Shown one piece after another: positions 1 through 64,000 of a stretch of DNA of 64,000 nt (positions within the stretch are counted from its first letter, which is position 1; every line of letters begins with the position of its first letter). Below the pieces are notes generated by a model that saw nothing but the letters and a program-made list of their open reading frames with translations, did not search any database and was not told the DNA's origin. The position numbers and the translations under genes are program-made. Origin of the DNA: Salinispira pacifica. GTDB lineage: Bacteria > Spirochaetota > Spirochaetia > DSM-27196 > Salinispiraceae. The DNA is taken from contig NC_023035.1 of the NCBI RefSeq assembly GCF_000507245.1, positions 633,001-697,000 of the forward strand, given 5' to 3'.

Positions 1-201
1 TGTGCGGTTTCGAAAGCGCTCGTTGCGACGCAAGCTTGCAACTGCAACCTCATGGACGACATAATCCGGTTGATCTTTCACCGGGGCATCAGTTTCTTCC
101 AGAAGCAGATGGCGGACCTGGTCACAGGTAAAACAGGTCCCGACAATCGAGCAATACAAATCCGAATCGATTTGCGACATTTTTCGTCTCTTCGCCTTCA
201 T
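1..201 (-). CDS. Cysteine-motif protein of unknown function, partial
   Basis: The reading frame starts at an ATG at 201 and runs off the left edge of the window, so only the first 67 residues are visible. A GGAGGG ribosome-binding site lies just upstream. It is the gene after the flavin reductase at 222-968 (20-base gap), so the two are probably co-transcribed from the iron-box promoter near 1060-1100. The visible part has a C-x5-C-x2-C cluster at residues 17, 23 and 26, which could bind a metal or an Fe-S centre. I do not recognise the family. The context suggests a role in iron or redox handling, but that is inference only. Confidence 0.55.
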   Translation of the reverse strand, partial: MKAKRRKMSQIDSDLYCSIVGTCFTCDQVRHLLLEETDAPVKDQPDYVVHEVAVASLRRNERFRNRT

Positions 202-221
202 TTTTTTCCCTCCGCAGATTA

Positions 222-968
222 TCAATGCGAAAAGTCTTCCATTTTTATCCTCTCAGCGCTGACACCGGCAGCAATCAGCATCGAGCTGAGGTCTGAGACG
301 AACTCATGGGGTCCGCTGATGTAGTAACGCTTCTGGAGGCTGTCGCTCTCTGCCAGGGATTCAATAGTTTGTGGAACATCCTTCCGGTCGATATACCTGG
401 CGGAAATTCCGCTCTCCAGTTGGCCATGGTACAAGTAATTCTTTCCCACATGGACAAACTCGTAGGATGGAGGGGAAGAGGGGATTTCGGCCTTGCGTCG
501 CTCGATTTCCAATATCAGGGATCTGATCGGAGTCACGCCGATCCCACCGGCGATAAACACCGCATGATGGGATCTATCGAGTCCGGAGAGGGTAAATGCT
601 CCCTTCGTCTTAAAGAGCTCGATAACCGCTCCCGGCTTGACTTTTCGGAATGCCTCCTTGAACTCACTTGAGGAGGAAAGGTCCATGCTGAAAACCAAAG
701 GCTGACCGGGGAGCGATGCAAATGACAAATGCCGTATATATTGTTTCGCAAATGGCGAGCCGGGGGCTTTTACATGGGTATATTGGCCCGGGATAAATCG
801 AACTTCATCGCGGGCCGATAACGGTGATAGGTAATAGGTAAAGCACTGGCCGAATTCGTTCTCAATTGAATCGATCCGCTGCTGATACATTCGCACCGGA
901 GGCAGGCCGAATAAACGTCTAACAGAGCGACTTATAAGCTTGAGAATCTTTTTCAGAAGGGTAGACAT
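222..968 (-). CDS. FAD/NAD(P)-binding oxidoreductase, ferredoxin-NADP reductase superfamily
   Basis: The 248-residue protein has the FNR-type order: PGQY at residues 60-63, the flavin-binding RHLS at 79-82, and the nicotinamide-domain glycine motif GGIGVTP at 141-147. No fused ferredoxin or globin domain is seen. A basic, hydrophobic N-terminus (residues 4-22) could associate with the membrane. An upstream in-frame start at 1061 exists, but the ATG at 968 has a good AAGGAT ribosome-binding site and the extra stretch would overlap the promoter. The gene is divergent from the methyltransferase/ABC importer operon, and both directions carry a DtxR-type box. An iron-repressed reductase acting on a ferric chelate or supplying electrons for its release is plausible; the substrate is unknown. 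Confidence 0.75.
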   Translation of the reverse strand: MSTLLKKILKLISRSVRRLFGLPPVRMYQQRIDSIENEFGQCFTYYLSPLSARDEVRFIPGQYTHVKAPGSPFAKQYIRHLSFASLPGQPLVFSMDLSSSSEFKEAFRKVKPGAVIELFKTKGAFTLSGLDRSHHAVFIAGGIGVTPIRSLILEIERRKAEIPSSPPSYEFVHVGKNYLYHGQLESGISARYIDRKDVPQTIESLAESDSLQKRYYISGPHEFVSDLSSMLIAAGVSAERIKMEDFSH

Positions 969-1059
969 ACGCGATCCTTGTTTACCATGCAAAACACCGT
1001 TTGTATTGTATGATTCAATCTGTTTCCGGTGTCTATTCGCTAGGTAAAGGTAGATTAAC

Positions 1060-1100
1060 AAAGTTAGGTAAATCTAACTCTGAAATAAGAAATTAGTCAA
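1060..1100 (-). promoter_or_regulatory. DtxR-type iron box overlapping the promoter of the flavin reductase
   Basis: On the minus strand TTGACT (1100-1095) and TTAGAT (1077-1072) form a promoter with a 17-base spacer. The palindrome GTTAG (1063-1067), six bases, CTAAC (1074-1078) overlaps the -10 hexamer, so a bound repressor would block RNA polymerase. The TTAG-N6-CTAA layout equals the core arms of the classical DtxR/IdeR box. Six further copies occur in the first 26 kb. Confidence 0.75.
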
Positions 1101-1218
1101 TAAAATTAGTCGGAAATATGGTAAAATCGGCTTCGCCGACACGACGATGACTTATTCCAAGTTAGCGCATTCTCGAAGTTCCCGTACGAATCAACAATGT
1201 CGCGCTGTATGAGCGCGA

Positions 1219-1284
1219 TTGACAAACGATTTGCATTCAAGATAGTGTTAACATCTGTTACTAAAGTTAGGCAAGGCAAACTAA
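1219..1284 (+). promoter_or_regulatory. Promoter and DtxR-type iron box of the methyltransferase/ABC importer operon
   Basis: TTGACA at 1219-1224 is followed by a weak -10 around 1243-1248. Downstream lies GTTAG (1266-1270), six bases, CAAAC (1277-1281), an iron box with one mismatch in the right arm. It abuts the AAGGAGG ribosome-binding site of the gene starting at 1296, so repression could act on elongation or initiation. The left arm AAAGTTAG is identical to the other boxes in the window. Confidence 0.65.
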
Positions 1285-1295
1285 GGAGGAAAGGT

Positions 1296-2090
1296 ATGAC
1301 CGAAGAATTTGGGCGACCCATTGATGGTAATATAGAGGTCGCATCCGGTCACTGGGTTCTCGCCTCGCTGGGTAAGAAGGTACTGCGCCCGGGCGGTATC
1401 AAGCTTTCCAGAACCATGCTGCGCTTGCTCTCTATCGACGGGCGGGACGATGTCGTCGAGTTCGCGCCGGGACTGGGGGCAACTGCACGGCATACGCTTG
1501 GCTATTCACCTCGCTCATATACCGGAGTCGATAAAACCCCTGAAGTGGTTGAAATCATTAACCGGGAGTTCGATCATCCCCGGTACATCTGCGTCGAGGC
1601 GGATGCATCAAACACCGGCCTCGAGGATGAATCCGCCTCGGTTTTGTACGCAGAGGCGATGCTGACGATCCAAACCGATACGCAGAAGCTCGCCATCATG
1701 AAAGAGGCTGCCCGTTGTCTTCGAACCGGTGGGCGATTCGCGATACACGAAATATACCTATGCGACGATCAACCGAATGAAATCGCCGATGCGGTCCGCT
1801 CGGCCCTTACGGGTCAGGTCAGGCACCCGGTAAGGCCCGTTCGCATCGGCGAATGGAGGCTCCTCCTGGAGGAAGCGGGTTTTAGGGTGCGTGAGATCCG
1901 CAAAAAGCGGATGAAACTCCTCCAGCCCCTCCGAGTCATTTCCGATGAGGGTTTATTGCCTGCGATCCGCTTTTTCACGAGGGCGATGAAAAATCCCGCG
2001 GCACGGAAACGGGTCTCGGCGATGAGATCGGCGTTTCAGACACATCATCGTCATATGGGCGCTGTGCTCTTCATCTGTGAAAAGTTGTAA
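1296..2090 (+). CDS. Class I SAM-dependent methyltransferase
   Basis: The 264-residue protein has a Rossmann-type SAM-binding motif I, VVEFAPGLGAT at residues 53-63, followed by the acidic post-I residue D79, as in the Methyltransf_11/UbiE-like group. The start at 1296 is chosen for its strong AAGGAGG site; a longer frame from 1197 would begin inside the promoter. It is the first gene of an operon with a binding protein (overlapping ATG/TAA region), permease and ATPase, all downstream of an iron box. The acceptor molecule is unknown. A role in modifying or detoxifying the compound imported by the linked transporter is a guess. Confidence 0.75.
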   Translation: MTEEFGRPIDGNIEVASGHWVLASLGKKVLRPGGIKLSRTMLRLLSIDGRDDVVEFAPGLGATARHTLGYSPRSYTGVDKTPEVVEIINREFDHPRYICVEADASNTGLEDESASVLYAEAMLTIQTDTQKLAIMKEAARCLRTGGRFAIHEIYLCDDQPNEIADAVRSALTGQVRHPVRPVRIGEWRLLLEEAGFRVREIRKKRMKLLQPLRVISDEGLLPAIRFFTRAMKNPAARKRVSAMRSAFQTHHRHMGAVLFICEKL

Positions 2091-2107
2091 TGAAAAAGGA
2101 GAAACAC

Positions 2108-3103
2108 ATGAAAAAACTATTTGTATTGGCGCTGCTAGTACTTCCCGTTGCGATATGGGCGACGGGAGCCCGCGAAACGACGGAAGAACCCGTCGAACAG
2201 ATTGCGGTCGAACCCACTGAGGTCACTATCTCGGTTCCGACCGGCGCTCCGACCGTGGCGATCTCGAGATTGGCCGCCGAAAACCTTCCATCTGCGGAAG
2301 GCTATGAGCTGAAGTGGGATGTCGTTACCTCGCCTGATCTGATGGGCGCCCGGCTCGTTTCGGGGGAGGCGGACATCGCGATCGTCCCGACGAATCTTGC
2401 CGCCCGGCTGTATAACCAGGGTAAAGACGTACGTCTCGTCGGAGCGGTGGTATGGGGAATACTCTATGTGGCTGGAACGGAGCCCGCTGAATCCTGGGAA
2501 GATCTCCGAGGTAAAGAAGTCGGGATCTTCGGTCGAGGGTTGACACCCGATCTGGTGTTTCGGCATGTATTGTCGGAAAACGGACTGGATCCCGACGTTG
2601 ATCTTACTCTGAACTACTTCGCCTCCGCTACCGAAATCGCCCCGGCGCTGATTACCGGAAAACTATCCATGAGCCTGATCCCCGAACCAATGCTCTCAAT
2701 GGTTCTGAGCAGGAACGAGAATGCGAGCATACTGTTCGATTTGCAACAGGAGTGGGCCGACGTATCCCGGAGTGCCTCGAGCTATCCCCAGGCGGTCCTC
2801 GTGGCTCAAGCTGATTTTTTAGACGAACATCCCGATTTTTTCCAATCCTTCGTTAGGGAGTTCAGCCAAGCCAGCCTTTGGGTAAACGAGAATCCTCAGC
2901 AGGCCGGCGAGTACTCGGCGGCATTGATGGAAGGGACGAATCCCCAGATCCTTACCGCGGCTATTCCCCGCTTGAAGATTGACTTCGTGGATGCGGCGGA
3001 TTCGCGCCCTGCGATCGAAGAATATCTCGGGGTCCTCCTCCAGGCGAATCCCGACTCGCTCAGCGGCGATATACCGTCCGATGGCTTTTACGAGATTCGA
3101 TAG
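2108..3103 (+). CDS. ABC transporter substrate-binding protein, NitT/TauT (SsuA/THI5-like) family
   Basis: The 331-residue protein begins with a secretion leader (MKKLFVLALLVLP, ending near WATGARE, a typical spirochaete pattern). The mature part follows the NMT1/SsuA-like periplasmic binding fold: an early beta strand with a GAPTVA loop, a SGEADIAIVPTN segment and a DLRGKEVGIFG segment. An earlier ATG at 2090 overlaps the preceding stop, but the ATG at 2108 has an AAGGAG site at proper distance. It is followed by a matching permease and ATPase. Family members carry sulfonates, nitrate, taurine or thiamine precursors. Here the promoter carries an iron box, so the ligand may be linked to metal supply; this cannot be read from the sequence. 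Confidence 0.8.
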   Translation: MKKLFVLALLVLPVAIWATGARETTEEPVEQIAVEPTEVTISVPTGAPTVAISRLAAENLPSAEGYELKWDVVTSPDLMGARLVSGEADIAIVPTNLAARLYNQGKDVRLVGAVVWGILYVAGTEPAESWEDLRGKEVGIFGRGLTPDLVFRHVLSENGLDPDVDLTLNYFASATEIAPALITGKLSMSLIPEPMLSMVLSRNENASILFDLQQEWADVSRSASSYPQAVLVAQADFLDEHPDFFQSFVREFSQASLWVNENPQQAGEYSAALMEGTNPQILTAAIPRLKIDFVDAADSRPAIEEYLGVLLQANPDSLSGDIPSDGFYEIR

Positions 3104-3896
3104 ACTGATGATCGCTTCCGTGCCCGGCCGCTCGACCCTGATCTGGTCGGGCATTTCAGCGGTCTCATTCCTGCTCCTATGGTCGTTCGTCTCGATTATC
3201 GTCGATTCCCCATTGATTCTTCCCAGTCCGCTTTCGACCCTCGAGCGCTTCGCAATAATCATTACCGGTAAGTCGTTTATACGCATCATCGCCAGCAGCG
3301 GCCTGAGAATACTCGGATCGTTTTCAATAGCGCTCTTCACGGGTATCGCTTTTGGAATTCCCGCGGGGATCTGGCTCAGATTTGAGCAGCTTCTCTCAGC
3401 CCCAATGAGGGTGATGCGGGCCGTGCCTACCATGGGCATAATTCTCCTCTCCCTGATATGGTTGGATTCTGAAGGAGCGCCGTATCTCGTATGCGCTCTC
3501 GTCATCCTTCCGTTGCTCTACGGGGGGATGGTTTCTTCAATCAGGTCGATAGATTCAGATCTTCGCGATCTCCATCGCATATACGAAATTCCGTTTCTCA
3601 GGAAAGTCCTGAAATTCTACTTGCCCGCCGTATTGCCATCATTTCGTGGATCCCTTGCTGCTGCCCTCGGATTGAACGTAAAAGTCATGATTGCCGCCGA
3701 AGTTCTCAGCCAGCCTTCAATCGCCATCGGCACTTCATTCCAGATTGCCCGGGCTCAGCTCGACACGGCGGGGGTGTTCGCATGGTGCTTTATCGTGATT
3801 TTAATGAGTTCCGCCCTCGATGCGCTATTGAAAATCCTATTGCCGGCGGCTCCCGAAGAAAGCCTCAGGAATCGTACGAGTAAAAGCGAGGAATAA
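3081..3896 (+). CDS. ABC transporter permease, NitT/TauT (SsuC-like) family
   Basis: This is a membrane protein of about 271 residues with several hydrophobic helices of the BPD_transp_1 type. It includes the conserved cytoplasmic EAA-loop region (AAALGLNVKVMIAAEVLSQP) that docks on the ATPase. The start is uncertain: ATG at 3081 overlaps the binding-protein gene, and ATG at 3108 is also possible; neither has a strong ribosome-binding site, so translational coupling is likely. The frame is open further upstream but overlaps the binding-protein coding sequence and is not expected to be used. With the flanking genes it completes a three-part importer in the cytoplasmic membrane. Confidence 0.8.
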   Translation: MAFTRFDRLMIASVPGRSTLIWSGISAVSFLLLWSFVSIIVDSPLILPSPLSTLERFAIIITGKSFIRIIASSGLRILGSFSIALFTGIAFGIPAGIWLRFEQLLSAPMRVMRAVPTMGIILLSLIWLDSEGAPYLVCALVILPLLYGGMVSSIRSIDSDLRDLHRIYEIPFLRKVLKFYLPAVLPSFRGSLAAALGLNVKVMIAAEVLSQPSIAIGTSFQIARAQLDTAGVFAWCFIVILMSSALDALLKILLPAAPEESLRNRTSKSEE

Positions 3897-3902
3897 AAGA
3901 TC

Positions 3903-4502
3903 ATGTACGAAATGCGGAAGATCAGCAAAGCCTTTGGCGACAAACGGGTGATCCGGGATTTCGACATTGCCATCACACCCGGCAGCCACCAGGCCCTATT
4001 AGGGCCCAGCGGATGCGGTAAGACCACTTTGCTTAAGATCGCGTCTGGACTGACGAAAGCCGATTCGGGTATGCACACCTTCCCCGGAAAGGGCAGCATA
4101 TCGTGGGTTTTCCAGGAATCCCGGCTTCTTCCCTGGCTGAATGTCCGGGAAAACCTTGAGTATATACTGCCCCAGACCCTTGGAAGAGCGGATCGGACCG
4201 GGCTGATAGATTCTCTACTCGAGATGATGGATCTGTCCGGTCACGGTTCACATTTTCCCCGGGAATTGAGCGGAGGAATGGCTCGTCGCATCGCCTTGGC
4301 CCGGGCCCTGGCGCCTGAGGCTGAAGTGATCTTCCTCGATGAACCGTTCACCGGATTAAACCCGGAACTGCGATGGAAAATCGCAGAAAAAACATTCGAC
4401 TACTGCAGGAAGAGATCAAAAACCGTACTCTGGGTAACCCACGACGAAGGTCTTGCAGCCGATTTTTCCGATGATATACATCACTTCGGTTTGCGTCACT
4501 GA
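3903..4502 (+). CDS. ABC transporter ATP-binding protein, NitT/TauT (SsuB-like) family
   Basis: The 199-residue ATPase has a Walker A (GPSGCGKTT), a Q-loop (WVFQESRLLPW), a signature (ELSGGMARRIALARAL), a Walker B (VIFLDEPFTGL) and an H-loop (VTHD). The FQESRLLPW sequence is characteristic of the nitrate/sulfonate/taurine importer group. It lies 6 bases behind the permease and is the energising subunit of the importer. At about 200 residues it is short for the family (usually 240-260), because the C-terminal tail stops soon after the H-loop. The catalytic core is complete. Confidence 0.85.
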   Translation: MYEMRKISKAFGDKRVIRDFDIAITPGSHQALLGPSGCGKTTLLKIASGLTKADSGMHTFPGKGSISWVFQESRLLPWLNVRENLEYILPQTLGRADRTGLIDSLLEMMDLSGHGSHFPRELSGGMARRIALARALAPEAEVIFLDEPFTGLNPELRWKIAEKTFDYCRKRSKTVLWVTHDEGLAADFSDDIHHFGLRH

Positions 4503-4527
4503 TTTAACGGAGATTACGCTTTGTCTT

Positions 4528-4674
4528 ATGGGTCTCCACGATCTTCCCGAGGATGCTTGTTCGCCGGCGGGTTTGATCGTCCTGCAGGTTTCGGCGACGG
4601 ATGATGAACTTCAAGCATTTCTTCAAAAATTGAACGCACTCGACGACGTGCGCGCCAGCTCCCTGGCAATGTAA
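4528..4674 (+). CDS. Small protein resembling the C-terminal half of TM1266-type (iron-only hydrogenase system regulator) proteins
   Basis: A 48-residue frame follows the ATPase in the same direction. Its pattern, MGL near the start, then AGLIVLQVSATDDELQAFL and a final LNALDDVRASS, recalls the C-terminal half of the small ACT/NikR-like TM1266 family, which is about 80 residues long. The first 25-30 residues of that family are not found, and the frame continues upstream without another ATG or GTG before it overlaps the ATPase gene. It could be a truncated gene, a gene with an unusual start, or chance. The assignment is from pattern memory only. Confidence 0.35.
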   Translation: MGLHDLPEDACSPAGLIVLQVSATDDELQAFLQKLNALDDVRASSLAM

Positions 4675-4726
4675 CCTGGAGAGAAACTCCAGGACATAAA
4701 AATCCAATCTCGATAACCACCCGCTG

Positions 4727-4778
4727 TTGACATTTCTCTCATTTGTGGTATTATCTTAACTAACAGTTGAACAACTGT
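4727..4778 (+). promoter_or_regulatory. Promoter and ArsR-type operator of the metal-efflux operon
   Basis: TTGACA (4727-4732) and TATTAT (4749-4754) with a 16-base spacer form a near-consensus promoter. Immediately downstream is a 16-base palindrome, ACAGTTG-AA-CAACTGT (4763-4778), covering the likely transcription start. Its TTGAACAA centre is typical of SmtB/CadC/CzrA operators, so the ArsR protein encoded next is the probable ligand. Metal binding would release it and induce the P-type ATPase. Confidence 0.7.
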
Positions 4779-4803
4779 ACAAATGAGCATAAGTGAGAAT
4801 GAC

Positions 4804-5151
4804 ATGAAGACAGAATGTTGCGTCAATCAGGAAAATGTGGACATTGTCGTCGAGAAACTCATTCCCGAGGACGATATCGTCGATATTTCCGATATCTTCA
4901 AAATACTCGGCGATCCGTCCCGGATGAGAATCGTCGCCGCGCTGCGGATCAAGGAACTCTGCGTTGGGGATATTTCCGCTCTTATGGAGATTTCCCTTTC
5001 GGGCGTATCCCACCAGTTACGGTTGCTCAAGAAAAGCAGGATCATTAAATCCCGCCGTGAGGGGAAACTGATCTACTACTCACTGGATGATGATCATATC
5101 GAATCACTGATAGACATTGCCCTGGATCACGTCCGGGATGAAGGAACGTAA
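4804..5151 (+). CDS. ArsR/SmtB-family metal-responsive transcriptional repressor
   Basis: The 115-residue winged-helix protein (start 4804; an in-frame ATG at 4783 lacks a ribosome-binding site) contains the ELCVGD segment at residues 51-56, the alpha-3 metal region of CadC/ArsR, with a single cysteine C53, and two cysteines at positions 5-6 that could complete a CadC-like alpha-3N site. The C-terminal helix carries D96-x-H98, H109 and D112/E113, the spacing of the alpha-5 zinc site of SmtB/CzrA. It therefore seems to keep both site types. It precedes the P1B ATPase by 2 bases and probably represses its own operon through the palindrome at 4763-4778. Confidence 0.88.
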   Translation: MKTECCVNQENVDIVVEKLIPEDDIVDISDIFKILGDPSRMRIVAALRIKELCVGDISALMEISLSGVSHQLRLLKKSRIIKSRREGKLIYYSLDDDHIESLIDIALDHVRDEGT

Positions 5152-5153
5152 AC

Positions 5154-7226
5154 GTGGTAAAAATGGAGCTGGAAAACCTACAGTGCGCTCATTGCGCCTC
5201 AGTAATCGGGGAAAAGCTTGAGCAGAAGGACTATCTACGGTCCGTACACATCAGTTTTGCAACGAAACAGCTAAAAGTAGAAAGCGATTTGGAATCAGAG
5301 GCGCTCTGGGCTCGGATTCAGGAAACCGTGGACGAAGTCGAGAGCGGAATATCCGTCGTTCTTACCGAACAGAAAAAAACCGCCTCCGAGAAGCAAATTA
5401 AGATTTCCGACATAGTAAAGAAGCATCTTCTACTGATAGCTGGTGTTATTCCTTTTGTCGTCGCATTAATCCTCAATCCGCCTCAACTTTGGTTGCGCAT
5501 ATTGTTGTATGGCGGCGCGTATGGTCTCATCGGCGGGGATGTGGTGACACGGGCAGTAAAAAATATTATGAAGGGGAACCTGTTTGATGAAAACTTCCTC
5601 ATGACGATTGCGACCATCGGCGCGTTTGGTCTGGGCGAGCTCACTGAAGCCGCGGCGGTTATGCTTTTTTACAAGGTTGGTGAGGCTTTCCAGGATTTCG
5701 CTGTGGATAAGAGCAGGCGAAGCATCAAATCACTACTTGATATCAAAGCCGATACCGCAAATCTTTACCTGGACGGACAGCTCAGGTCCGTCGATCCCGC
5801 TGATCTGGAAATCGGGCAGGTGATACTCGTCAAGCCTGGAGAAAAAGTCCCGGTGGATGGCCAGGTGATTGAAGGGATATCATCGGTGGATAGCTCCGCA
5901 CTGACTGGTGAAAGCATGCCCCGCTCCATGGAGCCAGGGGTTGAGATTCTAAGCGGCTTTATCAATATCAACAGTCCATTAAAAGTGCAGGTCACTGCAC
6001 GTTTCAGCGATTCAACAGTCTCCCGTATTCTCGATATGGTCGAGTCGGCCAGTTCAAAAAAGGCGAAGACCGAGCAGTTTATCACACGCTTTGCGAAGGT
6101 ATATACCCCTGTGGTGGTTATCGGGGCAGCGGCGTTAGCTGTTATCCCTCCGCTGTTGGGTTTGGGGGCGTTTACCGAATGGTTGTCCCGGGCTTTAATC
6201 TTCCTGGTCATCAGCTGCCCCTGTGCGCTGGTTCTCAGTGTTCCCCTTGGGTATTTTGGCGGGCTCGGTGCGGCCAGTCGCAACGGAATCTTAATCAAGG
6301 GAGGGAACTACCTGGAAGCCCTCAATCATATTGATACCTTCGTATTCGATAAAACCGGTACTCTGACAAAGGGAAGCTTCACCATAGAAAAGGTTTCCGG
6401 AAATAACACTCTCGAGCTGGCGGCCCTGCTGGAACAGCACTCCAACCACCCAATCGCCCTCTCAATCGTGGCGCATTATGGAAGCGAAAATCTCAGCGGA
6501 GAGCTCGATCAGGTAGAGGAAATTCCTGGTAAGGGTTTACGGGGCAACTATTCCGGAAAAGAGTTGTTGGTTGGTAATGCGCGCATCATGGCCGACCATA
6601 AGGTTGACATCGACTCAGAGGATTATCCGGGCACAAAAGTTCATGTGGCATTGGACGGGCAATATGAGGGTGCGGTTTTTATCAAAGATGAAATAAAAGA
6701 CGATTCCCGTGATTTGATTTCGGCCATCAATTCAGAAGCATCGTCACAAACTGTCATGCTCACCGGCGATCAGAGATCGATTGCCGATCATGTCGGCAAT
6801 GAACTCGCTGTGGGTGAAACCTACAGCGAACTCCTGCCTCAGGACAAACTGGCCCATGTCGAGAGGCTGGCCGAAACAGGACGCAAGGTTCTGTTTGCCG
6901 GTGACGGAATAAACGATGCGCCGGTGCTGGCAAGGGCCGATATCGGAGTCGCCATGGGCGCTTTGGGATCGGATGCCGCCATCGAAGCTGCGGACATGGT
7001 TATTATGTCCGATCAACCTTCGAAAATACTCGTGGCTCGCAAGATCGCCAGGAAAACCCGAGCACTGGTTTTACAGAATATCGCGTTCGCTCTGGCAATC
7101 AAGGTTTTCTTCCTGGCCTCCGGCGCATTAGGCGAGGCCAGCATGTATGAAGCCATATTCGCCGATGTGGGAGTCGCGCTTCTGGCGGTATTAAACTCAA
7201 TGCGGATATTGCGGCCGATCAAATGA
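5154..7226 (+). CDS. P1B-type heavy-metal translocating ATPase (Zn2+/Cd2+/Pb2+ type)
   Basis: The 690-residue ATPase starts at a GTG 2 bases after the repressor, with AAGGA upstream. In order it has an N-terminal HMA domain with C11-x2-C14, membrane helices, the TGES actuator motif, the intramembrane CPC metal site at 355-357, the phosphorylated D399 in DKTGT, an HP motif (SNHPIAL), the hinge GDGINDAP, and a last helix with an aspartate (FADVGVALL). CPC plus that aspartate marks the P1B-2 (ZntA/CadA) class exporting divalent zinc, cadmium or lead. Its partner repressor supports this. It would sit in the cytoplasmic membrane. Confidence 0.92.
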   Translation: MVKMELENLQCAHCASVIGEKLEQKDYLRSVHISFATKQLKVESDLESEALWARIQETVDEVESGISVVLTEQKKTASEKQIKISDIVKKHLLLIAGVIPFVVALILNPPQLWLRILLYGGAYGLIGGDVVTRAVKNIMKGNLFDENFLMTIATIGAFGLGELTEAAAVMLFYKVGEAFQDFAVDKSRRSIKSLLDIKADTANLYLDGQLRSVDPADLEIGQVILVKPGEKVPVDGQVIEGISSVDSSALTGESMPRSMEPGVEILSGFININSPLKVQVTARFSDSTVSRILDMVESASSKKAKTEQFITRFAKVYTPVVVIGAAALAVIPPLLGLGAFTEWLSRALIFLVISCPCALVLSVPLGYFGGLGAASRNGILIKGGNYLEALNHIDTFVFDKTGTLTKGSFTIEKVSGNNTLELAALLEQHSNHPIALSIVAHYGSENLSGELDQVEEIPGKGLRGNYSGKELLVGNARIMADHKVDIDSEDYPGTKVHVALDGQYEGAVFIKDEIKDDSRDLISAINSEASSQTVMLTGDQRSIADHVGNELAVGETYSELLPQDKLAHVERLAETGRKVLFAGDGINDAPVLARADIGVAMGALGSDAAIEAADMVIMSDQPSKILVARKIARKTRALVLQNIAFALAIKVFFLASGALGEASMYEAIFADVGVALLAVLNSMRILRPIK

Positions 7227-7236
7227 TTCTCGGCCT

Positions 7237-7272
7237 AAAAAAAAGACTGCCTGGATATTAACCCAGGCAGTC
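7237..7272 (-). terminator. Rho-independent terminator of the metal exporter gene
   Basis: A perfect 10-bp stem (7245-7254 with 7263-7272) is followed on the minus strand by eight T residues. It lies just beyond the stop of the 7300-8403 gene. It also separates that gene from the convergent P1B ATPase gene, for which it has no T tract on the plus side. Confidence 0.85.
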
Positions 7273-7299
7273 CGAAACGCTTTGGAAAACGCAATGTGA

Positions 7300-8403
7300 T
7301 CAGATACCGATCGCCAATGCACCGTATCCCACCACCAATGCGGCGGCGAATCCGATACCGGTTACGATAAGGGCATCTTTTCTGTCGGAAGCCAGGAGAG
7401 GGAAAATTCCATCCCCGCTGGTTGCAATTGCCGCGGCGATGAGCGCCGGCAGAGGGAAATTCGGAATGGCTGTATATGCTACCGCGACTGCGATCATACC
7501 ACCACAACCCGGTGTAACCCCGATGAGGGCCGCGATCAGCACGACAACGCCGGCGGACGAGGTCATCCATGCGTCGAATCGTTCGGGACCGACAAGGACG
7601 TCAATAATGAAGTTGGCGACGAACAGGCCAATGAATACGAAAAAGACCACCAGGGTGATATCGGCAACTGAGGTATGCAGGTTCGTTCGGATATCTTCAC
7701 CGGTTGAACAGCAGTTGCCGTGGTAGGCATAGCGGTATATCAAGTAGTAAATGATACTCACGACCGTTAATGCAATCGCCACATATACGGTTATGCCTTC
7801 AATTGCTGCGATGCCTCCGCCCCACAGCGCCATGATTGAGCCGGGTAGGAGAAACGCAGCCATCGCCAGAAGCAGGTAAAACCCAACATTTTCTACAAGG
7901 GTATTCACGAACGGAGAGCTCGTTTTGTGCTCATGAGTCGCTTCCGCTTCAACTGGTTCAGGTGCTTCGCCGATGTGCTTTCGGAAGCCGATGCCGTCAG
8001 CCACATAGCCCAGGATTACACCGACTACGAGCCCAACCGCGTTCACCACCAGGAATGCGGTAAGGTTCGCCGCTACATCTGCTTCATCAGATGCTCCAAG
8101 GAGGACGAACGAACCTTCACCAAGGGTTGCAACGAAAGTCGCCAACAGACCGCCGAAGGTGATCTTCTTCTTCTTGTACATTGAAGAGACGACTATGGTC
8201 GCACCGCAGCCGGGGATTATTCCCAAAAGACCGCCGATTAGCGGATGGGCCCATTTGGGACCGATCTGCCGGTCTCCGCTCAGCTTTTCTCTGGTGGCGA
8301 AGGTGATAAGACCCACCCCTATGATCGAGATCGAAACGTATCCGCCGATAACGCCGGCCGCTTCGAGATTACCTAATATGAATTCCCATAAGTTAAAATC
8401 CAT
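7300..8403 (-). CDS. Putative 10-TM heavy-metal (manganese) exporter, ArsP_2/DUF2899-like
   Basis: The 367-residue, strongly hydrophobic protein is built of two similar halves. Each carries a PGCG motif (IIPGCGATIVVSS near residue 63 and VTPGCGGMIAVAV near residue 300) followed by a polar stretch with acidic residues. This matches the family annotated as putative manganese transporter or 10-TM heavy-metal exporter (PF11449). A histidine/acid-rich loop (EAEATHEHK) lies between the halves and could bind metal. The gene has its own promoter carrying a DtxR-type box, so it belongs to the same metal regulon as the import systems. Whether it exports Mn or Fe, and whether the regulator represses or activates it, is not shown. 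Confidence 0.72.
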   Translation of the reverse strand: MDFNLWEFILGNLEAAGVIGGYVSISIIGVGLITFATREKLSGDRQIGPKWAHPLIGGLLGIIPGCGATIVVSSMYKKKKITFGGLLATFVATLGEGSFVLLGASDEADVAANLTAFLVVNAVGLVVGVILGYVADGIGFRKHIGEAPEPVEAEATHEHKTSSPFVNTLVENVGFYLLLAMAAFLLPGSIMALWGGGIAAIEGITVYVAIALTVVSIIYYLIYRYAYHGNCCSTGEDIRTNLHTSVADITLVVFFVFIGLFVANFIIDVLVGPERFDAWMTSSAGVVVLIAALIGVTPGCGGMIAVAVAYTAIPNFPLPALIAAAIATSGDGIFPLLASDRKDALIVTGIGFAAALVVGYGALAIGI

Positions 8404-8449
8404 AGTGGCTCCTATGTTTGGTATTAACTAACTTTAACAGCATCTCCTG

Positions 8450-8494
8450 AAAGTTAGCTGAGGCTAACTATAACATGTAAGCACAAATAGTCAA
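8450..8494 (-). promoter_or_regulatory. Promoter and DtxR-type box of the putative manganese/iron exporter
   Basis: On the minus strand TTGACT (8494-8489) and TATAGT (8472-8467) form a promoter with a 16-base spacer. The box GTTAG (8453-8457), six bases, CTAAC (8464-8468) starts at the -10 hexamer and extends downstream. An additional half-site CTAACTTT lies at 8428-8435, between the box and the start codon. The position predicts repression rather than activation. Confidence 0.72.
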
Positions 8495-8536
8495 TGGGTA
8501 TTAACTTATTGTTACCGGAATCATACGATTATCGAT

Positions 8537-8582
8537 AAAAAAAGAGCGATGAATCGGATCCTTTCTGCCCGGCACATCGCTC
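8537..8582 (-). terminator. Terminator of the siderophore-importer operon
   Basis: An 8-bp inverted repeat GAGCGATG/CATCGCTC (8544-8551 and 8575-8582) lies 36 bases beyond the stop of the last gene of the operon. On the minus strand it is followed by seven T residues. The loop is long but contains extra G-C pairing. Confidence 0.7.
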
Positions 8583-8617
8583 ACACGTTTTGCACTCTTT
8601 ATGCTATTTGCGGAATG

Positions 8618-9607
8618 CTATTTGCGGATCTCAACCTCGAGGATCCCAACCAGCTCGGCCAGCAGTCGCCGTTGACCCCTGAAGCCGGGGTACCCCAGCC
8701 GGTCCATGATGATCACCCGGTCGTTCAGGACGGCGGGTATCGTCTGCCAGAGCGGATCTTCCGTCAGCCGGGCGAGATCCTCCATTTCACCCTCGAGGAA
8801 AGGCGACTGAAGCAGGACGAGGATCTGGCCGTCGATGAGATCCAGTCGCTCGCTGCTGATAAACGCCCGTCCCTGACGGGGACGGAGGGTACCCCAAATC
8901 TCATCCCCCGGGCGAAGCGGAGCACCGAGGGCTTCCAGCTGGCTGGGCACTGGCACATCGCTGCGATACCACAGCGCGATGTTCGCCCCGGGATACACCG
9001 TCGCGACGGAGATCGACGGGATGCGTCCCGCAAGCGAATCTGCCGCCCGTTTGAATTCTGTGCGGAAATCCTCAACGCTCGACTCCGCTTCATCCCTGAG
9101 ACCGAAAATCATGGCGGTCTGGATAAAAGCCTCGGCGGGATCGTCGGAGCGCACTACTACGGTGGGGGCGATCCTGCTGATGCGGTTATAGCCCCCCCGC
9201 TCGACGAAAAACTCGTGACCGATTATGAGGTCGGGCTCAAGGTTAACGAGATCTTCCATCGATATGCCCTCGGCCGATCTGGTGATCTGAATCCCCTCAA
9301 GCTCGTCCGGTTCGGCCAGCGCGATATCGGCAGGTTCGTTCGCCAGCGAGAATACCGGTTTAATTCCCAGCTCGATCAGATCCAGAAGCAGCCCTTCCTC
9401 AGCCAGTACCACGATGCGCCGGGGATCGTCGGGGATGGTCGTCTCACCCAGCATGTGCCTGATGGTCATTCCCGCCTCGCCGGACCCGATAAGTCTGATA
9501 TCCAGGTCCCGTTCTCCGCCGCCGCGTGCAAACAGGGGCGAACTGAGAAAAACCAGGAAAAGCAGAAATACGGATACGCCGTATCGATACGTTTTCGTTG
9601 TGTTCAT
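8618..9607 (-). CDS. Iron-siderophore-type ABC transporter substrate-binding protein (FecB/FepB-like)
   Basis: The 329-residue secreted protein has a leader ending near LFARGGGE, followed by the type III periplasmic-binding fold: PRRIVVLAEEGLLLDLIELGIKPV, the LVNLEPDLIIG segment and the SRIAPTVVV segment common to ferric-siderophore, haem and cobalamin binding proteins. The start at 9607 has a GGAGAAG site; a GTG 12 bases upstream is less likely. It is the last gene of the operon permease-permease-double ATPase-binding protein on the minus strand. A second, divergent binding protein at 13486-14442 could serve the same permeases. The ligand cannot be read from sequence. Confidence 0.82.
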   Translation of the reverse strand: MNTTKTYRYGVSVFLLFLVFLSSPLFARGGGERDLDIRLIGSGEAGMTIRHMLGETTIPDDPRRIVVLAEEGLLLDLIELGIKPVFSLANEPADIALAEPDELEGIQITRSAEGISMEDLVNLEPDLIIGHEFFVERGGYNRISRIAPTVVVRSDDPAEAFIQTAMIFGLRDEAESSVEDFRTEFKRAADSLAGRIPSISVATVYPGANIALWYRSDVPVPSQLEALGAPLRPGDEIWGTLRPRQGRAFISSERLDLIDGQILVLLQSPFLEGEMEDLARLTEDPLWQTIPAVLNDRVIIMDRLGYPGFRGQRRLLAELVGILEVEIRK

Positions 9608-9634
9608 AATCTTCTCCACTTTTTGAATGCTATG

Positions 9635-11302
9635 CTACTCTGCGTTGATAGCCGTTGCCTCTTCCAGGGGCATGGGCAGCGGCAGTACTCCCCGTCCCCG
9701 GGGATCCGGTTCGAAATGCAGATCGATGCGGAATACCGATTCCAGGACTCCGGATCGGGCGATTTCATCGGGGGTTCCCTGCCTGATGATCCTTCCCTCA
9801 TCCATTACGACCAGATGATCGGCATAGCGCATGGCCTGCCACAGATCGTGCAACACCATGACGATGCTGCGACCCTCGTTTCGATTGAGCCTCAGGCATA
9901 TATCCAGCACTTCGACCTGATGGGCAATATCCAGAAAGGTCGTGGGTTCGTCCAACAGCATCACATCGGCATTCTGAGCCATGGTCATGGCGAGCATTGC
10001 CCTGCGGAGCTGCCCCCCTGAGAGGGAACCGACGGCCCGATCCCTCAATTCGGAGATATCGACGAGAGCCATACTTTCCTCGACTTCCCGCCGGTCGTCC
10101 CGGGACCATTGGGCATACCAACGCTGATACGGATATCTTCCGATCGTCACCAGATCCTCGACCCTGATATCGTCGGGCACGGCAGTACTCTGCTCGAGGA
10201 ATGAGATTCGCCGAGCGAAGCGTTTACGATCGCGGGTCTTCTCCAGGCCGCGATCCCCGATGGCGGGAAAGGACAACTCGCCTGATTCGAGGGCCAACAG
10301 TCGGGCTGCGGTCCGAAGAAGGGTCGATTTCCCGCAGGCGTTCGGACCGATGATAACGCTGATTTTCCCCGCAGGAATTTCGAGGCCGATATCCCTGAGT
10401 ACGGGGCGGTCCTCATAGCCGGCGTGCACGCCCTGTAATGAAATCGCCGCTTTGCTTCCCGGCGGCTCGGTAGCACAATCCGGCTCAGTATCGGAGCCGA
10501 CCTGTGAATAACCGTCGAGGATCCTGCTCAATGGAAGCATAAACGGTCGGGCGGAGCTGCCTCGGGATAGTATATCGTTCTCAATCCCGTAAATGTCGAA
10601 AAGCGTTTCGGGCGTGATCACGTCTTCAGTCGCGCCGTGAACCAGAATAGTTCCGTCTTTGATGCCGATGACCCGCTCGCAGATATCCGCCGCGTCGTTC
10701 ACGTCGTGCAGGACGCAGACCACGGTTTTCCCGTCCCTCGTCTTTAGCTCTGACAGCAGTTTGAGCATGTCGTGCCGGTGTGAAAGATCCAGATACGTCG
10801 TCGGTTCGTCGAGCAAAAGGATATCGGTATCCTGGGCGAGGGCCATGGCCATCCATGCCCGCTGGCGCTGACCTCCTGAAAGCTCGTCCAGGGATCGGGA
10901 ACGCAGATCCGGTATTCCCGTTCGCGCGAGGGCATCGGTCACGGCGATCTCATCCTCCTGGGTCGGGGTGCTGAAGAATTCCTGATGGGGGTAGCGGCCC
11001 CTGCGGACCAGATCTTCCACCGTAATCGCCTCCGGAGCTTGGGAGCGCTGCCTCATGAGCCCCAGCCGCCGGGCCACCTCCCTCGTTGGCAGGCGGTGGA
11101 TATCCTCGCCGTCGAGGAGGATCGCACCGCTCTTCGGCCGTATCAGTCGGGCGCAGGCCCGCAGAAGGGTGGTTTTGCCGCTGCCGTTGGCGCCGATGAT
11201 TCCGGTGATGGTCGCATCTTCGATAATCCCGCTGAGGGATCGGAGGACCGGATCGGAGTCGCCGTATGCAATTGTCAGATCATGTTGCTGCAATCGGCTC
11301 AT
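9635..11302 (-). CDS. Fused double ABC ATPase of a ferric-siderophore/cobalamin-type importer
   Basis: The 555-residue protein contains two complete FepC/BtuD-like ATPase domains in tandem. The first has Walker A at 37-45 (GANGSGKTT), signature LSGGQ at 141-145 and DEPTTYLD at 165-172. The second has Walker A at 319-327 (GPNACGKST, with an unusual Ala-Cys), LSGGQ at 427-431 and DEPTTFLD at 451-458. A linker of about 35 residues joins them. FepC-type ATPases are normally single-domain homodimers, so this gene encodes both ATPase positions in one chain. It overlaps the second permease gene by 4 bases. With two different permeases in the operon, a fixed heterodimeric importer is the natural reading. 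Confidence 0.85.
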   Translation of the reverse strand: MSRLQQHDLTIAYGDSDPVLRSLSGIIEDATITGIIGANGSGKTTLLRACARLIRPKSGAILLDGEDIHRLPTREVARRLGLMRQRSQAPEAITVEDLVRRGRYPHQEFFSTPTQEDEIAVTDALARTGIPDLRSRSLDELSGGQRQRAWMAMALAQDTDILLLDEPTTYLDLSHRHDMLKLLSELKTRDGKTVVCVLHDVNDAADICERVIGIKDGTILVHGATEDVITPETLFDIYGIENDILSRGSSARPFMLPLSRILDGYSQVGSDTEPDCATEPPGSKAAISLQGVHAGYEDRPVLRDIGLEIPAGKISVIIGPNACGKSTLLRTAARLLALESGELSFPAIGDRGLEKTRDRKRFARRISFLEQSTAVPDDIRVEDLVTIGRYPYQRWYAQWSRDDRREVEESMALVDISELRDRAVGSLSGGQLRRAMLAMTMAQNADVMLLDEPTTFLDIAHQVEVLDICLRLNRNEGRSIVMVLHDLWQAMRYADHLVVMDEGRIIRQGTPDEIARSGVLESVFRIDLHFEPDPRGRGVLPLPMPLEEATAINAE

Positions 11303-12339
11303 AATTTCACTCCCGTGCGATACAGGAGGTAAAGGAAGTATGGCGCTCCCAGCGCCGAGGTGATGATACCCGCGGGCAGCTCGAAGGGAAGCAGGTGAAG
11401 GGTGATCATATCCGCCCCGAGTACCAGGATGCCCCCCAGCGCCATGCTGAGGAACCAGACGGAAGACCGGATCGGTCCGGCGATCATCCGAGCCAGATGG
11501 GGCACCATAAGCGCAACGAAGCCGATCGGGCCGGTAGCCGATACGGCTACGGCGGCGAGGCCGCAGCTGATCAGGAGCAGTCCGAACCTGACGGTTTCGA
11601 GACGGACCCCCACTGCCTTGGCCTGGGAGTCACCGAGCTGAATTACCCGGAGGGGATGAAGTAACATACTCCCGAGGGGAACGAGCAGCGCCATGCTGAT
11701 CGCCAGGATAGCCACGTCGTCCCAGCCGCTGTCGTAGAGGCTGCCGGCCAGCCATTGATATGCCCGGGCTATATCTTCGCTGCGCCCCACCAGGGTCATG
11801 TACGTAGTGAGAGCGCCGAAAATCGCATTCACCCCGATGCCGACGAGAACCAGCCGCGGTATGGATATATGCCCTTTCCAGGTCAGGCCATAGATAATCA
11901 ATGCCGCGGCCAGTGCGCCGGCGAATGCCGCGGGAGCGACGAGATAGGTCGGGATCCGATAGACATAGAGGAGGATCGCCATCAGTCCCGCGCCGGCGTT
12001 GATGCCGATGATGTCGGGGGAGACCAGCGGGTTCCGGACAATGCCCTGCAACAACATCCCCGACCCCGCCAATGCCCCTCCGACCAGAAGTGCCGTCAGG
12101 AGCCTAGGCAGGCGGATTTCCATAACGACCAGTGTAGAACGGGCGTCGCCGAGTCCCCTGAAAACCTCCAGGATTTCTGCCGGACTCAACGTATAAGCTC
12201 CCGTTATCAGCGCGATGCTGCCCAGGCCAAGCGCCAGGGCTAATGCGATGAGAACGAAGGACACCCGTCGGGGATGCCAGCGCAGGGATACGGGGCCGAT
12301 TTCCAGATGTTTATGCGGCTCTCGCGTATGCTTCATCAT
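11299..12339 (-). CDS. FecCD-family permease (second permease of the siderophore importer)
   Basis: The 346-residue membrane protein has about ten hydrophobic helices and FecCD hallmarks: LRLPRLLTALLVGGALAGSG after helix 1, RNPLVSPDIIGINAGAG, and GPIGFVALMVPHLAR near the ATPase-coupling loop. Its start (ATG 12339) overlaps the stop of the preceding permease by 4 bases (ATGA), so translation is coupled. The frame is open much further upstream but there it only mirrors the first permease. Together with the 12336-13384 permease it would form the membrane channel. Confidence 0.85.
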   Translation of the reverse strand: MMKHTREPHKHLEIGPVSLRWHPRRVSFVLIALALALGLGSIALITGAYTLSPAEILEVFRGLGDARSTLVVMEIRLPRLLTALLVGGALAGSGMLLQGIVRNPLVSPDIIGINAGAGLMAILLYVYRIPTYLVAPAAFAGALAAALIIYGLTWKGHISIPRLVLVGIGVNAIFGALTTYMTLVGRSEDIARAYQWLAGSLYDSGWDDVAILAISMALLVPLGSMLLHPLRVIQLGDSQAKAVGVRLETVRFGLLLISCGLAAVAVSATGPIGFVALMVPHLARMIAGPIRSSVWFLSMALGGILVLGADMITLHLLPFELPAGIITSALGAPYFLYLLYRTGVKL

Positions 12340-13384
12340 AATCCCGCCAGTTTCCTGCGCCTGGCCAGGACGATCAGGAAGGGTGCGCCGATGAGGGCCG
12401 TCACGATGCCCACCGGAATTTCGCCCGGTCGGGCGGCGATCCTTCCGAGGATGTCTGCGCCTATCAGAACCGCCGGTCCGGCCAGGATGGAAAAGAACAG
12501 TATCCGGCGATAATCCGGACCGGTGAAACTCCTGATTATGTGAGGTACCGCCAATCCGACGAATGCAATGGGTCCCGCCGCGGACACCGCCGAACCGCTG
12601 AGGAGGACCACCAGGATTGCGGTTATTCCCTTCACCCTGGAGGTGTTCATTCCCAGGACCATGGCCGTCTCGTTTCCGAGGGCGAGCACGTTGAGCTGAT
12701 GCCCCAGAAGAAGGAGGCCAGTGCTCGCGAGGAATACGAAGGGAAAGAGGCTGAAGAATACCTCCATATCCCGTCCCGAAAGCGATCCCGCCATCCAGAA
12801 CCGGACGATCTCCAGGGTTTGCTGGTCGAGGATGAGTATGGCAGTGGTCCATGCGCCGATCAGTGATGAAACGATGACCCCTGCCAGCGCAAGTTTGGCC
12901 GGTGATGCTCCCGCCCGCCCGGAGGAGGCGATTATGAACACCAGGGCCGATACCGACAGTCCGCCAGCGAAGGCGAACCACACGTAATGTATCGGCCGGG
13001 TAATGCCCCAGAGGTAGATCGCGATCACCACGGCAAACGCCGCTCCGGCGTTCACCCCGAAGATCGACGGGCCTGCCAGGGGGTTGCGGGTTACCGCCTG
13101 CATTGCCGAACCGGCGACGGCGAGGGCTGCGCCGGCCATGGCCGCCACCAGGGTGCGGGGGATCCTTAAGGTGCGAATGACGATCTGTTCGTAGACATCG
13201 GGATCATAGGAGAAAATCGCGTCCATCATCTGCCCGGTACTGACTGCCAGGGTTCCAAGCCGGAGGCTTGCCATGATCAGGAGCAGAAGAAGACCGAGGA
13301 GCGAAAGCCAGTATAAGAAAATAAGCGGTGAAATCCCCCGGGCCCTCGTTCCCGCCGAGTCCGGGGCATGGTAGCGCTTGTCAT
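12336..13384 (-). CDS. FecCD-family permease (first permease of the siderophore importer), apparent frameshift near the N-terminus
   Basis: The intact frame 12336-13274 (312 residues) contains the FecCD motifs LRIPRTLVAAMAGAALAVAG, RNPLAGPSIFGVNAG and GPIAFVGLAVPHIIR. Its first ATG (13274) falls in the middle of transmembrane helix 1. Upstream codons in the same frame encode the missing half of that helix (LIFLYWLSLLGLLLLLI) but contain no ATG, GTG or TTG. A separate frame starts at ATG 13384, 12 bases after a GGAGG site. One extra G in the G5 run (minus-strand view of 13335-13339) would join the two into a normal protein of about 350 residues. This may be a sequencing error, a slippage site or a recent mutation. 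An iron box lies upstream. Confidence 0.72.
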
Positions 13385-13425
13385 GACTTGAATGATCCTC
13401 CCGGAATATTCCGAATGCAACCCTG

Positions 13426-13447
13426 AAAGTTAGTGGATGCTAACAAT
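13426..13447. promoter_or_regulatory. DtxR-type iron box between divergent siderophore-transport genes
   Basis: GTTAG (13429-13433), six bases, CTAAC (13440-13444), with the AAAGTTAG left arm shared by the other boxes. It lies in the 101-base gap between the permease start at 13384 (minus) and the binding protein start at 13486 (plus), so one site can control both directions. Confidence 0.75.
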
Positions 13448-13485
13448 CTTGATTAGACTACCAACGTATAGTAAAATCCCGATTT

Positions 13486-14442
13486 ATGGAAGTCATCGAT
13501 ACCAAACGAACGGCGAGCGTAATAGCCGTCTTGCTGATAGTGTCAACTGCGCTTTTCGCCTCCGCCGGCTCCGAATCGACCGTCGGCGGACTCGACACCA
13601 TTCCCCAGAGGATCATTGCCCTCGATCCTTTTACCTTCGAGGCAATGGTCGCTCTGGAAGCGCCGATTATCGCGACATCAAGGATTTACATCGAGGAATT
13701 TCTTCAGAAATTTCCCGAATACGAGGAGCAGCTTCAATCGGTAGTTCGTCTGGAGCTCCCCGCCGATCCCGAAATACTGCTGTCTCTCGAGCCCGACGCG
13801 ATTCTCGGGCGTCGCACCGCCATCGAAGGATCCCTCAGGCGCTTGTCGAGAATTGCCCCTACAGTGGTTTTTGCTAATGAATCGAGCGCAGACTGGCAGG
13901 AAAGCGCGGCGTTTTTCGCCGCTGCCATCGGGATGACGACGGAGTTCGATCTCCTGGATTCCCGCTTTCGGGACCGTCTAGCGCTTCTGCAAATCGATCT
14001 GCGTCGGCGCTACGGCGATGACTTGCCAACGGTCTCGCTCCTTCGGATTATGCCCGGCCGATTGCGCCTTTATTTCACCAAATCCTTCGCCGGAATCGTT
14101 ATAGACGGAGCCGGCTTGAGCCATCCGGATCATCAGCAGGAACTGATCGATCGTTCAGGCCGCGGCGCATCGCTGTATAACCTGTCCCTGGAGGAACTCC
14201 GTTTGGCGGACGCAGATTACGTATTCGCCTATACCACCGAAGGTCTGGGCGATGACGAGGCGCAGAGGTATCTGAATGAAGTCCGGGAACAGAGCCTCTG
14301 GGCGAGCCTTGATGCCGTTAAAAACAACCGGGTGTTTATCGTGGAGAATAATTGGTTTGCCGCCGGATATATCGCTGCCGATGCGATAATCGACGATCTG
14401 TATCAACACATACTCGACACAGGCGCATCGGCTCTGCCATGA
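13486..14442 (+). CDS. Iron-siderophore/haem-type ABC substrate-binding protein
   Basis: The 318-residue secreted protein has a signal segment (residues 9-26, ending FASAGSE) followed by type III binding-protein features: PQRIIALDPFTFEAMVAL, a LLSLEPDAILG segment, LSRIAPTVVF and a closing region with VKNNRVFIVENNWF. It is transcribed divergently from the permease/double-ATPase/binding-protein operon, which already has its own binding protein, and shares the intergenic iron box. It may deliver a second ligand to the same permeases. No clear ribosome-binding site precedes the ATG at 13486, so the exact start is less certain. Confidence 0.8.
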   Translation: MEVIDTKRTASVIAVLLIVSTALFASAGSESTVGGLDTIPQRIIALDPFTFEAMVALEAPIIATSRIYIEEFLQKFPEYEEQLQSVVRLELPADPEILLSLEPDAILGRRTAIEGSLRRLSRIAPTVVFANESSADWQESAAFFAAAIGMTTEFDLLDSRFRDRLALLQIDLRRRYGDDLPTVSLLRIMPGRLRLYFTKSFAGIVIDGAGLSHPDHQQELIDRSGRGASLYNLSLEELRLADADYVFAYTTEGLGDDEAQRYLNEVREQSLWASLDAVKNNRVFIVENNWFAAGYIAADAIIDDLYQHILDTGASALP

Positions 14443-14491
14443 TCGACGTGGGAGAAATCGTTAGGATCCATACGCGCAAGCGATAGCAGTT

Positions 14492-14520
14492 TTGAATCGC
14501 GGCGTGTATTGCTGTATGCT
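14492..14520 (+). promoter_or_regulatory. Probable promoter of the DtxR-family regulator gene
   Basis: TTGAAT (14492-14497) and TATGCT (14515-14520) are separated by 17 bases. A CAGGAG ribosome-binding site precedes the ATG at 14583. No GTTAG-N6-CTAAC box is found here, so the regulator seems not to be under its own control through this motif. Confidence 0.45.
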
Positions 14521-14582
14521 ACAATAAAAGAGTTGGCTCGTCCGGACCCCGGGTTGTACGAGCTCTCAGGAGAATACGCATT

Positions 14583-14969
14583 ATGACCGAATACAGCGAA
14601 TCACTGGAAATGTATCTGGAAACCATACTCGATTTGTCAGTGGATGGAGACGAGGTTTACTCTGTCGATGTGGCAAAAAAGCTCAAAGTATCAAAGCCAA
14701 GCGTGAATCGCGCGCTTGGCATACTTAAGAATGATGGTATGATCAATCACGAACACTATGGAAGCATCAGCCTCACAAAGCAAGGTCTGGCGCTTGCCGA
14801 AGATGTGAGGCTTCGCCATGATTCTATCAAGGCATTCCTGATCTGTTCCCTTAACCTGGATCCCGCTCTGGCGGAAAAAGACGCATGCCGCATGGAGCAT
14901 ATTCTTTCCCCAGGAACCCTCGAGGCTATTAAAGATTTCGTCAAATCCCATACCAAAGAACCGACGTAA
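14583..14969 (+). CDS. DtxR/MntR-family metal-dependent transcriptional regulator (iron type, short form)
   Basis: The 128-residue protein has an N-terminal winged helix-turn-helix (recognition region SKPSVNRALGILK, residues 37-49) and the helical dimerisation/metal domain. It lacks the C-terminal SH3-like domain of DtxR and IdeR, as MntR does. The ligands fall on the DtxR numbering: M10, C102, E105 and H106 of the primary site and H79 of the ancillary site. The other ancillary positions differ (K83, E98). A cysteine at 102 rather than glutamate is the DtxR/IdeR pattern and points to Fe2+. Seven TTAG-N6-CTAA boxes around it are the obvious targets, making it the probable local iron regulator. 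Confidence 0.88.
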   Translation: MTEYSESLEMYLETILDLSVDGDEVYSVDVAKKLKVSKPSVNRALGILKNDGMINHEHYGSISLTKQGLALAEDVRLRHDSIKAFLICSLNLDPALAEKDACRMEHILSPGTLEAIKDFVKSHTKEPT

Positions 14970-15153
14970 ATATATGGTAGACTAAAGAACCGCCCAAGAC
15001 TACTTGAATGCGGGCTTAAAGAAAAGCATAGAGCTGGTGGAGAGAACTTTAGCCAGATACCATTGAACGAGTAATCTCAGTCCTCCATTATCATAACTCC
15101 TCGAATCTACAGTCATTAATAAAGACGGAGACTAATACGGGTTAATTCTTTCG

Positions 15154-15203
15154 TTGACAGTCTTATACCCTTCTTGCTAAGATAGTTAAGCGTGGCTAAC
15201 TTA
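15154..15203 (+). promoter_or_regulatory. Promoter and DtxR-type box of the YbtPQ/IrtAB-like operon
   Basis: TTGACA (15154-15159) and TAAGAT (15178-15183) form the promoter (18-base spacer). The box GTTAA (15185-15189), six bases, CTAAC (15196-15200) lies immediately downstream, over the expected transcription start. It has one mismatch in the left arm. The gap 14970-15153 before it shows no gene. Confidence 0.7.
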
Positions 15204-15240
15204 GTCCCCGCAACCTACCGGGAATAGAGAGGAGGCTGTA

Positions 15241-17064
15241 GTGGCCGATGTATCGATATATGAACAGAAATTGCAGCTAAAACGGAAGACGGGCATTCCA
15301 CGTCTGCTGGAAATTGCCGGAACGAAGTCGATCCTGTTGATTTTTGCCAGTCTGCTGGCGGTCGTTGCGGTTCTTGCGCAGATAACGCCGTTCCTGACGG
15401 TGTTTCTTCTCGTGCAGGAACTCATCGGGAACATCGGCAACTTGAAAGCCATAGACCAATCATATGTATGGAGCTTGGCCTGGTTTACCTTGGGTGGGGT
15501 AGCAGTCTCGGGAATCATGCTGTATGCAGGGGGAATGCTCTCTCATATCGCCGCGTTCAACATTCTGTATGAAATCCGGGTTGCCCTGGCGGGCAAACTG
15601 GCCCGGCTTCCTATGGGGTTTTTCACACGGAATGCCAGCGGTCGGGTAAAAAAAGTGCTCAGTGAGGATGTGGAGCGCATTGAGCTGTTTGTGGCCCATC
15701 ACATCCTGGACATTCTTCAGGCTGCCGTCCTCCCTGTCGTCTCCATCACCGCCCTTTTTGTTTTGGACTGGCGCCTGGGCCTGGGAGCAGTAATCCCCGT
15801 CCCCTTGGCGTTGCTCGCTCAGTATTCCATGATGAATGAAAGCGGCCTTGCTCTCTATAAGCAGTGGCAGGAGAAGCTTTCTTCCATGAACGGAACAATT
15901 GTGGAATACGTCCGGGGGATGCCGGTCGTAAAGGTATTCAATCAAACCGTCGGGGCGTTCAAGCGCTTTGCTGCCGATGTCTATGCCTACCGTGACCTCA
16001 CCCTCCATTGGATCAAGGTATCGTCAACACCTTTTGGTGGCTTTATTACGCTCTTAAGTTCCAGCGCGCTGTTTATCACGCCCATCGCGATTTTCCTGAT
16101 CCGCGCGGTACCCGAGGATGGCTATGCCTCCCTGATCACCACGGTATTTCTGTTCCTCTTTATTTCCATGGGAATTGCCGTGCCGATGTACAAGCTGATG
16201 ACCCTGGTTCCTCTGCTGATTCAGGTCTCCACGGGACTTGCAAGTATCGATGATATTCTCGATGAAAAGGAAATCGCAGATACCCAATCAAAGCAATCCC
16301 TGCAAGATGCAGAAATCAAATTTAAAGACGTGGTATTCGCCTATGAGCAGAAGCCGGTTCTCAACGGAGTATCCTTCACGGTGCATCCGGGTACGGTAAC
16401 CGCTCTCGTCGGTCCCTCAGGCGGAGGGAAAACTACCATTGCCAACCTTATTGGAAGGTTCTGGGATGTGAAGACCGGCTCGGTCACCATCGGGGGAATG
16501 GATATCCGTGATATGGCCATCGAACAGCTCAACGAAACGGTCTCCACAGTTTTCCAGGACGTATTCCTGTTTTTCGACACCATCGAGGAGAATATCCGGA
16601 TGGGCAATGCGGAAGCTTCATTCGCCGACGTTCAGGCGGCTGCCAAGGCCGCGCAGATTCACGAGTTCATCGAATCGCTACCCGACGGCTACCAGACACT
16701 TATCGGAGAGGGAGGAACCTATCTCTCCGGCGGAGAGCAGCAGAGGGTTTCTATTGCCCGGGCGATTCTCAAGGACGCACCCGTGGTGGTCCTCGATGAA
16801 GCCACCGCGTATGCCGACCCGGAAAACGAAGCGCGTATTCAAGCAGCCCTTGCCGAGGTGCTTCGGAACAAAACGGTGGTGATAATAGCCCACCGACTGT
16901 ACACCATCACCGATGTGGACCAGATTCTCGTTATCAATAACGGCCGAATCGAAGAATCCGGGACCCATGGAGAGCTGCTGGCCGAATCTGGGCTCTACAA
17001 GCGGATGTGGGATGTCCACGCGGCAGCTCGCAACTGGAATATCGATACGGAGGAAAAGAAATGA
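15241..17064 (+). CDS. ABC half-transporter, YbtP/IrtA-like, first subunit
   Basis: The 607-residue protein starts at a GTG with GAGGAGG upstream. It has an N-terminal exporter-type membrane domain with six helices (about residues 20-310) and a C-terminal ATPase: GPSGGGKTT, VFQDVFLFF, LSGGEQQRVSIARAIL, VVLDEATAYADPENE and an H-loop IAHRL. The DEATAYADPENE variant is typical of YbtP/YbtQ and IrtA/IrtB, exporter-fold proteins that import ferric siderophores. It is joined to the second subunit by an ATGA overlap. The iron box in its promoter supports a function in iron uptake. Export of a metallophore cannot be ruled out. Confidence 0.8.
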   Translation: MADVSIYEQKLQLKRKTGIPRLLEIAGTKSILLIFASLLAVVAVLAQITPFLTVFLLVQELIGNIGNLKAIDQSYVWSLAWFTLGGVAVSGIMLYAGGMLSHIAAFNILYEIRVALAGKLARLPMGFFTRNASGRVKKVLSEDVERIELFVAHHILDILQAAVLPVVSITALFVLDWRLGLGAVIPVPLALLAQYSMMNESGLALYKQWQEKLSSMNGTIVEYVRGMPVVKVFNQTVGAFKRFAADVYAYRDLTLHWIKVSSTPFGGFITLLSSSALFITPIAIFLIRAVPEDGYASLITTVFLFLFISMGIAVPMYKLMTLVPLLIQVSTGLASIDDILDEKEIADTQSKQSLQDAEIKFKDVVFAYEQKPVLNGVSFTVHPGTVTALVGPSGGGKTTIANLIGRFWDVKTGSVTIGGMDIRDMAIEQLNETVSTVFQDVFLFFDTIEENIRMGNAEASFADVQAAAKAAQIHEFIESLPDGYQTLIGEGGTYLSGGEQQRVSIARAILKDAPVVVLDEATAYADPENEARIQAALAEVLRNKTVVIIAHRLYTITDVDQILVINNGRIEESGTHGELLAESGLYKRMWDVHAAARNWNIDTEEKK

Positions 17065-18851
17065 ATGACGCGCTTCGGACCATGACCAATAACAATCCCG
17101 GGATACTTCGAAAGCCCATACTTTTTTCCTTGCTTCGGGCATTTATGCAGGGGCAGCCGTATTTCGTCATTCTGATGGTTATGCTCGAGCTCTTAAATCC
17201 CCTCTTAACCCCCGGTCTTTCTGTAAACTACTTCCGGCTCTGGCTCTATGTCGGCTGGCTCGCTGCAGCTCTTCTGCTGTTATTCCTGTTTTCCCGGGTC
17301 GCCTATGCCGCAGAGTCTTCGATGGCATACAGCGTAGGGGCAGAGGGACGGCTTTCATTGGGAGATCATCTGCGCACCCTTTCCATGGGATTCTTCAAGG
17401 GTCGGGATCCCGGAGATATCACCGCGTTAATGCTCCAGGACTACACCAACGTGGAAATGCTGCTTAGCCATATCCTCCTGGATGCTATCAGCGCATTGAT
17501 GCTCCCGGCGGTCTTCCTCATTGCCCTGATTCCTTATGACTGGCGGATGGCGCTCATTACCCTTGTGCCGATCCCCTTGGCAATTGTGACCGCGATTCTG
17601 GCCCGGGTGGTCGTTTACCGAAAAGGGGCCGAGCAGATCGCCTCAAAGAATGCGGCGAGTTCCCGGATGCTCGAGTACCTTGACGGTATGAAAAACATTA
17701 AATCCCATAATCTCCAGGGGAAGAAGTTCACCAGGCTCAAGGCATCGTTTGAGCGGCTTCGCAAGGACAGCATCGTCCTGGAGGGGATAGCAGGTCCCGC
17801 AGTGATTATCGGGGTCTGGTTCTTGAATGCCGGTATCGCCCTCATCATGATCTCGGGTATCTCCTTCCTGCTCCAGGGAACGCTTTCGGTACCGGTGTTC
17901 CTCTTTTTCCTCATCATCGGCACGCGAATGTACGACCCCCTGAGCCGGGTGATGATCAGTTTCGCCGAAATGAGCTATTTTTCGGTTTCCCTGGGCCGGA
18001 TAACGGAAATCCTCAAGACCAAGGCCTTGGCGGAACCCGAAACCTCGGAAGAACTTCTTCAGCACGATATTGAATTTGAAAACGTATCGTTCCGGTATCA
18101 CGATACCGATGTATTGCAGGATGTGAGCTTCCGCCTCGAAGAAAACAGCATGACTGCGCTGGTAGGCCCTTCAGGATCGGGGAAAACCACCATTACCCGG
18201 CTCATTGCCCGCTTCTGGGACGTGAATCAGGGGGCCATCAAGATCGGCGGAAAACCCATCGCCAGCTACGCCAGCGACGAATTATTATCAAAAATCAGCA
18301 TGGTGTTTCAGGATGTGTATCTCTTTAATGACTCCATCCTGGCGAACATCAAGGTGGGCAAGGCCGATGCAACCATGGATGAGGTTATCGCCGCAGCAAA
18401 AAAAGCCCGTTGTCATGAGTTCATCGAAGCCTTTGATGACGGTTATGACACCATGGTCGGGGAGGGCGGCGCGACGCTTTCCGGGGGAGAGAAACAGCGC
18501 ATCTCCATCGCCCGGGCCATTCTCAAAAATGCCCCCATCGTGTTGCTCGACGAAGCTACGGCGTCCCTCGATCCTGAAAACGAACACTATATTCAGGACG
18601 CTATCGGCGAATTGATTCGGGGCCGGACGCTTATTGTGATCGCACACCGTTTGAGTACGGTGACCAAAGCGGACCAGATCCTCGTCCTGGAAAACAGCAC
18701 ACTCATTCAAAACGGCACCCACGAAGAATTGCTGAGCGAGGTGAACGGCCTGTATGCCCGGATGTGGCACGAGCAGGAAAAAGCCCATTCATGGAAACTG
18801 GGGACCAACAACGGTTCGAGAACCGCCGCCGTTGGCTCGATTAGGCAGTAG
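17061..18851 (+). CDS. ABC half-transporter, YbtQ/IrtB-like, second subunit
   Basis: The 596-residue protein (start 17061, with GGAGG 8 bases upstream; a longer frame from 17007 lies inside the first subunit) has six hydrophobic helices, then GPSGSGKTT, VFQDVYLFN, LSGGEKQRISIARAIL, LLDEATASLDPENE and IAHRL. Both ATPase sites of the pair look catalytically complete. It overlaps the first subunit by 4 bases, so the two should form an obligate heterodimer. The C-terminal tail after residue 570 is polar and unusual. Just behind it lies a remnant of an ECF S component, a gene often found beside such ABC pairs in Firmicutes. Confidence 0.8.
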   Translation: MNDALRTMTNNNPGILRKPILFSLLRAFMQGQPYFVILMVMLELLNPLLTPGLSVNYFRLWLYVGWLAAALLLLFLFSRVAYAAESSMAYSVGAEGRLSLGDHLRTLSMGFFKGRDPGDITALMLQDYTNVEMLLSHILLDAISALMLPAVFLIALIPYDWRMALITLVPIPLAIVTAILARVVVYRKGAEQIASKNAASSRMLEYLDGMKNIKSHNLQGKKFTRLKASFERLRKDSIVLEGIAGPAVIIGVWFLNAGIALIMISGISFLLQGTLSVPVFLFFLIIGTRMYDPLSRVMISFAEMSYFSVSLGRITEILKTKALAEPETSEELLQHDIEFENVSFRYHDTDVLQDVSFRLEENSMTALVGPSGSGKTTITRLIARFWDVNQGAIKIGGKPIASYASDELLSKISMVFQDVYLFNDSILANIKVGKADATMDEVIAAAKKARCHEFIEAFDDGYDTMVGEGGATLSGGEKQRISIARAILKNAPIVLLDEATASLDPENEHYIQDAIGELIRGRTLIVIAHRLSTVTKADQILVLENSTLIQNGTHEELLSEVNGLYARMWHEQEKAHSWKLGTNNGSRTAAVGSIRQ

Positions 18852-18877
18852 GAGCGTTCTGGGTTGCCCCGTCGAAT

Positions 18878-19117
18878 ATGCGGGCACTGACGATTACATC
18901 GGGATATGATGCGGAATATGTCGACGGAATCCTTGCACTCATCAGAGCGCTTGATTTGGCCATTCTGGTTATTACCACCATCGTGGGCGCAGTGCTCAGT
19001 TCATTTATCGTCCGCAGCATGGTAGATAAGCATTTTGTGAGTCGATTGGGCCTCATTCATTGTCAATATCCGGGGCTGCATCTTCGGAGTTGCGGATCTC
19101 CCTCTGAATCCCGTTAA
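18878..19117 (+). pseudogene. C-terminal remnant of an MptD-type ECF transporter S component
   Basis: A 79-codon frame whose first 60 residues hold one hydrophobic helix (LDLAILVITTIVGAVLSSFI) followed by RSMVDKHFVSRLGL. This resembles the last helix and the KKHFEKAGI-like end of MptD/trep_Strep-family S components, which are normally about 200 residues. The N-terminal helices are absent and an in-frame stop lies at 18842. The final 19 codons overlap the convergent DUF438 gene and are probably not meaningful. A true T component and a truncated A component lie 7-9 kb away on the other strand, which suggests a rearranged ECF system. Confidence 0.45.
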
Positions 19118-20882
19118 TAAAATCTTCGAGGTTCAACCCACCCCGTTCTGCTATCATCCCAAGGGTTGCCATCGACGACATCGTTTTGAACAGGATTGGA
19201 TTTTTAAGCTTTTTGAATTTCGGCGTGAGGCTGATCAAATAATCTTTGACCAATGGATGCGCAGCAAGCAGTTCAGAGAGTCTGGTATCGGCAGACAGTT
19301 CTCCGGGGTTCCCCGCAGTACGTGCTCCGGCAGGCTCATCGACGGTATCTGCGATTGTACCCGCCCCAGCTGATTCATTATCCCAATTCAATAGCCTCTG
19401 AGTACCGCTCAGGCTGCGGATCCGCGTTACATCCTGCATCATTTCCAGAGTTCCCCGGTACGCACCGTTTTCATCCCTGACAGCGGTGTACAGGATGTAT
19501 AAAAACTTTCCCCCCAGCTCCAGCCAGAATTCCGCTGTTGAATGGGTACCCGCTTTAAATGCTTTGAGGATCCGTTCCACGGTATCCACGCTTTCACGTG
19601 GATGGCAATTTTGCACCGCGCGCCCGATCACACCCGGGCTCCGGGGAAAGACCCGCTCTGTTGTATCGCTGTAAAAACGGACGATATCGTTTTCATCAAC
19701 AAAGGAAAAATCGACGGGCATATGCCGATACATCAGATTAATCTGCTCCAGGGTGAGTTTTCCCCTGCTGACATCCAGCTCTCCCCGCTTATCATCAGCG
19801 ATTCCCACTCCGTGCCGCTGAAGTATCGCCGCGAGATCTGCAGCCAGACTCATGCTTTCGGCGGAGGTGCTGACTGATGAATAAGGCAGGGATTCTGACT
19901 GGGCGGTAATCTGCGGCCCCGGAGGAGGGGTGCTGATCAGTGCATATCCGATTTCTTCGTCGCTGCTCCTCATCATTAAAAACTCCTTTTCAGAGATGAG
20001 TTTCAGTGATGTCGGATACAATACTTCCCGTTCCTTATCGATGATGTCACGGACGAGTTCAATCACCTGATCCTGGTGCTCGAGAAATTCCGCCTGTTTT
20101 TCGCTGTCCAGTAGTATCCGCCCTTTTTTAATGCTGTCCCGCACGCCGTTGTCGAATGTCCACATGATCCGCGATGGCCGGTCGAAGCCCTTCTGTTCCA
20201 ATAGCGGGAAGAGCTGATTTTGCTTGCGGGCGAAATGGGTGTTTATTGTTTCAAGTTTTTCGTACACGATGAGCCAGGGGTTGATAATGAATTTACCCGA
20301 GCGTAACGCTTCCATGCTCTCTAACAGGCTTTCGAACTCCTGGCATTCATCGAGATAGGCTTTGATCGGATGCCAGTCAGGTAGTCGCTCTTCGTGGTGT
20401 CTGAGAAACGGTTTAAAAAGCCGGATGATATCATCCATTTTTTCGGTAATGACATCGTCATCCACCCCCTCGGATTTGAGCTTCTGCTCGGCATAAGCGA
20501 ATTCATCGACGGAAATTTCCGTAAACTCTCTGTGAAGTTCGTCTCTGGCGCTTTCCATGGAGATATACCCCGATACAAATTGCCGTTTGATGTTCATGAT
20601 CGTCTCGATCCGGTCCATATCCAGCTCGAGGTGAGAATCCATGCTCCTACTTTCAGCTGGACGGTAGAACCAGGTATGAAATTCATCCGCGGATATTTCG
20701 ATGCAGTGATGATCGAAACCCAAATTCTCCATGAACGGGTACAAGGGGGTCGGCTCGAATTCCTTGATCAGCAGCAGTCCTTCGTGTTCGTCCAGACCAA
20801 GCACGGTATTCCGCAACCGGTTATGGAATCCCACATCCTCATCCCGGCCGTCCATTTTCGTGTATTGGATATCGTTTCTCAT
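19053..20882 (-). CDS. DUF2249-DUF438-hemerythrin-PAS-DUF1858 sensor-like protein
   Basis: This 609-residue soluble protein is recognised by its domain order. A DUF2249-like start (about 20-75) is followed by a DUF438 region (about 85-170), a helical region with spaced histidines and glutamates fitting a hemerythrin-type di-iron bundle (about 165-320; HPIKAYLDECQEFE, THFARKQNQLFPLLEQKG), a PAS domain (about 375-490, DFSFVDENDIVRFYSD) and a C-terminal DUF1858-like segment (about 525-585). There is no kinase or output domain, so it may act through protein contacts. An iron box lies 43 bases upstream of its ATG, which places this oxygen/nitric-oxide- or iron-sensing type of protein inside the iron regulon. 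The function is not known. Confidence 0.78.
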   Translation of the reverse strand: MRNDIQYTKMDGRDEDVGFHNRLRNTVLGLDEHEGLLLIKEFEPTPLYPFMENLGFDHHCIEISADEFHTWFYRPAESRSMDSHLELDMDRIETIMNIKRQFVSGYISMESARDELHREFTEISVDEFAYAEQKLKSEGVDDDVITEKMDDIIRLFKPFLRHHEERLPDWHPIKAYLDECQEFESLLESMEALRSGKFIINPWLIVYEKLETINTHFARKQNQLFPLLEQKGFDRPSRIMWTFDNGVRDSIKKGRILLDSEKQAEFLEHQDQVIELVRDIIDKEREVLYPTSLKLISEKEFLMMRSSDEEIGYALISTPPPGPQITAQSESLPYSSVSTSAESMSLAADLAAILQRHGVGIADDKRGELDVSRGKLTLEQINLMYRHMPVDFSFVDENDIVRFYSDTTERVFPRSPGVIGRAVQNCHPRESVDTVERILKAFKAGTHSTAEFWLELGGKFLYILYTAVRDENGAYRGTLEMMQDVTRIRSLSGTQRLLNWDNESAGAGTIADTVDEPAGARTAGNPGELSADTRLSELLAAHPLVKDYLISLTPKFKKLKNPILFKTMSSMATLGMIAERGGLNLEDFINGIQREIRNSEDAAPDIDNE

Positions 20883-20921
20883 TGGTGTCTCCTCATCAGC
20901 ATCTATTACTAGAATACTACC

Positions 20922-20955
20922 AAAGTTAGGCTATGCTAACGGTAACATATGTTAC
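20922..20955 (-). promoter_or_regulatory. DtxR-type iron box plus adjacent 14-bp perfect palindrome
   Basis: The box GTTAG (20925-20929), six bases, CTAAC (20936-20940) precedes the DUF438 gene on the minus strand. One base further lies the perfect palindrome GTAACATATGTTAC (20942-20955), possibly a second regulator's operator. No clear -35/-10 pair was identified. Confidence 0.6.
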
Positions 20956-20979
20956 GGTTGAGTATTTTTTTTGGAGACT

Positions 20980-21003
20980 CCCGCCGCATTCTTCTGCGGC
21001 GGG
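20980..21003 (-). terminator. Stem-loop after the haem operon
   Basis: A GC-rich perfect 9-bp stem CCCGCCGCA/TGCGGCGGG with a 6-base loop lies 22 bases beyond the stop of the binding-protein gene. On the minus strand it is followed by A rather than T residues, so it may be a processing or Rho-assisted end and not a classical terminator. Confidence 0.4.
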
Positions 21004-21025
21004 GTGTGGGATGCGATGCTCAGAG

Positions 21026-22057
21026 CTATTTCATCTGGAGAATCTGGTTGTACAGGTTCTCCAATTCGTCAACGATGCGAGGCGTGGGACGAAGAATTAG
21101 CGAGGACGGAATAATCGCCAGGTTGCCATGGAGACCGGCAGTGGTCCGCTCTATAACCGGATCGGCATTCATGATGTCCTCTGCACTGGTAATGGACATT
21201 GCGCCGAAAATAAAATCTGGATTCTCCGCAAGAATATACTCGGAGCTGAGAATGGGGGATTCACCAATTACGCCGTCAGCGATGTTTTCCACACCGATGC
21301 GCTTCAGGATTTCCCCTGCCAGGGTATCGGAGTCGAAGGCCATGATGGGTCCCACAGAATAGATAAAAGCACCTTTTAGCTCAAGGGGAGATGCGCTGAG
21401 GCGATTGGAAATCTCATTGAGCGCCTCAACTTTTTCCATCAGCAGATCCACGGATTTATCAACTCGATCGCTAAACAGGCCGAGCACCAAGGTGTTGTTC
21501 AAGATCGCAGAAATGGTATCTGGGCCGTGAATAAGAGCGGGTATTCCCATCTGTGCCAATTGCCCAACCAGATCGGCATTCATGCCATTCAGTAGTACCA
21601 GGTCCGGTTCGAGGGCTACAATCTGTTCGAAATTGGGCCGTGCCAGACTGCCGACGCTTGGGAGCTTTTGGGTATGATCTTCAGGCCAGATACCCGATCT
21701 CGAGGTTCCGATGCCGGCAATTGCTTCTTCACCGTTGATCAGGTAGAGGGCTTCAACCGCTCCGGCGGAGGTTATCACCACCCGATCATAGGCTCGCAGG
21801 TCAACTTTGTTGCCCATATGGTCACTGACGAACCAGGATCCGTCCAGCTCGCTGATTATCCAGGAACCTTCCGCCGAATCTCCCAACCAGTTATCATGAA
21901 TGGTTTCCACCGGCGAAACCGCCGGTATTTCTCCCACGGTCGGCTCAGTCAGCTCCGTTTCGTGGGAGGTTTCTCCAGCTCCTCCGGCAAATAGCGGAAA
22001 TACTATTGTAAAGGCCAGCATTAGCAGGCCGACGACCCGTACATTATTGTTGATCAT
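21026..22057 (-). CDS. Haem/siderophore-type ABC substrate-binding protein (HmuT-like)
   Basis: The 343-residue secreted protein has a leader ending PLFAGGAGE, a spirochaete-style signal. The type III binding-protein pattern follows: AYDRVVITSAGAVEALYLI, PSVGSLARPNFEQIVALEPDLVLL and SSEYILAENPDFIFGA. It is the last gene of the five-gene operon flavodoxin-permease-ATPase-radical SAM-binding protein, 33 bases behind the radical SAM gene. The company of a HutW-like enzyme and a flavodoxin makes haem the most likely ligand; this is contextual inference. Confidence 0.78.
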   Translation of the reverse strand: MINNNVRVVGLLMLAFTIVFPLFAGGAGETSHETELTEPTVGEIPAVSPVETIHDNWLGDSAEGSWIISELDGSWFVSDHMGNKVDLRAYDRVVITSAGAVEALYLINGEEAIAGIGTSRSGIWPEDHTQKLPSVGSLARPNFEQIVALEPDLVLLNGMNADLVGQLAQMGIPALIHGPDTISAILNNTLVLGLFSDRVDKSVDLLMEKVEALNEISNRLSASPLELKGAFIYSVGPIMAFDSDTLAGEILKRIGVENIADGVIGESPILSSEYILAENPDFIFGAMSITSAEDIMNADPVIERTTAGLHGNLAIIPSSLILRPTPRIVDELENLYNQILQMK

Positions 22058-22090
22058 TTCGTGATCCTCCTATCATTTTCGTGCGCATAC

Positions 22091-23416
22091 TCAATCCTGC
22101 GCTTCAATTACCCGTTCAATAAGATCTACTGCGAGATTGTTGCCCCAGAATACGCCGTCCGGGCTCAATCTGCGGGCCCCATCATCATCTGAGCGAGAAA
22201 GAAGCCCTGCTGATTCATACTCGGATAGAATGTTTTCTATAAACTCAAAGGACAGTCCGGAGAGAATCGATGCGATCTTTTCTGCATGGTAGTTTCCGAA
22301 TTGTAAAAGTCCAATGAGCAGATTGTATCGGTCCGCTTCCTGCTTCGGCGGGGAAATCATGGTTCGTTCAGCATCCATATGGTAGACCCGGTGGCCCATA
22401 ACGCGCCCTCCCGCACCGTTTCCCAGGGGCAGCAGGTCGCAATTTTGATACCTGATATCGATATAGCGGTACGAATCACGTCCCGGTTTGACAATTTTGG
22501 TAAGCTCTAACAGCTCATACCCCTGGGCGAGCATACTTTCGTAGAAGCGGTTGTGCATCTGGCGGTCGTACTCGTCGGTCTTTTCGAAAAGAAGTCGTCC
22601 CGAATCGATGTCGTTACTCAAGGTTGAACCGGGGTGAATCATAAGTGAATAGAAACTGATGCTGTCGATGTCTAATTCGCGGATATACTGAATATCTCGT
22701 TCCAGGTGTTCCTGGCTCTGACCGGGCCAGCTATAAATAAGATCAATTGCAACTGTCCCGTCGAACCGGCCCCGGATCGTTTCGAATTTTCTTCTCGCCC
22801 ACGCGCCGTCGCCGCTTCGCCCAAGCATTTTCCGGCCATTGTCGGTGAAGCTCTGAATTCCAATGCTTAGTCGGTTGACGCCACAGTCACTAAAAATCCT
22901 TAATTTTTCATCTGTTAAATTGTGTAGCGTGGATTCGACTGTCCACTCATGCCCCGGGGCCAGCTCAAGGCTCTTGCGAATCAGCGGATACAGTTGTGAA
23001 GTATCGTGATTTGAGAGCACCGAGGGGGTTCCGCCGCCGAAATAGAGCACATCGAAAGGCCGTGACCGTACATACGGGGTGTGAGAAATCGATGAAAAAA
23101 CCGTGTTCAGATGTCTGGCGTAGGCGTGCAGATTCTCTCCGGTGGATTGCTCGCGACGCATATTGCAGAAGCTACAGATTCGATCGCAGTAAGGGAGATG
23201 AAGATATAGCCCCCGCGGGTGATCTTCAGGAATCATGGCCAGCAGATCGGTAAATTGAAGACTGTTTGCCATTGCGGCTTTCATTTCCGTGCTCGACGAT
23301 TCCCGGGGCAAGGTACGGTTCGGGGGACCCCCGGATTTCCCCTGTTTATTCTCTAGCGCTTTGCTTACTGCGGCCTGGGTATCATGATGGCTTCGGAATC
23401 GACCATTCATTTTCAT
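22091..23416 (-). CDS. HutW/HmuW/ChuW-like radical SAM protein, probable anaerobic haem-degrading enzyme
   Basis: The 441-residue protein belongs to the HemN/HemW-like radical SAM group. The 4Fe-4S cluster cysteines are C77, C81 and C84 in YCDRICSFC, followed by the VLYFGGGTPS glycine motif and IGIQSF. In haem-uptake loci such proteins (ChuW, HutW, HmuW) open the haem ring without oxygen and release iron, using SAM and a flavodoxin or similar electron source. Here the gene overlaps the ATPase gene by 4 bases and a flavodoxin starts the operon, closely matching the Fusobacterium hmuF/U/V/W/T set known from the literature. The distinction from HemW (haem chaperone) or HemN rests on context. Confidence 0.8.
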   Translation of the reverse strand: MKMNGRFRSHHDTQAAVSKALENKQGKSGGPPNRTLPRESSSTEMKAAMANSLQFTDLLAMIPEDHPRGLYLHLPYCDRICSFCNMRREQSTGENLHAYARHLNTVFSSISHTPYVRSRPFDVLYFGGGTPSVLSNHDTSQLYPLIRKSLELAPGHEWTVESTLHNLTDEKLRIFSDCGVNRLSIGIQSFTDNGRKMLGRSGDGAWARRKFETIRGRFDGTVAIDLIYSWPGQSQEHLERDIQYIRELDIDSISFYSLMIHPGSTLSNDIDSGRLLFEKTDEYDRQMHNRFYESMLAQGYELLELTKIVKPGRDSYRYIDIRYQNCDLLPLGNGAGGRVMGHRVYHMDAERTMISPPKQEADRYNLLIGLLQFGNYHAEKIASILSGLSFEFIENILSEYESAGLLSRSDDDGARRLSPDGVFWGNNLAVDLIERVIEAQD

Positions 23417-24270
23417 GGGATTTCTCCTATCTTGACTCCGGGAACTGCCGCTGGTGTAGGTGGGGAGGCATTGGGGTTACACCGGTTCCTGCGGGGAAGA
23501 ACGAAGGGTATGCCGTTCTCATCCCGGCTGACATAGGCATCAATGCCATATACCGTGGCGATTACTTCAGCCGTCATGGTTTCCCCAGGAAGTCCGTTTC
23601 TGAAGACAACGCCCTCATGCATAAATACCACGCGATCGCAGAATGCTGCAGCGAGATTCAGATCATGAAGCACCGCGGCAACTGTGGTTCCATTGGCAGC
23701 GCGCTTTCGAACCAGCTCCATAATTTCCACCGAATGATGCATGTCCAGATTCGCCGTCGCCTCGTCGAGAAGAAGAATACCGCTTTCCTGGCAAAGGGCT
23801 CGGGCCAGCAGAACCTTCTGAAATTCTCCTCCAGAGAGGCAATGGCAGTGCCGGTCTGCGAACTTGACCAGATCCAGGGACTCCATTACTGCTTTTGCAA
23901 TCTGGTAATCATGGGCCGAGAATCCGGCCCAGCGGTTCGCAATATGAGGTATTCGCCCCAGGAGAACCATTTCCTTTACCTTCAGCGACTGGCCGCCCCC
24001 GGATTTCTGGGGGACCAGGCTCACTCGTTTGGCGATCTCCCCGCTCTTGATGTTGGTGTGGGGGATGCCGTCGTATGTGATTTCGCCTTGATCGGGTTTC
24101 AGGAAGAGCTGGATGTTCTTCAACAAGGTTGTTTTCCCCGAGCCGTTGGGCCCGAGGATGCCGAGTACCTGCCCGGGGCGAATGTCCAAATCGACGCCGT
24201 TGAGTATGTTTTTGTGATGATGGGTTTCTCCATCAGCATAGGCATAATGGAGTTTCGACGCAATCACCAT
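23413..24270 (-). CDS. Haem/siderophore-type ABC ATP-binding protein (HmuV-like)
   Basis: The 285-residue ATPase has Walker A GPNGSGKTT, signature CLSGGEFQKVLLARAL, Walker B ILLLDEATANLD and an H-loop (AVLHDLNLAA), typical of FecE/BtuD/HmuV ATPases. The start at 24270 shares a base with the permease stop (TGATG), and its own stop overlaps the radical SAM start, so the whole operon is translationally coupled. A longer frame upstream exists only because it overlaps the permease gene. The C-terminal 25 residues are proline-rich and family-atypical. Confidence 0.85.
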   Translation of the reverse strand: MVIASKLHYAYADGETHHHKNILNGVDLDIRPGQVLGILGPNGSGKTTLLKNIQLFLKPDQGEITYDGIPHTNIKSGEIAKRVSLVPQKSGGGQSLKVKEMVLLGRIPHIANRWAGFSAHDYQIAKAVMESLDLVKFADRHCHCLSGGEFQKVLLARALCQESGILLLDEATANLDMHHSVEIMELVRKRAANGTTVAAVLHDLNLAAAFCDRVVFMHEGVVFRNGLPGETMTAEVIATVYGIDAYVSRDENGIPFVLPRRNRCNPNASPPTPAAVPGVKIGEIP

Positions 24271-25367
24271 CACATAACCGCCCGATTTTGCTTGATAGCC
24301 AGATAAATAAAGACTGGTGCGCCGAAGAACGCTGTAACTGCGCCGATAGGAATTTCCACCGGCGCTAAGACCGTGCGGGCTGCGGTATCTGCCAGAAGGA
24401 GAAACAATCCTCCGGCCAGCGATGTCACCCCCAGGAGTTTGGTATTGCTGTAACCGACTACGAGGCGCATGGTATGGGGAATTATGAGGCCGACAAAACC
24501 GATCATCCCGCTGAAGGCAACGGAAAAGCTGACCACCAGGCAAGAGACAAGCAGCAATCGTTTTTTGAGTCGGCCGACATCGATTCCCAAAGAGTGGGCT
24601 TCCTCATCTCCGGTCATCAGCGCGTCCAACTCGTGTCGGTGGTAAAAAAAGTAGATTAGGGATGCAAGCAACGGGACGGTAAGCAAGGCGATCTTTAACC
24701 AACTTGCCCCTCCCAGGTAGCCCATGGTCCATACGATAATCCGGTAACTATCCTCCCCGATGGCATACATGGCAAAGCTGGTGAAAGCGCCAAGGAATGC
24801 AGATACTGCAACACCGATTATCAGGAGGCTGGTTATTCTGGTCTGCCCGCCATTCATCGCCAACCGGAATATCAGGAAGGTTGTCGAAACTGATACCACG
24901 AATGCGAATATGCCGTAGAAAATCGTCGGTAGGCCTAGAAGAAAGGCGGTAACGGCACCGGCGACAGCGGACGCGCTGATACCGATGATGTATGGATCTG
25001 CAAGAGGATTATGAAAAACCGCCTGGACAACGGTACCCGAGGATGAGAGCATCATACCGATGAGAATAGCCATGGCGATCCGCGGTAACCGAACGCTCCA
25101 AATAATTGTTGAGTAATATGCAGGCAGGTCAGAGGAACGACGCACCATGGTTTTCACTACATCGTTCATGGAAATCGAAACCGATCCGATGCCGGTGCTG
25201 ACCAACGCAATGAAGGCAATGGCGAGCGCGAGCATGAGAATCCCGCTTTTGCTGTCAACCCGAATTGCTTCAGAAAATTGCCGTCGCGGCCAGGAGAATA
25301 CCCGGATATTCCGGCGACCGCGTGCTTCAGAAACGGCTCTAATCTCCTCACTCATGCTGCCTGCCAT
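24270..25367 (-). CDS. FecCD-family haem/siderophore permease (HmuU-like)
   Basis: The 365-residue membrane protein has a cytoplasmic N-terminus of about 40 residues, then about ten helices with the FecCD motifs VRLPRIAMAILIGMMLSSSG, HNPLADPYIIGISASA and GMIGFVGLIIPHTMR. The start is either ATG 25367 or ATG 25355; both overlap the end of the flavodoxin gene (stop at 25348). As the only permease in this operon it would form a homodimeric channel, unlike the two-permease importer at 11.3-13.4 kb. Confidence 0.85.
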   Translation of the reverse strand: MAGSMSEEIRAVSEARGRRNIRVFSWPRRQFSEAIRVDSKSGILMLALAIAFIALVSTGIGSVSISMNDVVKTMVRRSSDLPAYYSTIIWSVRLPRIAMAILIGMMLSSSGTVVQAVFHNPLADPYIIGISASAVAGAVTAFLLGLPTIFYGIFAFVVSVSTTFLIFRLAMNGGQTRITSLLIIGVAVSAFLGAFTSFAMYAIGEDSYRIIVWTMGYLGGASWLKIALLTVPLLASLIYFFYHRHELDALMTGDEEAHSLGIDVGRLKKRLLLVSCLVVSFSVAFSGMIGFVGLIIPHTMRLVVGYSNTKLLGVTSLAGGLFLLLADTAARTVLAPVEIPIGAVTAFFGAPVFIYLAIKQNRAVM

Positions 25368-25881
25368 TGTTAAGGATTGGCGCGAGAATTTCTCTTACCG
25401 AAGTCAGGGCGTTTGCGCAATCATCTTCATTGGGATGACGTGCGGCTTCCTGGTGTCTCGCCATCCGCTCCTCGGTCATGGCATGGGGATGATCTGCAGG
25501 AAAATTTTTGAACATCTCAGTAAGCCGGGGATCGATTTTCCCCATACACAAAAATTCTCCGAGAAACTTGTTGTTGCGCTCAACCAGCTCACGGATCCTG
25601 GTGCGTACATCATCTGCATGGTTCGAATCGGGATAGGCCCCAAGGGTTCCGAAGACACCGATCTTTTTCCCGCGAATCGATTCAAGGACCTCAACGGCTT
25701 CGGCGTTTGCTGATCCTTTATCAACCCAGAAGCCCCATAGGATCCATGCATATCCTTCAGTATCAAATTCGTCGCTTGCGGATGCAATATCTGCATGGGG
25801 TGTCAACCCTCTATGGATTGCCTCGGCCACTGTTTTGGTGTTGCCGGTTTTGGATGAATAGATGATGAGCCCTTTGTGCAT
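25348..25881 (-). CDS. Flavodoxin-family protein (HmuF-like electron donor)
   Basis: The 177-residue protein starts with the flavodoxin FMN phosphate-binding loop SSKTGNTKTVAEAI (residues 9-22) and continues with WILWGFWVDKGSAN and GKKIGVFGTLGAYP, the flavin-ring contact regions. It is the first gene of the haem operon, with an AGGAGG ribosome-binding site and an iron box upstream. The likely job is to pass electrons to the radical SAM haem-degrading enzyme encoded three genes downstream, as HmuF does for HmuW. It may also be an iron-sparing replacement for ferredoxin. Confidence 0.82.
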   Translation of the reverse strand: MHKGLIIYSSKTGNTKTVAEAIHRGLTPHADIASASDEFDTEGYAWILWGFWVDKGSANAEAVEVLESIRGKKIGVFGTLGAYPDSNHADDVRTRIRELVERNNKFLGEFLCMGKIDPRLTEMFKNFPADHPHAMTEERMARHQEAARHPNEDDCANALTSVREILAPILNNGRQHE

Positions 25882-25921
25882 AGCCCCTCCTGAAAATAGT
25901 GACTAGTTATCGAGCGTTAAC

Positions 25922-25961
25922 AAAGTTAGTCAACACTAACTATAGATTCAATGAGTGTCAA
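25922..25961 (-). promoter_or_regulatory. DtxR-type iron box and -35 element of the haem operon
   Basis: The box GTTAG (25925-25929), six bases, CTAAC (25936-25940) lies 44 bases upstream of the flavodoxin start. On the minus strand TTGACA (25961-25956) is a good -35; the -10 (TTAGTG, 25939-25934, or an overlapping TATAGT) falls inside or beside the box. Iron-loaded regulator would therefore occlude the promoter. Confidence 0.72.
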
Positions 25962-25983
25962 CCTGATGCTATAAGCGTATGAG

Positions 25984-26028
25984 AAAAAAACGCCTCATTG
26001 CCAAGGGGCACAATCCCTTTTTCAGGCG
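25984..26028 (-). terminator. Terminator of the ECF T-component gene
   Basis: An inverted repeat CGCCT/AGGCG (25991-25995, 26024-26028) with further internal pairing (AAGGGG with CCCTTT) is followed on the minus strand by seven T residues. It lies 43 bases beyond the stop of the EcfT gene. Confidence 0.65.
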
Positions 26029-26070
26029 GGGAGAATGCTGCTATACTGATTTATCCAATTACGCGGGTAT

Positions 26071-26883
26071 TCAGATACCCTGAAACACCACCAGCGATCC
26101 CATAAGTCCCGCAGAGGAAAGAACATAAAAATAAACTGCGCAGATCAGCCAGAACCCAATTGCGAAACCGGCGTCGATTCGATGGAAGGTCATCTTCCGG
26201 TAATACGTCCTGTTTTCCGGCCAGGCGAAACCCCGGGCGTCCATAGCCAGAGCGCTGCGTTCGGCCCGTCGTATTGCGCCGGATAGAAGGGGCACTGAGT
26301 ACATTCGCAGTTTGTCGCCGAAGGTCTTGATTCCCTTTCGCGCGCTGACGCCCCGGATGCGATGGGCATGTTCTATCACCTTGAGTTCGCTTTGTATGAA
26401 TGGGATAAAGCGCAGCGCCGTCATCGTTCCGTACCCGATCTTCACCGGTAGTTTCCACTGTTGTACCAGAGCCCGGATAAAGTCGGTGAAATCGCTGGTG
26501 AGGGTGAAGAGGAGCGAAAGAGAAATAAGGCTGATGATTCTCAATCCCGTCGCGAAACCGAACATCAGACCGGCTTCGTAGATCCTGATTGATCGCCATT
26601 GGAGAACCAACGGACTGTGATTCACCAGCTCCTGCCGTACGACCAGGGGATACAATATCGCATAGCCCGTAAAAAGCAAGAGCATCGGCAGTCCGATCTT
26701 TGCCAAGCGCTTTACCGGTACCCTTCCGCCGATAATCAGGAGGGCGGTGGTGAACACCAGCATTCCGAGGGGAGACCAGGGATCGGTGGTCAATGCGGTG
26801 AAAAGGACCACCGGAGCAACGGCGATGATTTTCGTCAGCGGATTAAGCCTGGCCAGCATCGCTGTTCTCGTTCCGGTACTCAT
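26071..26883 (-). CDS. ECF transporter T component (EcfT/CbiQ family)
   Basis: The 270-residue membrane protein has five or six hydrophobic helices and the two Ala-Arg-Gly coupling motifs that bind the paired ATPases, AHRIRGV and AMDARGF. Its start overlaps the stop of the A-component gene by 4 bases. A complete ECF transporter also needs an S component. None is in this operon, and only a remnant of one lies in the window, at 18878. The T subunit itself looks intact. It may serve an S component elsewhere in the genome. Confidence 0.82.
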   Translation of the reverse strand: MSTGTRTAMLARLNPLTKIIAVAPVVLFTALTTDPWSPLGMLVFTTALLIIGGRVPVKRLAKIGLPMLLLFTGYAILYPLVVRQELVNHSPLVLQWRSIRIYEAGLMFGFATGLRIISLISLSLLFTLTSDFTDFIRALVQQWKLPVKIGYGTMTALRFIPFIQSELKVIEHAHRIRGVSARKGIKTFGDKLRMYSVPLLSGAIRRAERSALAMDARGFAWPENRTYYRKMTFHRIDAGFAIGFWLICAVYFYVLSSAGLMGSLVVFQGI

Positions 26884-27833
26884 TCGAGGGTCTCCGTTTC
26901 AATGACGGCGCTGGACTCAAGCTTTCGATCATCAGCATCGATTTTCCGTTCGATGGTTTTTGCGATACGGACCAGAGCCGGGACTTCCAGATTTGCCTCC
27001 CGAAGGATAGGCTGATGCTCGAATAATTCGCTCGGTGGACCGTTAAAGGTGATCTGCCCCTGGTTAAGGACCATGATCCTGTGGGCGAACTCGTGAATCA
27101 GCCCCAGGTCATGGCTGATCATGATGACGGTCCGTCGGTCGCTCTCATTTAGTTCACGCAATAGATTCATGATTTCCCGGGAGTTCGCATAATCCTGACC
27201 GAATGTCGGCTCATCGAGGATAAGGACTTCCTGACCGAGCCCGAGCATCGTAGCGATGCTGAGCCTTCGCTTCTGACCGTGGCTGAGGGTGAACGGGGAA
27301 TCATCCCTGTGTCCTCCGAGGTGGAATCTCTCGAGTACATCCTCAGTGATCGATTTGACCTCCGATTCCGGGAGGTCGAGAAGCCGTAATCCGAAGGCCA
27401 CTTCATCAAATACCTTCGAAGTAACGAACTGGTGTTCAGGGTTCTGGAACACGAATCCCGCCCGGCGGGAGAATTCCCGGGGACTATACGTACCGATCTG
27501 CCTGCCGTCGAAGAGAACGCTGCCGGCGAAGTCGTCATGAAGACCCATCAGGATTCGGGCCAGGGTGGATTTTCCCGCCCCATTGCTCCCGGCGATTGCG
27601 AGGAATTCCCCCCGCATGATATCGAAGGAAAGATCGGAAAGTACGGGTGTATCGCCGTAAGAGAACGACAGATCGGTTGCTGCGAAAATTTCCTCAGCTT
27701 CATCGGTACCGGGACTTATAGCCAGAGTTTCATCAGGAAAAATTCGGGGTAATGGAATCTCTGTGGGAGCAAGATTACTTGCTTCGTCTGTCGCAATGGG
27801 GAAATCGCCTTCAAATCCCAGTTCGTGGGCCAA
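26880..27833 (-). pseudogene. ECF transporter A component, N-terminally truncated (second half of a double EcfA)
   Basis: The frame encodes one full ATPase domain (about residues 48-275: GSNGAGKST, FQNPEHQFV, LSHGQKRRLS, VLILDEPTFGQ, ISHD). The preceding 45 residues read like the tail and linker of a preceding ATPase domain (ISRLAHELGFEGDFP). The only start is a TTG at 27833 without a ribosome-binding site, and an in-frame TGA lies 11 codons upstream. The signature is LSHGQ instead of LSGGQ, as often seen in one half of EcfA pairs. It appears to be the second half of a two-domain EcfA whose first half was lost at a breakpoint near 27.87 kb. Function with the adjacent T component is doubtful. 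Confidence 0.6.
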
Positions 27834-28036
27834 CCTGCTGATTTGCCGGAATGCCGTTTGGTGTGTTCAGAGGATGATTTTGAGTGCAGATTCTCCTTGT
27901 GAAATACCGCTGTGGGCTATATAATCAAAAACAAACACATAAGAACATAAAATGATCAAAAAAAGATCAGGTGAGTGAATGAGGTTCGGCTTCCGGTCTC
28001 CATACGCAAAGACTGATTGCCGATCCCGGAGATTGT

Positions 28037-30805
28037 ATGAAAACAGAGAAATCCGCAGTACAAGAGTTTGATATTGCCATAGTGGGCTCGGGAGTGAGCG
28101 GGTCCGCCATAGCCCGGAGGCTGGCCGTGTACGATGTGCGGGTGGCCCTGCTGGAGAAGGATGCCGATGTGTCCTTCGGTACATCCAAGGCGAATTCGGG
28201 GATTATCCACGGCGGGTTCCATCATAATGCACGGCATTTGAAATCCAGGCTGGAGATCCAGGGGAATGCCATGTTTTCCCAGCTGCATCGGGAACTGGGG
28301 TTTCCTTTCCGGAGAAGCGGGATTGTGGTGGCCGCATTTAATCAGGAACAGATGACCACCGCCGAGCATCTCTACCGTCAGGGGGTGGAGAATGAGTCCC
28401 CGGGTATCGAGCTGTGCGGAGCAGAGCGGATTAAGGAACTTGAACCCAAGCTTCATTCCGATGTAATCGGCGGTCTTTATGCGCCGGTGGGGGGAATTAT
28501 TGAGCCCTACCGCTTTGTATTCTCACTGGTGGAGAGCGCCCAGCAGAACGGAGTGGAGCTGTTTCGTCAGTTCAAGGTTGAGCAGGGTGAGCGTCAGGGC
28601 GGAAAATACCGGATCAGGTCTGAGGACGGACGGGAGATACGCTCGGAGTTTGTGGTGAATGCCGCGGGGCTCTTTGCCGACGAGGTGTCCCGGATGTTTT
28701 CGGCGGAGGAGTACCGCATTACTCCACGGAAGGGTGAATATCATCTTCTGGACCGCCGTACCAATGCCTGCCCCCAGAAAGTGGTGTTTCCCGTGCCCAC
28801 CCCGGTTTCCAAGGGGATGCTGGTCATCCCCACGGTGGAGGGAACCGTGCTCATCGGCCCCACCGCACACGAGATAGATGACAAACAGGATGTATCCACC
28901 AGCAGAGAGCGGATGGACGGAATTATTGCATCCGCGAAGCAGCTGGTCCCCTCGGTATCGGCTGCTGATATTATCAGTTCCTTCAGCGGCTTGCGGCCGG
29001 TGCTTCCGGGAAATGATTTCCGGATAGAGGAATCGGAAGCCTGTCCCGGATTTATTCATGTGGCGGGAATTCAGAGTCCGGGTCTGACTGCAACCCCGGC
29101 CATCGCCGAGTACGTGAAGGATCTGCTGAAAGCCGCCGGATGCAATCTCACGGAAAAACGGGTGTTTCATCCCGCCCTTCCTCCGGTGGAGCGCACCAGG
29201 GTAATGGAGCCGGAAAAGCTCACAAAGCTCTGGGAAGAGAATCCCCGGTCGGCCAATGTGGTGTGCCGCTGTGAAACGGTGAGCCGGGCGGAGATCGACC
29301 AGGCAATAGAAGCAGGCCACCACACCCTGGACGGGATCAAGTTTTACAGCCGTGCCGGGGCCGGCAGATGCCAGGGAGCATTCTGCGTACCCCGCATCCT
29401 GGACGTAATAGCCGAACAGACTGAGGCAAAGGTCACGGAGGTGAGCAAACGGGGGCCCGGCAGCGAGATCGTCAAAGACACCCTCCCGGGCACAGCAGAC
29501 GATCCCGCCCATTCACCGGAAGAATCACCGGAAAAATCCCCCGGGCCCCGGCCCGAAGACGCTGAGGTCCCCGCATCAGTGGACCTTCTCGTTGTGGGAG
29601 GCGGCGCAGCAGGCATGGCCGCCGCCTCGGGAGTGAGCCGTGAAGGGTTTCAGGCGCTGATCGTTGACCGGGAAAATCATCTGGGGGGTGTACTCAGACA
29701 GTGCATCCATAACGGTTTCGGCCTCCACGAGTTCAGGGAGGAGCTTACCGGACCGGAATACGCCGAACGCTGGATGAAGACCGTACACGAGGCGGGCGTG
29801 AAGGTGCTCCTGGAAACCACCGTGGTGGATATCCGCCGGGAGAATGACGGATTTGTTACCAGTCTCCTTTCCCGGGCCCACGGTCCCAGGGAGATCAGGT
29901 CCCGGGCGGTATCTTTGGCAATGGGAAGCAGGGAGCGCAACCGGGGAAGTATCCAGATTCCCGGCACCCGGCCAGCGGGGGTGATGACCGCCGGCGCAGC
30001 CCAGAGGCTGATCAACGTTGAAGGCTATATTCCCGGAAAGAAGGCGGTAATTATCGGCAGCGGCGATATCGGCCTGATCATGGCCCGCCGATTGAAGATG
30101 ATCGGCTGCGATGTTGAAGCGGTCATAGAAATTCAGCCCATCCCCTCGGGAATCAACCGCAACATCGTTCAGTGTCTGGAGGACTTTTCCATCCCCCTCT
30201 ATCTGGGACATGTGGTCACTGAAATTCAGGGGAAAAACCGGGTGGAAGGGGTGCATGTGGCTCCCCTGGAAAACGGTGTGCTCAGATCGGATAAAGCCTT
30301 TCATCTGGAATGCGACACCCTGCTTCTCTCGGTGGGGCTGGTGCCGGAGAACGAGCTTTCCCGGGAACTGGGGGTTGAACTCCATGCCCAGACCTCAGGG
30401 CCCGTGGTGGATTCCCGGCTCATGACCAATATTCCCGGGGTGTTTGCCTCAGGAAATGTGCTTCACATTCATGATCTGGTGGATTATGTGGCGGAAGAAA
30501 GCAGCCGCTGCAGCAAGGCCATTGTGGAGTATCTTCAGGGGAAGACCCCCGGCAATGAGGTTCGGCTGAAGGCCGGCAGCAACGTGCGCTATCTGGCTCC
30601 TGGGAGAATTTCTGTGGAAGATACCAACCGGGTGTACCTGCGCTCCATGATTGCGAAGGTGGGAGCAAAAATCCAGATCCGGGGGGACGGGGAACTGCTG
30701 AAAGAGATGAAAAAGCCCCATGTTCAGCCTTCGGAAATGATCAGTATCAATGTAAACGGCGGTGATATGAAGGATTACCGCACAATAGAGGTGTCGATTA
30801 TATGA
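28037..30805 (+). CDS. Fused anaerobic glycerol-3-phosphate dehydrogenase-like protein: FAD oxidoreductase with BFD-type cysteine domain plus a second NAD/FAD oxidoreductase
   Basis: This 922-residue frame joins two flavoproteins. Residues 1-470 resemble GlpA/GlpO-like enzymes: FAD motif IVGSGVSGSAIARRL, then a BFD/Fer2-type domain with CRCETVS and GRCQGAFC. A linker rich in Pro, Glu and Ser (about 475-515) leads to a pyridine-nucleotide-disulfide-type oxidoreductase (VVGGGAAGMAAA at about 518, NAD site IIGSGDIGLIMARR at about 676). In related bacteria these are two adjacent genes followed by a DUF1667 gene, as here. The linker contains a CCCCCGGG octamer at 29538-29545. One more C there would end the first protein at a TGA near 29564, and a GTG with GAGGT upstream at 29579 would start the second. 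The fusion may be real or an artefact. Confidence 0.78.
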   Translation: MKTEKSAVQEFDIAIVGSGVSGSAIARRLAVYDVRVALLEKDADVSFGTSKANSGIIHGGFHHNARHLKSRLEIQGNAMFSQLHRELGFPFRRSGIVVAAFNQEQMTTAEHLYRQGVENESPGIELCGAERIKELEPKLHSDVIGGLYAPVGGIIEPYRFVFSLVESAQQNGVELFRQFKVEQGERQGGKYRIRSEDGREIRSEFVVNAAGLFADEVSRMFSAEEYRITPRKGEYHLLDRRTNACPQKVVFPVPTPVSKGMLVIPTVEGTVLIGPTAHEIDDKQDVSTSRERMDGIIASAKQLVPSVSAADIISSFSGLRPVLPGNDFRIEESEACPGFIHVAGIQSPGLTATPAIAEYVKDLLKAAGCNLTEKRVFHPALPPVERTRVMEPEKLTKLWEENPRSANVVCRCETVSRAEIDQAIEAGHHTLDGIKFYSRAGAGRCQGAFCVPRILDVIAEQTEAKVTEVSKRGPGSEIVKDTLPGTADDPAHSPEESPEKSPGPRPEDAEVPASVDLLVVGGGAAGMAAASGVSREGFQALIVDRENHLGGVLRQCIHNGFGLHEFREELTGPEYAERWMKTVHEAGVKVLLETTVVDIRRENDGFVTSLLSRAHGPREIRSRAVSLAMGSRERNRGSIQIPGTRPAGVMTAGAAQRLINVEGYIPGKKAVIIGSGDIGLIMARRLKMIGCDVEAVIEIQPIPSGINRNIVQCLEDFSIPLYLGHVVTEIQGKNRVEGVHVAPLENGVLRSDKAFHLECDTLLLSVGLVPENELSRELGVELHAQTSGPVVDSRLMTNIPGVFASGNVLHIHDLVDYVAEESSRCSKAIVEYLQGKTPGNEVRLKAGSNVRYLAPGRISVEDTNRVYLRSMIAKVGAKIQIRGDGELLKEMKKPHVQPSEMISINVNGGDMKDYRTIEVSII

Positions 30806-31206
30806 TTGCAGAAAATCAACGGCTTATTAAGCTTCGGACCCGGGAAGATGAACTTACCTGCATCGTGTGCCCCATAGGCTGCAGAATGCGGATTACCCCC
30901 GAAGACGGAGATTTGAAAGTTGAGGGGAACCGCTGCAAACGGGGCGAAATCTATGCACGGGAAGAGTTCAGCGATCCCCGTCGAATTGTCACCGCCACCT
31001 GCGCTCTCACCGGCGGGGAAGCACGACGGCTCTCGGTGAAAAGTAGCAGCGGAGTTCCCGTGGACCAGATTCCCCGGTTTCTGAACGCTCTCTACGAATT
31101 GAGAATTCCCGCACCGGTGAAATCAGGTGATATAATTGCAGAGAATCTCGGAAACAGCGGCGTGGACCTGGTGTCCACCATGACGGTGAATGCGGTAGCG
31201 AAGTAA
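30802..31206 (+). CDS. DUF1667 protein, small subunit-like partner of the glycerol-3-phosphate oxidoreductase
   Basis: The 134-residue protein begins with a cysteine motif C20-x2-C23-x3-C27 and a further C44 (TCIVCPIGCRM, GNRCKRG), typical of DUF1667 and probably ligating an Fe-S cluster or metal. It overlaps the oxidoreductase gene by 4 bases (ATGA). In firmicutes and spirochaetes the trio of two flavoproteins plus DUF1667 is linked to glycerol kinase, as in this operon. The function is inferred as an electron-transfer subunit of an anaerobic glycerol-3-phosphate dehydrogenase complex. Confidence 0.8.
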   Translation: MIAENQRLIKLRTREDELTCIVCPIGCRMRITPEDGDLKVEGNRCKRGEIYAREEFSDPRRIVTATCALTGGEARRLSVKSSSGVPVDQIPRFLNALYELRIPAPVKSGDIIAENLGNSGVDLVSTMTVNAVAK

Positions 31207-31245
31207 ACGGGTAAATCACTTCCCCCGGGGAAAAGGAAGGTATAT

Positions 31246-32736
31246 ATGTACATTATTGCGCTCGATCAGGGTACCACCAGCTCCAGGGCCATCATTTTCG
31301 ATGAACGCGGCGGCATAAGGGGAATGGTTCAGAAGGAATTCAATCAGATCTATCCCAAGCCGGGCTGGGTGGAGCACGATCCACGGGAAATCTGGAATTC
31401 CCAGGAAGAGGTTATGCACGGAGTACTCCGGAACAGCGGCATTACCCCTGATCAGGTGCAGGCCATCGGAATTACCAATCAGCGGGAAACAACCATTCTC
31501 TGGAACCGGGAAACCGGAGAGCCGATTCACAATGCCATTGTGTGGCAGTGCCGGCGAACCGCCGAGATCTGCAAGAAGCTCCGGGATGCGGGCCATGAGG
31601 AAACGGTAATGAAAAAGACCGGTCTTCTCCTGGATCCCTATTTCAGCGGAACCAAAATTAAATGGATGCTGGATAATGTATCCGGCGCACGGGAACTGGC
31701 GGATGCGGGGAAGCTGGCCTTCGGGACGGTGGACTCCTGGCTTTTGTGGAATTTGACCGGGGGGGAGGTGCACGCAACCGATGTGACCAACGCCGCCCGG
31801 ACCATGCTCTTTAACATCCACACCCTTGAATGGGACCGGGATATGCTTGAGCTTCTGAATATCCCCGAATCCCTTCTCCCGGAAATCGTACCCAGCAGCG
31901 GAACCGTGGGGCACACGGTATTCCCCGGGGGAAAAAAGATCCCCATTGCGGGTATTGCCGGGGACCAGCACGCCGCCCTGTTTGGCCAGGCCTGCTTCAC
32001 TCCGGGCATGCTGAAAAACACCTACGGCACCGGCTGTTTTCTCCTTGCCAACACCGGGCCCGAGCCCATTTCCAGCAAGAACCGGCTGCTCACCACTCCA
32101 GGATGGGAGCTTGCCAGTCATGATACCGCCTACGCCATGGAGGGCAGTATTTTCATCGGAGGTGCGGCCATTCAGTGGCTCCGGGATTCCCTGAAACTGA
32201 TTGCCAACGCCGCAGAAAGCGAACAGTTCGCCACCCAGGAAAAGGATTCAAACGGAGTGTATGTGGTGCCCGCCTTCGTGGGGCTGGGAGCCCCCTATTG
32301 GGACAGTTACGCCCGGGGCGGCATGTTCGGGCTCACCGCAGGATCAAACCGGAACCATATTATCCGGGCAACCCTGGAATCCATTGCCTACCAGAGCAGG
32401 GATGTGGTGGAAGCGATGATCAAGGACGGCCTGGGGGAAGACCGGATGAAGGCCATCCGGGTGGACGGCGGGGCAAGCGCCAACAATTTCCTCATGCAGT
32501 TTCAGGCTGATATTCTGGGAACTCCGGTTGAACGGCCCAAGGTGTCCGAAACCACCGCCCTGGGCGCAGCATATCTTGCAGGGCTTGGCACCGGCATGTG
32601 GGACAGCCTATCCCAGATCGAAAAAATCTGGCAGATTGACCGCCGGTTTGAACCCCGGATGAACGCCGATCGGCGGGAAGAACTGTATGCCGGCTGGCAG
32701 GAAGCGGTAACCCGGGTACGGGGTTGGGAAAAATAA
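31246..32736 (+). CDS. glpK: Glycerol kinase
   Basis: The 496-residue protein is full-length for the family and phosphorylates glycerol to glycerol-3-phosphate with ATP. It has the FGGY-kinase start [14 protein letters not shown], the glycerol-binding NQRETT and WQCRRT segments, PYFSGTK, the phosphate/adenine region [13 protein letters not shown] and the C-terminal [24 protein letters not shown] lies 8 bases before the ATG. It is the last gene of the operon with the two fused oxidoreductases and DUF1667, so its product is oxidised by its operon partners to dihydroxyacetone phosphate for glycolysis. Confidence 0.95.
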
Positions 32737-32764
32737 TCCCCCAAGCCCGGCCGGAAGTGCTGAG

Positions 32765-32781
32765 AGGGCCGCCCCGGCCCT
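32765..32781. terminator. Stem-loop between the convergent glpK and oxidoreductase genes
   Basis: A perfect 7-bp stem AGGGCCG/CGGCCCT with a 3-base loop lies 28 bases after the glpK stop. No T tract follows on either strand, so it is only a weak candidate for a shared end of transcription. Confidence 0.35.
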
Positions 32782-32883
32782 ACCTGCTGCTTCTCTGTGT
32801 CCTGCTGCCCGGCCCGGCGACTGATTTCACGTCCATAGGGGGCTTCCGCCGGGTCTCCGGCTGTTCGGATCTCATGCGGCCGT

Positions 32884-34353
32884 TCAGGAGTTCATTTTTC
32901 TGATCTGTTTCAGCAGTTCGGGGTCGGATTTGTGGGCGGATATGGGTTCCCCGGATGCCGAATGTTTCGCTTCAAGATGCTCTTCCAGGATTTTCTTCAC
33001 TCTGGGGCCGCAGAATGCCCCCTGGCAACCTCCCATGCCCGCCCGGGTTCGGCGTTTTACCGCATCCATTGAGTCCACGGGAATGGGCCGGGAAAGGGCA
33101 TCCATTATGGTTGCTTCCCGAACCTGTTCGCATCTGCACACAATCCGTTGGGGATTTCCCGGATCGTAGTTCACCTGTTCCTTGATATCCTGAAACGGCT
33201 GCAGCGGCCCCGGCATGGTGATGGGCTCCCGGCGTTCCGGCGGTGAAGATGCCCCGGCAGAAATTACGCCGTCCTCTTTCAGCATCTCTATGAGCATGTC
33301 CGCGATGGCCGGGGCGGCGGTGAGACCCGGCGATTCGATGCCTGCCGCCTGGTAACTTCCCGGGACGGCCCCCTTTCTGATAATAAAATCCCGGTTGGCG
33401 GGCATGGGCCGAATGCCGCTGTATGTGCGGATTGCATGGTTCAGGTTGATATCCGGTACGGAACGCAGCCCGGTGCGGATAATATGCCGGATGCTCTCAA
33501 AGTCGGTGCTCCGGTCCAGGGGATCGTCGATCTCCTGGGCGTCGGGCCCCACCAGCAGATTACCCCAGGTGGTGGGGGTTACCAGAATGCCTTTGGAGGC
33601 GGGAGTGGGGCACTGAAATATAACCGAGCTGAGCCCCCGGGACGCACCCCGCTGAAAGACCACGTACTGCCCCTTTTTGGGGATAATCTCCACATTTTCT
33701 TCGCCGAACATCCGGGAAATTTCTCCGGAAAACACCCCTGCGGCGTTAATTACAACGGATGCCCTGAACTGCCCTGCGGAAGTGCCGATGGAGAACCCGT
33801 CTCCGGTTTGTTCTATGTTCTGCACTTCACTGTGAAGGCACAGATCGGTTCCTTCCTTCACTGCCGTTTCTGCAAATGCGATGGCCGCTTCGTAGGGGCT
33901 GACGATGCCGGCACCGGGACTGTAGAGGGCTGCTGCGGCCTCTTCGCTGATCCGGTGCTCCCTGCGCCGCAACTCCTTCCCCGGGATGATTTCCAGTCCT
34001 TCCACACCGTTGAGCCTGCCGTTGTTCCGTATCTGTGAAAGGGTTTCTTCTTCCTCTTCGTTGAAGGCCAGCACATACGAGCCGCAGCGATTAAATGGAA
34101 ATCCCAGCTGTTCGCTCAAATCGTCGAACTGTATGTTCCCCGCCAGGGAAAGCCTGCTTTTCAGGGTACCGTGCTTTGCCGCATATCCGCCGTGTACGAT
34201 GCCGCTGTTGGCCTTGGTGGCGCCTCCGCCCACATCTTCGCTGCGCTCCAGAAGGAGGACCTTCACCGAATATGAGGCGAGTTTGTAGGCAAGGGCGGTG
34301 CCTGCAATTCCTGCACCGATGATTGCAATATCATAGTGATCTTTTTTGTTCAT
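32884..34353 (-). CDS. FAD-dependent oxidoreductase, GlpA/GlpO-like with C-terminal BFD-type cysteine domain
   Basis: The 489-residue protein is a second copy of the enzyme type forming the first half of the 28037 gene: FAD motif IIGAGIAGTALAYKL, the GGGATKANSGIVHGGY segment, and near the C-terminus CRCEQVR followed by GMGGCQGAFC. The two differ clearly in sequence, so this is an old duplication or separate acquisition. It is divergent from the DeoR-type regulator gene and convergent with glpK. No clear ribosome-binding site precedes the ATG. It probably oxidises glycerol-3-phosphate or a similar 2-hydroxyacid, though it lacks a linked second flavoprotein and DUF1667 partner. Confidence 0.82.
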   Translation of the reverse strand: MNKKDHYDIAIIGAGIAGTALAYKLASYSVKVLLLERSEDVGGGATKANSGIVHGGYAAKHGTLKSRLSLAGNIQFDDLSEQLGFPFNRCGSYVLAFNEEEEETLSQIRNNGRLNGVEGLEIIPGKELRRREHRISEEAAAALYSPGAGIVSPYEAAIAFAETAVKEGTDLCLHSEVQNIEQTGDGFSIGTSAGQFRASVVINAAGVFSGEISRMFGEENVEIIPKKGQYVVFQRGASRGLSSVIFQCPTPASKGILVTPTTWGNLLVGPDAQEIDDPLDRSTDFESIRHIIRTGLRSVPDINLNHAIRTYSGIRPMPANRDFIIRKGAVPGSYQAAGIESPGLTAAPAIADMLIEMLKEDGVISAGASSPPERREPITMPGPLQPFQDIKEQVNYDPGNPQRIVCRCEQVREATIMDALSRPIPVDSMDAVKRRTRAGMGGCQGAFCGPRVKKILEEHLEAKHSASGEPISAHKSDPELLKQIRKMNS

Positions 34354-34398
34354 ATGTGATTAAAAATATAATATATTTGCATGTATGTGTCCATAATG

Positions 34399-34423
34399 AT
34401 CGGTTTGACCCGGACAAACCGAT
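34399..34423. promoter_or_regulatory. Inverted repeat in the divergent promoter region of the glycerol regulator
   Basis: Perfect 9-bp arms ATCGGTTTG/CAAACCGAT (34399-34407, 34415-34423) with a 7-base centre lie midway between the oxidoreductase (34353, minus) and the regulator (34474, plus). It could be the operator of the DeoR-type repressor encoded next to it. An outer pair GTATGT/ACATAC around it may add to the structure. Confidence 0.45.
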
Positions 34424-34473
34424 GGGATACAATCTGAAGTAATCAAAAACGTACATACAGATTGAGAGAGCAC

Positions 34474-35262
34474 ATGGCCAAAGAGGACTATAAAGATTTT
34501 CCTGCCGAACGGCGGAACAAGGTTGTGGAGATCGTCACCAACGAGGGCAGTATTCGGGTGGGAGATCTTGCCCGCATGCTGGATGTTTCGGAAATCACCA
34601 TACGCCGGGACCTGGACCATCTCCAATCCCGGGGCAAACTTGAGCGAACCCACGGAGGGGCGGTTTCAAATACCAGGCTTCAGATCGAATCGGACTTTCG
34701 GCAGAAGCGCCAAACCAATCAAACCATCAAGCAGGAGCTCGCCCGTACGGTGCTGGAATTTGTGAATCCAGGAGATACCCTCTTTGTGAACTCCGGAACC
34801 ACAATGCTGGAAACCCTCTGTGAAATCAGCGCCCTCCCGATCACCATATTCACCAACAACGGCGGCCTGGATGACCGAATAACCTACGGACAGGCTGAAT
34901 TGAATTTCCTTGGCGGTACATTCCGTCAGCAGAGCCATGCCCTGGTGGGGCCCCTCACCATGCAGGCCCTTTCAAATATCAATGCCGGAAAGTCCATTCT
35001 GGGTGTTGACGGTTTTTCCATCTCCGGAGGCCTTACTTCGCCGAACATGATGGAAGCGGAAGTAACCCGGAAAATGATCGATAGAACCAGAGGTGAGGTG
35101 ATCCTGGTAGCCGACCATTCCAAAATCGGGGTGATCTCCAGCTTCTTTATCAGCCAGGCCGACCGCATAGATATTCTGGTGTGCGATGATCAAATTCCCG
35201 GCGAATATCTCAGAGAGCTGGAATCAGCGGATATCAGAGTAATTATCGCAGGACAGAATTAG
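34474..35262 (+). CDS. glpR: DeoR/GlpR-family transcriptional repressor
   Basis: This protein of about 262 residues has the DeoR-type N-terminal helix-turn-helix (RRNKVVEIVTNEGSIRVGDLARMLDVSEITIRRDLDHL) with the RGKLERTHGGAV wing, and a C-terminal sugar-phosphate isomerase-like sensor domain (FVNSGTTMLET, NNGG, GVDGFSISGGLTSPN, VADHSK). The start at 34474 is preferred because GAGAGAG precedes it; a TTG 12 bases earlier is also possible. Its neighbours are all glycerol/glycerol-3-phosphate genes, so it probably responds to glycerol-3-phosphate and controls them. The gene symbol is given from context. Confidence 0.82.
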   Translation: MAKEDYKDFPAERRNKVVEIVTNEGSIRVGDLARMLDVSEITIRRDLDHLQSRGKLERTHGGAVSNTRLQIESDFRQKRQTNQTIKQELARTVLEFVNPGDTLFVNSGTTMLETLCEISALPITIFTNNGGLDDRITYGQAELNFLGGTFRQQSHALVGPLTMQALSNINAGKSILGVDGFSISGGLTSPNMMEAEVTRKMIDRTRGEVILVADHSKIGVISSFFISQADRIDILVCDDQIPGEYLRELESADIRVIIAGQN

Positions 35263-35275
35263 CCGGATCCATATT

Positions 35276-35297
35276 CTGCAGCCGCGGGCGGCTGCAG
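35276..35297 (+). terminator. Stem-loop after the DeoR-type regulator
   Basis: A 9-bp perfect stem CTGCAGCCG/CGGCTGCAG with a CGGG loop begins 14 bases after the stop. There is no T tract, so termination strength is doubtful. Confidence 0.4.
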
Positions 35298-35592
35298 GCG
35301 TCTCAACCATGTAACCGTCACTGCGTTAAGCTGGCATGAGTTTTTGCGAATGTCTAAACCATGACAGTAGACAAATGAGTCTCACGCGATTTGAGATGTT
35401 GCTTTTTCAATTAAGTACGTGCTTCTATCCTTTTACTTCATCTGCAATTTTTATCATTGAGTTCCTCCGATATTTTTTATGTCAACATAACACAATATTT
35501 CCCCGAACAATTGTGAACAAGGTGATGCATAATACATGACTATTGTAGTATACTTTAGAGTCGGTAAATTTGTATCACCTTGAGGAATCCTG
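35298..35592 (+). other. AT-rich intergenic region with an inverted repeat before the membrane protein gene
   Basis: This 295-base stretch holds no convincing gene. It is markedly richer in A and T than the flanks. A 9-bp perfect inverted repeat CAAGGTGAT/ATCACCTTG (35518-35526 and 35574-35582) brackets 47 bases, and its right arm sits next to the ribosome-binding region of the gene starting at 35593. A TATACT-like -10 occurs between the arms. Confidence 0.5.
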
Positions 35593-36606
35593 ATGAAATC
35601 GTTGAAGAATTACGCCTTCTTTCTCATATTGTTTGCGCCGCTTGTATTCGGCATTTTTTCCGCACTGGTAAAGTACGCCGGACCTGATCCAATCATTCAA
35701 ATGAATATGCAGCAGATGCAGGAACTGGATCTGCAGATTCAGGAGCTGGGGCAGGTTACGTCAGGGGCAGCCATATCTGATGAGACCAGCCGGGAGCTGG
35801 AGTCCCTCCGCAGCGAGTACGATACGATACACCGGTCGGTGGTGCTTCGCCGCAGCGAAAGAATTAAATGGGTTGCCTTTATTGCTGTGATGATTTTCAT
35901 CGTGGGGGCGGTTGTTCTCCTGCCTGGAATATCCAAAGACAGAAAAGATCAAGGAGCTCCCGATCAAACAGCTGAGACCGGGGGCGTTATAACTCCGTCG
36001 GGATCAGCAAACGGGGGAATCCAGGACCCATCAACACATTCTTTCGCTTCAACTGTGGATTGGAGCCCTCTCAAAGGCGGGGGAGCCAGTTTCAAGACTC
36101 ACAGCCTTCGTTCTGCGGGGCAGAACGTATTGCTGCTTAAATCGTCCAATTATTTCAATCTGTTTTCCCTTGCCTTCGGAATACCGGCGGTTGTGCTGCT
36201 GCTTTTTGAATTCATTCCCGGAATTATTCTGGGCGATTTTACCGATGCCGCTTCGGTTTTTTCCTTTGCCTTCCGGGTGGATCCGACCCCCTATTTTTTC
36301 ATCCTTCTCAGTGTGGGCTTGATGTTCCTGTTCAACAGTGTGACCCGGATTGATGCCGGCCAGGGCATACTCAATCTTGACGGGGAAAAACTTCCATTTG
36401 AATCCATTGCAGGTTTCCAGGTGGTCTCGGAGATGGTAAGTTCCAGAAATTCCGGATCCTTTCTCAGTCATGAATTGAATGTGATATTAACCGACGGCAG
36501 CAGGAAGAATCTGATGGATCATGGAGACTTGGATGCGCTGCTTCATGACGGCAGAAGAATCGCCGGGCTGGTAGGTGCGCCTCTCTGGGCGATGCAGTAT
36601 GAGTGA
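35593..36606 (+). CDS. Hypothetical membrane protein
   Basis: The 337-residue protein has four hydrophobic segments: an N-terminal one (about 7-27), one at about 93-112, and two near 197-217 and 233-250. Between the first two lies a coiled-coil-like stretch (about 40-85). After the last helix is a soluble domain of about 85 residues (NLDGEKLPFESIAGFQVV, LNVILTDGSRKNL) that resembles a PH-like or photosystem-reaction-type membrane-associated fold. TTGAGGA precedes the ATG. I do not recognise the family. It stands alone between the glycerol genes and a convergent histidine kinase. Confidence 0.65.
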   Translation: MKSLKNYAFFLILFAPLVFGIFSALVKYAGPDPIIQMNMQQMQELDLQIQELGQVTSGAAISDETSRELESLRSEYDTIHRSVVLRRSERIKWVAFIAVMIFIVGAVVLLPGISKDRKDQGAPDQTAETGGVITPSGSANGGIQDPSTHSFASTVDWSPLKGGGASFKTHSLRSAGQNVLLLKSSNYFNLFSLAFGIPAVVLLLFEFIPGIILGDFTDAASVFSFAFRVDPTPYFFILLSVGLMFLFNSVTRIDAGQGILNLDGEKLPFESIAGFQVVSEMVSSRNSGSFLSHELNVILTDGSRKNLMDHGDLDALLHDGRRIAGLVGAPLWAMQYE

Positions 36607-36644
36607 TGTGCGGCAGTGCTGAAGCGTAATGTGACCGAAGCATT

Positions 36645-37817
36645 TCAATTGTCCCGGCAGCCCGGCAGAATAATGGAGAATTTGCTGCCGGATCCCGGTG
36701 AGCTTTCCACATCCACATGCCCCCTGAGGACCTGGGTCGTCAGGCGGTAGGCGATGCTCAAGCCCAAACCGTCCCGTCCCTGGGACAGACGGGTGGTGTA
36801 AAAGGGGTCGAATACTCTTCCCAGGTTTTCGGCTTCGATTCCGGTTCCGAAGTCTTGTACCCAAATACTGATGTCTTTTAATCCGCTCTGTTCGGCTCCG
36901 ATTATGATGGGGCCTGCCATGTTGTCTGCGGCATTATTATTTCCATACCCGTGAATCAGGGCGTTTTCCAGGAATATTTCAAGAATTTGTGCCAAAGCCC
37001 CTTTGTCAGTGCAGATGTGGAGATTTTCCTCAATCTGTAATTCCATTTGGTGCTGTTTCCAGCCGTTGTTGTGAACAACCATGTCACATACATCTCTGCA
37101 TAGCTGAAGCAGATTGAAATGGCTTGAGGGTTCAACATGCCCGGCATCGATAAGATGTTGAAGACGGGATATGAGTCTGGACATCTGTTTGGCAGCTTTT
37201 AGAATATCCGAAAATCCATGATCCATTTGATCAAGCCGTGTGAGAAGCTGACTCTTGGAGAGACCCTCAGATACAGAGTTTTGAAGATTTTCCGTAATGC
37301 TTTTCAGGCTTGAGCTGATAGTGGTTATATTGCCAATGGGTGTACTCATCTCGTGTGCAATAATTGTGGAAAGAGGATTCAGTCCCAGGATTTTTTCTTT
37401 GAGAATAAGCTCCGAACGGAGACGGTTTTCTGTTTCCAGTGCATTCTCCAGTTCGGTATTTTTCCACTCCAATTGGGCTTGCTGCTTCTTGAACCGGATA
37501 ATGAAGCGGACCATTGTGAAAAAGTTATTCAAATAGGGCCGGTATGCATTGAATTCAGGATCCGGATTTAATTCGGCAACAATTCCCGGATCCCCTTCTT
37601 CCCCGGGCTCAATCTGCAAAATACAATCGGCGGGAGGAGAGTCTATGTGCGGCTGCACCCTCCCGTTATCTTCTGCTTCCAACATACGTACTGATTGAAT
37701 TGCCGGTAGGCTGCGTAATCCCCGGGTAATAAATTCGAAAATACTCTCCTGGTTCGGGAGGTTTATCAGCACTGACTGCATTACCAGGAGCTGACCGATG
37801 CCTGTGTTGTCAGACAT
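36645..37817 (-). CDS. Sensor histidine kinase (soluble)
   Basis: The 390-residue protein has no membrane helix. An N-terminal sensory region (about 1-110, GAF-like in length) is followed by a coiled coil (about 110-145), an H-box around IIAHEMSTPIGN, where H154 is the probable phosphoacceptor, and a HATPase_c domain with N-box ENALIHGYG, G1 DFGTGI, F-box FDPFYT and G2 GLGLSI. It overlaps the MEDS-domain gene upstream by 8 bases, so the two are co-expressed. No response regulator is adjacent. Its target is therefore unknown. Confidence 0.85.
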   Translation of the reverse strand: MSDNTGIGQLLVMQSVLINLPNQESIFEFITRGLRSLPAIQSVRMLEAEDNGRVQPHIDSPPADCILQIEPGEEGDPGIVAELNPDPEFNAYRPYLNNFFTMVRFIIRFKKQQAQLEWKNTELENALETENRLRSELILKEKILGLNPLSTIIAHEMSTPIGNITTISSSLKSITENLQNSVSEGLSKSQLLTRLDQMDHGFSDILKAAKQMSRLISRLQHLIDAGHVEPSSHFNLLQLCRDVCDMVVHNNGWKQHQMELQIEENLHICTDKGALAQILEIFLENALIHGYGNNNAADNMAGPIIIGAEQSGLKDISIWVQDFGTGIEAENLGRVFDPFYTTRLSQGRDGLGLSIAYRLTTQVLRGHVDVESSPGSGSKFSIILPGCRDN

Positions 37818-38436
37818 CGGACCAGCCGATGCGGGTTAAATAATCTTCAGGTGAAATAAACAGGGGATTTTCAATAATCTCTCCGCCGGAAAGGATATAG
37901 GGATGAACCTGGAGTATCTCCATGATGGTTTTTCCGGAGAATTTTCCCGCATCGTATTGGCAGACAGTGGTAACAGGGTGCTCACGCTGAAGCAGGCTGA
38001 CCCGGCTTTCATACTCGGTCAGACGATCTCCGCCGTCGATGGTTTCCACTTCCGGCAGCATATCGCCTATCACCCTGGCCGCCGGGTACCCCTCTTCTGT
38101 TGCTGTGAGGTAGAACTTTTTCAGCCGCTCCAGCATGGTATCCGGGTTAAAGGTACCGTTTTCAAAGTATGTCTCCCGGGGATCGGTGATGGATACAGCG
38201 GGACTGTCAGCCTCGTATCCCATACTATTCCCTGAAAACCAGGTCCTCAGCTGATCGGTTCCGATGGCGTCGGTGAAAAGGGAAATCTTTTCTCCGATGG
38301 AGCCTCCGCCTTTTATGAACTTCATTAATGCGGAGAGTCTCTCATCGGAGTCTGAATAAATCTGGCATACATGAAGGCCCGGTTCTCCGTGAAAATGTCC
38401 GAATCCAAGGTCAAAGTTGCGGGCAACGGTGCACAT
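37810..38436 (-). CDS. MEDS (DcmR-type sensory) domain protein
   Basis: The 208-residue protein is a single MEDS domain: it begins with GFGHFHGEPGLHVCQIYSDSDER, contains an SLFTDAIG segment and the TRVIGDM-like VIGDMLPEVE motif, and ends with the YE..L.. helix and VCQYDAGKFSG. MEDS domains occur in methanogen and methylotroph sensors such as DcmR and are thought to bind small ligands. Here the domain is free-standing and overlaps a histidine kinase gene, suggesting a two-protein sensor in which this one supplies signal input. The ligand is unknown. Confidence 0.72.
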   Translation of the reverse strand: MCTVARNFDLGFGHFHGEPGLHVCQIYSDSDERLSALMKFIKGGGSIGEKISLFTDAIGTDQLRTWFSGNSMGYEADSPAVSITDPRETYFENGTFNPDTMLERLKKFYLTATEEGYPAARVIGDMLPEVETIDGGDRLTEYESRVSLLQREHPVTTVCQYDAGKFSGKTIMEILQVHPYILSGGEIIENPLFISPEDYLTRIGWSDV

Positions 38437-38529
38437 ATAATTACCTTCTTACACATAAGTATAGCTTTGCTGGAGCTGCTTTTCAAATCAGCGGGGAGAG
38501 CACATGACTCAGCAGCCCAAAAACCATGC

Positions 38530-39375
38530 TCAGCGCCGGGCGAGAACAATCCGTTTTGCAACGATGGCGATTGCAAGAATGCCCAGAGCTATAAGTGCCG
38601 ATATTTCCACCGCCTGATCCGGGGGCAGGTCGCTGCCGCTTCGTTTCAGCCAGATACCGAAAAAGGCCCAGATGAATACGGCAGTGAAACCGATATCGGC
38701 TCTTCGATGGATAATGAGCAGGCCGATTATCACCGCAACAGCCAGGACCGCAACCGTCCAGATTTGCGGATCCAGCCCGAATCCGTTCCAGTTCAGGGTC
38801 ACCAGAAGGCTGGTGGCGTTGGCAATTACCGCTACGCTGAGCCAGCCCAGGTAGACGGAAAAGGGGAGGTGAACCCAGCGTATTTCATTGTGCTTTTCCG
38901 ATGGGTCACTAAAGAGCGGCTGAGAGCCGCCGGGAAGGGTTGTTTGGGTATGATGCAGTCCCACCCCGAGTTTGAGATAAATAACCAGCAGCGATGCGAA
39001 TAACAGTACAATAATGCCCAGGCTCAGGCCCACATAGAGATAATGCCAGGCAACGATCCACGCCGCATTGCTCAGGGAGCTGATCAGGAACCAGGGACCG
39101 ATCCTCAGCATGTATTCGGCATTCTTTTTTACAATCACCCGGATGAGGGAATAGATCACGAATGCAAAAAGCAGTAAATAGATTACCCCCCATATGGAAA
39201 ATGTGAGCCCCGCAGGTACAAAGAGGTTGGGGTACATATCGGAAATTTCCCCGGTATCATTTCCATTCAGAGGCAACAGAGTAGCCAGTGCGTTGAACAC
39301 CAGGGCGACGATTAATGCTGCGGCGTTGACGACAGCCCAAAGCAGCTGCCGTGAATACGTACGTGTTTCAGCCAT
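38530..39375 (-). CDS. TspO/MBR-related tryptophan-rich membrane protein
   Basis: The 281-residue membrane protein has about eight hydrophobic segments and, near the N-terminus, the TspO-like pattern LFVPAGLTFSIWGVIYLLL, with further tryptophan-rich helices (NAAWIVAWHYLYVGLSL, RWVHLPFSVYLGWLSVA). It is longer than classical TspO (about 160 residues), like the extended group often called tryptophan-rich sensory proteins. The start at 39375 has AAGGAG upstream; the longer open frame to 39567 lacks support. TspO proteins bind porphyrins and respond to stress or oxygen, so a link with the haem genes is conceivable but unproven. Confidence 0.72.
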   Translation of the reverse strand: MAETRTYSRQLLWAVVNAAALIVALVFNALATLLPLNGNDTGEISDMYPNLFVPAGLTFSIWGVIYLLLFAFVIYSLIRVIVKKNAEYMLRIGPWFLISSLSNAAWIVAWHYLYVGLSLGIIVLLFASLLVIYLKLGVGLHHTQTTLPGGSQPLFSDPSEKHNEIRWVHLPFSVYLGWLSVAVIANATSLLVTLNWNGFGLDPQIWTVAVLAVAVIIGLLIIHRRADIGFTAVFIWAFFGIWLKRSGSDLPPDQAVEISALIALGILAIAIVAKRIVLARR

Positions 39376-39451
39376 AGGAATCTCCTTCAGCGGTTTGGTA
39401 TACTGTAAGCATAATTCATGGCCGGCGGTCTGTGTGCGAATTTTTTCCCGC

Positions 39452-39937
39452 TCAGGCTCCGCAGCACTTCTTGTATTTTTTTCCGCTGCCGCACGGGCAG
39501 GGATCATTCCGCCCCACTTTGGGCTGATCCCGTACATAGGTTTCTCTGGCAGGGTGGCCATCAACAAAGAACCACTTCCCGTCGGACTTTTCGAAGCTGC
39601 TTACCTCATGATGGCTGTATGGCTTCCCGTCCTGCACATACTCGGCCTTGAACTCCACAGTTCCTGTGGAATCCTGAGAACCGCCTTCCTGTGTGTTGAG
39701 AATCTCCAGGCCCTTCCATTGGGACTCTTCCGCCCATTCTCTGGTTGCTTCCATATCCAGAGAGTCCCGGGTTTTGGGGCTGTGGGTTGACTGAATGTAG
39801 TCAATATTCTTTTGTACATAGGCCGTGTAGCGTGAGCGCATAAGAGCTTCGGCGGTGGCGGGCTGTGCCGATCCGTCCAGATAAGGCTTACAGCACGCTG
39901 AAAAGGTTTTTCCGCTTCCGCAGGGACATTGGGACAT
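39452..39937 (-). CDS. YchJ-family SEC-C motif protein
   Basis: The 161-residue protein has a zinc-binding SEC-C-type cluster at each end: [13 protein letters not shown] (residues 4-16) and [13 protein letters not shown] near the C-terminus. Between them is the NTF2-like YchJ domain ([22 protein letters not shown]). This is the standard YchJ/UPF0225 layout. The start at 39937 is set by AGAGGT 7 bases upstream. The biochemical role of the family is not established; SEC-C motifs bind zinc and mediate protein contacts. Confidence 0.85.
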
Positions 39938-40089
39938 TTTTTTACCTCTGTTTTGTTGATATGTTGATATCACTGCAGTCCTGAAATTCCCGGCCGCAGG
40001 AAAACCTCCGCTGCCGATCAAACTGCGGTGTATACCTGCATAATATACCCCATCAATAGAACTCGTATCTACCGCGGCAGATCTGCGAG

Positions 40090-41964
40090 CTATCGCCGGG
40101 GAGAACGCTTCCCGCGCCTTCGCCTCTGAGCCGAAGTGGTGCCTCCGCCCACAGGTTTGCCCGGCGGGGCAACCAGATGTGCCGGGCCGTTGCCGATGAG
40201 ATCTTCCCGGCCGGCTTTTTTCAGCGCCTCCAGCACCAGATGGTAGTTTTCTCTTTTGTTGTACTGCAGCAATGCCCTCTGCAGCCGGCGCTCCCGGCCG
40301 CCCTTTGAAACGTACACCGGCTTCATGGTCCGGGGATCCAGCCCTGTATGATACATGCAGCTGGCGGCTGTTCCCGGTGTGGGATAAAAATCCTGAACCT
40401 GATCGGGAATGTACCCGGTATCCCGAAGATGCTCGGCCAGCTCAACCGCTTCCTTCAGCCCGCTTCCCGGATGAGCGCTGATGAAGTAGGGGATGAGGTA
40501 CTGCTTTTTCCCCAGCTGGTCGTTGGTTTCCATAAACAGCCTGCGAAACTCGGCATAGCTGTGTCCCGCAGGCTTTCCCATGGCATGGAGTACCGGTTCG
40601 GAAATATGCTCCGGGGCAACCTTCAACCTTCCGCTCACGTGATGGGTGCAGACCTCCCGCAGGAAATCTTTCCCGTTCTGATCTGCCAGGATGTAGTCGA
40701 ACCGCAGGCCCGAGCGGATAAACAGTTTTTTGATTCCGGGGATTTTTCTCACCTTCCGCAGCAAAGCCGTATAGTCCCTGTGATCCACAATGAGCTGGGT
40801 ACAGGGCTCGGGGTGGAGACACTGCCTGTCCCGGCACACCCCCCGGCTTTCCTGGACTTTGCAGGAAGCATGACGGAAATTGGCCGTGGGCCCTCCCAGG
40901 TCGTGGATGTAGCCCTTGAAGTCTTTGCGCCTGACGAGGTTTTCCGCTTCCCGTATAATGGATTCGTGGCTGCGGCCGGTAACCGTCCTGCCCTGAAGAA
41001 ATCCAATGGCGCAGAACGTGCAGCCTCCGAAGCAGCCCCGGCTGCTCACCAGACTGAACTGCACCTCCTCCAGTGCGGGAACGCCCCCCTGCTCTGCATA
41101 CATGGGATGGGCTTCCCGGGTGTAGGGCAGCTCGTAAACATGGTCCAGCTCCCCGCTCTTCATGGGGGCGGCCGGAGGGTTCTGGATTACATACCAGCCG
41201 TTATCCTGGGGTTCCGCCAGGGGGAGGGAGTTCAGGGCCGTGCTGTTGGCCTGCTGGATGGCAAAATGGTCTGCGTATGCTTTTTTGTCAGATTTTACCC
41301 GGGCATAGGACGGCAGCATCCGATGAGCGTCCGGGGGAGGCGATTTGCTTTTGATCACCGTGCCCGGCACATCTTCCGGAAGAACTCCGGAGGCATCCAG
41401 CGATGCTGCAATCCGGATAATTGCCGGCTCGCCCATGCCGTACACGATCATATCCGCTTTGCTGTCGGTGAGGATGGAGCGGCGTACCTTGTCGCTCCAG
41501 TAATCGTAGTGGGCGAATCGCCGCAGCGAGGCCTCCACGCCTCCCAGAATTACCGGCACAGAAGGCTCCGTTTTGTACGCGGATTTCACCAGGGACGTGT
41601 ACACGATCGCCGCCCGGTCCGGGCGCTTGCCCGCCCTGTCTCCCGGGGAATAGCCGTCATCCCTGCGTGGTTTGCGGTTGGCGGTGTAATGGTTCACCAT
41701 GGAATCGATCACCCCGGGTGCGATGAGCCAAGCCAGCCGGGGTTTACCCAGAACCTTGACGCTCCCGGTATTCTGCCAGTCCGGCTGCGGGATAATGCCG
41801 ACCCGGTAGCCTTCGGCTTCCAGTACCCGGCCGATCACCGCCGAGCCGAAGGAGGGATGGTCCACATAAGCGTCCCCGGAAATAATAATAAAGTCCAGCC
41901 GATCCCAGCCGCGACCGGCCATATCTTCCTTGCATACAGGAAGAAACGAAGAGTTCCCGTTCAT
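40090..41964 (-). CDS. YgiQ-family radical SAM protein
   Basis: The 624-residue protein has the YgiQ pattern: an N-terminal B12-binding-like region ([32 protein letters not shown]), the [19 protein letters not shown] segment, the radical SAM cluster motif [12 protein letters not shown] (about residue 312) and a family-specific second cysteine set ([12 protein letters not shown]). The C-terminus is basic. Full length for the family. It catalyses an unknown SAM-radical reaction. It is monocistronic here. Confidence 0.9.
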
Positions 41965-42081
41965 GCAGGCATCATACTGATCTTCCCCGGAAATGCAATG
42001 GTTCGGGGTAGTCTGTAATGCAAGACACCACCGGCTGCATACGTCTCGTCAAAATGGGGTATTTCGGAGTATTCTGCAGGA

Positions 42082-42774
42082 ATGATTGGAACCTATGTGA
42101 ATGTTGCAGCTGTCGTTGCCGGGTCTCTGGTCGGCGTCATTCTCCGTCATGGTCTGCCTGAGAGATTCAAGGAAATTCTCCTGCAGGCGGTGGGCCTTGC
42201 AGTGCTTTTTATCGGAACCTCCACTGCGCTGGGGGGGCTGCTCAGCGGTGAGAGCGAACCCCTTCTCTTTATTATCAGTCTTGCACTGGGCGGGGTGGTT
42301 GGTGAGTTGATCGGAATCGACCGCCGGATGAATCAGCTGGGAGACGGATTGCAGAAAAGACTGGGGGAGCACCATGGCAGGGTTTCCGAAGCATTCGTCA
42401 CCGCTTCCCTCATTTATTGCGTGGGCAGCATGGCCATTCTGGGTTCAATCAAAAGCGGACTGGAAGGGGATCACAGCATTCTCTATGCCAAATCCATTCT
42501 GGACGGAATAACATCCATCATTTTGGCCTCCAGTCTGGGTATCGGGGTGATATTCAGTGCGGTACCGGTTTTGCTGTATCAGGGCGGGATCACTCTGCTG
42601 TCATCCTTCCTGGAACCCTGGATCGGGGAGGCGGTTGTCCGGGAGATATCGAATATCGGAGGAATTCTGATATTCGCCATCGGCATCAACCTGATGAATA
42701 TCCGTGAGATCAAAACCGCCAACTTCCTGCCGGCACTGCTCATTCCCCCGCTCTATTTTCTTATTGCGGGGTAG
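42082..42774 (+). CDS. DUF554 family membrane protein
   Basis: The 230-residue protein consists of about seven hydrophobic helices with the DUF554 signature features: an N-terminal GTYVNVAAVVAGSLVG, a central EAFVTASLIYCVGSMAILGSI and the KSILDGITSIILASSLGIGV segment. The family (YdfK/YqgA) is thought to be a membrane transporter or channel, but its substrate is unknown. It is a single gene between convergent minus-strand genes. Confidence 0.85.
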   Translation: MIGTYVNVAAVVAGSLVGVILRHGLPERFKEILLQAVGLAVLFIGTSTALGGLLSGESEPLLFIISLALGGVVGELIGIDRRMNQLGDGLQKRLGEHHGRVSEAFVTASLIYCVGSMAILGSIKSGLEGDHSILYAKSILDGITSIILASSLGIGVIFSAVPVLLYQGGITLLSSFLEPWIGEAVVREISNIGGILIFAIGINLMNIREIKTANFLPALLIPPLYFLIAG

Positions 42775-42831
42775 GGCAGGTGGGAAGCCTGCCAAAGCAA
42801 TGCCGACAGTGTAACTTCTACGATGTAAATT

Positions 42832-43695
42832 CTACGATGCCTCCCCCAGGAGCAATGCCCGGTTGTCGGCGATGAATTCATCCAGGGTACGGGGTTTGCG
42901 GCCGAGAATTTTCTCTGCGGTATCGGTGCTGATATCTCCTTTTCCCAACCGTACGATGGTATACAGTGCCAGCATCACAAGAGTCATGGCAAGTTTGCGG
43001 CCCCGTTTCAGATGATATGCCACAAATCGGATCATGCCCGGTTTGGCATAGCGGATGGGGGTTCCCAGGCCGTTTGTCAGGTGGTCTGCGATTTCCTGAT
43101 AGCTGAAACTGGTCTGTCCGGTTATGGTGTATGCTTTTCGGATGTTGGAGGGGTCGAAAAACATTTTCGCCATCACTTCGCCGATATCTCTCACATCAAT
43201 AAAATTTGTACGGCCCTTTCCGGCGGGTACCATGAGCCGTTTTTCATCCCGTATTTCCGGCAGATGGGTGGTTGTAAGGTTCTGCATAAAAAAGCTGGGC
43301 CGCACGAAGGTGTAGGGGAGGTTCATTTCAATACAGCCCTGTTCCACATCGTAGTGGGGAACCATTTTGTTTCCTTCCACTCCCTGCACCGAGAGAAATA
43401 CCACCTGCTCGATCTGCTTTTCCGCCAGAAAGCGCATGAACGGATACATATCCCGCTTGATTTTTGAAATATGCGGAGGTCTCATGAGAAAGACTTTGGT
43501 GACCCCCTCCATGCAATGCTCCCAGGTGCTTTCATCCGAAAAGTCAAAAACCCGGTACTCCAGATTTTCAGCGTCCACGGTATTCTCCCGGGGAAGTTTG
43601 GCCCCGATTACCCTTTTTCCATTGGCCAAAAGATGTTTTACCACTTCCCGGCCTACATTACCGGTGGCTCCGGTTACAAAATATGTTTCTGTCAT
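42832..43695 (-). CDS. NmrA-like NAD(P)-binding reductase
   Basis: The 287-residue protein begins with the atypical SDR/NmrA nucleotide-binding motif FVTGATGNVGREVVKHLL (residues 6-23) and continues with YRVFDFSD, VFLMRPPHISK and VVFLSVQGVEGN, typical of NmrA/QOR2-like quinone- or NADP-sensing reductases. The start at 43695 has AAAGGAG 5 bases upstream. A perfect palindrome at 43712-43725 lies in the promoter, so expression is probably controlled by a repressor such as an HxlR/MarR protein that is not in the window. Confidence 0.8.
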   Translation of the reverse strand: MTETYFVTGATGNVGREVVKHLLANGKRVIGAKLPRENTVDAENLEYRVFDFSDESTWEHCMEGVTKVFLMRPPHISKIKRDMYPFMRFLAEKQIEQVVFLSVQGVEGNKMVPHYDVEQGCIEMNLPYTFVRPSFFMQNLTTTHLPEIRDEKRLMVPAGKGRTNFIDVRDIGEVMAKMFFDPSNIRKAYTITGQTSFSYQEIADHLTNGLGTPIRYAKPGMIRFVAYHLKRGRKLAMTLVMLALYTIVRLGKGDISTDTAEKILGRKPRTLDEFIADNRALLLGEAS

Positions 43696-43711
43696 TTCAG
43701 TCTCCTTTATA

Positions 43712-43725
43712 GTTGCGTACGCAAC
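43712..43725 (-). promoter_or_regulatory. Palindromic operator before the NmrA-like gene
   Basis: GTTGCGTACGCAAC is a perfect 14-bp palindrome located 16 bases upstream of the ATG, where a bound protein would block transcription or the ribosome-binding site. The regulator is not encoded nearby. Confidence 0.55.
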
Positions 43726-43788
43726 AATATACTTGAGATTGTGTTTCCTGTCAAGCAAATGCTTGCCGGCCGGTCACCGGCATGATAG

Positions 43789-43806
43789 TATGGAAACGTT
43801 TCCATA
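43789..43806 (+). promoter_or_regulatory. LacI/cre-type operator upstream of the GH13 lipoprotein gene
   Basis: TATGGAAACGTTTCCATA is an 18-bp perfect palindrome whose core GGAAACGTTTCC has the central CG and flanking pattern of LacI/GalR/CcpA-family operators. It lies 140 bases before the amylase start, which fits sugar control of that gene. No LacI-family gene is in the window. Confidence 0.6.
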
Positions 43807-43945
43807 GCATGGAATGGAGTATTACAGGCCGGAATAGACCAAGCAGTAATCCGGTCTGGAGAAGAAAAACGGGCGTCCTTGCATCATGCACCGTGCATCA
43901 TCCATTGTGCATTGTGCTGGGCGCACCCTCGGGAGATTGTTTCTT

Positions 43946-45853
43946 ATGAAAAGGATAATACAGATATGCGGGCAGATACTTGTTCTGCTCAGTGTGATTT
44001 TAATTGCGGCGGCCTGTGCAAGTACAGGAGGCGATCAATTGCCCCCGCCCCCCAGCGCTCCGGCTCCGGATCCCAATGAGGATCTTTCCGGCCTGGAGGA
44101 TAACAAGCTGATAATCTATCAGGTGATGACCAGGCTGTTCGGAAACACCAATAATACCAATGCCCTCCACGGTACCCTGGAGGAAAACGGGGTGGGGAAG
44201 TTTAACGATTTCACCCCGGAGGCCCTGAATGAAATCCGCTCAATGGGGTTTAACCATATCTGGTACACCGGGGTTATCGAACATGCCACCATGACCGATT
44301 GGACGGACTATGGTATTGAGCTTGACGATGCGGATGTAATTAAAGGGATCGCCGGTTCGCCCTATGCTATCAAGGATTATTACGATGTGAACCCGATGCT
44401 TGCGGAAAACGTGGATGCCCGGCTGGATGAGTTCCGTGCCCTCATACAGCGCAGCCACGATGCCGGATTGAAGGTGATTATCGATCTGGTGGGCAATCAT
44501 GTTGCAAGGGATTACGAATCTGATGTTCTGCCCGGTCTTGACCGGGGTGTGAGCGATCTGGGAGCAGAGGATGATCCGGGATTGGCGTTTCACCGGGATA
44601 ACAACTTCTACTATCTTCAGGATGGTAATTTTCAGGTGCCGTCGGGACACGATCCTATGGGCCCATCCCGCACTCATCCCCTGGAGGACGGCAGCTTTGA
44701 CGAGTCTCCTGCCAAGGCCACCGGCAACGACGTTTTTTCCCCCAGCCCCAGCATCAATGACTGGTTTGAGACCGTAAAACTGAACTACGGCCGGAATTTT
44801 TCCGGCGGCTCAGATGCATCATTTGATCCGCCTCCTTCAACCTGGATTAAAATGCTGGATATTATGCGGTACTGGCTCGAAATGGGGGTGGACGGTTTTC
44901 GTGTTGATATGGCGGAGATGGTTCCTGTGGAATTCTGGCAGTGGTCCATCCCTCAGGTCAAAGAGGAGTTTCCTGAATCCACTTTCATAGCCGAGATCTA
45001 CAATGTTCAGCAGTACCGTCCCTATATTGAGCAGGGCAATTTCGACGTGCTTTACGATAAGGTAGGGCTCTACGATGCCCTGGTTCCCCTCATAAAAGGC
45101 GGCGGAAGCCTGGTGCGCCTGCAGAACGCCCTGCGGGATGCCCAGGGGATTCGTCCCAACATGCTGTATTTCCTGGAAAACCATGATGAGATGAGGATTG
45201 CAAGCAGCGGTTTTGCAGGTGATCCCCGAGCGGCCCTACCGGCCATGCTGATGAGCGCAACAATTTCAAGCGGTCCGGTGATGGTGTACTTCGGTCAGGA
45301 GCTGGGTGTCGCTGCCGACGGTCCCGAAGGATTCGGCGGGGACGATAATCGAACCACCATCTTTGATTACTGGGGGGTTCCCGAGTATCAGGCCTGGGTG
45401 AACGGCGGAGCCTTCGACGGCGGCGGTTTGACAGAGGAACAGAAGCAGCTGAGAGAACGGTACCGGCAAATCCTCCAACTGGCAGGATCCAGCCATGCAG
45501 TACGCAACGGTTCATATTACGAACTGCATTTCGCCAACAAGGCGAACCAGTCCGACGGCTATGACCAGCGCCGGATGTTTTCCTATGCCAGAATCAGCGA
45601 AGAAGAAGCCCTGCTGTTCATCTTCAACTTCGACGATGAACCCAAAGACTTTATCTTCAAAGTGCCCTCCACCGCCCTGGAGCTTGCAGGACTGGAGGCT
45701 GCAGATGAAATTCTCCTCACAGATCTGTACTCTGAAACCATGCAGCAGATCAGTGCCGAAGAATTGACCAACCGGACTGATTCCGCACGGGGAGCCCGCT
45801 TCACCCTGGAGCCCATGGAGGCAACGGTGCTCCGGATGGAAGCGTCTGAATAA
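43946..45853 (+). CDS. GH13 alpha-amylase-family lipoprotein
   Basis: The 635-residue protein starts with a lipoprotein signal (hydrophobic core then IAAAC, the lipidated cysteine near residue 24), so it is anchored on the cell envelope. The GH13 (beta/alpha)8 barrel carries the four conserved regions: DLVGNH, GFRVDMAE with nucleophile D321, FIAEIYN with acid/base E350, and LENHDE with D414. A beta domain closes the protein. The ATG at 43946 is preferred over 43886 because GGGAG precedes it and the signal starts there. The substrate is an alpha-glucan or oligosaccharide; the exact specificity is not readable. A LacI-type palindrome lies upstream. Confidence 0.88.
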   Translation: MKRIIQICGQILVLLSVILIAAACASTGGDQLPPPPSAPAPDPNEDLSGLEDNKLIIYQVMTRLFGNTNNTNALHGTLEENGVGKFNDFTPEALNEIRSMGFNHIWYTGVIEHATMTDWTDYGIELDDADVIKGIAGSPYAIKDYYDVNPMLAENVDARLDEFRALIQRSHDAGLKVIIDLVGNHVARDYESDVLPGLDRGVSDLGAEDDPGLAFHRDNNFYYLQDGNFQVPSGHDPMGPSRTHPLEDGSFDESPAKATGNDVFSPSPSINDWFETVKLNYGRNFSGGSDASFDPPPSTWIKMLDIMRYWLEMGVDGFRVDMAEMVPVEFWQWSIPQVKEEFPESTFIAEIYNVQQYRPYIEQGNFDVLYDKVGLYDALVPLIKGGGSLVRLQNALRDAQGIRPNMLYFLENHDEMRIASSGFAGDPRAALPAMLMSATISSGPVMVYFGQELGVAADGPEGFGGDDNRTTIFDYWGVPEYQAWVNGGAFDGGGLTEEQKQLRERYRQILQLAGSSHAVRNGSYYELHFANKANQSDGYDQRRMFSYARISEEEALLFIFNFDDEPKDFIFKVPSTALELAGLEAADEILLTDLYSETMQQISAEELTNRTDSARGARFTLEPMEATVLRMEASE

Positions 45854-45887
45854 GCTTCTATTTGCGCGTTTTTGTTGTTGGCTTGCG

Positions 45888-45962
45888 CCGGGCAGCTTTG
45901 ATCTGCCCGGTATATTGACCGCAACAAAAAATCCAAGCCGCCGGATATTCCAATCCGGCGGC
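45888..45962. terminator. Two stem-loops after the GH13 gene
   Basis: The first is an 8-bp stem CCGGGCAG/CTGCCCGG (45888-45895, 45903-45910), flanked by complementary TTTTTGTTG and CAACAAAAA tracts that can extend it. The second is a perfect 10-bp stem GCCGCCGGAT/ATCCGGCGGC (45937-45946, 45953-45962). They form the likely end of the amylase transcript. The rest of 45854-46136 shows no gene. Confidence 0.5.
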
Positions 45963-46136
45963 CGGGATTTCCCGCCAGACTGCTCTTGAAGGCTGTAAAA
46001 TTCGCAGCCTGTGTTCTTTCCCCGGTTCCGGCTGAACATCGATGGTGCACCATTCAGCATCCTGCCCCTGAATTCACTACACTTATACGAGTATCCATAA
46101 TTGTACCGCAATGCATACCTGCTATACGGAGGAGTT

Positions 46137-46400
46137 TTGAGCATACGGGATCTGCTGCATCGAATCTGGAGAGGCGGGCCATGGACCGACCTTATTGCCG
46201 AAGCCGGCCATAGGCCCGATAGGATAATCCGCGCATACTACCTGCTCAGGAACAACGGCATACCTGTGCGCTACCGGGTGGTTGGAACCGGCGGGGGGCC
46301 CGGTGCACCCCTGGGCTCAATGGCCCAGACCATCAAAATCGAAGTTCTAAGAGAGTATGAGCAGCAGGCCCGTGAGATTCTGGGCTCGATGGAGGAGTAG
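46137..46400 (+). CDS. Small DUF2007-like protein
   Basis: An 87-residue protein starting at a TTG with a strong GGAGGAG site 2-8 bases upstream; an ATG at 46101 would put that site inside the gene. The centre (RAYYLLRNNGIPVRYRVVG) and the following IKIEVLREYEQQAREIL match the pattern of DUF2007 'putative signal transducing' proteins: a helix, a short NNGIPV turn and a beta-alpha ending. A glycine/proline-rich insert (GTGGGPGAPLG) separates them. Function unknown. It precedes the liv operon but is separated from it by about 190 bases containing a probable promoter. Confidence 0.6.
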   Translation: MSIRDLLHRIWRGGPWTDLIAEAGHRPDRIIRAYYLLRNNGIPVRYRVVGTGGGPGAPLGSMAQTIKIEVLREYEQQAREILGSMEE

Positions 46401-46497
46401 TCGGGGTAAAAATACCCCTCAATATCCATTCTCTATGACCAGGCAGCTTTCTGGTCCACTACCTTAAAATGAAAAGTGAATCAGGTCTCATTTTTTC

Positions 46498-46587
46498 TTG
46501 ACAGACCTCCAAACCCGGTTGAAAATCATTGATCTATGAGAGCCGTTTTTTTATTCATTTTCAGCGGTTCGATCTACAGGAGTTTTG
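46498..46587 (+). promoter_or_regulatory. Putative promoter and leader of the liv operon
   Basis: TTGACA at 46498-46503 is a consensus -35; the matching -10 (GAAAAT, 46521-46526) is weak. A T6 run precedes it. The leader ends with CAGGAG 5 bases before the livH ATG. Confidence 0.4.
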
Positions 46588-47463
46588 ATGGACGATATTC
46601 TCCGGATATTATTCAATAGTTTGTTAACCGGCAGCACATATGCCTTGGCAGCGCTGGGGATTGCGCTTATATGGAAGACCAGCAGAACCACCAACTTCGC
46701 CCAGGGATCAATAGGTACCCTGAACGCCTATGTGGCAGGTATTCTGCTGATGAGTTTCGGCTGGAACATCTGGGTGGTGGCGGCGGTTTCCATGGTGAGC
46801 GCGTTTCTCACTGGTGTGCTTATCGATACCTTTATCATCCGGCCTGCAGCAAAGGTCAGTCCGATTTCCAAGCAGATTATCACTCTGGGTCTAATTATGG
46901 TAATCGTAGGGCTCATACCGCTGCTGTTCGGGGTGGATCCCTACCGTCTTCCCAGCTTTATCCCCAGCAGCAGCGTCACCCTTGCAGGGGCAACCCTCCG
47001 TTACAACACCATTTTTGTGATTGCGGTTTCTCTGTCGCTCATGGGCTTTCTGTTTTGGTTCATAAAAAATACCCGATGGGGTCTGGCGATCCGGGTGACT
47101 GCAGCAAGTGAAAGCACTGCAAAGCTGATGGGCGTACCCACCAGGACGGTAACCATGATTTCCTGGGCCAGTGCGGCCATGATGGGAACATTGGCCGCTC
47201 TGATTGTGGCTCCCCAATCAAGCGTTAATCCCAATATGCTGCTGGACGTCCAGGTGAGTGCATTCTTTGCCGGCGTGCTTGGAGGATTTTCCACCTTTGC
47301 CGGTCCGGTGGCCGGATCATTCATCATCGCTTTTGCCAGGAACTTCACTGCATTTTATATCTCGGATATCTGGGGAAATGTGATTGTCTATTCCCTGATC
47401 CTGGTGTTCCTCTACTTCAAGCCCTACGGTTTATTCGGCAAAAAAATTGTGAAGAAGGTGTAA
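46588..47463 (+). CDS. livH: Branched-chain amino-acid-type ABC permease, LivH family
   Basis: This membrane protein of about 291 residues has eight or so helices and LivH motifs: SLLTGSTYALAALGIALIWKT at the N-terminus and FFAGVLGGFSTFAGPVAGSF near the C-terminus. ATG 46588 is chosen with AGGAG at proper spacing; a TTG directly before it is also possible. It heads a five-gene importer operon (permease, permease, ATPase, ATPase, binding protein). The gene symbol denotes family; the substrate may be a branched-chain amino acid, urea or a related amide or acid. Confidence 0.88.
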   Translation: MDDILRILFNSLLTGSTYALAALGIALIWKTSRTTNFAQGSIGTLNAYVAGILLMSFGWNIWVVAAVSMVSAFLTGVLIDTFIIRPAAKVSPISKQIITLGLIMVIVGLIPLLFGVDPYRLPSFIPSSSVTLAGATLRYNTIFVIAVSLSLMGFLFWFIKNTRWGLAIRVTAASESTAKLMGVPTRTVTMISWASAAMMGTLAALIVAPQSSVNPNMLLDVQVSAFFAGVLGGFSTFAGPVAGSFIIAFARNFTAFYISDIWGNVIVYSLILVFLYFKPYGLFGKKIVKKV

Positions 47464-47470
47464 TCATCAT

Positions 47471-48514
47471 ATGAATACGAATACGCAAAACGAAGCAATA
47501 CAGAAGTCAGGGAAGTTTTCCCTGGGGCAGAAACCCATACTCCAGTTTGCCTTGCTGAATTTCATCCTGCTGTTTGTGGCGGTACTGCCCCACCTGGGCA
47601 TAATGCGGTTTTCCACCATGAGTATTTTTGCCTATACCAGCATCTACACGGTGGTCGCCCTGGGAATGAATATTCTGCTGGGATTCAGCGGTCTGATTTC
47701 TCTGGGAACTGCGGGGTTTATCGGTGCCGGAGCTCTGGGAATGGGAGTCTTTCTCCAGATGGGGCTCCCGTACGGTCTGGCGGCTCTTCTGGTACTGCTC
47801 ATAGCAGGATCTTTGGGGGCATTGATCGGACTCTTTTCCCTGAAGGTGGAGAGCATATACCTTGCAATTGCCACGTTATTCATCGGTGAGATCCTCCGTC
47901 AGGTGTACACCTCTGTCCCGATCTTCGGCGGCGAGTTTATCAGCATCGGGGCCATTAAGCTGTTCGGTGTTATCGAGCTGAATCAGATATTCCAGTCTCA
48001 CCGGAGCATTCTCTATGCGCTGATCATCCTGGTGCAGTTCCTGGTGATGGTGCTGATGTATAATCTGGTAAAGAGCAGAACCGGACGGGCGCTGATGGCC
48101 ATGAGCCGGAGCGAACACGCCGCCCAGGCCATGGGTATCAATATTCTGAAATACCGGCTGACGGCGTTTATTACCGCGACCCTCTATGCCACCGGCGGCG
48201 GTATTCTGTATGCCAGCTATTTCCAGAATGCCCCCACCCGGGCATGGACGCTGAATATCAGTCTGCTGATCATTGCCATGGTGGTTGTGGGCGGTTTTAA
48301 GTCCATTATCGGAACGTTTCTCGGTGCGGTGATTATCTACGGAATACCGAACCTCTTTCTCAAGGATCTTCTGGGTGATATTTCCTACGTATTTTCCGGT
48401 GTGCTGATCATTCTGGTAATTCTCTTTTATCCCCGGGGCTTTGTCTTCGTCGGGGAGGATCTGCGCCGGCTGCTTCGCCGGGGGCTGAAAGCCGGTAAGC
48501 GGGAGGCAAAGTAA
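47471..48514 (+). CDS. livM: Branched-chain amino-acid-type ABC permease, LivM family
   Basis: The 347-residue membrane protein has a polar N-terminus of about 25 residues followed by about nine helices. LivM features include VVALGMNILLGFSGLISLGTAGFIGAGA and the coupling-loop sequence SRSEHAAQAMGIN. It lies 7 bases after livH and directly abuts the first ATPase gene. With LivH it would form the heterodimeric channel in the cytoplasmic membrane. Confidence 0.88.
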   Translation: MNTNTQNEAIQKSGKFSLGQKPILQFALLNFILLFVAVLPHLGIMRFSTMSIFAYTSIYTVVALGMNILLGFSGLISLGTAGFIGAGALGMGVFLQMGLPYGLAALLVLLIAGSLGALIGLFSLKVESIYLAIATLFIGEILRQVYTSVPIFGGEFISIGAIKLFGVIELNQIFQSHRSILYALIILVQFLVMVLMYNLVKSRTGRALMAMSRSEHAAQAMGINILKYRLTAFITATLYATGGGILYASYFQNAPTRAWTLNISLLIIAMVVVGGFKSIIGTFLGAVIIYGIPNLFLKDLLGDISYVFSGVLIILVILFYPRGFVFVGEDLRRLLRRGLKAGKREAK

Positions 48515-49309
48515 ATGAACGAAAACAAGGCAATTTTAAGCATAGATTCCCTGACCATGACCTTCGGCGGTCTGAAGGCCGTTGACGATTTGAACTTCAG
48601 CATGAACAGCGGGGAAATTGTCGGGCTCATAGGTCCCAACGGGGCCGGGAAGACCACGGTTTTCAACTGTGTCACCCAGTTCTACAAAGAATACAGCGGA
48701 AACATCACCATTCACGGAGATGACGGTCCCGTTGATTTACAGACCGTGCCGGTTACCAAGGTGATCAAGCACGGCATCGTCCGGACCTTCCAGAATTTGG
48801 ACCTGGTTCCCGACCTGTCCATTATCGACAACGTGTTGATCGGCGCCCATGTCTCCTTCAAGACGGGTATTATCTCCCACATTCTGAAAACCGGAAAAGC
48901 CCGGGCTGAGGAAGCGGAGTACCGTCAAAAGGCCCTGGGCATTCTGGAATTCCTGGGGATCCACACTCTGCGGGACGCTCTGGCCGGCGGACAGCCCTAT
49001 GGTATCCTGAAAAAAATCGAAATCGCCCGGGCACTGATGGCGGATCCCAAACTGATGATTCTGGACGAACCGGCCGCCGGATTGAATGACCGGGAAACCG
49101 ATGAACTGGACCGGCTCATCTACCGCATACGGGATGAGTTTCACACATCAATTTTACTGATTGAACACGATATGGGATTGGTCATGAATATCTGTGACCG
49201 GGTCTGCGCAATAAACTTCGGCAAGTTCCTTGCCATGGGTACCCCGGATGACATTAAAAACGACCCCTCTGTTCAAGAGGCGTACCTGGGACAGGAGGAT
49301 CAAGCATGA
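48515..49309 (+). CDS. livG: Branched-chain amino-acid-type ABC ATPase, LivG family
   Basis: The 264-residue ATPase has Walker A GPNGAGKTT, the LivG-typical RTFQNLDLVPDLSIIDNVLIG, a signature region degenerated to LAGGQPYGILKKIEIARAL, Walker B LMILDEPAAGLN and H-loop IEHDM. The signature LAGGQ, instead of LSGGQ, with PYGILKK is uncommon but similar to the LPYG..R pattern of LivG proteins. The start codon follows the livM stop directly. It pairs with LivF. Confidence 0.88.
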   Translation: MNENKAILSIDSLTMTFGGLKAVDDLNFSMNSGEIVGLIGPNGAGKTTVFNCVTQFYKEYSGNITIHGDDGPVDLQTVPVTKVIKHGIVRTFQNLDLVPDLSIIDNVLIGAHVSFKTGIISHILKTGKARAEEAEYRQKALGILEFLGIHTLRDALAGGQPYGILKKIEIARALMADPKLMILDEPAAGLNDRETDELDRLIYRIRDEFHTSILLIEHDMGLVMNICDRVCAINFGKFLAMGTPDDIKNDPSVQEAYLGQEDQA

Positions 49310-50019
49310 AGCCTTTATTATCGGTAGAAAACCTCAGTGTATCCTACGGAGCCATTCAGGCCCTCCGTTCGGTGAACCTGGAAGTTCCCCGGGGGAAGAT
49401 CGTGGCCATACTGGGAGCCAACGGCGGAGGGAAGACCACTCTGCTGAAGAAGATTTCCGGACTGGTACCTGCTGTCCAGGGGACCGTCACGTTCAAAGAC
49501 CAGGACATTACCGGCATAAGTGCCGAGGCCATAGCCCAGGCGGGAATAGTCCAGGCACCCGAAGGACGCCAGATTTTCGGTGAACTGACAGTGAAGGAGA
49601 ACCTGCAGATTGGTGCCTTCACCGTGAAGGATGCAAAGCAGCGGGAGCAGAACCTTCAAAGGGTGTACCGCTACTTCCCGGTACTGGAGGAACGAAGCAG
49701 CCAGATTGCCCAGACCCTTTCGGGGGGCGAACAGCAGATGCTGGCCATCGGCCGTGCGCTAATGGCCAGTCCGGAGATTCTCATTCTCGATGAACCTTCC
49801 CTGGGGCTTGCGCCGCTGATTGTCCGGGATATCTTCGCCATTATCCAGGAAATCCGGGAAAACGGCACAACGGTGCTCATTGTTGAGCAGAATGCCATGC
49901 AGACCCTGAAAATCGCCGATTTCGCCTATGTTCTGCAGGTGGGCAGCATGGTGAAATCCGGAACCGCCCAAACGCTCCGGGAGGACCCTGAACTGATCGA
50001 GGCGTATTTAGGTACGTAA
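49306..50019 (+). CDS. livF: Branched-chain amino-acid-type ABC ATPase, LivF family
   Basis: The 237-residue ATPase overlaps livG by 4 bases. It has Walker A GANGGGKTT, the LivF-typical VQAPEGRQIFGELTVKENL, signature LSGGEQQMLAIGRAL, Walker B ILILDEPSLGLAP and the VEQN motif at the H-loop position. Length and motifs are standard for LivF. It is followed by a gap of about 80 bases with an AGGAGGAG site and then the binding protein. Confidence 0.9.
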   Translation: MKPLLSVENLSVSYGAIQALRSVNLEVPRGKIVAILGANGGGKTTLLKKISGLVPAVQGTVTFKDQDITGISAEAIAQAGIVQAPEGRQIFGELTVKENLQIGAFTVKDAKQREQNLQRVYRYFPVLEERSSQIAQTLSGGEQQMLAIGRALMASPEILILDEPSLGLAPLIVRDIFAIIQEIRENGTTVLIVEQNAMQTLKIADFAYVLQVGSMVKSGTAQTLREDPELIEAYLGT

Positions 50020-50100
50020 CGAATACAACAAAAAGTGTATGAAAGCAGATGAATACCCGCTTCGGGCGGAAAAGCTGACACAAAACTCTAGGAGGAGTTT

Positions 50101-51324
50101 ATGAAAAAGATTGCAATGGCAGTCATATTGATGGTGCTCGTGGCATTTGGTGCCTGGGCAAACGGTACCGGCGAAGGGGGCGCAGCCCAGGGTGTAACCG
50201 ACAGTACCGTACTGGTGGGTAATGCCGCAGCAACCAGCGGTGCGCTGGCAGCCGTCGGTGTTCCATTCAATCAGGGTATTGAAGCATACTTCTCAATGGT
50301 CAACCAGGCCGGCGGGGTAGCAGGACGTACCATTGAATGGGTTCATTATGATGATGAGTTCGACGGTGCCCAGGGTCTTACCTACTCCCAGAGACTGGTG
50401 GAAGATGATCAGATCTTTGCCTTTGTAGGCCACTTCGGTACTCCCACGGTAGCCGCTACCCAGGAATATCTGGACACTGTAGGGATTCCCCGGGTGTACT
50501 ATGCAACAGGTCTCCGGGCTCTGTTTGACCTGAAAGCCGAAGGCGGCGCACGGGCATCCTTTCCGGTTCAGCCCATATATGACGCCGAGGGTGAAGTAAT
50601 GGTGGCCCGTGCAGTAGCCGACTTCGGTGCACAAAAGATCGGCGTGATCTACCCCAATGCAGATGACGGTAAGGGCCTTCTTGCGGGAATCGAACTTCGT
50701 GCGGGAAGTCTTGGTGTGGATATTGTTGCCAGCCAGGTTGCTCCCGATGCCAATGATATGAGTTCCGCCGCCCAGACGATTCTGAGCGAAGATGTGGATG
50801 TAGTACTGGTTGCTGCAAACCAGGTTCCGGCTGAAGTAGCCATCAAGGCACTTGCCGCAGCGGGTAACCAGGCTCCGGTGATTACAAGCTATGTAAATGC
50901 CGCACCTACCTTCGTAGAAGGGGTTCAGGAAGCCTTGAACTCATTCGATGTGTATGCCAATGCCTGGCTTCAGGTGGTGGATAACGACGGAAACCCCACA
51001 GAAGCTCTTCAGGAATTTGAATCACAGGTGGGCGAAATTGATCCCGCTCTTGCGGGCAACCCCTACGCTCAGGCGGGCTGGATTGCCGCAGCGGTGTTTG
51101 TACAGGGTCTGGAACGGGTAGGTAATGCTCCCCTGACCTGGGAAAATTACATCGCAGCAATGGAAGAAGCTCCCGTTTCCATCCCCCTGGGAGGAAGTGT
51201 GAACTTCGCAGACGGCCGCCGGGTTGGTACCCAGGCCATGTCACTGCTGAAAGCAAGCTATGATGACGGCCCTGTGTGGACCGTTGATCAGCCCCTTGAA
51301 CCTATTACAGAAATTCTGGACTGA
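50101..51324 (+). CDS. Branched-chain amino-acid-type ABC substrate-binding protein (type I periplasmic fold)
   Basis: The 407-residue secreted protein has a leader of about 20 residues (ending GAWANGTGEGG, spirochaete style), then the Peripla_BP_6 pattern: ATSGALAAVGVPFNQGIEAYFSMVN, GRTIEWVHYDDEFDG and QKIGVIYPNADDGKG. Family members bind leucine/isoleucine/valine, amides, urea or aromatic acids; the ligand is not defined by sequence. It is the last gene of the importer operon and is followed by a strong terminator at 51335-51368, behind which a group II intron has inserted. Confidence 0.85.
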   Translation: MKKIAMAVILMVLVAFGAWANGTGEGGAAQGVTDSTVLVGNAAATSGALAAVGVPFNQGIEAYFSMVNQAGGVAGRTIEWVHYDDEFDGAQGLTYSQRLVEDDQIFAFVGHFGTPTVAATQEYLDTVGIPRVYYATGLRALFDLKAEGGARASFPVQPIYDAEGEVMVARAVADFGAQKIGVIYPNADDGKGLLAGIELRAGSLGVDIVASQVAPDANDMSSAAQTILSEDVDVVLVAANQVPAEVAIKALAAAGNQAPVITSYVNAAPTFVEGVQEALNSFDVYANAWLQVVDNDGNPTEALQEFESQVGEIDPALAGNPYAQAGWIAAAVFVQGLERVGNAPLTWENYIAAMEEAPVSIPLGGSVNFADGRRVGTQAMSLLKASYDDGPVWTVDQPLEPITEILD

Positions 51325-51334
51325 TACGACCGGG

Positions 51335-51368
51335 AAAACCCTCCCGTCACACGGCGGGAGGGTTTTTT
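51335..51368 (+). terminator. Rho-independent terminator of the liv operon and insertion site of the group II intron
   Basis: A 9-bp perfect stem ACCCTCCCG/CGGGAGGGT (51338-51346, 51355-51363) with an A-rich 5' side is followed by a T6 tract. The group II intron appears to start at the next base (51369). Insertion directly behind terminator hairpins is the known preference of group IIC introns. Confidence 0.88.
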
Positions 51369-52134
51369 GTATGCCCAGCGAAGCGCAGGCATACCCGACC
51401 GGTTGGAAGATACCGGTGTCGCCTCGTTCAGGAGGAAGACAATCCGAATTGCAAGGGCGCAGCTGGCAACGGTTGGGTCTGAAGGAAGCAATAGGAAGTG
51501 AACAGCACATAGCGAAAGCGAACCTGATACGGCACAACAGGGGTGGTAAGCGTGCAAAATAGCGCGAAGCCCGAAACCTGAACAGACCTGTAGTGTGTTT
51601 GAGGATGGCGTTGTTTACAGGGACTGCGCACAGTATCTGGGGAAACCTGTTGAAATCCCAGCAAAGGGTAGGGAACGACAAGCAGAAATGCAAGTCAGAT
51701 CGAAGTTTCAGCAGGTGGCAGATGAGTCCGTAGTAGTGAGTAAGTTCCGGCCAGTGAAAGCCAGTAATGGTGTGGAGGAGAAAACCGGAATGACCTCGTC
51801 CCCGGTGACGAGGACTGCATTCAGGCCAAAAGCCGGATGCGGATGCGAAGGGACGAAGTTTTTAGTAAATCTTGTTTCGATGAAAAGGCTGGTCGGCAGC
51901 TACGCTGCCTGCTCGCCTATGCAACCGAAGGAGCGTGAAGCCTAAACAGAAAGTTGCTGGAAAGTGAGCAGAGTATGTGGCCACGGCCGACTGGGGAACC
52001 AGGAAGCTGAGCCAGAATACCGTTGACCTGAGTATCTTTTTGACCAGCTGAATATTGCCGGAAAATGGCTAAGAGACAGCTGCAGAGGAGAGAATGAGCA
52101 GGAGTTTCACCGCCGAGGTTTCAAACGAAAGAAG

Positions 52135-53424
52135 ATGCAGACACAAGGAAATCGTAAAATCTGGTACAGCCTCTACGGCAGGATGCTCGAGAGACCACGG
52201 CTGGAGGCCGCTTTCAGGAAGGTGAAGGCAGCGAACGGAGCCCCCGGAGTAGACGGAGTGAGCGTCAAAGCCTTTGCCGACCGTCTGGCGGAGCAACTCG
52301 ATGTACTTGTGAAGGAATTGAAGGACAAGAGCTACCGACCGCTTCCAGTCTTGAGGGTGGAAATACCCAAAGACGGGGGAGGAGTAAGGAAACTCGGGAT
52401 ACCTTCGGTTCGCGACCGGGTAGTCCAGCAAGCCTTACTGGACATTCTAAACCCAATATTTGACCCGGACTTTCATCCGTCCAGTTACGGATACCGACCG
52501 GGCAGAAGCGCACATCAGGCAATTGATAAGGCATCTACGTTCATGCGCAGGTATGAATTGGAATGGGTAGTGGATATGGACTTGTCGAAGTGTTTTGACA
52601 CACTGAAGCATGACTTTTTACTGACTCAAGTACGAAAACGAGTTGCCGATGGAAGCATCTTGAATCTCATACGCCTCTTTCTTGAAAGTGGTGTGATGAC
52701 GGATGCTGGTGAAGAGAACACTGAAGAAGGGAGTCCCCAGGGCGGGGTGATTAGTCCGCTTCTCGCGAACATCTACCTCGACTTCTTTGACCAGTGGAGC
52801 ATGGCACGAGGGTATCGCATAGTTCGCTATGCCGACGATATCCTCATCTTTGCTTCATCACAAAAAGGTGCGGAACGTCGGCTTGCAGCTGCAACGCATT
52901 TTCTGGAAGAAGAAATGGGACTGGCTGTGAATCGTGAGAAAACTCACATTACAAACCTGTATGAGGGGGTGCGCTACCTTGGAGTAGTAATCTCTCGTCA
53001 CCACACCCGGATTCAGGAAAAGAAGGTGAAAGCCTTCAAGGACAAGGTCAGGAAACTGACCCGACGCAACAGCGGGAGACCGCTGGGATCGACAATTTAC
53101 GAACTCAATCCAGTACTACGCGGGTTTGCTAACTATTTCAGGATAGCAAATTGTACGAAGGTATTCAGGGAGCTGATGAGCTGGGTACGCAGGCGATTGC
53201 GGGCTATTCAGTTGCGACTTTGGAAACGCTCTTCCCGGCTGCACCGCCGATTGCGGCAGCTGGGATTTCAAGGCGAGTTCAAACACATCAAGATGAGTTC
53301 GTGGAGATCGGCTAAAAGTCCGCTTGCAGCCATGGCGCTGCAAAACAAGCACTTTGAAGAGATGAATCTGTTTTCTCTCGACAAGGTACAGGTCGCAATT
53401 TCTGTCCGGCAGCTTGCTGGATAA
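52135..53424 (+). CDS. ltrA: Group II intron-encoded reverse transcriptase/maturase, without endonuclease domain
   Basis: The 429-residue protein has the group II reverse-transcriptase order: an N-terminal RT0-like region, NGAPGVDGVSV, RKLGIPSVRDRVVQQAL, SSYGYRPGRSAHQAI, the catalytic YADD at 232-235, then the maturase domain (LNPVLRGFANYF, WVRRRLRAIQLRLWKR). It stops after about 100 further residues with no HNH endonuclease, so reverse splicing would need an existing primer or the replication fork, as in group IIC elements. It lies in domain IV of the intron. Retron and DGR types are excluded by the intron RNA around it and the maturase domain. Confidence 0.92.
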   Translation: MQTQGNRKIWYSLYGRMLERPRLEAAFRKVKAANGAPGVDGVSVKAFADRLAEQLDVLVKELKDKSYRPLPVLRVEIPKDGGGVRKLGIPSVRDRVVQQALLDILNPIFDPDFHPSSYGYRPGRSAHQAIDKASTFMRRYELEWVVDMDLSKCFDTLKHDFLLTQVRKRVADGSILNLIRLFLESGVMTDAGEENTEEGSPQGGVISPLLANIYLDFFDQWSMARGYRIVRYADDILIFASSQKGAERRLAAATHFLEEEMGLAVNREKTHITNLYEGVRYLGVVISRHHTRIQEKKVKAFKDKVRKLTRRNSGRPLGSTIYELNPVLRGFANYFRIANCTKVFRELMSWVRRRLRAIQLRLWKRSSRLHRRLRQLGFQGEFKHIKMSSWRSAKSPLAAMALQNKHFEEMNLFSLDKVQVAISVRQLAG

Positions 53425-53434
53425 CTGAAGACAG

Positions 53435-53516
53435 GAGCCGTATACGAGGTCCGTACGTACGGTTCTGTGAGAGGGACAATAAAGGAGGTCATTCCTCCTT
53501 TATTGCCCTACTCGAT
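53435..53516 (+). ncRNA. Group II intron domains V and VI
   Basis: Domain V: GAGCCGTA (53435-53442) pairs with TACGGTTC (53458-53465), with the CG bulge before the 3' arm and the catalytic AGC at 53436-53438. Domain VI: CAATAAAGGAGG pairs with CCTCCTTTATTG, GGG with CCC, and the unpaired A at 53510 lies 7 bases from the 3' splice site. Confidence 0.85.
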
Positions 53517-53567
53517 TATGGTTCTACACTGAATCACCTCTCATTTCATAAGATGTAAGGAAGTACT

Positions 53568-54581
53568 ATGACGAATATTGGAATTATGGGCCTTGGGGTA
53601 TACACCCCGGAAACCTTTATGGATGCCTCGGAAATCTCTGCAAAGAGCGGTATTCCCGAGGATGTGATCCAGAAAAAATTCGGGGTTGAAAGGAAGCCCG
53701 TACCCGGGCCGGAAGACAGCACAAGCGCCATGGGAATTGCAGCCGCCAAAGATGCCATAGAAATGGCAGGCATTGACCCCAAAGATATCGATGTGGTGAT
53801 TTGGAACGGCGGTCAGCACAAGGATTATCTGAACTGGCTGGCAGGACTCCATGTAGCCCGGGAGATCGGGGCGGACAACGCCTGGAGCTTCGATATGGAA
53901 GCCATGTGCGGCTCCATGATGGCGGGTATGGAAGTTGCCCGCAGCCTGATGATCGCCAATGAGAATTACAACACCGTTTTGCTGGTCAGCGGATACCGCA
54001 ACGGCGACATGGTGAGCTACGATGTAAAAGAAACCTCCTTTATGTACGATATCGGTGCCGGCGGTGCGGCCATGATTCTCGGCAAAGGACATGATGCAAA
54101 TGAAATACTGGGCACCGCATTCCGCGGTGATGGAAGCTTCTCCACCGACTGCGTGGTGAAGGCCGGCGGAAGTGCCAATTGGCCGCCAGAACCGGAAGAC
54201 ATCCACAACATGCATTTTGTTATTGATGACGTGGACAGTTTCAAAAAGAAGCTGGGCGAGCGCACCCTGCCGAACTTTTACACGGTAATCAGGGAGTCCC
54301 TGAAAAAGGGCGGGTTGTCCGATAATGATATTGATTACCTGGCCATTCTTCACTTCAAGCGAAGCACCCACGATGTGGTATTGAAGGAACTGGGCCTGGA
54401 AGAAAAGCAGACCACATACTTGAACGAATACGGCCATGTGGGCCAGAACGACCAGATCATCTCCATTCTGGAGGGGATTAAGAGCGGAAAAATCAAGGAC
54501 GGAGATAATATCGTGATGGTGGGCGCAGGCATCGGATTTGTCTGGGCTGCGGCCACAGTTCGCTGGGGAAAAAAGAAGTAA
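53568..54581 (+). CDS. KAS III-like thiolase-superfamily protein (3-oxoacyl-ACP synthase III family)
   Basis: The 337-residue protein has the FabH-like order: MGLGVYTPE at the start, active-site cysteine C114 in MEAMCGSMM, GAGGAAMIL, histidine H262 in AILHFKRSTH, asparagine N286 in LNEYGHVGQND and the closing GAGIGFVWAAATVRW. The Cys-His-Asn triad is complete, so it can form acyl-enzyme and decarboxylate or condense. No other fatty-acid gene is near. It follows the liv-type importer in the same direction, which suggests use of an imported amino acid- or acid-derived acyl-CoA. It is cut off from that operon by a terminator and the group II intron. AAGGAAG precedes the ATG. Confidence 0.82.
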   Translation: MTNIGIMGLGVYTPETFMDASEISAKSGIPEDVIQKKFGVERKPVPGPEDSTSAMGIAAAKDAIEMAGIDPKDIDVVIWNGGQHKDYLNWLAGLHVAREIGADNAWSFDMEAMCGSMMAGMEVARSLMIANENYNTVLLVSGYRNGDMVSYDVKETSFMYDIGAGGAAMILGKGHDANEILGTAFRGDGSFSTDCVVKAGGSANWPPEPEDIHNMHFVIDDVDSFKKKLGERTLPNFYTVIRESLKKGGLSDNDIDYLAILHFKRSTHDVVLKELGLEEKQTTYLNEYGHVGQNDQIISILEGIKSGKIKDGDNIVMVGAGIGFVWAAATVRWGKKK

Positions 54582-54660
54582 GTCTGAGCCGGGGTGGGGC
54601 TGGGCGGGTGCAGATCAAAAGGCATATTGATGCCCTCCACAGCTACACCCCGGGCAGCGG

Positions 54661-54684
54661 GCCCGGCCCTTGGGCGGGCCGGGC
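54661..54684. repeat. GC-rich hairpin, copy 1
   Basis: Stem GCCCGGCCC/GGGCCGGGC with loop TTGGGC, located between the convergent KAS III-like gene and the 54735-55334 gene. The same 9-bp stem occurs at 55513-55536 with a different loop. It may act as a shared terminator or be a small repeat family. Confidence 0.5.
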
Positions 54685-54734
54685 TGAAATACCGGGGCCG
54701 TGAATTTACCGCTGCCCATGTCCGTCAGACGCCA

Positions 54735-55334
54735 TTAATAATGGAACGAAGCTCCCACAAAGGGCATTCCATCTATGAGACGAAGATCGGGGCTGAATTG
54801 TACGCTGCCCTCTTCGATATTAGCCCTGGCGGCCTGGGCTGCACCCTCGGCAGACCAGTGAGCAAGAAGCCAGTTGACAAATAGCCCTCCCCAAAAAACC
54901 CCTGACGCGGGCAGCAGCTCAGCATAATCCAGGGTTTCGAAGTAGGCCTTGGTTTCCCCGGCATTATCCAAACTGTTCTTCAGCTCCTGGGGAAGAAGAT
55001 TGTAGGTTCCCAGGGCGGTACCACCCACGATGGCGAGGTGCATGCTCAGCTGTGCAATTCCCAGGCCGGTTTGACCGGTCTTCAGCTGTCCGGTTCCGGG
55101 AATCAGAAAAGAAGACTTGGCCATGCGTTTTACATACATCTCTTCCTGTTTCCGTATAGAAAGCTCCTCTGCCAGAATTACCAGGTCGTCAAACAGGATC
55201 TCATCCAGGGTCTTCCCCTGAAGATTTGGTGACATGGAAAAAAGCTCCCGGGAATCCAGCGCATCTGTTGAATCCTCGGCGAAAAGTGTCATTGGAACTA
55301 TCATAACCAATAGTATTATGATCGTCTTTTTCAT
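54735..55334 (-). CDS. Hypothetical secreted or membrane protein
   Basis: The 199-residue protein has a clear signal peptide (residues 1-19, cleaved after LFAED or nearby). The mature part has a charged helical segment (about 48-75) and a hydrophobic glycine-rich region (about 80-120, SSFLIPGTGQLKTGQTGLGIAQLSM) reminiscent of the IPG.GQ..G....G motif in small envelope proteins of spirochaetes and Bacteroidetes. A second hydrophobic segment lies near 150-168. No family assignment is made. It is a single gene with its own minus-strand orientation. Confidence 0.65.
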   Translation of the reverse strand: MKKTIIILLVMIVPMTLFAEDSTDALDSRELFSMSPNLQGKTLDEILFDDLVILAEELSIRKQEEMYVKRMAKSSFLIPGTGQLKTGQTGLGIAQLSMHLAIVGGTALGTYNLLPQELKNSLDNAGETKAYFETLDYAELLPASGVFWGGLFVNWLLAHWSAEGAAQAARANIEEGSVQFSPDLRLIDGMPFVGASFHY

Positions 55335-55512
55335 ACCTGCTCCTTTGGAGGTGAATTTGACTCTACTACTAAAATAGTCATAATCCGTGGGGTTGTCAGC
55401 TTTTCCGGAATGCAGGCAGCTAAATGATGAAAGGTCTGAGGCGAAACATCTCCTGCTCGGCCTCTCTCATCAGGCCGACCCGGCTCCATCACCCCGGGTA
55501 ATGCATTCACCG

Positions 55513-55536
55513 GCCCGGCCCTTCAGCGGGCCGGGC
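55513..55536. repeat. GC-rich hairpin, copy 2
   Basis: Stem GCCCGGCCC/GGGCCGGGC with loop TTCAGC, eight bases beyond the stop of the exporter operon's last gene (55544). It may serve as that operon's 3' end, though no T tract follows. Confidence 0.5.
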
Positions 55537-55543
55537 GGTAAAC

Positions 55544-55669
55544 CTACTCGTCTTCCATAGGCGCATTTTTCTTCTTACGGGCTTCCATCCACTTGTTGAG
55601 AATGGTCAGTTTTGCCCAGCCGAGCAGAACGACGCCTACACCAATCAGTACCCACCAGTACCATGCCAT
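55544..55669 (-). CDS. Small single-helix membrane protein
   Basis: A 41-residue protein with a perfect AGGAGG site 5 bases before the ATG at 55669. It has one transmembrane helix (WYWWVLIGVGVVLLGWA, residues 3-19) and a basic then acidic tail (EARKKKNAPMEDE). It begins 28 bases after the second ABC-2 permease gene and is the last gene of that operon. It could be a small accessory subunit of the exporter. No family is recognised. Confidence 0.65.
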   Translation of the reverse strand: MAWYWWVLIGVGVVLLGWAKLTILNKWMEARKKKNAPMEDE

Positions 55670-55697
55670 ACGTACCTCCTGACCTCTTCGGGTCTTA

Positions 55698-56765
55698 TTA
55701 CTGCCCCTGACGGGGCTTGAGCTGCCTGCGCAGCGCGAATCCAAGTGCAAGAAGGGCGATAAGCCCGCTGGCGAATGTCAGCGATGCAGCCAGGGGAAGA
55801 TCGCCCATCCGGGCTCCGGTGACGTACAGGTCCTCGAAGCTTCTGAACATCCAGTAATTCGGGAAGGCAAAGAAAAGCCAGTGCCAGCTGCGGGGAACTG
55901 CGATGCTCACAAAGGGAAGGGTGAAGTAAATCATCATCACCACCTTGAGTGCAGCCACCGCCTGGATCTGGTTCTTTGCAATGCCGCCCACCAGCAATGC
56001 CACCAGCAGGGGAAGAGGCGCGGATGCCAGCAGCGCTGCCATCAGATGTGACGCCGGTACCGTTCCTCCCATGAGAATGTAGTGTCCCGCTGTGCCCGCT
56101 GCCAGCCCGATGATCCCGGCAAGCAGCCCCCGGGAGGCAAAGTAATCCAGGGAACGCAACGGACTCACGGTGAACGCCTTGGTGACGTTTTGCTCCTTTT
56201 CATCCACCATGGCAAATGCCACTGCCAGGCCGCCGATGAGGCTGGCGAGCATCACCATGCCAACCGAAGCGTATTCCCGGATGGGCGAACCGCTGCCGGT
56301 CTGTTCAACCTCATATTCGCCTGAGAGGGAGCCGCGGATTGCAGCGGCGTAGACCGCCTGCATGATCGCTTCACTGTCTCCCTCTTCGTTTCCTTCCAGA
56401 AGTATCTCCAGGCTACCCGACGAATCGAGAAAAAATCCGCCCACGCTGTCGTTTCTGGCCACCCGGTCCCGAACTGCATCGGCCGTTTCGTAGCGTTCCA
56501 CCATGCCGTAATTCTCAAGGGCGTCTGCAAAGTTACCGGCTTTCTCAATGATCTCCGGGCCCTGTGAATCGGAGATTTCCGCCGACAGCTGTGCGGCATC
56601 GGCTGGAACCTGCACCGCATAGGTCAGCACAGACCCCTGCACACCCGGCAGAAAGAGCCGCAGCCCGATGGCCAGCAGAATGGGAGCTGCGATTACATAA
56701 ACTACCAGGCTGTCCCGAAGGGCATTGGTTATATCAATTTTCATCAGTGTAAGAATTCGTTTCAT
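55698..56765 (-). CDS. ABC-2 type exporter permease, subunit 2
   Basis: The 355-residue membrane protein has an N-terminal helix (about 20-40), a large extracytoplasmic domain (about 45-170) and five C-terminal helices, the layout of ABC2_membrane_3/YhgE-like exporter subunits. Typical features are AMVDEKEQNVTKAFTVSPL in the cytoplasmic loop and the final ALGFALRRQL. It follows a related permease (1-base gap) and an ATPase, in an operon led by a TetR regulator. Confidence 0.82.
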   Translation of the reverse strand: MKRILTLMKIDITNALRDSLVVYVIAAPILLAIGLRLFLPGVQGSVLTYAVQVPADAAQLSAEISDSQGPEIIEKAGNFADALENYGMVERYETADAVRDRVARNDSVGGFFLDSSGSLEILLEGNEEGDSEAIMQAVYAAAIRGSLSGEYEVEQTGSGSPIREYASVGMVMLASLIGGLAVAFAMVDEKEQNVTKAFTVSPLRSLDYFASRGLLAGIIGLAAGTAGHYILMGGTVPASHLMAALLASAPLPLLVALLVGGIAKNQIQAVAALKVVMMIYFTLPFVSIAVPRSWHWLFFAFPNYWMFRSFEDLYVTGARMGDLPLAASLTFASGLIALLALGFALRRQLKPRQGQ

Positions 56766-56766
56766 A

Positions 56767-57801
56767 TCAATCTCCCTGTAATAGCCGTGCCCGCACGCTG
56801 AATGCAGCGAATACTGTGGCGGCGCCCAGCCAAGCCAGCCCGGTGAGCAGCGTCCGGGTGATCAGCTGCGGATTCCCGGTGGGGAAGAGTGCTTCCCGCA
56901 GCGCAAAGAGAAGCCCGTAGCTTGGGATGTAGGACACCCACAGCGGTGTAAACACCGGGTAGATGTAGCTGAAAAACGGCAGCATATTCAGAATCAGGAC
57001 CGCCAAGCCGGGAAAGAACCAGCTGCTCAGGTTATCGAACCATGCGGCGAAACCCAGGCCGAACACGGTCATAAAGAGACTCGCCCATGCGATCAGTGCG
57101 ATCACCGCCGGCCAGTTGACTCCCAAGCCCATTCCTGCGGCAACTACAACTATGCCGTAGCTCAGGGAAAGGAGGAGAAACACTGCGGCCTTGCTGATCA
57201 GGTAGGGCCAGAGGCCTGCGGGAGTGATGCGGTAGGCCCGGATGGTTCCCTCCTGCTTTTCCTGAAAGACAAAGACCGCCACCAGGAGAAAGCCCAGAAT
57301 ACCCACCTCCAGAGCGAGGAAGACGGGCAGTCCTGCCAGGTTGACCGGGATAATTTCTGCACGGGGTCGCAGGCGCCGGACCGGAACCGGCTCAAGGTCT
57401 GCGCCCTGGAGGGTGCGCAGAGCGGTATCGATTGTGGCCTGAAGCAGATTGATGCTCTGCCGGGGGATTTCCCTGGGCTGGGTGATGTTCACCTCAGGTT
57501 GTTCTATGGTGCCGTGCACCGTTATGCCGATGGCATTGGGGTTCTCTTCAAGCAGTTCGTCCAGCTCCTGTTGTGATTCCGGCAGTCCCGACAGATCCGC
57601 TCCCATCTCAACCAGGGCTTCTCGAAGGGGCGAACCGGGAATTGCGTCGTAGAGGTATTCTCCCGGGCCTGTGGAAAACTCTTCGGGCAAAAATATCACC
57701 AGGGCAATCATCAGCAGTGCGATGCCCGCAACCACCGCCGCATGTCCGTTGCGCCAGATGAGTTTGCCGTCCTGGGCCAGCAATGTTGTGACTGCACTCA
57801 T
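56767..57801 (-). CDS. ABC-2 type exporter permease, subunit 1
   Basis: The 344-residue membrane protein has one N-terminal helix, an extracytoplasmic domain (about 45-170) and five further helices, with the loop sequence FQEKQEGTIRAYRITP that marks ABC-2 exporter permeases. Its ATG at 57801 overlaps the ATPase stop by 4 bases (ATGA). The pair of permeases presumably forms the channel of a drug, lipid or bacteriocin exporter. Confidence 0.82.
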   Translation of the reverse strand: MSAVTTLLAQDGKLIWRNGHAAVVAGIALLMIALVIFLPEEFSTGPGEYLYDAIPGSPLREALVEMGADLSGLPESQQELDELLEENPNAIGITVHGTIEQPEVNITQPREIPRQSINLLQATIDTALRTLQGADLEPVPVRRLRPRAEIIPVNLAGLPVFLALEVGILGFLLVAVFVFQEKQEGTIRAYRITPAGLWPYLISKAAVFLLLSLSYGIVVVAAGMGLGVNWPAVIALIAWASLFMTVFGLGFAAWFDNLSSWFFPGLAVLILNMLPFFSYIYPVFTPLWVSYIPSYGLLFALREALFPTGNPQLITRTLLTGLAWLGAATVFAAFSVRARLLQGD

Positions 57802-58645
57802 GCGAGCCCCCTTCCGGTAAGCTGAATAAAGATCTGCTCCAGTGTTGCTTCCTGGCTGTGCATTGTCTCCACCTTCCCGCTCTGAAGCAGTTCTGCGATG
57901 CGCGTGCCGTCCTTTTCCGGGAACAGCAGCTCTTTTTTCACTGTGCCGTTGATCCTGTGTTCAACCGCCACCGATTTCTCTCCGTACTGGAGCTTCAGGT
58001 CCCGGGGGTATCCATGGCCACAATTTCACCTTCATTGATAAACGCCACCACGTCGCAGAGTTCGTCTGCACTGTGCATGTTGTGGGTGGTGAGAAAGATG
58101 GTGCAGCCCGCCTCCCGTTTCTCACGGATGATGTTTTTCACTCCCTCGGCGGTGGCCGGGTCAAGGCCGCTGGTGGGTTCGTCCAGGAAGAGGATGTCCG
58201 GGCGGTTGATCAGGCTCCGTGCAAATACAAGACGCTGCTTCATCCCCTTGGAGTAGGCGCTTGCCCGGCGGTCGGCCACGTCCTTCAGCCCCACCATATC
58301 CAGCAGCCGCAGGGGATCCTCGGTTTCGTTTCGGTAGAGCCCTGCATGGTACTTCAAATTCTCAAGGCCGGTGAGTTTGCCGAACACATTGGGATGTTCA
58401 AAGCTCACGCCGATGCGGTTATAAAACTCATCTCCCTGTTCCGAGAGGGTCCGACCGTCATACAAAATCTCGCCGTGCTGCAGTCCCAGCAGCCCGGTCA
58501 TGATCTGCTGGGTGGTGCTCTTCCCGGCTCCGCTGGGTCCCAGAAACCCGAAAATCGTTCCCTGTTCAATGGAGAAGCTCACGTCCTTCACGGATGGATT
58601 TCCCTTTCCCTCGTAGTCATGTGTCAGATGCCTTACTTCAATCAT
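57798..58645 (-). CDS. ABC-2 exporter ATP-binding protein with apparent frameshift
   Basis: Residues 1-213 from ATG 58645 form the ATPase core: GPSGAGKST, the Q-loop region VSFEHPNVFG, YSKGMKQRLVFARSL as signature (SKGM in place of SGGQ, as in many ABC-2 ATPases), ILFLDEPTSGLD and TTHNM. The frame then stops at 57995 after DTPGT. A second frame continues directly with DLKLQYGEKSVAVEH and ends with TLEQIFIQLTGRGLA at 57798, overlapping the permease start, the usual C-terminus of this family. One extra base in the run at 58005-58009 would join them. It is either a sequencing error or a recent mutation that trims about 65 residues. Confidence 0.75.
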
Positions 58646-59369
58646 GTTTCTCTCCTGTAATCAGTTCGATAATTGAATCGTCAATCAGTGTCAGCGATCC
58701 GTCGCTCAGCCCGAGAATTCGCTCAACCGACCGTTCATAGACCTCCATTGCCACGTTGATCTGCTCCCGTGCTTCAGGGCTTAAGAGCCCGTGACCGGAT
58801 TCCCCGGAACCGGAGCCCCCGGGACCGGATTCTCCGGAACCCAGCCCGGATGCGAAGGTCTGTACCACCTCTGTGCCGATGCGAAGCACGAAGCGGGCTG
58901 TTTCTTCAGGATGAACAACATCCATGCTGCCTTCCTGCCGGCCCTGCTCAAGAATTTGAGCAAGAATGGGTGCCACCCGCTCAACGCTGCGTTCGCTCAG
59001 ACGGGAGCGGAGCAGAATGTTCCCGTCGCTGTAAAAAACCTGGGCGATTGCTATCATCAGATCTCTGTTTTGTGCCTTGAATTGATTGGTCTGGGCAAAC
59101 AGGGCATTCAGTTTCTCCACCGCAGACATTTCCGGATCGTCCAGGATCGCCTGGGCACCGCCCAGCGACTGTTCGGCGGCCCGTTCGGCAAGTTGGTCGA
59201 GAAGCTCCTCCTTGGACTTGAAGTAGTGGTAGAACGCACCTTTGCTCACACCCACCGCGTCAATAATTGCATTCACACTGGTCTGATCGTATCCCTGCTG
59301 CATGAACAGCGTCATTGCGCTGTTCAGAAACTCCGTCCTGCGTTCTTCTGGCTCTTTTGCTACGTACAC
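58638..59369 (-). CDS. TetR-family transcriptional regulator of the ABC-2 exporter operon
   Basis: This protein of about 243 residues has an N-terminal TetR helix-turn-helix (TLFMQQGYDQTSVNAIIDAVGVSKGAFYHYFKSKEELL) and a long ligand domain with a glycine/serine-rich insert (GSGESGPGGSGSGESG). The start is taken at GTG 59369, which has GGAGG 5 bases upstream; ATG 59381 is possible. Its gene overlaps the ATPase gene by 8 bases, so it is co-transcribed with the exporter. A palindrome fitting a TetR operator lies upstream at 59399-59430. Confidence 0.85.
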   Translation of the reverse strand: MYVAKEPEERRTEFLNSAMTLFMQQGYDQTSVNAIIDAVGVSKGAFYHYFKSKEELLDQLAERAAEQSLGGAQAILDDPEMSAVEKLNALFAQTNQFKAQNRDLMIAIAQVFYSDGNILLRSRLSERSVERVAPILAQILEQGRQEGSMDVVHPEETARFVLRIGTEVVQTFASGLGSGESGPGGSGSGESGHGLLSPEAREQINVAMEVYERSVERILGLSDGSLTLIDDSIIELITGEKHD

Positions 59370-59398
59370 TCCATCCTCCATCTGCTGTACCAGGTAAA

Positions 59399-59430
59399 AA
59401 CCGACCGTCGGTACGTACCAGCGGTCGGTT
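59399..59430 (-). promoter_or_regulatory. TetR-type operator of the ABC-2 exporter operon
   Basis: Outer arms AACCGACCG/CGGTCGGTT (59399-59407, 59422-59430) enclose an inner palindrome GGTACGTACC (59410-59419). It lies 30 bases upstream of the regulator's start, the place expected for autoregulation. The ACCGACCG half-site resembles known TetR-family sites. Confidence 0.7.
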
Positions 59431-59542
59431 TGTAATATAGGCCCATTCCAGCCCTGTGTCAACTGAAATAGCGTCTGCAGATCTTGAGTTTTTTGGAAAT
59501 TGATATGTCCGGGCTGAGGCGGCCCGATCTACTTGAGAAGAT

Positions 59543-60055
59543 CTATGTGAGAATACGACCCAGCATTTCTTCCAGCTCGAGCCAATCGTTCTCGCCGCCG
59601 CTGAAGTAGCGTATCAGGAGAAAGCCGAAGACCGCGGCAAGCACCTGGTTTACCCGGTCCGGACCCGCAACCGGCGACAGCCCGTCCCGGAATCCCCGAA
59701 CGGCGATGGCAATGGCCTCATCCTTCCGTACATCCGCGGGATCCCGGGTGCCGATATAATCCAGTATGATCCGCACTTCGCCGGGGAACACCGACTCCCA
59801 GTCCTGTGCGAATTTCACAAGGGCCTGAATCGGGGCTGCTTCCGGTTGAAGACTGATCTGAGCTACCCGGGCCGAGCAGGCAAGAAAGAGGGCTTTTTTA
59901 CTGGGATAATAGTGATACAAGGCGCTTTTCGACATGCCCAGTTCTTTGGCCATTTCCCGCATCCCCACACCGGCATATCCCCGGCGCCGGAACACCTGTA
60001 CCGCACGATTTGCAATATCTTCCCGGTAGGCATCGTGGTCAACAATCTTCGGCAT
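59543..60055 (-). CDS. TetR-family transcriptional regulator
   Basis: The 170-residue protein has a TetR helix-turn-helix (VFRRRGYAGVGMREMAKELGMSKSALYHYYPSKKALF, residues 22-57) and a compact ligand domain. It is the third gene of the minus-strand cluster beginning at 61482, after a membrane protein and a DUF1295-like enzyme. A perfect TetR-type palindrome at 61498-61517 in front of that cluster is the probable binding site. Its ligand is unknown. Confidence 0.85.
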   Translation of the reverse strand: MPKIVDHDAYREDIANRAVQVFRRRGYAGVGMREMAKELGMSKSALYHYYPSKKALFLACSARVAQISLQPEAAPIQALVKFAQDWESVFPGEVRIILDYIGTRDPADVRKDEAIAIAVRGFRDGLSPVAGPDRVNQVLAAVFGFLLIRYFSGGENDWLELEEMLGRILT

Positions 60056-60111
60056 GCATTCCCCCTGTATCTATCAGCATTCCGGTCTGAATTCATTTTC
60101 GGCACATGGCG

Positions 60112-60800
60112 TCAGTACATCCATGGTATGAGCTTTTTGGTACGTGATGCGTAGTCCTCAAATTCCCGGCCGTACTTTTCAGCCAAATATGCATCCAGCC
60201 GCGGGATGTGTATCCACACAAACATTGCCGTCATGATCACAGGTATGGCCGCTGATATGAGGGATCCGGTCATCAGCGCCAGACCCGTCGCCCAAATCAT
60301 ATCACCAAAATAATTGATATGCATGGATACCGAAAACAGCCCGCCGGTGTACAGCCTGCCCCCATTCTCCGGCTTCGCTTTGAAGCGTTTTCTTTGATAT
60401 TCGGACCAGGAGTTAATGAAGCTGCCCAGAACGAACAGGACCGCCCCTGCAGCAGCGCCGGCCCCCGGGGCGAACCGTTCCCCAGTGCGGACAGCCCGAT
60501 GGTGAACTGGATGATCCCGATCCACACCCCCACCACTATGGCCTCCGGCGGATCGATCCGTCGCGGCAGAAGAACCAGGCTGGTGAGGGCCATGCGCACA
60601 AGCAGCAGCGAAAGAGCCACCGACACCAGGATCTGGCGGGCCGGCACGATTGCATGTCCGGGGAAGAAGCCCATAAGATCTTGAAGGGCGGCTGCCGCAG
60701 GAGCATGCAGTAGAAGAACAAGAACCCCGGTCAGGGTGACCAGTTGAGCCATCAGCCAGAGCAGTGTGACTGCCGAAAAATTTCTCTTTTCAGAATTCAT
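60112..60800 (-). CDS. DUF1295/isoprenylcysteine methyltransferase-like membrane protein with apparent frameshift
   Basis: From ATG 60800 (AGGAGG upstream) about 105-110 residues encode three hydrophobic helices, then the frame diverges. A second frame ending at 60112 supplies the C-terminal domain typical of DUF1295/steroid-reductase and ICMT-like proteins: NSWSEYQRKRFKAKPENGGRLYTGGLF, MHINYFGDMIWATG and a final YASRTKKLIPWMY. One additional base in the CCCCCGGGG tract (60462-60470) or the C4 run at 60480-60483 would merge them into a protein of about 229 residues. Family members reduce double bonds or methylate membrane substrates. The gene overlaps its upstream neighbour by 11 bases. Confidence 0.7.
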
Positions 60801-61482
60801 GGGTTCCTCCTGATTCACGGTTTTTTCGTTCTTCGCACCGTTCTTCTGATACATTGACCTGCGTTGCGCTCTCACGTCCCGGCCCGGGAAGATTGGACCC
60901 GGGCCTGTATGGCTCCTCCGGAAGCAGGTGGCCCAATATCAGCTTGAGATAGAACAGCGGAATGAACCACTCCAAACCTGCGGGAACCTCCGCAAGCCGG
61001 GGCAACAGCACCACCATCGCGCCATACAGACCGAATGCTGCAGGGCGCTTCAGGTACAATGGGGTGAGCAGCACAATTCCCGATCCTGCAATTAGCGCCC
61101 CGGATAAAATCAGCAGCAGCGTCCAGCGTGCATCACCGTACAGAAAACTCACCACGGCAATATGAAGGAGGTGAGCCATTTGAAACGCCATGTGGGACCA
61201 GGCGCTCCGGTCCTGCCTGTGAAACCAGCGTTTCGCAGTTGATGTAGCGTTGGTTATGACGCCTCCGCCGATATCGAAGGCGAGAAATATGGTGACCGCC
61301 AGCAGCCATACAGGTCCTGAACTGCGGCTGGCATACCAGATGCCCGCAGCCCCGGCCGAAAGTACAGCTGCCCCGAATTGCAGCACCAGTTCTGCCTGTT
61401 CCGGTCCCGGACCCGTCAGCTGATCCAGAATTCCGGCAGGCCCCGTTCCTGGTTCAGGAAAACGCCAATTGCTATGTGACAT
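60790..61482 (-). CDS. Hypothetical multi-pass membrane protein
   Basis: The 230-residue protein has about six hydrophobic helices between residues 32 and 190, then a polar C-terminus. Conserved-looking elements include FDIGGGVITNATSTAKRWFHRQ and HMAFQMAHLLHIAVVSFLYG, rich in histidine and aromatic residues. I do not recognise the family. It is the first gene of a three-gene cluster (this gene, DUF1295-like enzyme, TetR regulator) behind a TetR-type operator, so it may act with the enzyme on a membrane substrate. Confidence 0.65.
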   Translation of the reverse strand: MSHSNWRFPEPGTGPAGILDQLTGPGPEQAELVLQFGAAVLSAGAAGIWYASRSSGPVWLLAVTIFLAFDIGGGVITNATSTAKRWFHRQDRSAWSHMAFQMAHLLHIAVVSFLYGDARWTLLLILSGALIAGSGIVLLTPLYLKRPAAFGLYGAMVVLLPRLAEVPAGLEWFIPLFYLKLILGHLLPEEPYRPGSNLPGPGRESATQVNVSEERCEERKNRESGGTHEF

Positions 61483-61497
61483 ACCCCCACACTCCTT

Positions 61498-61517
61498 TAT
61501 AGACCGATTGGTCTATA
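61498..61517 (-). promoter_or_regulatory. TetR-type operator of the membrane-enzyme cluster
   Basis: TATAGACC-GATT-GGTCTATA is a perfect 8+8 palindrome 16 bases upstream of the first gene's ATG. It fits the TetR protein encoded as third gene of this cluster. Bound protein would block the promoter. Confidence 0.72.
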
Positions 61518-61617
61518 ATAAGGTTGATGTGGTAATTTGTCAATTGATGAGGGGAGGGGGAGCAGCACACCCGGCGGAATTTCAACTCATCAACTCAACG
61601 GATTCGCTCCCGGGCTT

Positions 61618-62205
61618 TCAGAGCGCAGCAACTATTGCTTTCATTCCGGAAACCATCATCTCAAGAGGCATGAACGGAGTTCCGGAGCGTTTTTCGCCCA
61701 TCTGATCAGGCAAAAGCGGCACATGAATAAAGCCGGATATGAGAGCAGGATTGTAATGTCTCAAAATGTAGAAAATATAATTGCACACATATGTTCCGGC
61801 GCTGTAGCTCAGTTCGCCGGGTATGCCTTCAGCCTTGAGTGCATCAAGCAATTTCAGAGTCGGCAGTCCGGTAAAATATGCATCCGGACCATCCGCTTCG
61901 ATGACCTGGTGTCGCGGTTGTGACTGTGAATTATCCGGAATTCGGGCATCCATGTAATTTATGGCCACTTTTTCAATTGATATGGAGTTGCGGCCGTCAG
62001 CCACCCCGGTGCAGATTACCGCATCGGGCTTCTGCTCTTCGATTGCCTCAATCAGCACATCCCCGGATGAAAAAAAGCTGGTGGGAAGCCTGAGTGCTGC
62101 AATGCTGTTTCCGCCGACAGTGTCCGGCATGGATCTGGCCATCTCCCAGCTGGGGTTGATATTATCAATGCCGAAGGGATCGAATCCCGTTAGTAGAACT
62201 TTCAT
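61618..62205 (-). CDS. pcp: Pyroglutamyl peptidase I (pyrrolidone-carboxylate peptidase)
   Basis: The 195-residue cysteine peptidase removes N-terminal pyroglutamate from peptides in the cytoplasm. It starts with the family pattern LLTGFDPFGIDNINPSW and carries the catalytic Glu78 (SIEKVAINYMDARIPDN), Cys141 (YSAGTYVCNYIFY) and His161 (GFIHVPLLP). Length is normal (about 200). It is a single gene between the TetR-controlled cluster and the insertion sequence. Confidence 0.92.
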   Translation of the reverse strand: MKVLLTGFDPFGIDNINPSWEMARSMPDTVGGNSIAALRLPTSFFSSGDVLIEAIEEQKPDAVICTGVADGRNSISIEKVAINYMDARIPDNSQSQPRHQVIEADGPDAYFTGLPTLKLLDALKAEGIPGELSYSAGTYVCNYIFYILRHYNPALISGFIHVPLLPDQMGEKRSGTPFMPLEMMVSGMKAIVAAL

Positions 62206-62313
62206 ACTCCCATCCTACTTGAATAACGGGCATGGGTATACGCATGCCGGCCGAAAGAGGAAATAATGAAATTTTACCTATCATCCCATATAACTGCTCG
62301 TAGAGGTAGATTA

Positions 62314-62331
62314 GGGCCTCCTGAAAAAACC
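62314..62331 (+). repeat. Left terminal inverted repeat of the insertion sequence
   Basis: GGGCCTCCTGAAAAAACC, the exact reverse complement of the right end. The transposase stop codon directly abuts it at 62332. Confidence 0.88.
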
Positions 62332-63845
62332 CTATGCTGCCATATTACCATACCCCAATACCACGGGGAAATGAGACTTCGGAATTTTTCGGCTGCGCCG
62401 TATAGCTATGATAAAGACGCAAAAAAGATCCATGCGAATCTTTTCCAGGTTCATCACCAGCATGACCATGGCCACCTGCGTTTCACTGGTCTCAGAAAGC
62501 TTTGTCATTAATCGACCCATTGAGTACCGTCGTTTTGCTCTACCGAATGTCCCTTCAACGGCTATTCTATCCAGCTCATCCTGACGGGTCTGTTTCCTTC
62601 GTTCTCGATTTTCTCCACGATCTTTCGGTGGACGACCCAGTGGTGGACCAGATAATCTGATTCCCCGTTCCTTGCACCAATTCCGGTTGCCCCTGGTGCA
62701 GTAAATCTGATCGGCGTGTATTGATTCCGGATACACGCCATATCTCTGTTTGTAATTTTCAGCCTGCATGACTAAATCTCCAGACTCGTTGTATGGATCC
62801 CATGAACAGCGATCGATAAACATGTACCCGTTAATATTGGCGGATGAAATCTTCATGCCGAACTCCACCGGGGTCCCGGCTTTTCCCCTGACTATTGGGC
62901 GAATATGGGGTTGGGAGATACTCACAACCCGGCCCGATATTCGATGATCTTTGGATTCATACATCAGTGCCTGCTGGCGAAAGACTTCCGAGATAACCAG
63001 CAGATTCCGGTACTGCTGCCGAGACAGGCTATTCAAGCCGACTACCGTCGCTAATTGCTCTATATGCCGGAGATTACGGCGTATGTACCCCAGCTACTTG
63101 CGTATTGCCTTGCGCATCTTGTTCTTGCTTGCTCTGCGCTTTTTGATGACCGCCAAAAAATCCTTTCGCGCTTTCTGCCGGTAGGTTCGGGGTTTTGTCG
63201 CCCCCTTGGGCCGTTCTGCGTGAAGAACGTCTATGATGGTTTCCAGTTTTTCCCGGCTCTCATTTAAAAGGGAAAGGTCTGTGGGATATCGAATATCACC
63301 GGGTACGCAGGTGGCATCAATCAGCAGCTTCCCGCTATTTTCTACCTCAGGATTTTCTTCTTTTTCAGCTTCCGTATCATCTTTCGTTTTTTTTTACGTT
63401 CTTCGGCAATTATCATTTCATTTGCCCGGGAAATCATGTCCATGCTGATTCGCTTTCTGAAATGAACCATCCCGGATGCACGGCCGGGCAACGAGCGTAG
63501 CGAGTGACCAGGCATGGATGGATCAAAGGGAGCTTCATCCTGGTACCCCTGCATCCCATTAAGATATTGCAAATAGTGATTCTCGCGAATCTGTTCCACA
63601 GTTTCTTCATCCGTAATTCCTAATTTTTCCTTTATAATCAGGGCACCCAATGCTGTACGGAAACGGATCGCCGGAGCGCCTTGCCCGCTCTCGATAGCAA
63701 ACTGTGAGGCATATTCTGCTTCTAAATCCTCCCAGGGAATTAAATTGGCAAGCTGTACCCAGCGGTTATTGGGGTTCAGTTTTCCGCCAAACGGTACATA
63801 AAAATCCTGAAATGCAAGCTGCTGTGAATCTTCACTCCGATACAT
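62332..63845 (-). pseudogene. IS5-family transposase, broken
   Basis: Reading begins at ATG 63845 with the IS5-like start (PFGGKLNPNNRWVQLANLIPW; ALGALIIKEKLGITDEETVEQIRENHYLQYL) and reaches a stop near 63342. The coding continues in the -1 frame after a run of nine A residues (plus 63391-63399): a stretch reading LLIDATCVPGDIRYPTDLSL and RKARKDFLAVIKKRRASKN-like sequence. It then meets a TAG (minus strand, near 63091) where Gln is expected, and resumes to the end at 62332 with the DDE C-terminal part (IHADQIYCTRGNR, RRYSMGRLMTKL). The A9 run could support -1 frameshifting, but the amber codon should inactivate the element. A 42-bp in-frame insertion is described separately. Confidence 0.82.
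63479..63520 (-). repeat. 42-bp in-frame insertion inside the transposase gene
   Basis: Between the conserved PFDPS and GMVHFRKRI segments of the transposase lie 14 extra codons. The insert is bounded by a 5-bp direct repeat GGATG (63474-63478 and 63516-63520), is GC-rich, and contains the near-repeat AACGAGCG/TAGCGAG. This looks like a short mobile or palindromic element that keeps the frame. No second copy is in the window. Confidence 0.5.
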
Positions 63846-63956
63846 ATTCCCCTCCCACTACAAAAGCATGTGCAAGGGTTTTCGGCCACTTCTCTAAAAA
63901 TCCTTGCACTTCATGCACAAATTCTAGCAGCATTTCATTTATATGTATAGGGTTAA

Positions 63957-63974
63957 GGTTTTTTCAGGAGGCCC
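63957..63974 (+). repeat. Right terminal inverted repeat of the insertion sequence
   Basis: GGTTTTTTCAGGAGGCCC, exact complement of the left end; followed by the 7-bp target duplicate TAGATTA at 63975-63981. Confidence 0.88.
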
Positions 63975-64000
63975 TAGATTAAGGATAAAATTCACTCAGT

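Follow-up and report, generated by a model that had tools for sequence, protein, structure and literature searches.

The gene at positions 19053-20882 on the minus strand of the window (the 64,000-nucleotide stretch of Salinispira pacifica DNA analysed here) encodes a 609-residue DUF2249-DUF438-hemerythrin-like-PAS_10-DUF1858 protein of the PG_0686 subfamily, and its promoter carries a box for the nitrosative-stress regulator HcpR2 next to a DtxR-type iron box. We consider it reasonably probable that the product is a cytoplasmic, iron-handling nitrosative-stress protein under dual iron/NO control. At this promoter, HcpR2 would bind GTAACATATGTTAC at -41.5 and recruit RNA polymerase in the way it would at the hcp and ferredoxin promoters, and an iron-loaded DtxR-type repressor on the adjoining GTTAGGCTATGCTAAC would block the promoter when iron is plentiful. 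With NO activation and iron repression combined at one promoter, the protein would be produced when the cell meets NO and lacks iron. The helical bundle keeps two histidines and three carboxylates as potential ligands (H171, E179, H216, D244, E284), with Q221 and D244 in place of Glu and His, and the altered site most likely holds iron. Like RIC (YtfE), the protein may take up NO-damaged iron, or resupply damaged Fe-S or hydrogenase centres with iron, and PAS_10, DUF1858 and DUF2249 may act as partner or ligand modules. One possible, more tentative extension is that the HcpR response of anaerobes includes two hemerythrin-like repair lines, RIC and this largely unrecognised subfamily; in the latter, a carboxylate-rich centre (two His, three carboxylates and Gln) under a ‘NO and not iron’ promoter would hold or hand over iron in iron-starved cells exposed to NO. 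Many hosts of the subfamily are host-associated anaerobes that can face NO and iron limitation together, and the two operators render the NO/iron role directly testable.

Domain architecture and related proteins

The open reading frame starts with ATG and contains no internal stops. No second copy was found in the genome, where one insignificant match (E 0.55) was seen beyond the full self-match, and a first, single-protein search of genome contigs for relatives gave no match. Among RNA families, only two group II introns were matched, both elsewhere. The relatives are the open reading frames obtained for the 80 best of 177 matches; locus L129 gave no row, and the remaining 79 together with the window protein form the 80 aligned rows (L091 and L003, both among the 79, are apparently the same gene).

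The strongest Pfam match of the protein is PAS_10 (residues 381-486, positions 19425-19742, minus strand as for all domains; 93.9 bits against a cut-off of 22.1), in which C426, H427 and P428 are invariant in all 80 rows. It is followed by DUF1858 (residues 531-589, positions 19116-19292; 50.0 against 32.2 bits), which is without cysteines in the window protein and which, as the domain after PAS_10, is present in 78 of 80 rows. The other three domains score below their cut-offs. The N-terminal DUF2249-like domain (residues 1-73, positions 20664-20882; 25.9 against 29.5 bits) is common to 27 of 80 rows, namely 26 relatives and the window protein, and is modelled as beta-alpha-beta-alpha-beta-beta with block pLDDT of 64-85. 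The DUF438-like helical region (approximately residues 81-160, positions 20403-20642; 16.5 against 25 bits) and the hemerythrin-like bundle (approximately residues 170-305, positions 19968-20375) align with relatives scoring far above the cut-offs (98.2 and 65.3 bits in L004). For the bundle itself, Hemerythrin (PF01814) scores 24.5 bits against a curated cut-off of 25.3, rising above it only when counted with neighbouring domains; relatives L003 and L031 pass (29.1 and 29.5 bits) and L069 has no match.

An earlier note on this DNA had proposed the order DUF2249-DUF438-hemerythrin-PAS-DUF1858 without an output domain. Both points hold, as the three subthreshold domains are backed by relatives, by the model and by PF0695 of Pyrococcus furiosus, and the Pfam search found no output domain. 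The note had also called such proteins widespread, correctly, since the subfamily extends across Clostridia, Veillonella and its relatives, Bacteroidales, Leptotrichia and spirochaetes; its description of them as unexplained stands only in part, because there are studies of PG_0686 (Porphyromonas gingivalis W83) and of Ddes_1165, a canonical relative.

Several characterized or structurally solved proteins share parts of this architecture. PF0695 (PDB 3cax; E 9.6e-48) has hemerythrin-like and PAS_10 parts and, unlike the window protein, retains the canonical Glu (column 221) and His (column 244); structure comparison with 3cax gave Z 21.4 over residues 167-500, but an rmsd of 19.6. SMU_1151c (2qkp; E 1.3e-24) has a C-terminal domain of the PAS_10 type. 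The structural match list is dominated by PAS domains and is uninformative on the helical part. The products of 3cax and 2qkp are termed uncharacterised by their depositors, and the papers listed by a literature search on PF0695 and SMU_1151c, whose term was probably swamped by Pfam accessions with the same start, were unrelated. RIC (YtfE/ScdA/DnrN) shares the hemerythrin-like bundle and the nitrosative-stress setting but has ScdA_N and no PAS domain, and only half of its ligands are kept in the window protein, for which no RIC match (TIGR03652, NCBIfam) was seen at E up to 1 and no ScdA_N match (Pfam) at E up to 10. DrpB of Thermus, which has a role in nitrate respiration, carries DUF1858 together with DUF2249, whereas for DrpA and DrpB the accessible portion of the source describes just these two domains and no hemerythrin, DUF438 or PAS (PMC6282519).

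Iron box and HcpR2 box in one promoter

Both operators lie in the 143 bp between the gene and its upstream neighbour, which encodes a Peripla_BP_2 substrate-binding protein by Pfam (positions 21026-22057, minus strand). The iron box, GTTAGGCTATGCTAAC, occupies positions 20925-20940, exactly where the earlier note had placed it, and on the gene's strand lies between the HcpR2 box, one base away, and the putative -10 hexamer. The full motif GTTAG-N6-CTAAC occurs at just nine places in the 3.78 Mb genome (reversed control, three), with eight of these within genome positions 624839-658940, a 34-kb stretch with many genes for iron uptake. The binomial chance of finding eight of nine sites in one given 34-kb stretch is 4e-16, the stretch having been picked post hoc. 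This clustering rules out a chance iron box, although relaxing the motif to TTAG-N6-CTAA with one mismatch brings the count in the window to chance level (11 versus 11.45 expected).

Directly downstream of iron box sites we find feoA, the Peripla_BP_2 protein at 13486 and a flavodoxin at 25348-25881 (all by Pfam), as well as gene 19053-20882 itself. A second feoA copy, differing from the first in 1 of 87 letters, also lies downstream of a site. One further site is upstream of a 142-residue open reading frame followed by one that is flavodoxin-like by eye, and for the open reading frame adjoining the site at 1063 there was no Pfam match; genes were thus examined at seven of the nine sites, the other two being at window 8453 and genome 420841. 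The operator is thus common to promoters of iron-uptake genes, as in a DtxR-type iron regulon. The boxes are likely read by the DtxR-family metal-dependent repressor encoded at positions 14583-14969 on the plus strand (Pfam Fe_dep_repress and Fe_dep_repr_C), judging from sequence. The link to iron status suggested earlier agrees with this box and with the 2.3-fold higher level of PG_0686 in iron-depleted cells (PMC10434189), and the suggested link to NO is backed by the adjoining HcpR2 box, which had been overlooked.

The HcpR2 box, GTAACATATGTTAC at positions 20942-20955, is identical over 14 bp to the site before hcp and matches the published HcpR2 consensus, GTAACnnnnGTTAC (PMC1274295). Its 16-bp form GGTAACATATGTTACC, allowing up to two mismatches, is found at three places in the genome (reversed control, zero; approximately one expected by chance): the hcp promoter, the hcpR/ferredoxin intergenic region and the gene described here. 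Two other places matching GTAACNNNNGTTAC look like background, one of them being inside a repetitive coding stretch. HcpR2 is NO-responsive in other bacteria. Pro at position 181 of the helix-turn-helix is typical of HcpR2 (PMC1274295), and the Crp/Fnr protein adjoining hcp in this genome (L154:5598-6302) has SRPSLSRV in HTH_Crp_2, with position 181 assigned by eye, as in an HcpR2-type regulator; an NCBIfam search of this protein did not return the HcpR name.

A putative -10 hexamer, TAGTAT (positions 20914-20919, minus strand), has class II activator spacing from the HcpR2 box, which would be centred at -41.5. The hexamers at the same spacing are TAGATT at hcp and TAGAAT at the ferredoxin gene, and when 328 offsets around the boxes were compared, TAGNNT was present in all three promoters at a single one, which has class II activator spacing; the hexamers were identified only after the HcpR2 sites were known. 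No such hexamer is present at hcpR itself, and a scan for the sigma-70 consensus found no promoter at gene 19053-20882. Given the two operators and TAGNNT at the class II offset, iron probably represses the gene and NO probably activates it. In T. denticola and P. gingivalis, the predicted HcpR2 regulons consist of hcp only, and HcpR regulons often include hemerythrin-like genes (PMC1274295). If our reading is true, it adds a member to the HcpR2 regulons that were predicted as hcp only in several groups (PMC1274295).

The hemerythrin-like site and its interpretation

At the ligand positions of RIC and hemerythrin, the window protein keeps H171, H216 and E284 and is changed at Q221, D244 and I280. 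The RIC positions used for this mapping are in part those that we take to be the ligands. In part they are quoted in PMC5701242. Across the 80 rows, H171, E179, H216 and E284 are invariant, and the helix-C His ligand (column 244) is always replaced by an acidic residue (66 Asp, 14 Glu). The helix-B Glu (column 221) is Gln in 78 of 80 rows, a count that is partly selected because the scan patterns included RKQNQ, which leaves columns 171, 179, 244 and 284 unaffected. In canonical DUF438-hemerythrin-PAS rows, by contrast, E221 is found in 31 of 31 and H244 in 27 of 31. With D244 and Q221 the window protein has the residues of the PG_0686 subfamily, and it falls in a clade of nine spirochaete rows with 100/100 support. 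Outright loss of the metal ligands was rejected, the helix-C His column being 244 rather than 243 and holding Asp or Glu in the clade. Since column 244 is always acidic, we read the site as remodelled and not degenerate.

PG_0686 appears, from the residues printed in PMC10101095 and not its full sequence, to belong to the same subfamily. Its predicted metal residues H141, K145, M165, D169 and E209 correspond to window residues 216, 220, 240, 244 and 284 at a constant offset of 75, and it shares the Hemerythrin-PAS10-DUF1858 order; it differs in its length of 517 residues and in that DUF2249 is not reported in the accessible part of that paper. The recombinant protein was reported to contain iron, which makes it likely that the window protein also binds metal, in a manner other than canonical di-iron. 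Among canonical relatives, Ddes_1165/DVU2590 of Desulfovibrio combine hemerythrin and PAS and are NO- or nitrite-induced (listed value 1.98, padj 0.0209 for NO induction of Ddes_1165, which is proposed as the YtfE, RIC-like equivalent; PMC5701242). Their printed residues H234, E239 and H262 correspond to columns 216, 221 and 244 at a constant offset of 18, and they differ from the window clade in keeping the canonical Glu and His.

The earlier note's suggestion was a di-iron sensor of oxygen or NO. In its classical form, reversible binding of O2 or NO would alter the PAS domain and be relayed to a partner. The protein does have hemerythrin-like and PAS parts, and oxy/met-like spectral changes were reported for iron-containing PG_0686 (PMC10101095), but we regard this as quite unlikely: the clade has Gln for Glu221 and Asp for His244, Ile stands at position 280 where RIC has His, and no output domain was found. 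The neighbours and operators indicate NO and iron, not oxygen, and FNR and PerR sites are not enriched among the 79 relatives. The di-iron part is thus doubtful and the oxygen part finds no support here; nor is a sensor borne out, a repair or detoxification role suiting the neighbours at least equally. Because the iron site is rebuilt, an iron-handling NO-defence protein is more likely than a classical oxygen sensor. It seems similarly unlikely that the bundle is a metal-free scaffold that has lost its function, leaving PAS_10 to sense through its invariant Cys-His-Pro. The missing canonical Glu and His and the strength of the PAS_10 match would fit, but drift would not preserve four invariant residues of the site and an always acidic column 244, and iron was reported in PG_0686.

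PG_0686 itself was reported to be H2O2-induced and a diguanylate cyclase, not a repair protein (PMC10101095). By extension, the window protein would belong to a new class of cyclase that lacks a GGDEF motif yet converts GTP to c-di-GMP, tuned by iron or NO. Recombinant PG_0686 made PPi and c-di-GMP, the mutant had approximately 54% less c-di-GMP (PMC10101095), and the residues named for PG_0686 map onto the window protein as above (H141/H216, D169/D244, E209/E284). Against this, none of the 80 rows has GG[DE]EF and only 6 have the RxxD ‘I-site’ (the window protein has RDEN instead), the ‘leucine heptad’ invoked in that paper corresponds to the conserved segment leading into PAS_10, and no matched Pfam domain has a known nucleotide-cyclase site. 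We therefore consider a cyclase highly improbable, and both this published reading and the di-iron oxygen sensor look less likely than the NO/iron role.

Promoter sites and neighbours in relatives

Among the 79 relatives, HcpR2 boxes are present in 8 promoters versus 7 of 543 neighbouring promoters, TGTGA-N6-TCACA in 14 versus 8 of 543, and Fur-like sites in 14 versus 12 of 543 (0 of 5000 permutations in each case). For these counts, thresholds for HcpR-type and Fur-like sites were set after the first counts, the HcpR2 motif was added after its discovery in the window and in PMC1274295, and the species are non-independent, with many Veillonella and Clostridium and some loci being near relatives. 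Five scrambled motifs were not enriched in the relatives' promoters, and neither were PerR, DtxR-type, FNR or NsrR sites. At threshold, an HcpR-type box is absent from 57 of 79 relatives, and the seven spirochaete members of the subfamily that were tested (L003, L031-L036) lack both HcpR-type and Fur boxes, so that dual control is not universal; L033 has a 9 of 10 match to the iron box. Among 15 canonical DUF438 genes of spirochaetes, 4 are also preceded by HcpR-type boxes (a count without a matched control), and the HcpR link may therefore not be special to the PG_0686 subfamily.

A conserved operon partner was ruled out, none being seen across lineages. A minority of the 79 loci have RIC-like (9, of which 7 in stricter clusters), Rrf2 (5) or Hcp (3) neighbours, the RIC-like counts being made by phmmer, which may take in other hemerythrins. 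In four of the 79 loci (L080, L094, L102 and L123), a RIC-like open reading frame is no more than 105 bp from the gene of the relative; in L080 it is on the opposite strand, and in L094 it is 71 residues long and overlaps the gene. In the hydrogenase-maturation cluster of L003, the relative's gene follows hydF by 7 bp.

An HcpR2 box and an iron box in one promoter

The gene under study (19053-20882, minus strand) encodes 609 amino acids, and no second copy was found in the 3.78-Mb genome. Upstream of it, GTAACATATGTTAC at 20942-20955 lies one base further upstream than the iron box GTTAG-N6-CTAAC (20925-20940). This 14-mer has one further genomic copy, at 557563, preceding the sole hcp gene found (555884-557476). 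Allowing up to two mismatches, the 16-mer GGTAACATATGTTACC occurs at three places, where about one is expected by chance and the reversed control gives none: before hcp, before the window gene, and, next to hcp, in the region separating a Crp/Fnr gene from one with a ferredoxin domain. The accessible text of PMC1274295 derives the consensus GTAACnnnnGTTAC for HcpR2, a Crp/Fnr-type regulator that responds to NO in other bacteria, from hcp promoters and links it to proline at recognition position 181. In our genome, the Crp/Fnr protein beside hcp reads SRPSLSRV.

Class II activators bind with the box centre at -41.5. At this spacing the hexamers are TAGTAT (window gene), TAGATT (hcp) and TAGAAT (ferredoxin gene); in the hcpR direction, the third site has no such hexamer. 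A scan of 328 offsets around the boxes singles out the class II offset: it is the only one with TAGNNT in all three promoters and, outside the box itself, the only one with a TATAAT match of at least four letters in all three. The iron box sits between the HcpR2 box and the putative -10 hexamer, a position from which a bound repressor would obstruct polymerase. The plain reading is that the gene would be activated by HcpR2 and repressed by iron. The composite promoter is new to us; the partially available literature held no account of it, which is not proof of absence.

GTTAG-N6-CTAAC has nine genomic sites, versus three for its reversed control, and eight of the nine fall within 34 kb. Among boxes whose neighbouring genes were examined, the gene immediately 3′ is feoA (two copies), or encodes a Peripla_BP_2 protein or a flavodoxin, or is the window gene; another box precedes a small ORF followed by a flavodoxin-like ORF (by eye), and one neighbour has no Pfam match. 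With the general form of the DtxR operator as background, we infer that the DtxR-family repressor at 14583-14969 (Pfam) reads these boxes.

Several features of this iron stretch (L061, contig G000:C1) were seen in passing. The feoA copies, at L061 8840-9134 and 12349-12643 (about 624.8 and 628.3 kb), differ at 1 of 87 letters and share the upstream box and the letters downstream of it, so that they are a recent duplication within the stretch; feoB follows one copy. The small ORF of 142 aa and the flavodoxin-like ORF (by eye) follow their box at L061 11217-12228 (about 627.2 kb), which places flavodoxin genes behind two boxes in the genome. The iron-uptake cluster also encodes a radical-SAM protein (window 22091-23416, minus strand; Radical_SAM only by Pfam) that may belong to the HutW/ChuW type, which degrades heme anaerobically. 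Upstream of the stretch lies cas1 (Pfam; L061 1-604, about 616 kb), whose adjoining ORFs look by eye like other CRISPR genes.

Operators and neighbours of related genes

Of 394 genomes from the same class, 85 had a match at E ≤1e-40. Searching the genome collection with an eight-member alignment returned 177 relatives, of which the best 80 were kept; these include Clostridium, Veillonella, Marinifilum, Prolixibacteraceae, Prevotella, Porphyromonas, Leptotrichia, Treponema and others. Usable ORFs came from 79; among them, L091 and L003, the latter being the window gene's closest relative, are one gene. In a 40-row tree, nine rows (the window protein, L003 and L031-L037) are separated from the rest by a branch with 100/100 support.

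For the 79 upstream regions, the controls were 543 regions upstream of other genes at the same loci, with permutation within loci (5000 rounds). HcpR2-type sites (at least 9/10) numbered 8 versus 7 in controls (2.0 expected), TGTGA-N6-TCACA 14 versus 8 (3.1 expected) and Fur-like 19-mers (at least 14/19) 14 versus 12 (3.8 expected); in each case no round reached the observed count. Either enriched HcpR-type site was present in 22 of 79 relatives versus 15 control regions, and an HcpR-type site together with a Fur-like site in 5 versus 1. TTGAC-N4-GTCAA occurred in none of the relatives versus 6 controls, and there was no enrichment upstream of the relatives for five scrambled palindromes or for PerR, DtxR-type and FNR sites. 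No HcpR-type site and no Fur site reached the threshold in any of the seven spirochaete clade members tested, so control varies by lineage. Among 15 canonical DUF438 genes of spirochaetes (Ddes_1165/PF0695 type), 4 do have HcpR-type sites upstream, and the link to NO may therefore be older than the window's subfamily.

Neighbours across the 79 loci, some sets of which are near relatives, included nine RIC-like (YtfE-type repair protein) hits, seven of them in the stricter gene clusters, six FecCD permeases, five Rrf2 regulators, four Crp/Fnr regulators and three Hcp. L003 begins 7 bp 3′ of hydF in a hydrogenase-maturation cluster of radical-SAM genes, a lyase gene and hydF (L053 6417-14229, genome G036), and it may be connected with protecting or repairing [FeFe] hydrogenase. 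A DUF454 gene follows the relative's gene in five loci (L083, L084, L092, L095, L118), starting within about 5 bp of its end, which suggests an operon partner. In L105, L115 and L116, the sequence 1-41 bp downstream of the relative's gene encodes a separate DUF1858 protein of about 70 aa, with Cys-x-x-Cys in L115, and a hemerythrin gene lies further on.

Protein architecture and an altered metal site

PAS_10 and DUF1858 score above the Pfam cut-off in the window protein, and DUF2249, hemerythrin and DUF438 below it; no output domain was found in it. DUF2249 is present in 27 of 80 aligned rows, so by alignment the domain order including it is not unusual. The nearest solved protein is PF0695 (3cax; residues 209-503, E 9.6e-48). 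The protein was modelled twice with AlphaFold2 (mean pLDDT 76.4 and 79.7, pTM 0.62 and 0.55), and both models show a bundle of helices at 172-295, a PAS fold and a C-terminal domain that is also helical; with an alignment including DUF2249-bearing relatives, residues 1-73 were modelled as beta-alpha-beta-alpha-beta-beta.

Canonical rows (n=31) carry the candidate ligands H171 (30/30 with a letter), E179 (30/30), H216 (29/31), E221 (31/31), H244 (27/31) and E284 (31/31). Among the window protein and its 79 relatives, H171, E179, H216 and E284 are invariant (80/80), column 244 is acidic (Asp 66, Glu 14) and column 221 is Gln in 78/80, the last partly selected by the search pattern. Because four ligand columns are invariant and the other two consistently changed, the site as aligned is altered in a constant way rather than simply decayed. 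This fixed ligand swap is among the points new to us. In the parts of the papers available, H234, E239 and H262 of Ddes_1165, of the canonical type, map to window columns at a constant offset of 18 (PMC5701242), and H141, K145, M165, D169 and E209 of PG_0686, of the window's type, at 75 (PMC10101095). The window protein is by sequence a further member of this already known PG_0686 subfamily.

A proposed role in nitrosative stress and iron shortage

The available portion of PMC10101095 reports iron in PG_0686 by Ferene S stain, EDTA assay and spectra, notes that the classic five-His motif is absent, and describes c-di-GMP production and a rise under prolonged H2O2 stress. The supposed cyclase features are not general in the subfamily, as GG(D/E)EF occurs in 0/80 rows and RxxD in 6/80. 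As far as the accessible sections go, iron depletion of P. gingivalis raises PG0686 2.3-fold (p 1.7e-5; PMC10434189). NO induces Ddes_1165 (listed value 1.98, padj 0.0209), the D. vulgaris homologue is said to respond to nitrite and not to oxidative stress, and a YtfE role is the authors' proposal (PMC5701242). PMC8756737 names DUF4388 rather than DUF438. According to PMC1274295, hemerythrin-like genes are often in HcpR regulons, and among the genes changed in a C. difficile hcpR mutant, the part of PMC12915319 available places a putative HcpR site only at frdX-hcp.

Control of the window gene by the predicted iron and HcpR2 operators is, in our judgement, very probable. That the protein handles iron in a RIC-like manner, by analogy, is a more tentative proposal. 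With its halves so unequal, the whole explanation, an iron-handling nitrosative-stress protein made under NO and iron shortage, seems somewhat favoured.

Elsewhere in the window, Rfam places group II intron parts on the plus strand at 51460-51627 (D1D4-3) and 53433-53516, and these two parts suggest a mobile intron of about 2 kb at 51460-53516.

What the first reader, a model, noticed from the sequence alone, without database searches (positions are those of the whole stretch)
21026..25881. A spirochaetal HmuF-U-V-W-T-like operon for anaerobic haem uptake and ring opening
Five translationally coupled genes encode flavodoxin, FecCD permease, ATPase, a radical SAM protein with C77-x3-C81-x2-C84 of the HemW/HutW/ChuW group and a binding protein, behind an iron box. 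This is the gene set that in Fusobacterium (hmu) and enterobacteria (chu) imports haem and frees its iron without oxygen. I do not know of its description in free-living spirochaetes.
Basis: partly seen in the sequence, partly recalled or inferred. Interest (0 to 1): 0.7.

Follow-up and report, generated by a model that had tools for sequence, protein, structure and literature searches.

The report
Anaerobic haem uptake operon in spirochaete
A free-living spirochaete from a salt-lake microbial mat carries the same set of genes that an oral bacterium uses to import haem and break it open without oxygen to get its iron; it is a convincing new member of a known system, notable because this organism makes no haem, has no cytochromes and lacks the usual outer-membrane haem receptor.

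Summary
The finding holds. Window 21026-25881 (- strand) encodes flavodoxin, FecCD permease, ATPase, radical SAM protein and binding protein, i.e. hmuF-U-V-W-T. The genome is exactly the size of Salinispira pacifica (3,782,798 bp), a free-living mat spirochaete. A maximum-likelihood tree puts the radical SAM protein inside the HmuW clade (100/100) with the Fusobacterium hmuTRUVWF enzyme. Placement with HemW-like proteins or with ChuW/HutW alone is rejected (AU p about 5e-5). The flavodoxin matches the haem-flavodoxin FldH (8g64; TM 0.84-0.87) and keeps its haem-ligand histidine. A relative with the same gene order continues the locus with ExbB-ExbD-TonB-receptor-HmuY, which points to haem as cargo. 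The "iron box" is a DtxR/IdeR-type half-site, GTTAG-N6-CTAAC; eight of nine genomic copies lie in one 34-kb iron island with FeoAB and a DtxR-family gene. Corrections: the fifth gene follows a 33-nt gap rather than overlapping, and Treponema denticola/pedis clusters were already reported (PMC10404700). New here: free-living spirochaetes (6 of 46 genomes of the order), no haem synthesis gene (ALAD), and no TonB-dependent receptor, so how haem crosses the outer membrane is open. Haem binding and catalysis remain untested.

The parts
25348..25881 (-). HmuF-like haem/FMN flavodoxin, 177 aa
   Evidence: Flavodoxin_3 E 6e-53; best PDB sequence hit 8g64 FldH E 3e-21; His134 ligand and A147/H150/P151/D155 (FldH numbering) conserved; AlphaFold model pLDDT 93.6, 8g64 top fold hit TM 0.84/0.87
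24270..25367 (-). HmuU-like FecCD permease, 365 aa (overlaps the flavodoxin stop by 20 nt)
   Evidence: FecCD E 2e-84; 51% identical to the F. vincentii permease
23413..24270 (-). HmuV-like ABC ATPase, 285 aa from the ATG in the TGATG overlap
   Evidence: ABC_tran E 6e-33; haem ABC ATPase model NF010068 226 bits, cut-off 261; overlap
22091..23416 (-). HmuW-like radical SAM anaerobilin synthase, 441 aa, C77-x3-C81-x2-C84, N-terminal RFRSHHD, C-terminal GVFWGNN
21026..22057 (-). HmuT-like periplasmic binding protein, 343 aa, hydrophobic leader, 33 nt after the radical SAM stop
   Evidence: Peripla_BP_2 E 1e-21; 38% identical to F. vincentii HmuT; no ChuT-type Tyr ligand
25925..25940 (.). DtxR/IdeR-type operator GTTAGTCAACACTAAC, 44 nt upstream of the flavodoxin ATG
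20925..20940 (.). second copy of the operator, downstream of the operon and upstream of the next - strand gene (hemerythrin/PAS/DUF1858 protein 19053-20882)
14583..14969 (+). DtxR/MntR-family repressor, candidate (unproven) regulator of the operator
   Evidence: Fe_dep_repress and Fe_dep_repr_C over cut-off; MntR model 97 bits, cut-off 153
13429..13444 (.). operator copy before an iron-type binding protein (13486-14442 +) and the DtxR-family gene
8453..8468 (.). operator copy before the 7300-8403 (-) ArsP_2-type permease
1063..1078 (.). operator copy between 222-1061 (-) and 1197-2090 (+)

Best explanation
This is an hmuFUVWT operon for anaerobic use of haem iron. HmuT captures haem in the periplasm and HmuUV imports it. 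The HmuF-type flavodoxin binds haem against its FMN and hands it to the radical SAM enzyme. That enzyme methylates and opens the ring with SAM, releasing Fe2+ and an anaerobilin, which the reduced flavodoxin then reduces to a less reactive product. Iron starvation turns the operon on through a DtxR/IdeR-type repressor bound at GTTAG-N6-CTAAC. Shown here: genes, order, overlaps, family placement, conserved ligand and cofactor residues, shared operator. Inferred from F. nucleatum biochemistry and from family knowledge: haem as cargo, ring opening, anaerobilin reduction, direction of regulation. Since the organism lacks ALAD and cytochromes, imported haem is most likely an iron source rather than a cofactor supply.
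For: Radical SAM tree: HmuW clade 100/100 with F. vincentii HmuW, spirochaete subclade 99/96; alternatives rejected. Residues shared with HmuW and HutW/ChuW but not HemW-like proteins: F83, R195, Y318, G336, F423, W424. Failing TIGR04107's cut-off (226.6 of 400) is not evidence against, because F. vincentii HmuW itself scores only 213.2. Flavodoxin has the FldH fold and ligand. Neighbour genes: 14 of 16 close radical SAM relatives have the flavodoxin and 13 have FecCD and ATPase, against 0 of 64 more distant ones for flavodoxin or FecCD. Same-order relative L074/G302 has F-U-V-W-T-ExbB-ExbD-TonB-receptor-HmuY. Iron regulon with FeoAB, FecCD systems and a DtxR-family gene. No ALAD; no cytochromes (PMC4511686).
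Against: No haem binding or activity has been measured. No TonB-dependent receptor, TonB or HmuY is found anywhere in this genome, so the outer-membrane step is missing. The binding protein lacks the Tyr of the ChuT ligand region, but so does Fusobacterium HmuT. FecCD and ATPase models score as well for B12 as for haem transport. HmuW as sister of HutW/ChuW is only weakly supported (84/52).
Confidence: 0.88

Rival explanations
1. The transporter carries another iron or cobalt complex (siderophore or B12) and the radical SAM protein and flavodoxin act on that or on another tetrapyrrole, for example pigment breakdown products from the mat.
For: FecCD and ATPase models score as high for BtuC/BtuD and siderophore systems; the binding protein lacks the ChuT Tyr; no haem receptor in the genome.
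Against: Same gene set and homologous binding protein, permease and ATPase (38%, 51%, 37%) as Fusobacterium hmu; the flavodoxin keeps the haem-ligand His; HmuY next to the same operon in a relative.
Confidence: 0.08
2. The radical SAM protein is HemW or HemN, a haem chaperone or coproporphyrinogen oxidase, placed by chance beside an iron transporter.
For: Shares the HemN/HemW radical SAM core; 145.6 bits to the HemW model.
Against: Tree and AU test exclude it; a separate HemW-like gene exists at 3297658; ALAD is absent, so no coproporphyrinogen is made.
Confidence: 0.02
3. The flavodoxin is a BilS-type partner that reduces a bilin such as bilirubin, rather than HmuF.
For: Best NCBIfam model is BilS, 113 bits, cut-off 155.
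Against: F. vincentii HmuF also hits BilS first (97.8 bits), so the model does not separate the two; best solved structure is FldH; gene context is hmu.
Confidence: 0.02

Closest known systems
Fusobacterium nucleatum hmuTRUVWF (HmuW anaerobilin synthase, HmuF haem-flavodoxin; PMC10404700)
   Same: Binding protein, FecCD permease, ATPase, radical SAM and flavodoxin are all homologous (34-51% identity to F. vincentii); haem-ligand His and cap motif conserved.
   Different: Order F-U-V-W-T instead of T-R-U-V-W-F; no TonB receptor HmuR anywhere in the genome; DtxR-type operator; free-living host without haem synthesis.
Treponema denticola/pedis hmu cluster (reported in PMC10404700; G126, G019, G165 here are Treponema-like by my inference from class and genome size only)
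   Same: Spirochaete, same five gene families, no TonB receptor in G126/G019, operator of similar form upstream.
   Different: Separate branch grouping with Bacillota HmuW; radical SAM protein only 34% identical; distant binding protein (25%); gene order T-U-V-F-W.
E. coli chu / Vibrio hut (ChuW/HutW)
   Same: Radical SAM ring-opening enzyme; in chu also binding protein, permease and ATPase.
   Different: Uses ChuS/ChuX/HutX and ChuY, no flavodoxin gene in the locus; ChuW only 28% identical; has TonB receptor.
FldH (PDB 8g64)
   Same: Fold, FMN loop, helical cap, His134 ligand position.
   Different: 34% identity; FldH is monocistronic in F. nucleatum.

Membership tests
HmuW anaerobilin synthase | Phylogenetic placement with Fusobacterium HmuW, outside HemW/HemN | tested here: met
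   100/100 clade; AU test
HmuW anaerobilin synthase | CX3CX2C cluster motif and HmuW/HutW-specific residues | tested here: met
   C77/C81/C84; F83, R195, Y318, G336, F423, W424
HmuW anaerobilin synthase | Opens haem to anaerobilin with SAM and reductant | not testable with these tools
   Needs biochemistry
ChuW/HutW equivalog TIGR04107 | Score over the curated cut-off of 400 bits | tested here: not met
   226.6 bits; F. vincentii HmuW at 213.2 also fails, E. coli ChuW at 568.8 passes. Not filed as ChuW/HutW.
HmuF/FldH haem-flavodoxin | Helical cap and His134 haem ligand, A147/H150/P151/D155 | tested here: met
HmuF/FldH haem-flavodoxin | Binds FMN and haem, reduces anaerobilin | not testable with these tools
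   FMN loop residues conserved; binding not measured
hmu haem-uptake locus | Binding protein, permease, ATPase, radical SAM and flavodoxin together | tested here: met
hmu haem-uptake locus | TonB-dependent haem receptor (HmuR); present in Fusobacterium but not in all clusters | tested here: not met
   No Plug or TonB_C domain in the genome; also absent from G126/G019, present beside the operon in G292, G296, G302
ChuT/ShuT-type haem binding protein | Tyr haem ligand in the IGYWKQLS region | tested here: not met
   VGSLARPN here; Fusobacterium HmuT IGNVSNLN also lacks it
HemW / HemN | Placement in those clades | tested here: not met
DtxR/IdeR regulon | Operator of form TTAGGNNNNCCTAA before iron genes | tested here: met
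   Outer letters TTAG-N6-CTAA match, inner G/C vary
DtxR/IdeR regulon | Metal-dependent binding of a DtxR-family protein to the operator | not testable with these tools
   Four DtxR-family and two Fur-family genes exist

The most novel reading that the evidence does not exclude
In a free-living, cytochrome-free spirochaete that makes no haem, this operon mines haem or related iron tetrapyrroles from decaying mat organisms purely for iron, with an outer-membrane entry route that uses neither TonB nor a known receptor.
Probability: 0.35. Interest if true: 0.55.

Novelty: new member of a known kind. Interest (0 to 1): 0.42.

Why it matters
Anaerobic haem opening has been studied as a trait of oral and gut pathogens. 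Finding the full HmuF-HmuW set in a salt-mat spirochaete, with relatives in insect-gut-type Treponema, Halanaerobiales, Alkaliphilus and Propionigenium genomes, suggests it is a wider way for anaerobes to recycle haem iron. S. pacifica is a cultured test case in which imported haem has no obvious use except as iron, so the function can be tested directly by growth.

Tried and rejected
HemW/HemN identity rejected by tree and AU test. ChuW/HutW membership rejected by AU test and model score. BilS as the flavodoxin's identity: the Fusobacterium HmuF control shows that the BilS model hits HmuF proteins generally. Fur-type box rejected in favour of a DtxR/IdeR-type one; the genome does hold two Fur-family genes, so the cognate regulator is not proven. 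The sigma-70 promoter scan found nothing on the - strand at the operon start. None of the other 16 sampled HutW-like spirochaete proteins put in the tree has the transporter genes beside it; 14 of them fall with HemW-like proteins and two near HemN. Literature searches for free-living spirochaetes with HmuW/HutW gave nothing relevant, but subscription papers are not held.

Full report
Source. The window is part of a single 3,782,798-bp contig. This equals the published genome size of Salinispira pacifica L21-RPul-D2, a free-living, aerotolerant, strictly fermentative spirochaete from a hypersaline microbial mat with no cytochromes (PMC4511686).

Observation. Five - strand genes at 25881-21026 encode flavodoxin, FecCD permease, ABC ATPase, radical SAM protein and periplasmic binding protein. 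The first four overlap (20 nt, TGATG, ATGA). The fifth starts 33 nt downstream of the radical SAM stop. The ATPase is best started at the ATG inside TGATG (24270).

Radical SAM protein. NCBIfam ranks HutW/ChuW first (226.6 bits), then HemW (145.6), but below the 400-bit cut-off. The control matters: F. vincentii HmuW, from a locus with the published hmuTRUVWF order, scores 213.2, so the cut-off separates ChuW/HutW from HmuW and does not test function. In a tree of 62 proteins the query sits in a 22-row HmuW clade at 100/100, inside a spirochaete subclade at 99/96. Treponema-like sequences, of the kind reported for T. denticola, form a separate branch with Bacillota. The AU test rejects grouping the query with ChuW/HutW alone (p 5e-5) or with HemW-like proteins (p 4e-5). 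Residues F83, R195, Y318, G336, F423 and W424 are shared with HmuW and HutW/ChuW but not with HemW-like proteins. The organism's own HemW-like gene is elsewhere (3297658), and no ALAD was found.

Flavodoxin. The best solved relative is 8g64, the haem-bound FldH of F. nucleatum (E 3e-21). The FMN loop, the cap motif A147/H150/P151/D155 and the haem ligand His134 (FldH numbering) are all kept. An AlphaFold model (pLDDT 93.6) has 8g64 as top structural hit, E 6e-15, TM 0.84/0.87, far ahead of ordinary flavodoxins. The HmuF role (haem hand-over to HmuW and anaerobilin reduction) is taken from PMC10404700.

Transporter. Permease, ATPase and binding protein are 51, 37 and 38% identical to the Fusobacterium proteins. 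The binding protein lacks the Tyr of the ChuT ligand region, as does Fusobacterium HmuT, so the ligand is unknown. That ChuT/ShuT uses this Tyr is from my own knowledge.

Context elsewhere. Of 80 related loci, the 16 closest carry the flavodoxin in 14 and the permease and ATPase in 13; none of the other 64 has flavodoxin or permease. Gene order F-U-V-W-T recurs in L072, L073 and L074. In L074 (Spirochaetales PL24a_bin.20, apparently the same contig as G302:C148) the locus runs on with ExbB, ExbD, TonB, a TonB-dependent receptor whose best model is the haem/haemoglobin receptor family (below its cut-off), and a HmuY-family protein. G292 and G296 also have a receptor and TonB near the operon. 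This is the best cargo evidence short of biochemistry. S. pacifica and the Treponema-like genomes have no receptor or TonB and no HmuY. In the order, 6 of 46 genomes carry the radical SAM gene.

Regulation. GTTAG-N6-CTAAC occurs nine times in the genome, eight within 34 kb. Sites precede two FeoA genes, one followed by FeoB, iron-type ABC genes, a DtxR-family gene and this operon. The ninth precedes another FecCD system at 420916. The form fits the IdeR/DtxR half-site TTAGGNNNNCCTAA (PMC8464063) in its outer letters. Similar palindromes lie upstream of the first gene of the hmu operon in Treponema-like L052 and in G311. Which of four DtxR-family or two Fur-family proteins binds is not known.

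Mechanism. Import by HmuTUV, haem capture by HmuF, ring opening by HmuW with SAM, Fe2+ release, and anaerobilin reduction by HmuF; repressed when iron is plentiful. Gene content, family membership and operator are shown. Cargo, chemistry and regulation are inferred.

Novelty. T. denticola and T. pedis clusters were already noted (PMC10404700). I found no description in free-living spirochaetes in the library held; the word 'heme' does not occur in the genome paper. This is a new member of a known kind, interesting for its setting.

Noticed in passing
window 8618-18851: A second cluster of iron-type genes: binding protein, double ATPase, FecCD permease (-), then binding protein, DtxR-family gene and two ABC half-transporters of exporter fold (+), possibly IrtAB/YbtPQ-like siderophore importers.
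   Followed up: partly
L044 10873-11133 and 14382-16753 (genome 624873, 628382-630753): Two nearly identical FeoA-like genes with identical operators, one followed by FeoB.
   Followed up: partly
L044 12217-13092 (genome 626217-627092): A short radical SAM gene (291 aa) resembling the N-terminal part of a HydG/ThiH-type protein, perhaps truncated, next to an iron operator.
   Followed up: no
window 19053-20882: A hemerythrin-like/PAS/DUF1858 protein directly downstream of the operon under its own copy of the operator, a possible iron or oxygen sensor.
   Followed up: no
L044 46-8904: A CRISPR array and cas-like genes just upstream of the iron island.
   Followed up: no
L152 (NZ_CP084075.1) and L153 (NZ_CP141089.1): Whole-chromosome-sized records (2.1 and 4.9 Mb) filed as plasmids in PLSDB.
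   Followed up: no
L057 10501-11808: TonB and ExbD genes beside the hmu operon of a same-order relative; TonB and its receptors are absent from S. pacifica.
   Followed up: partly
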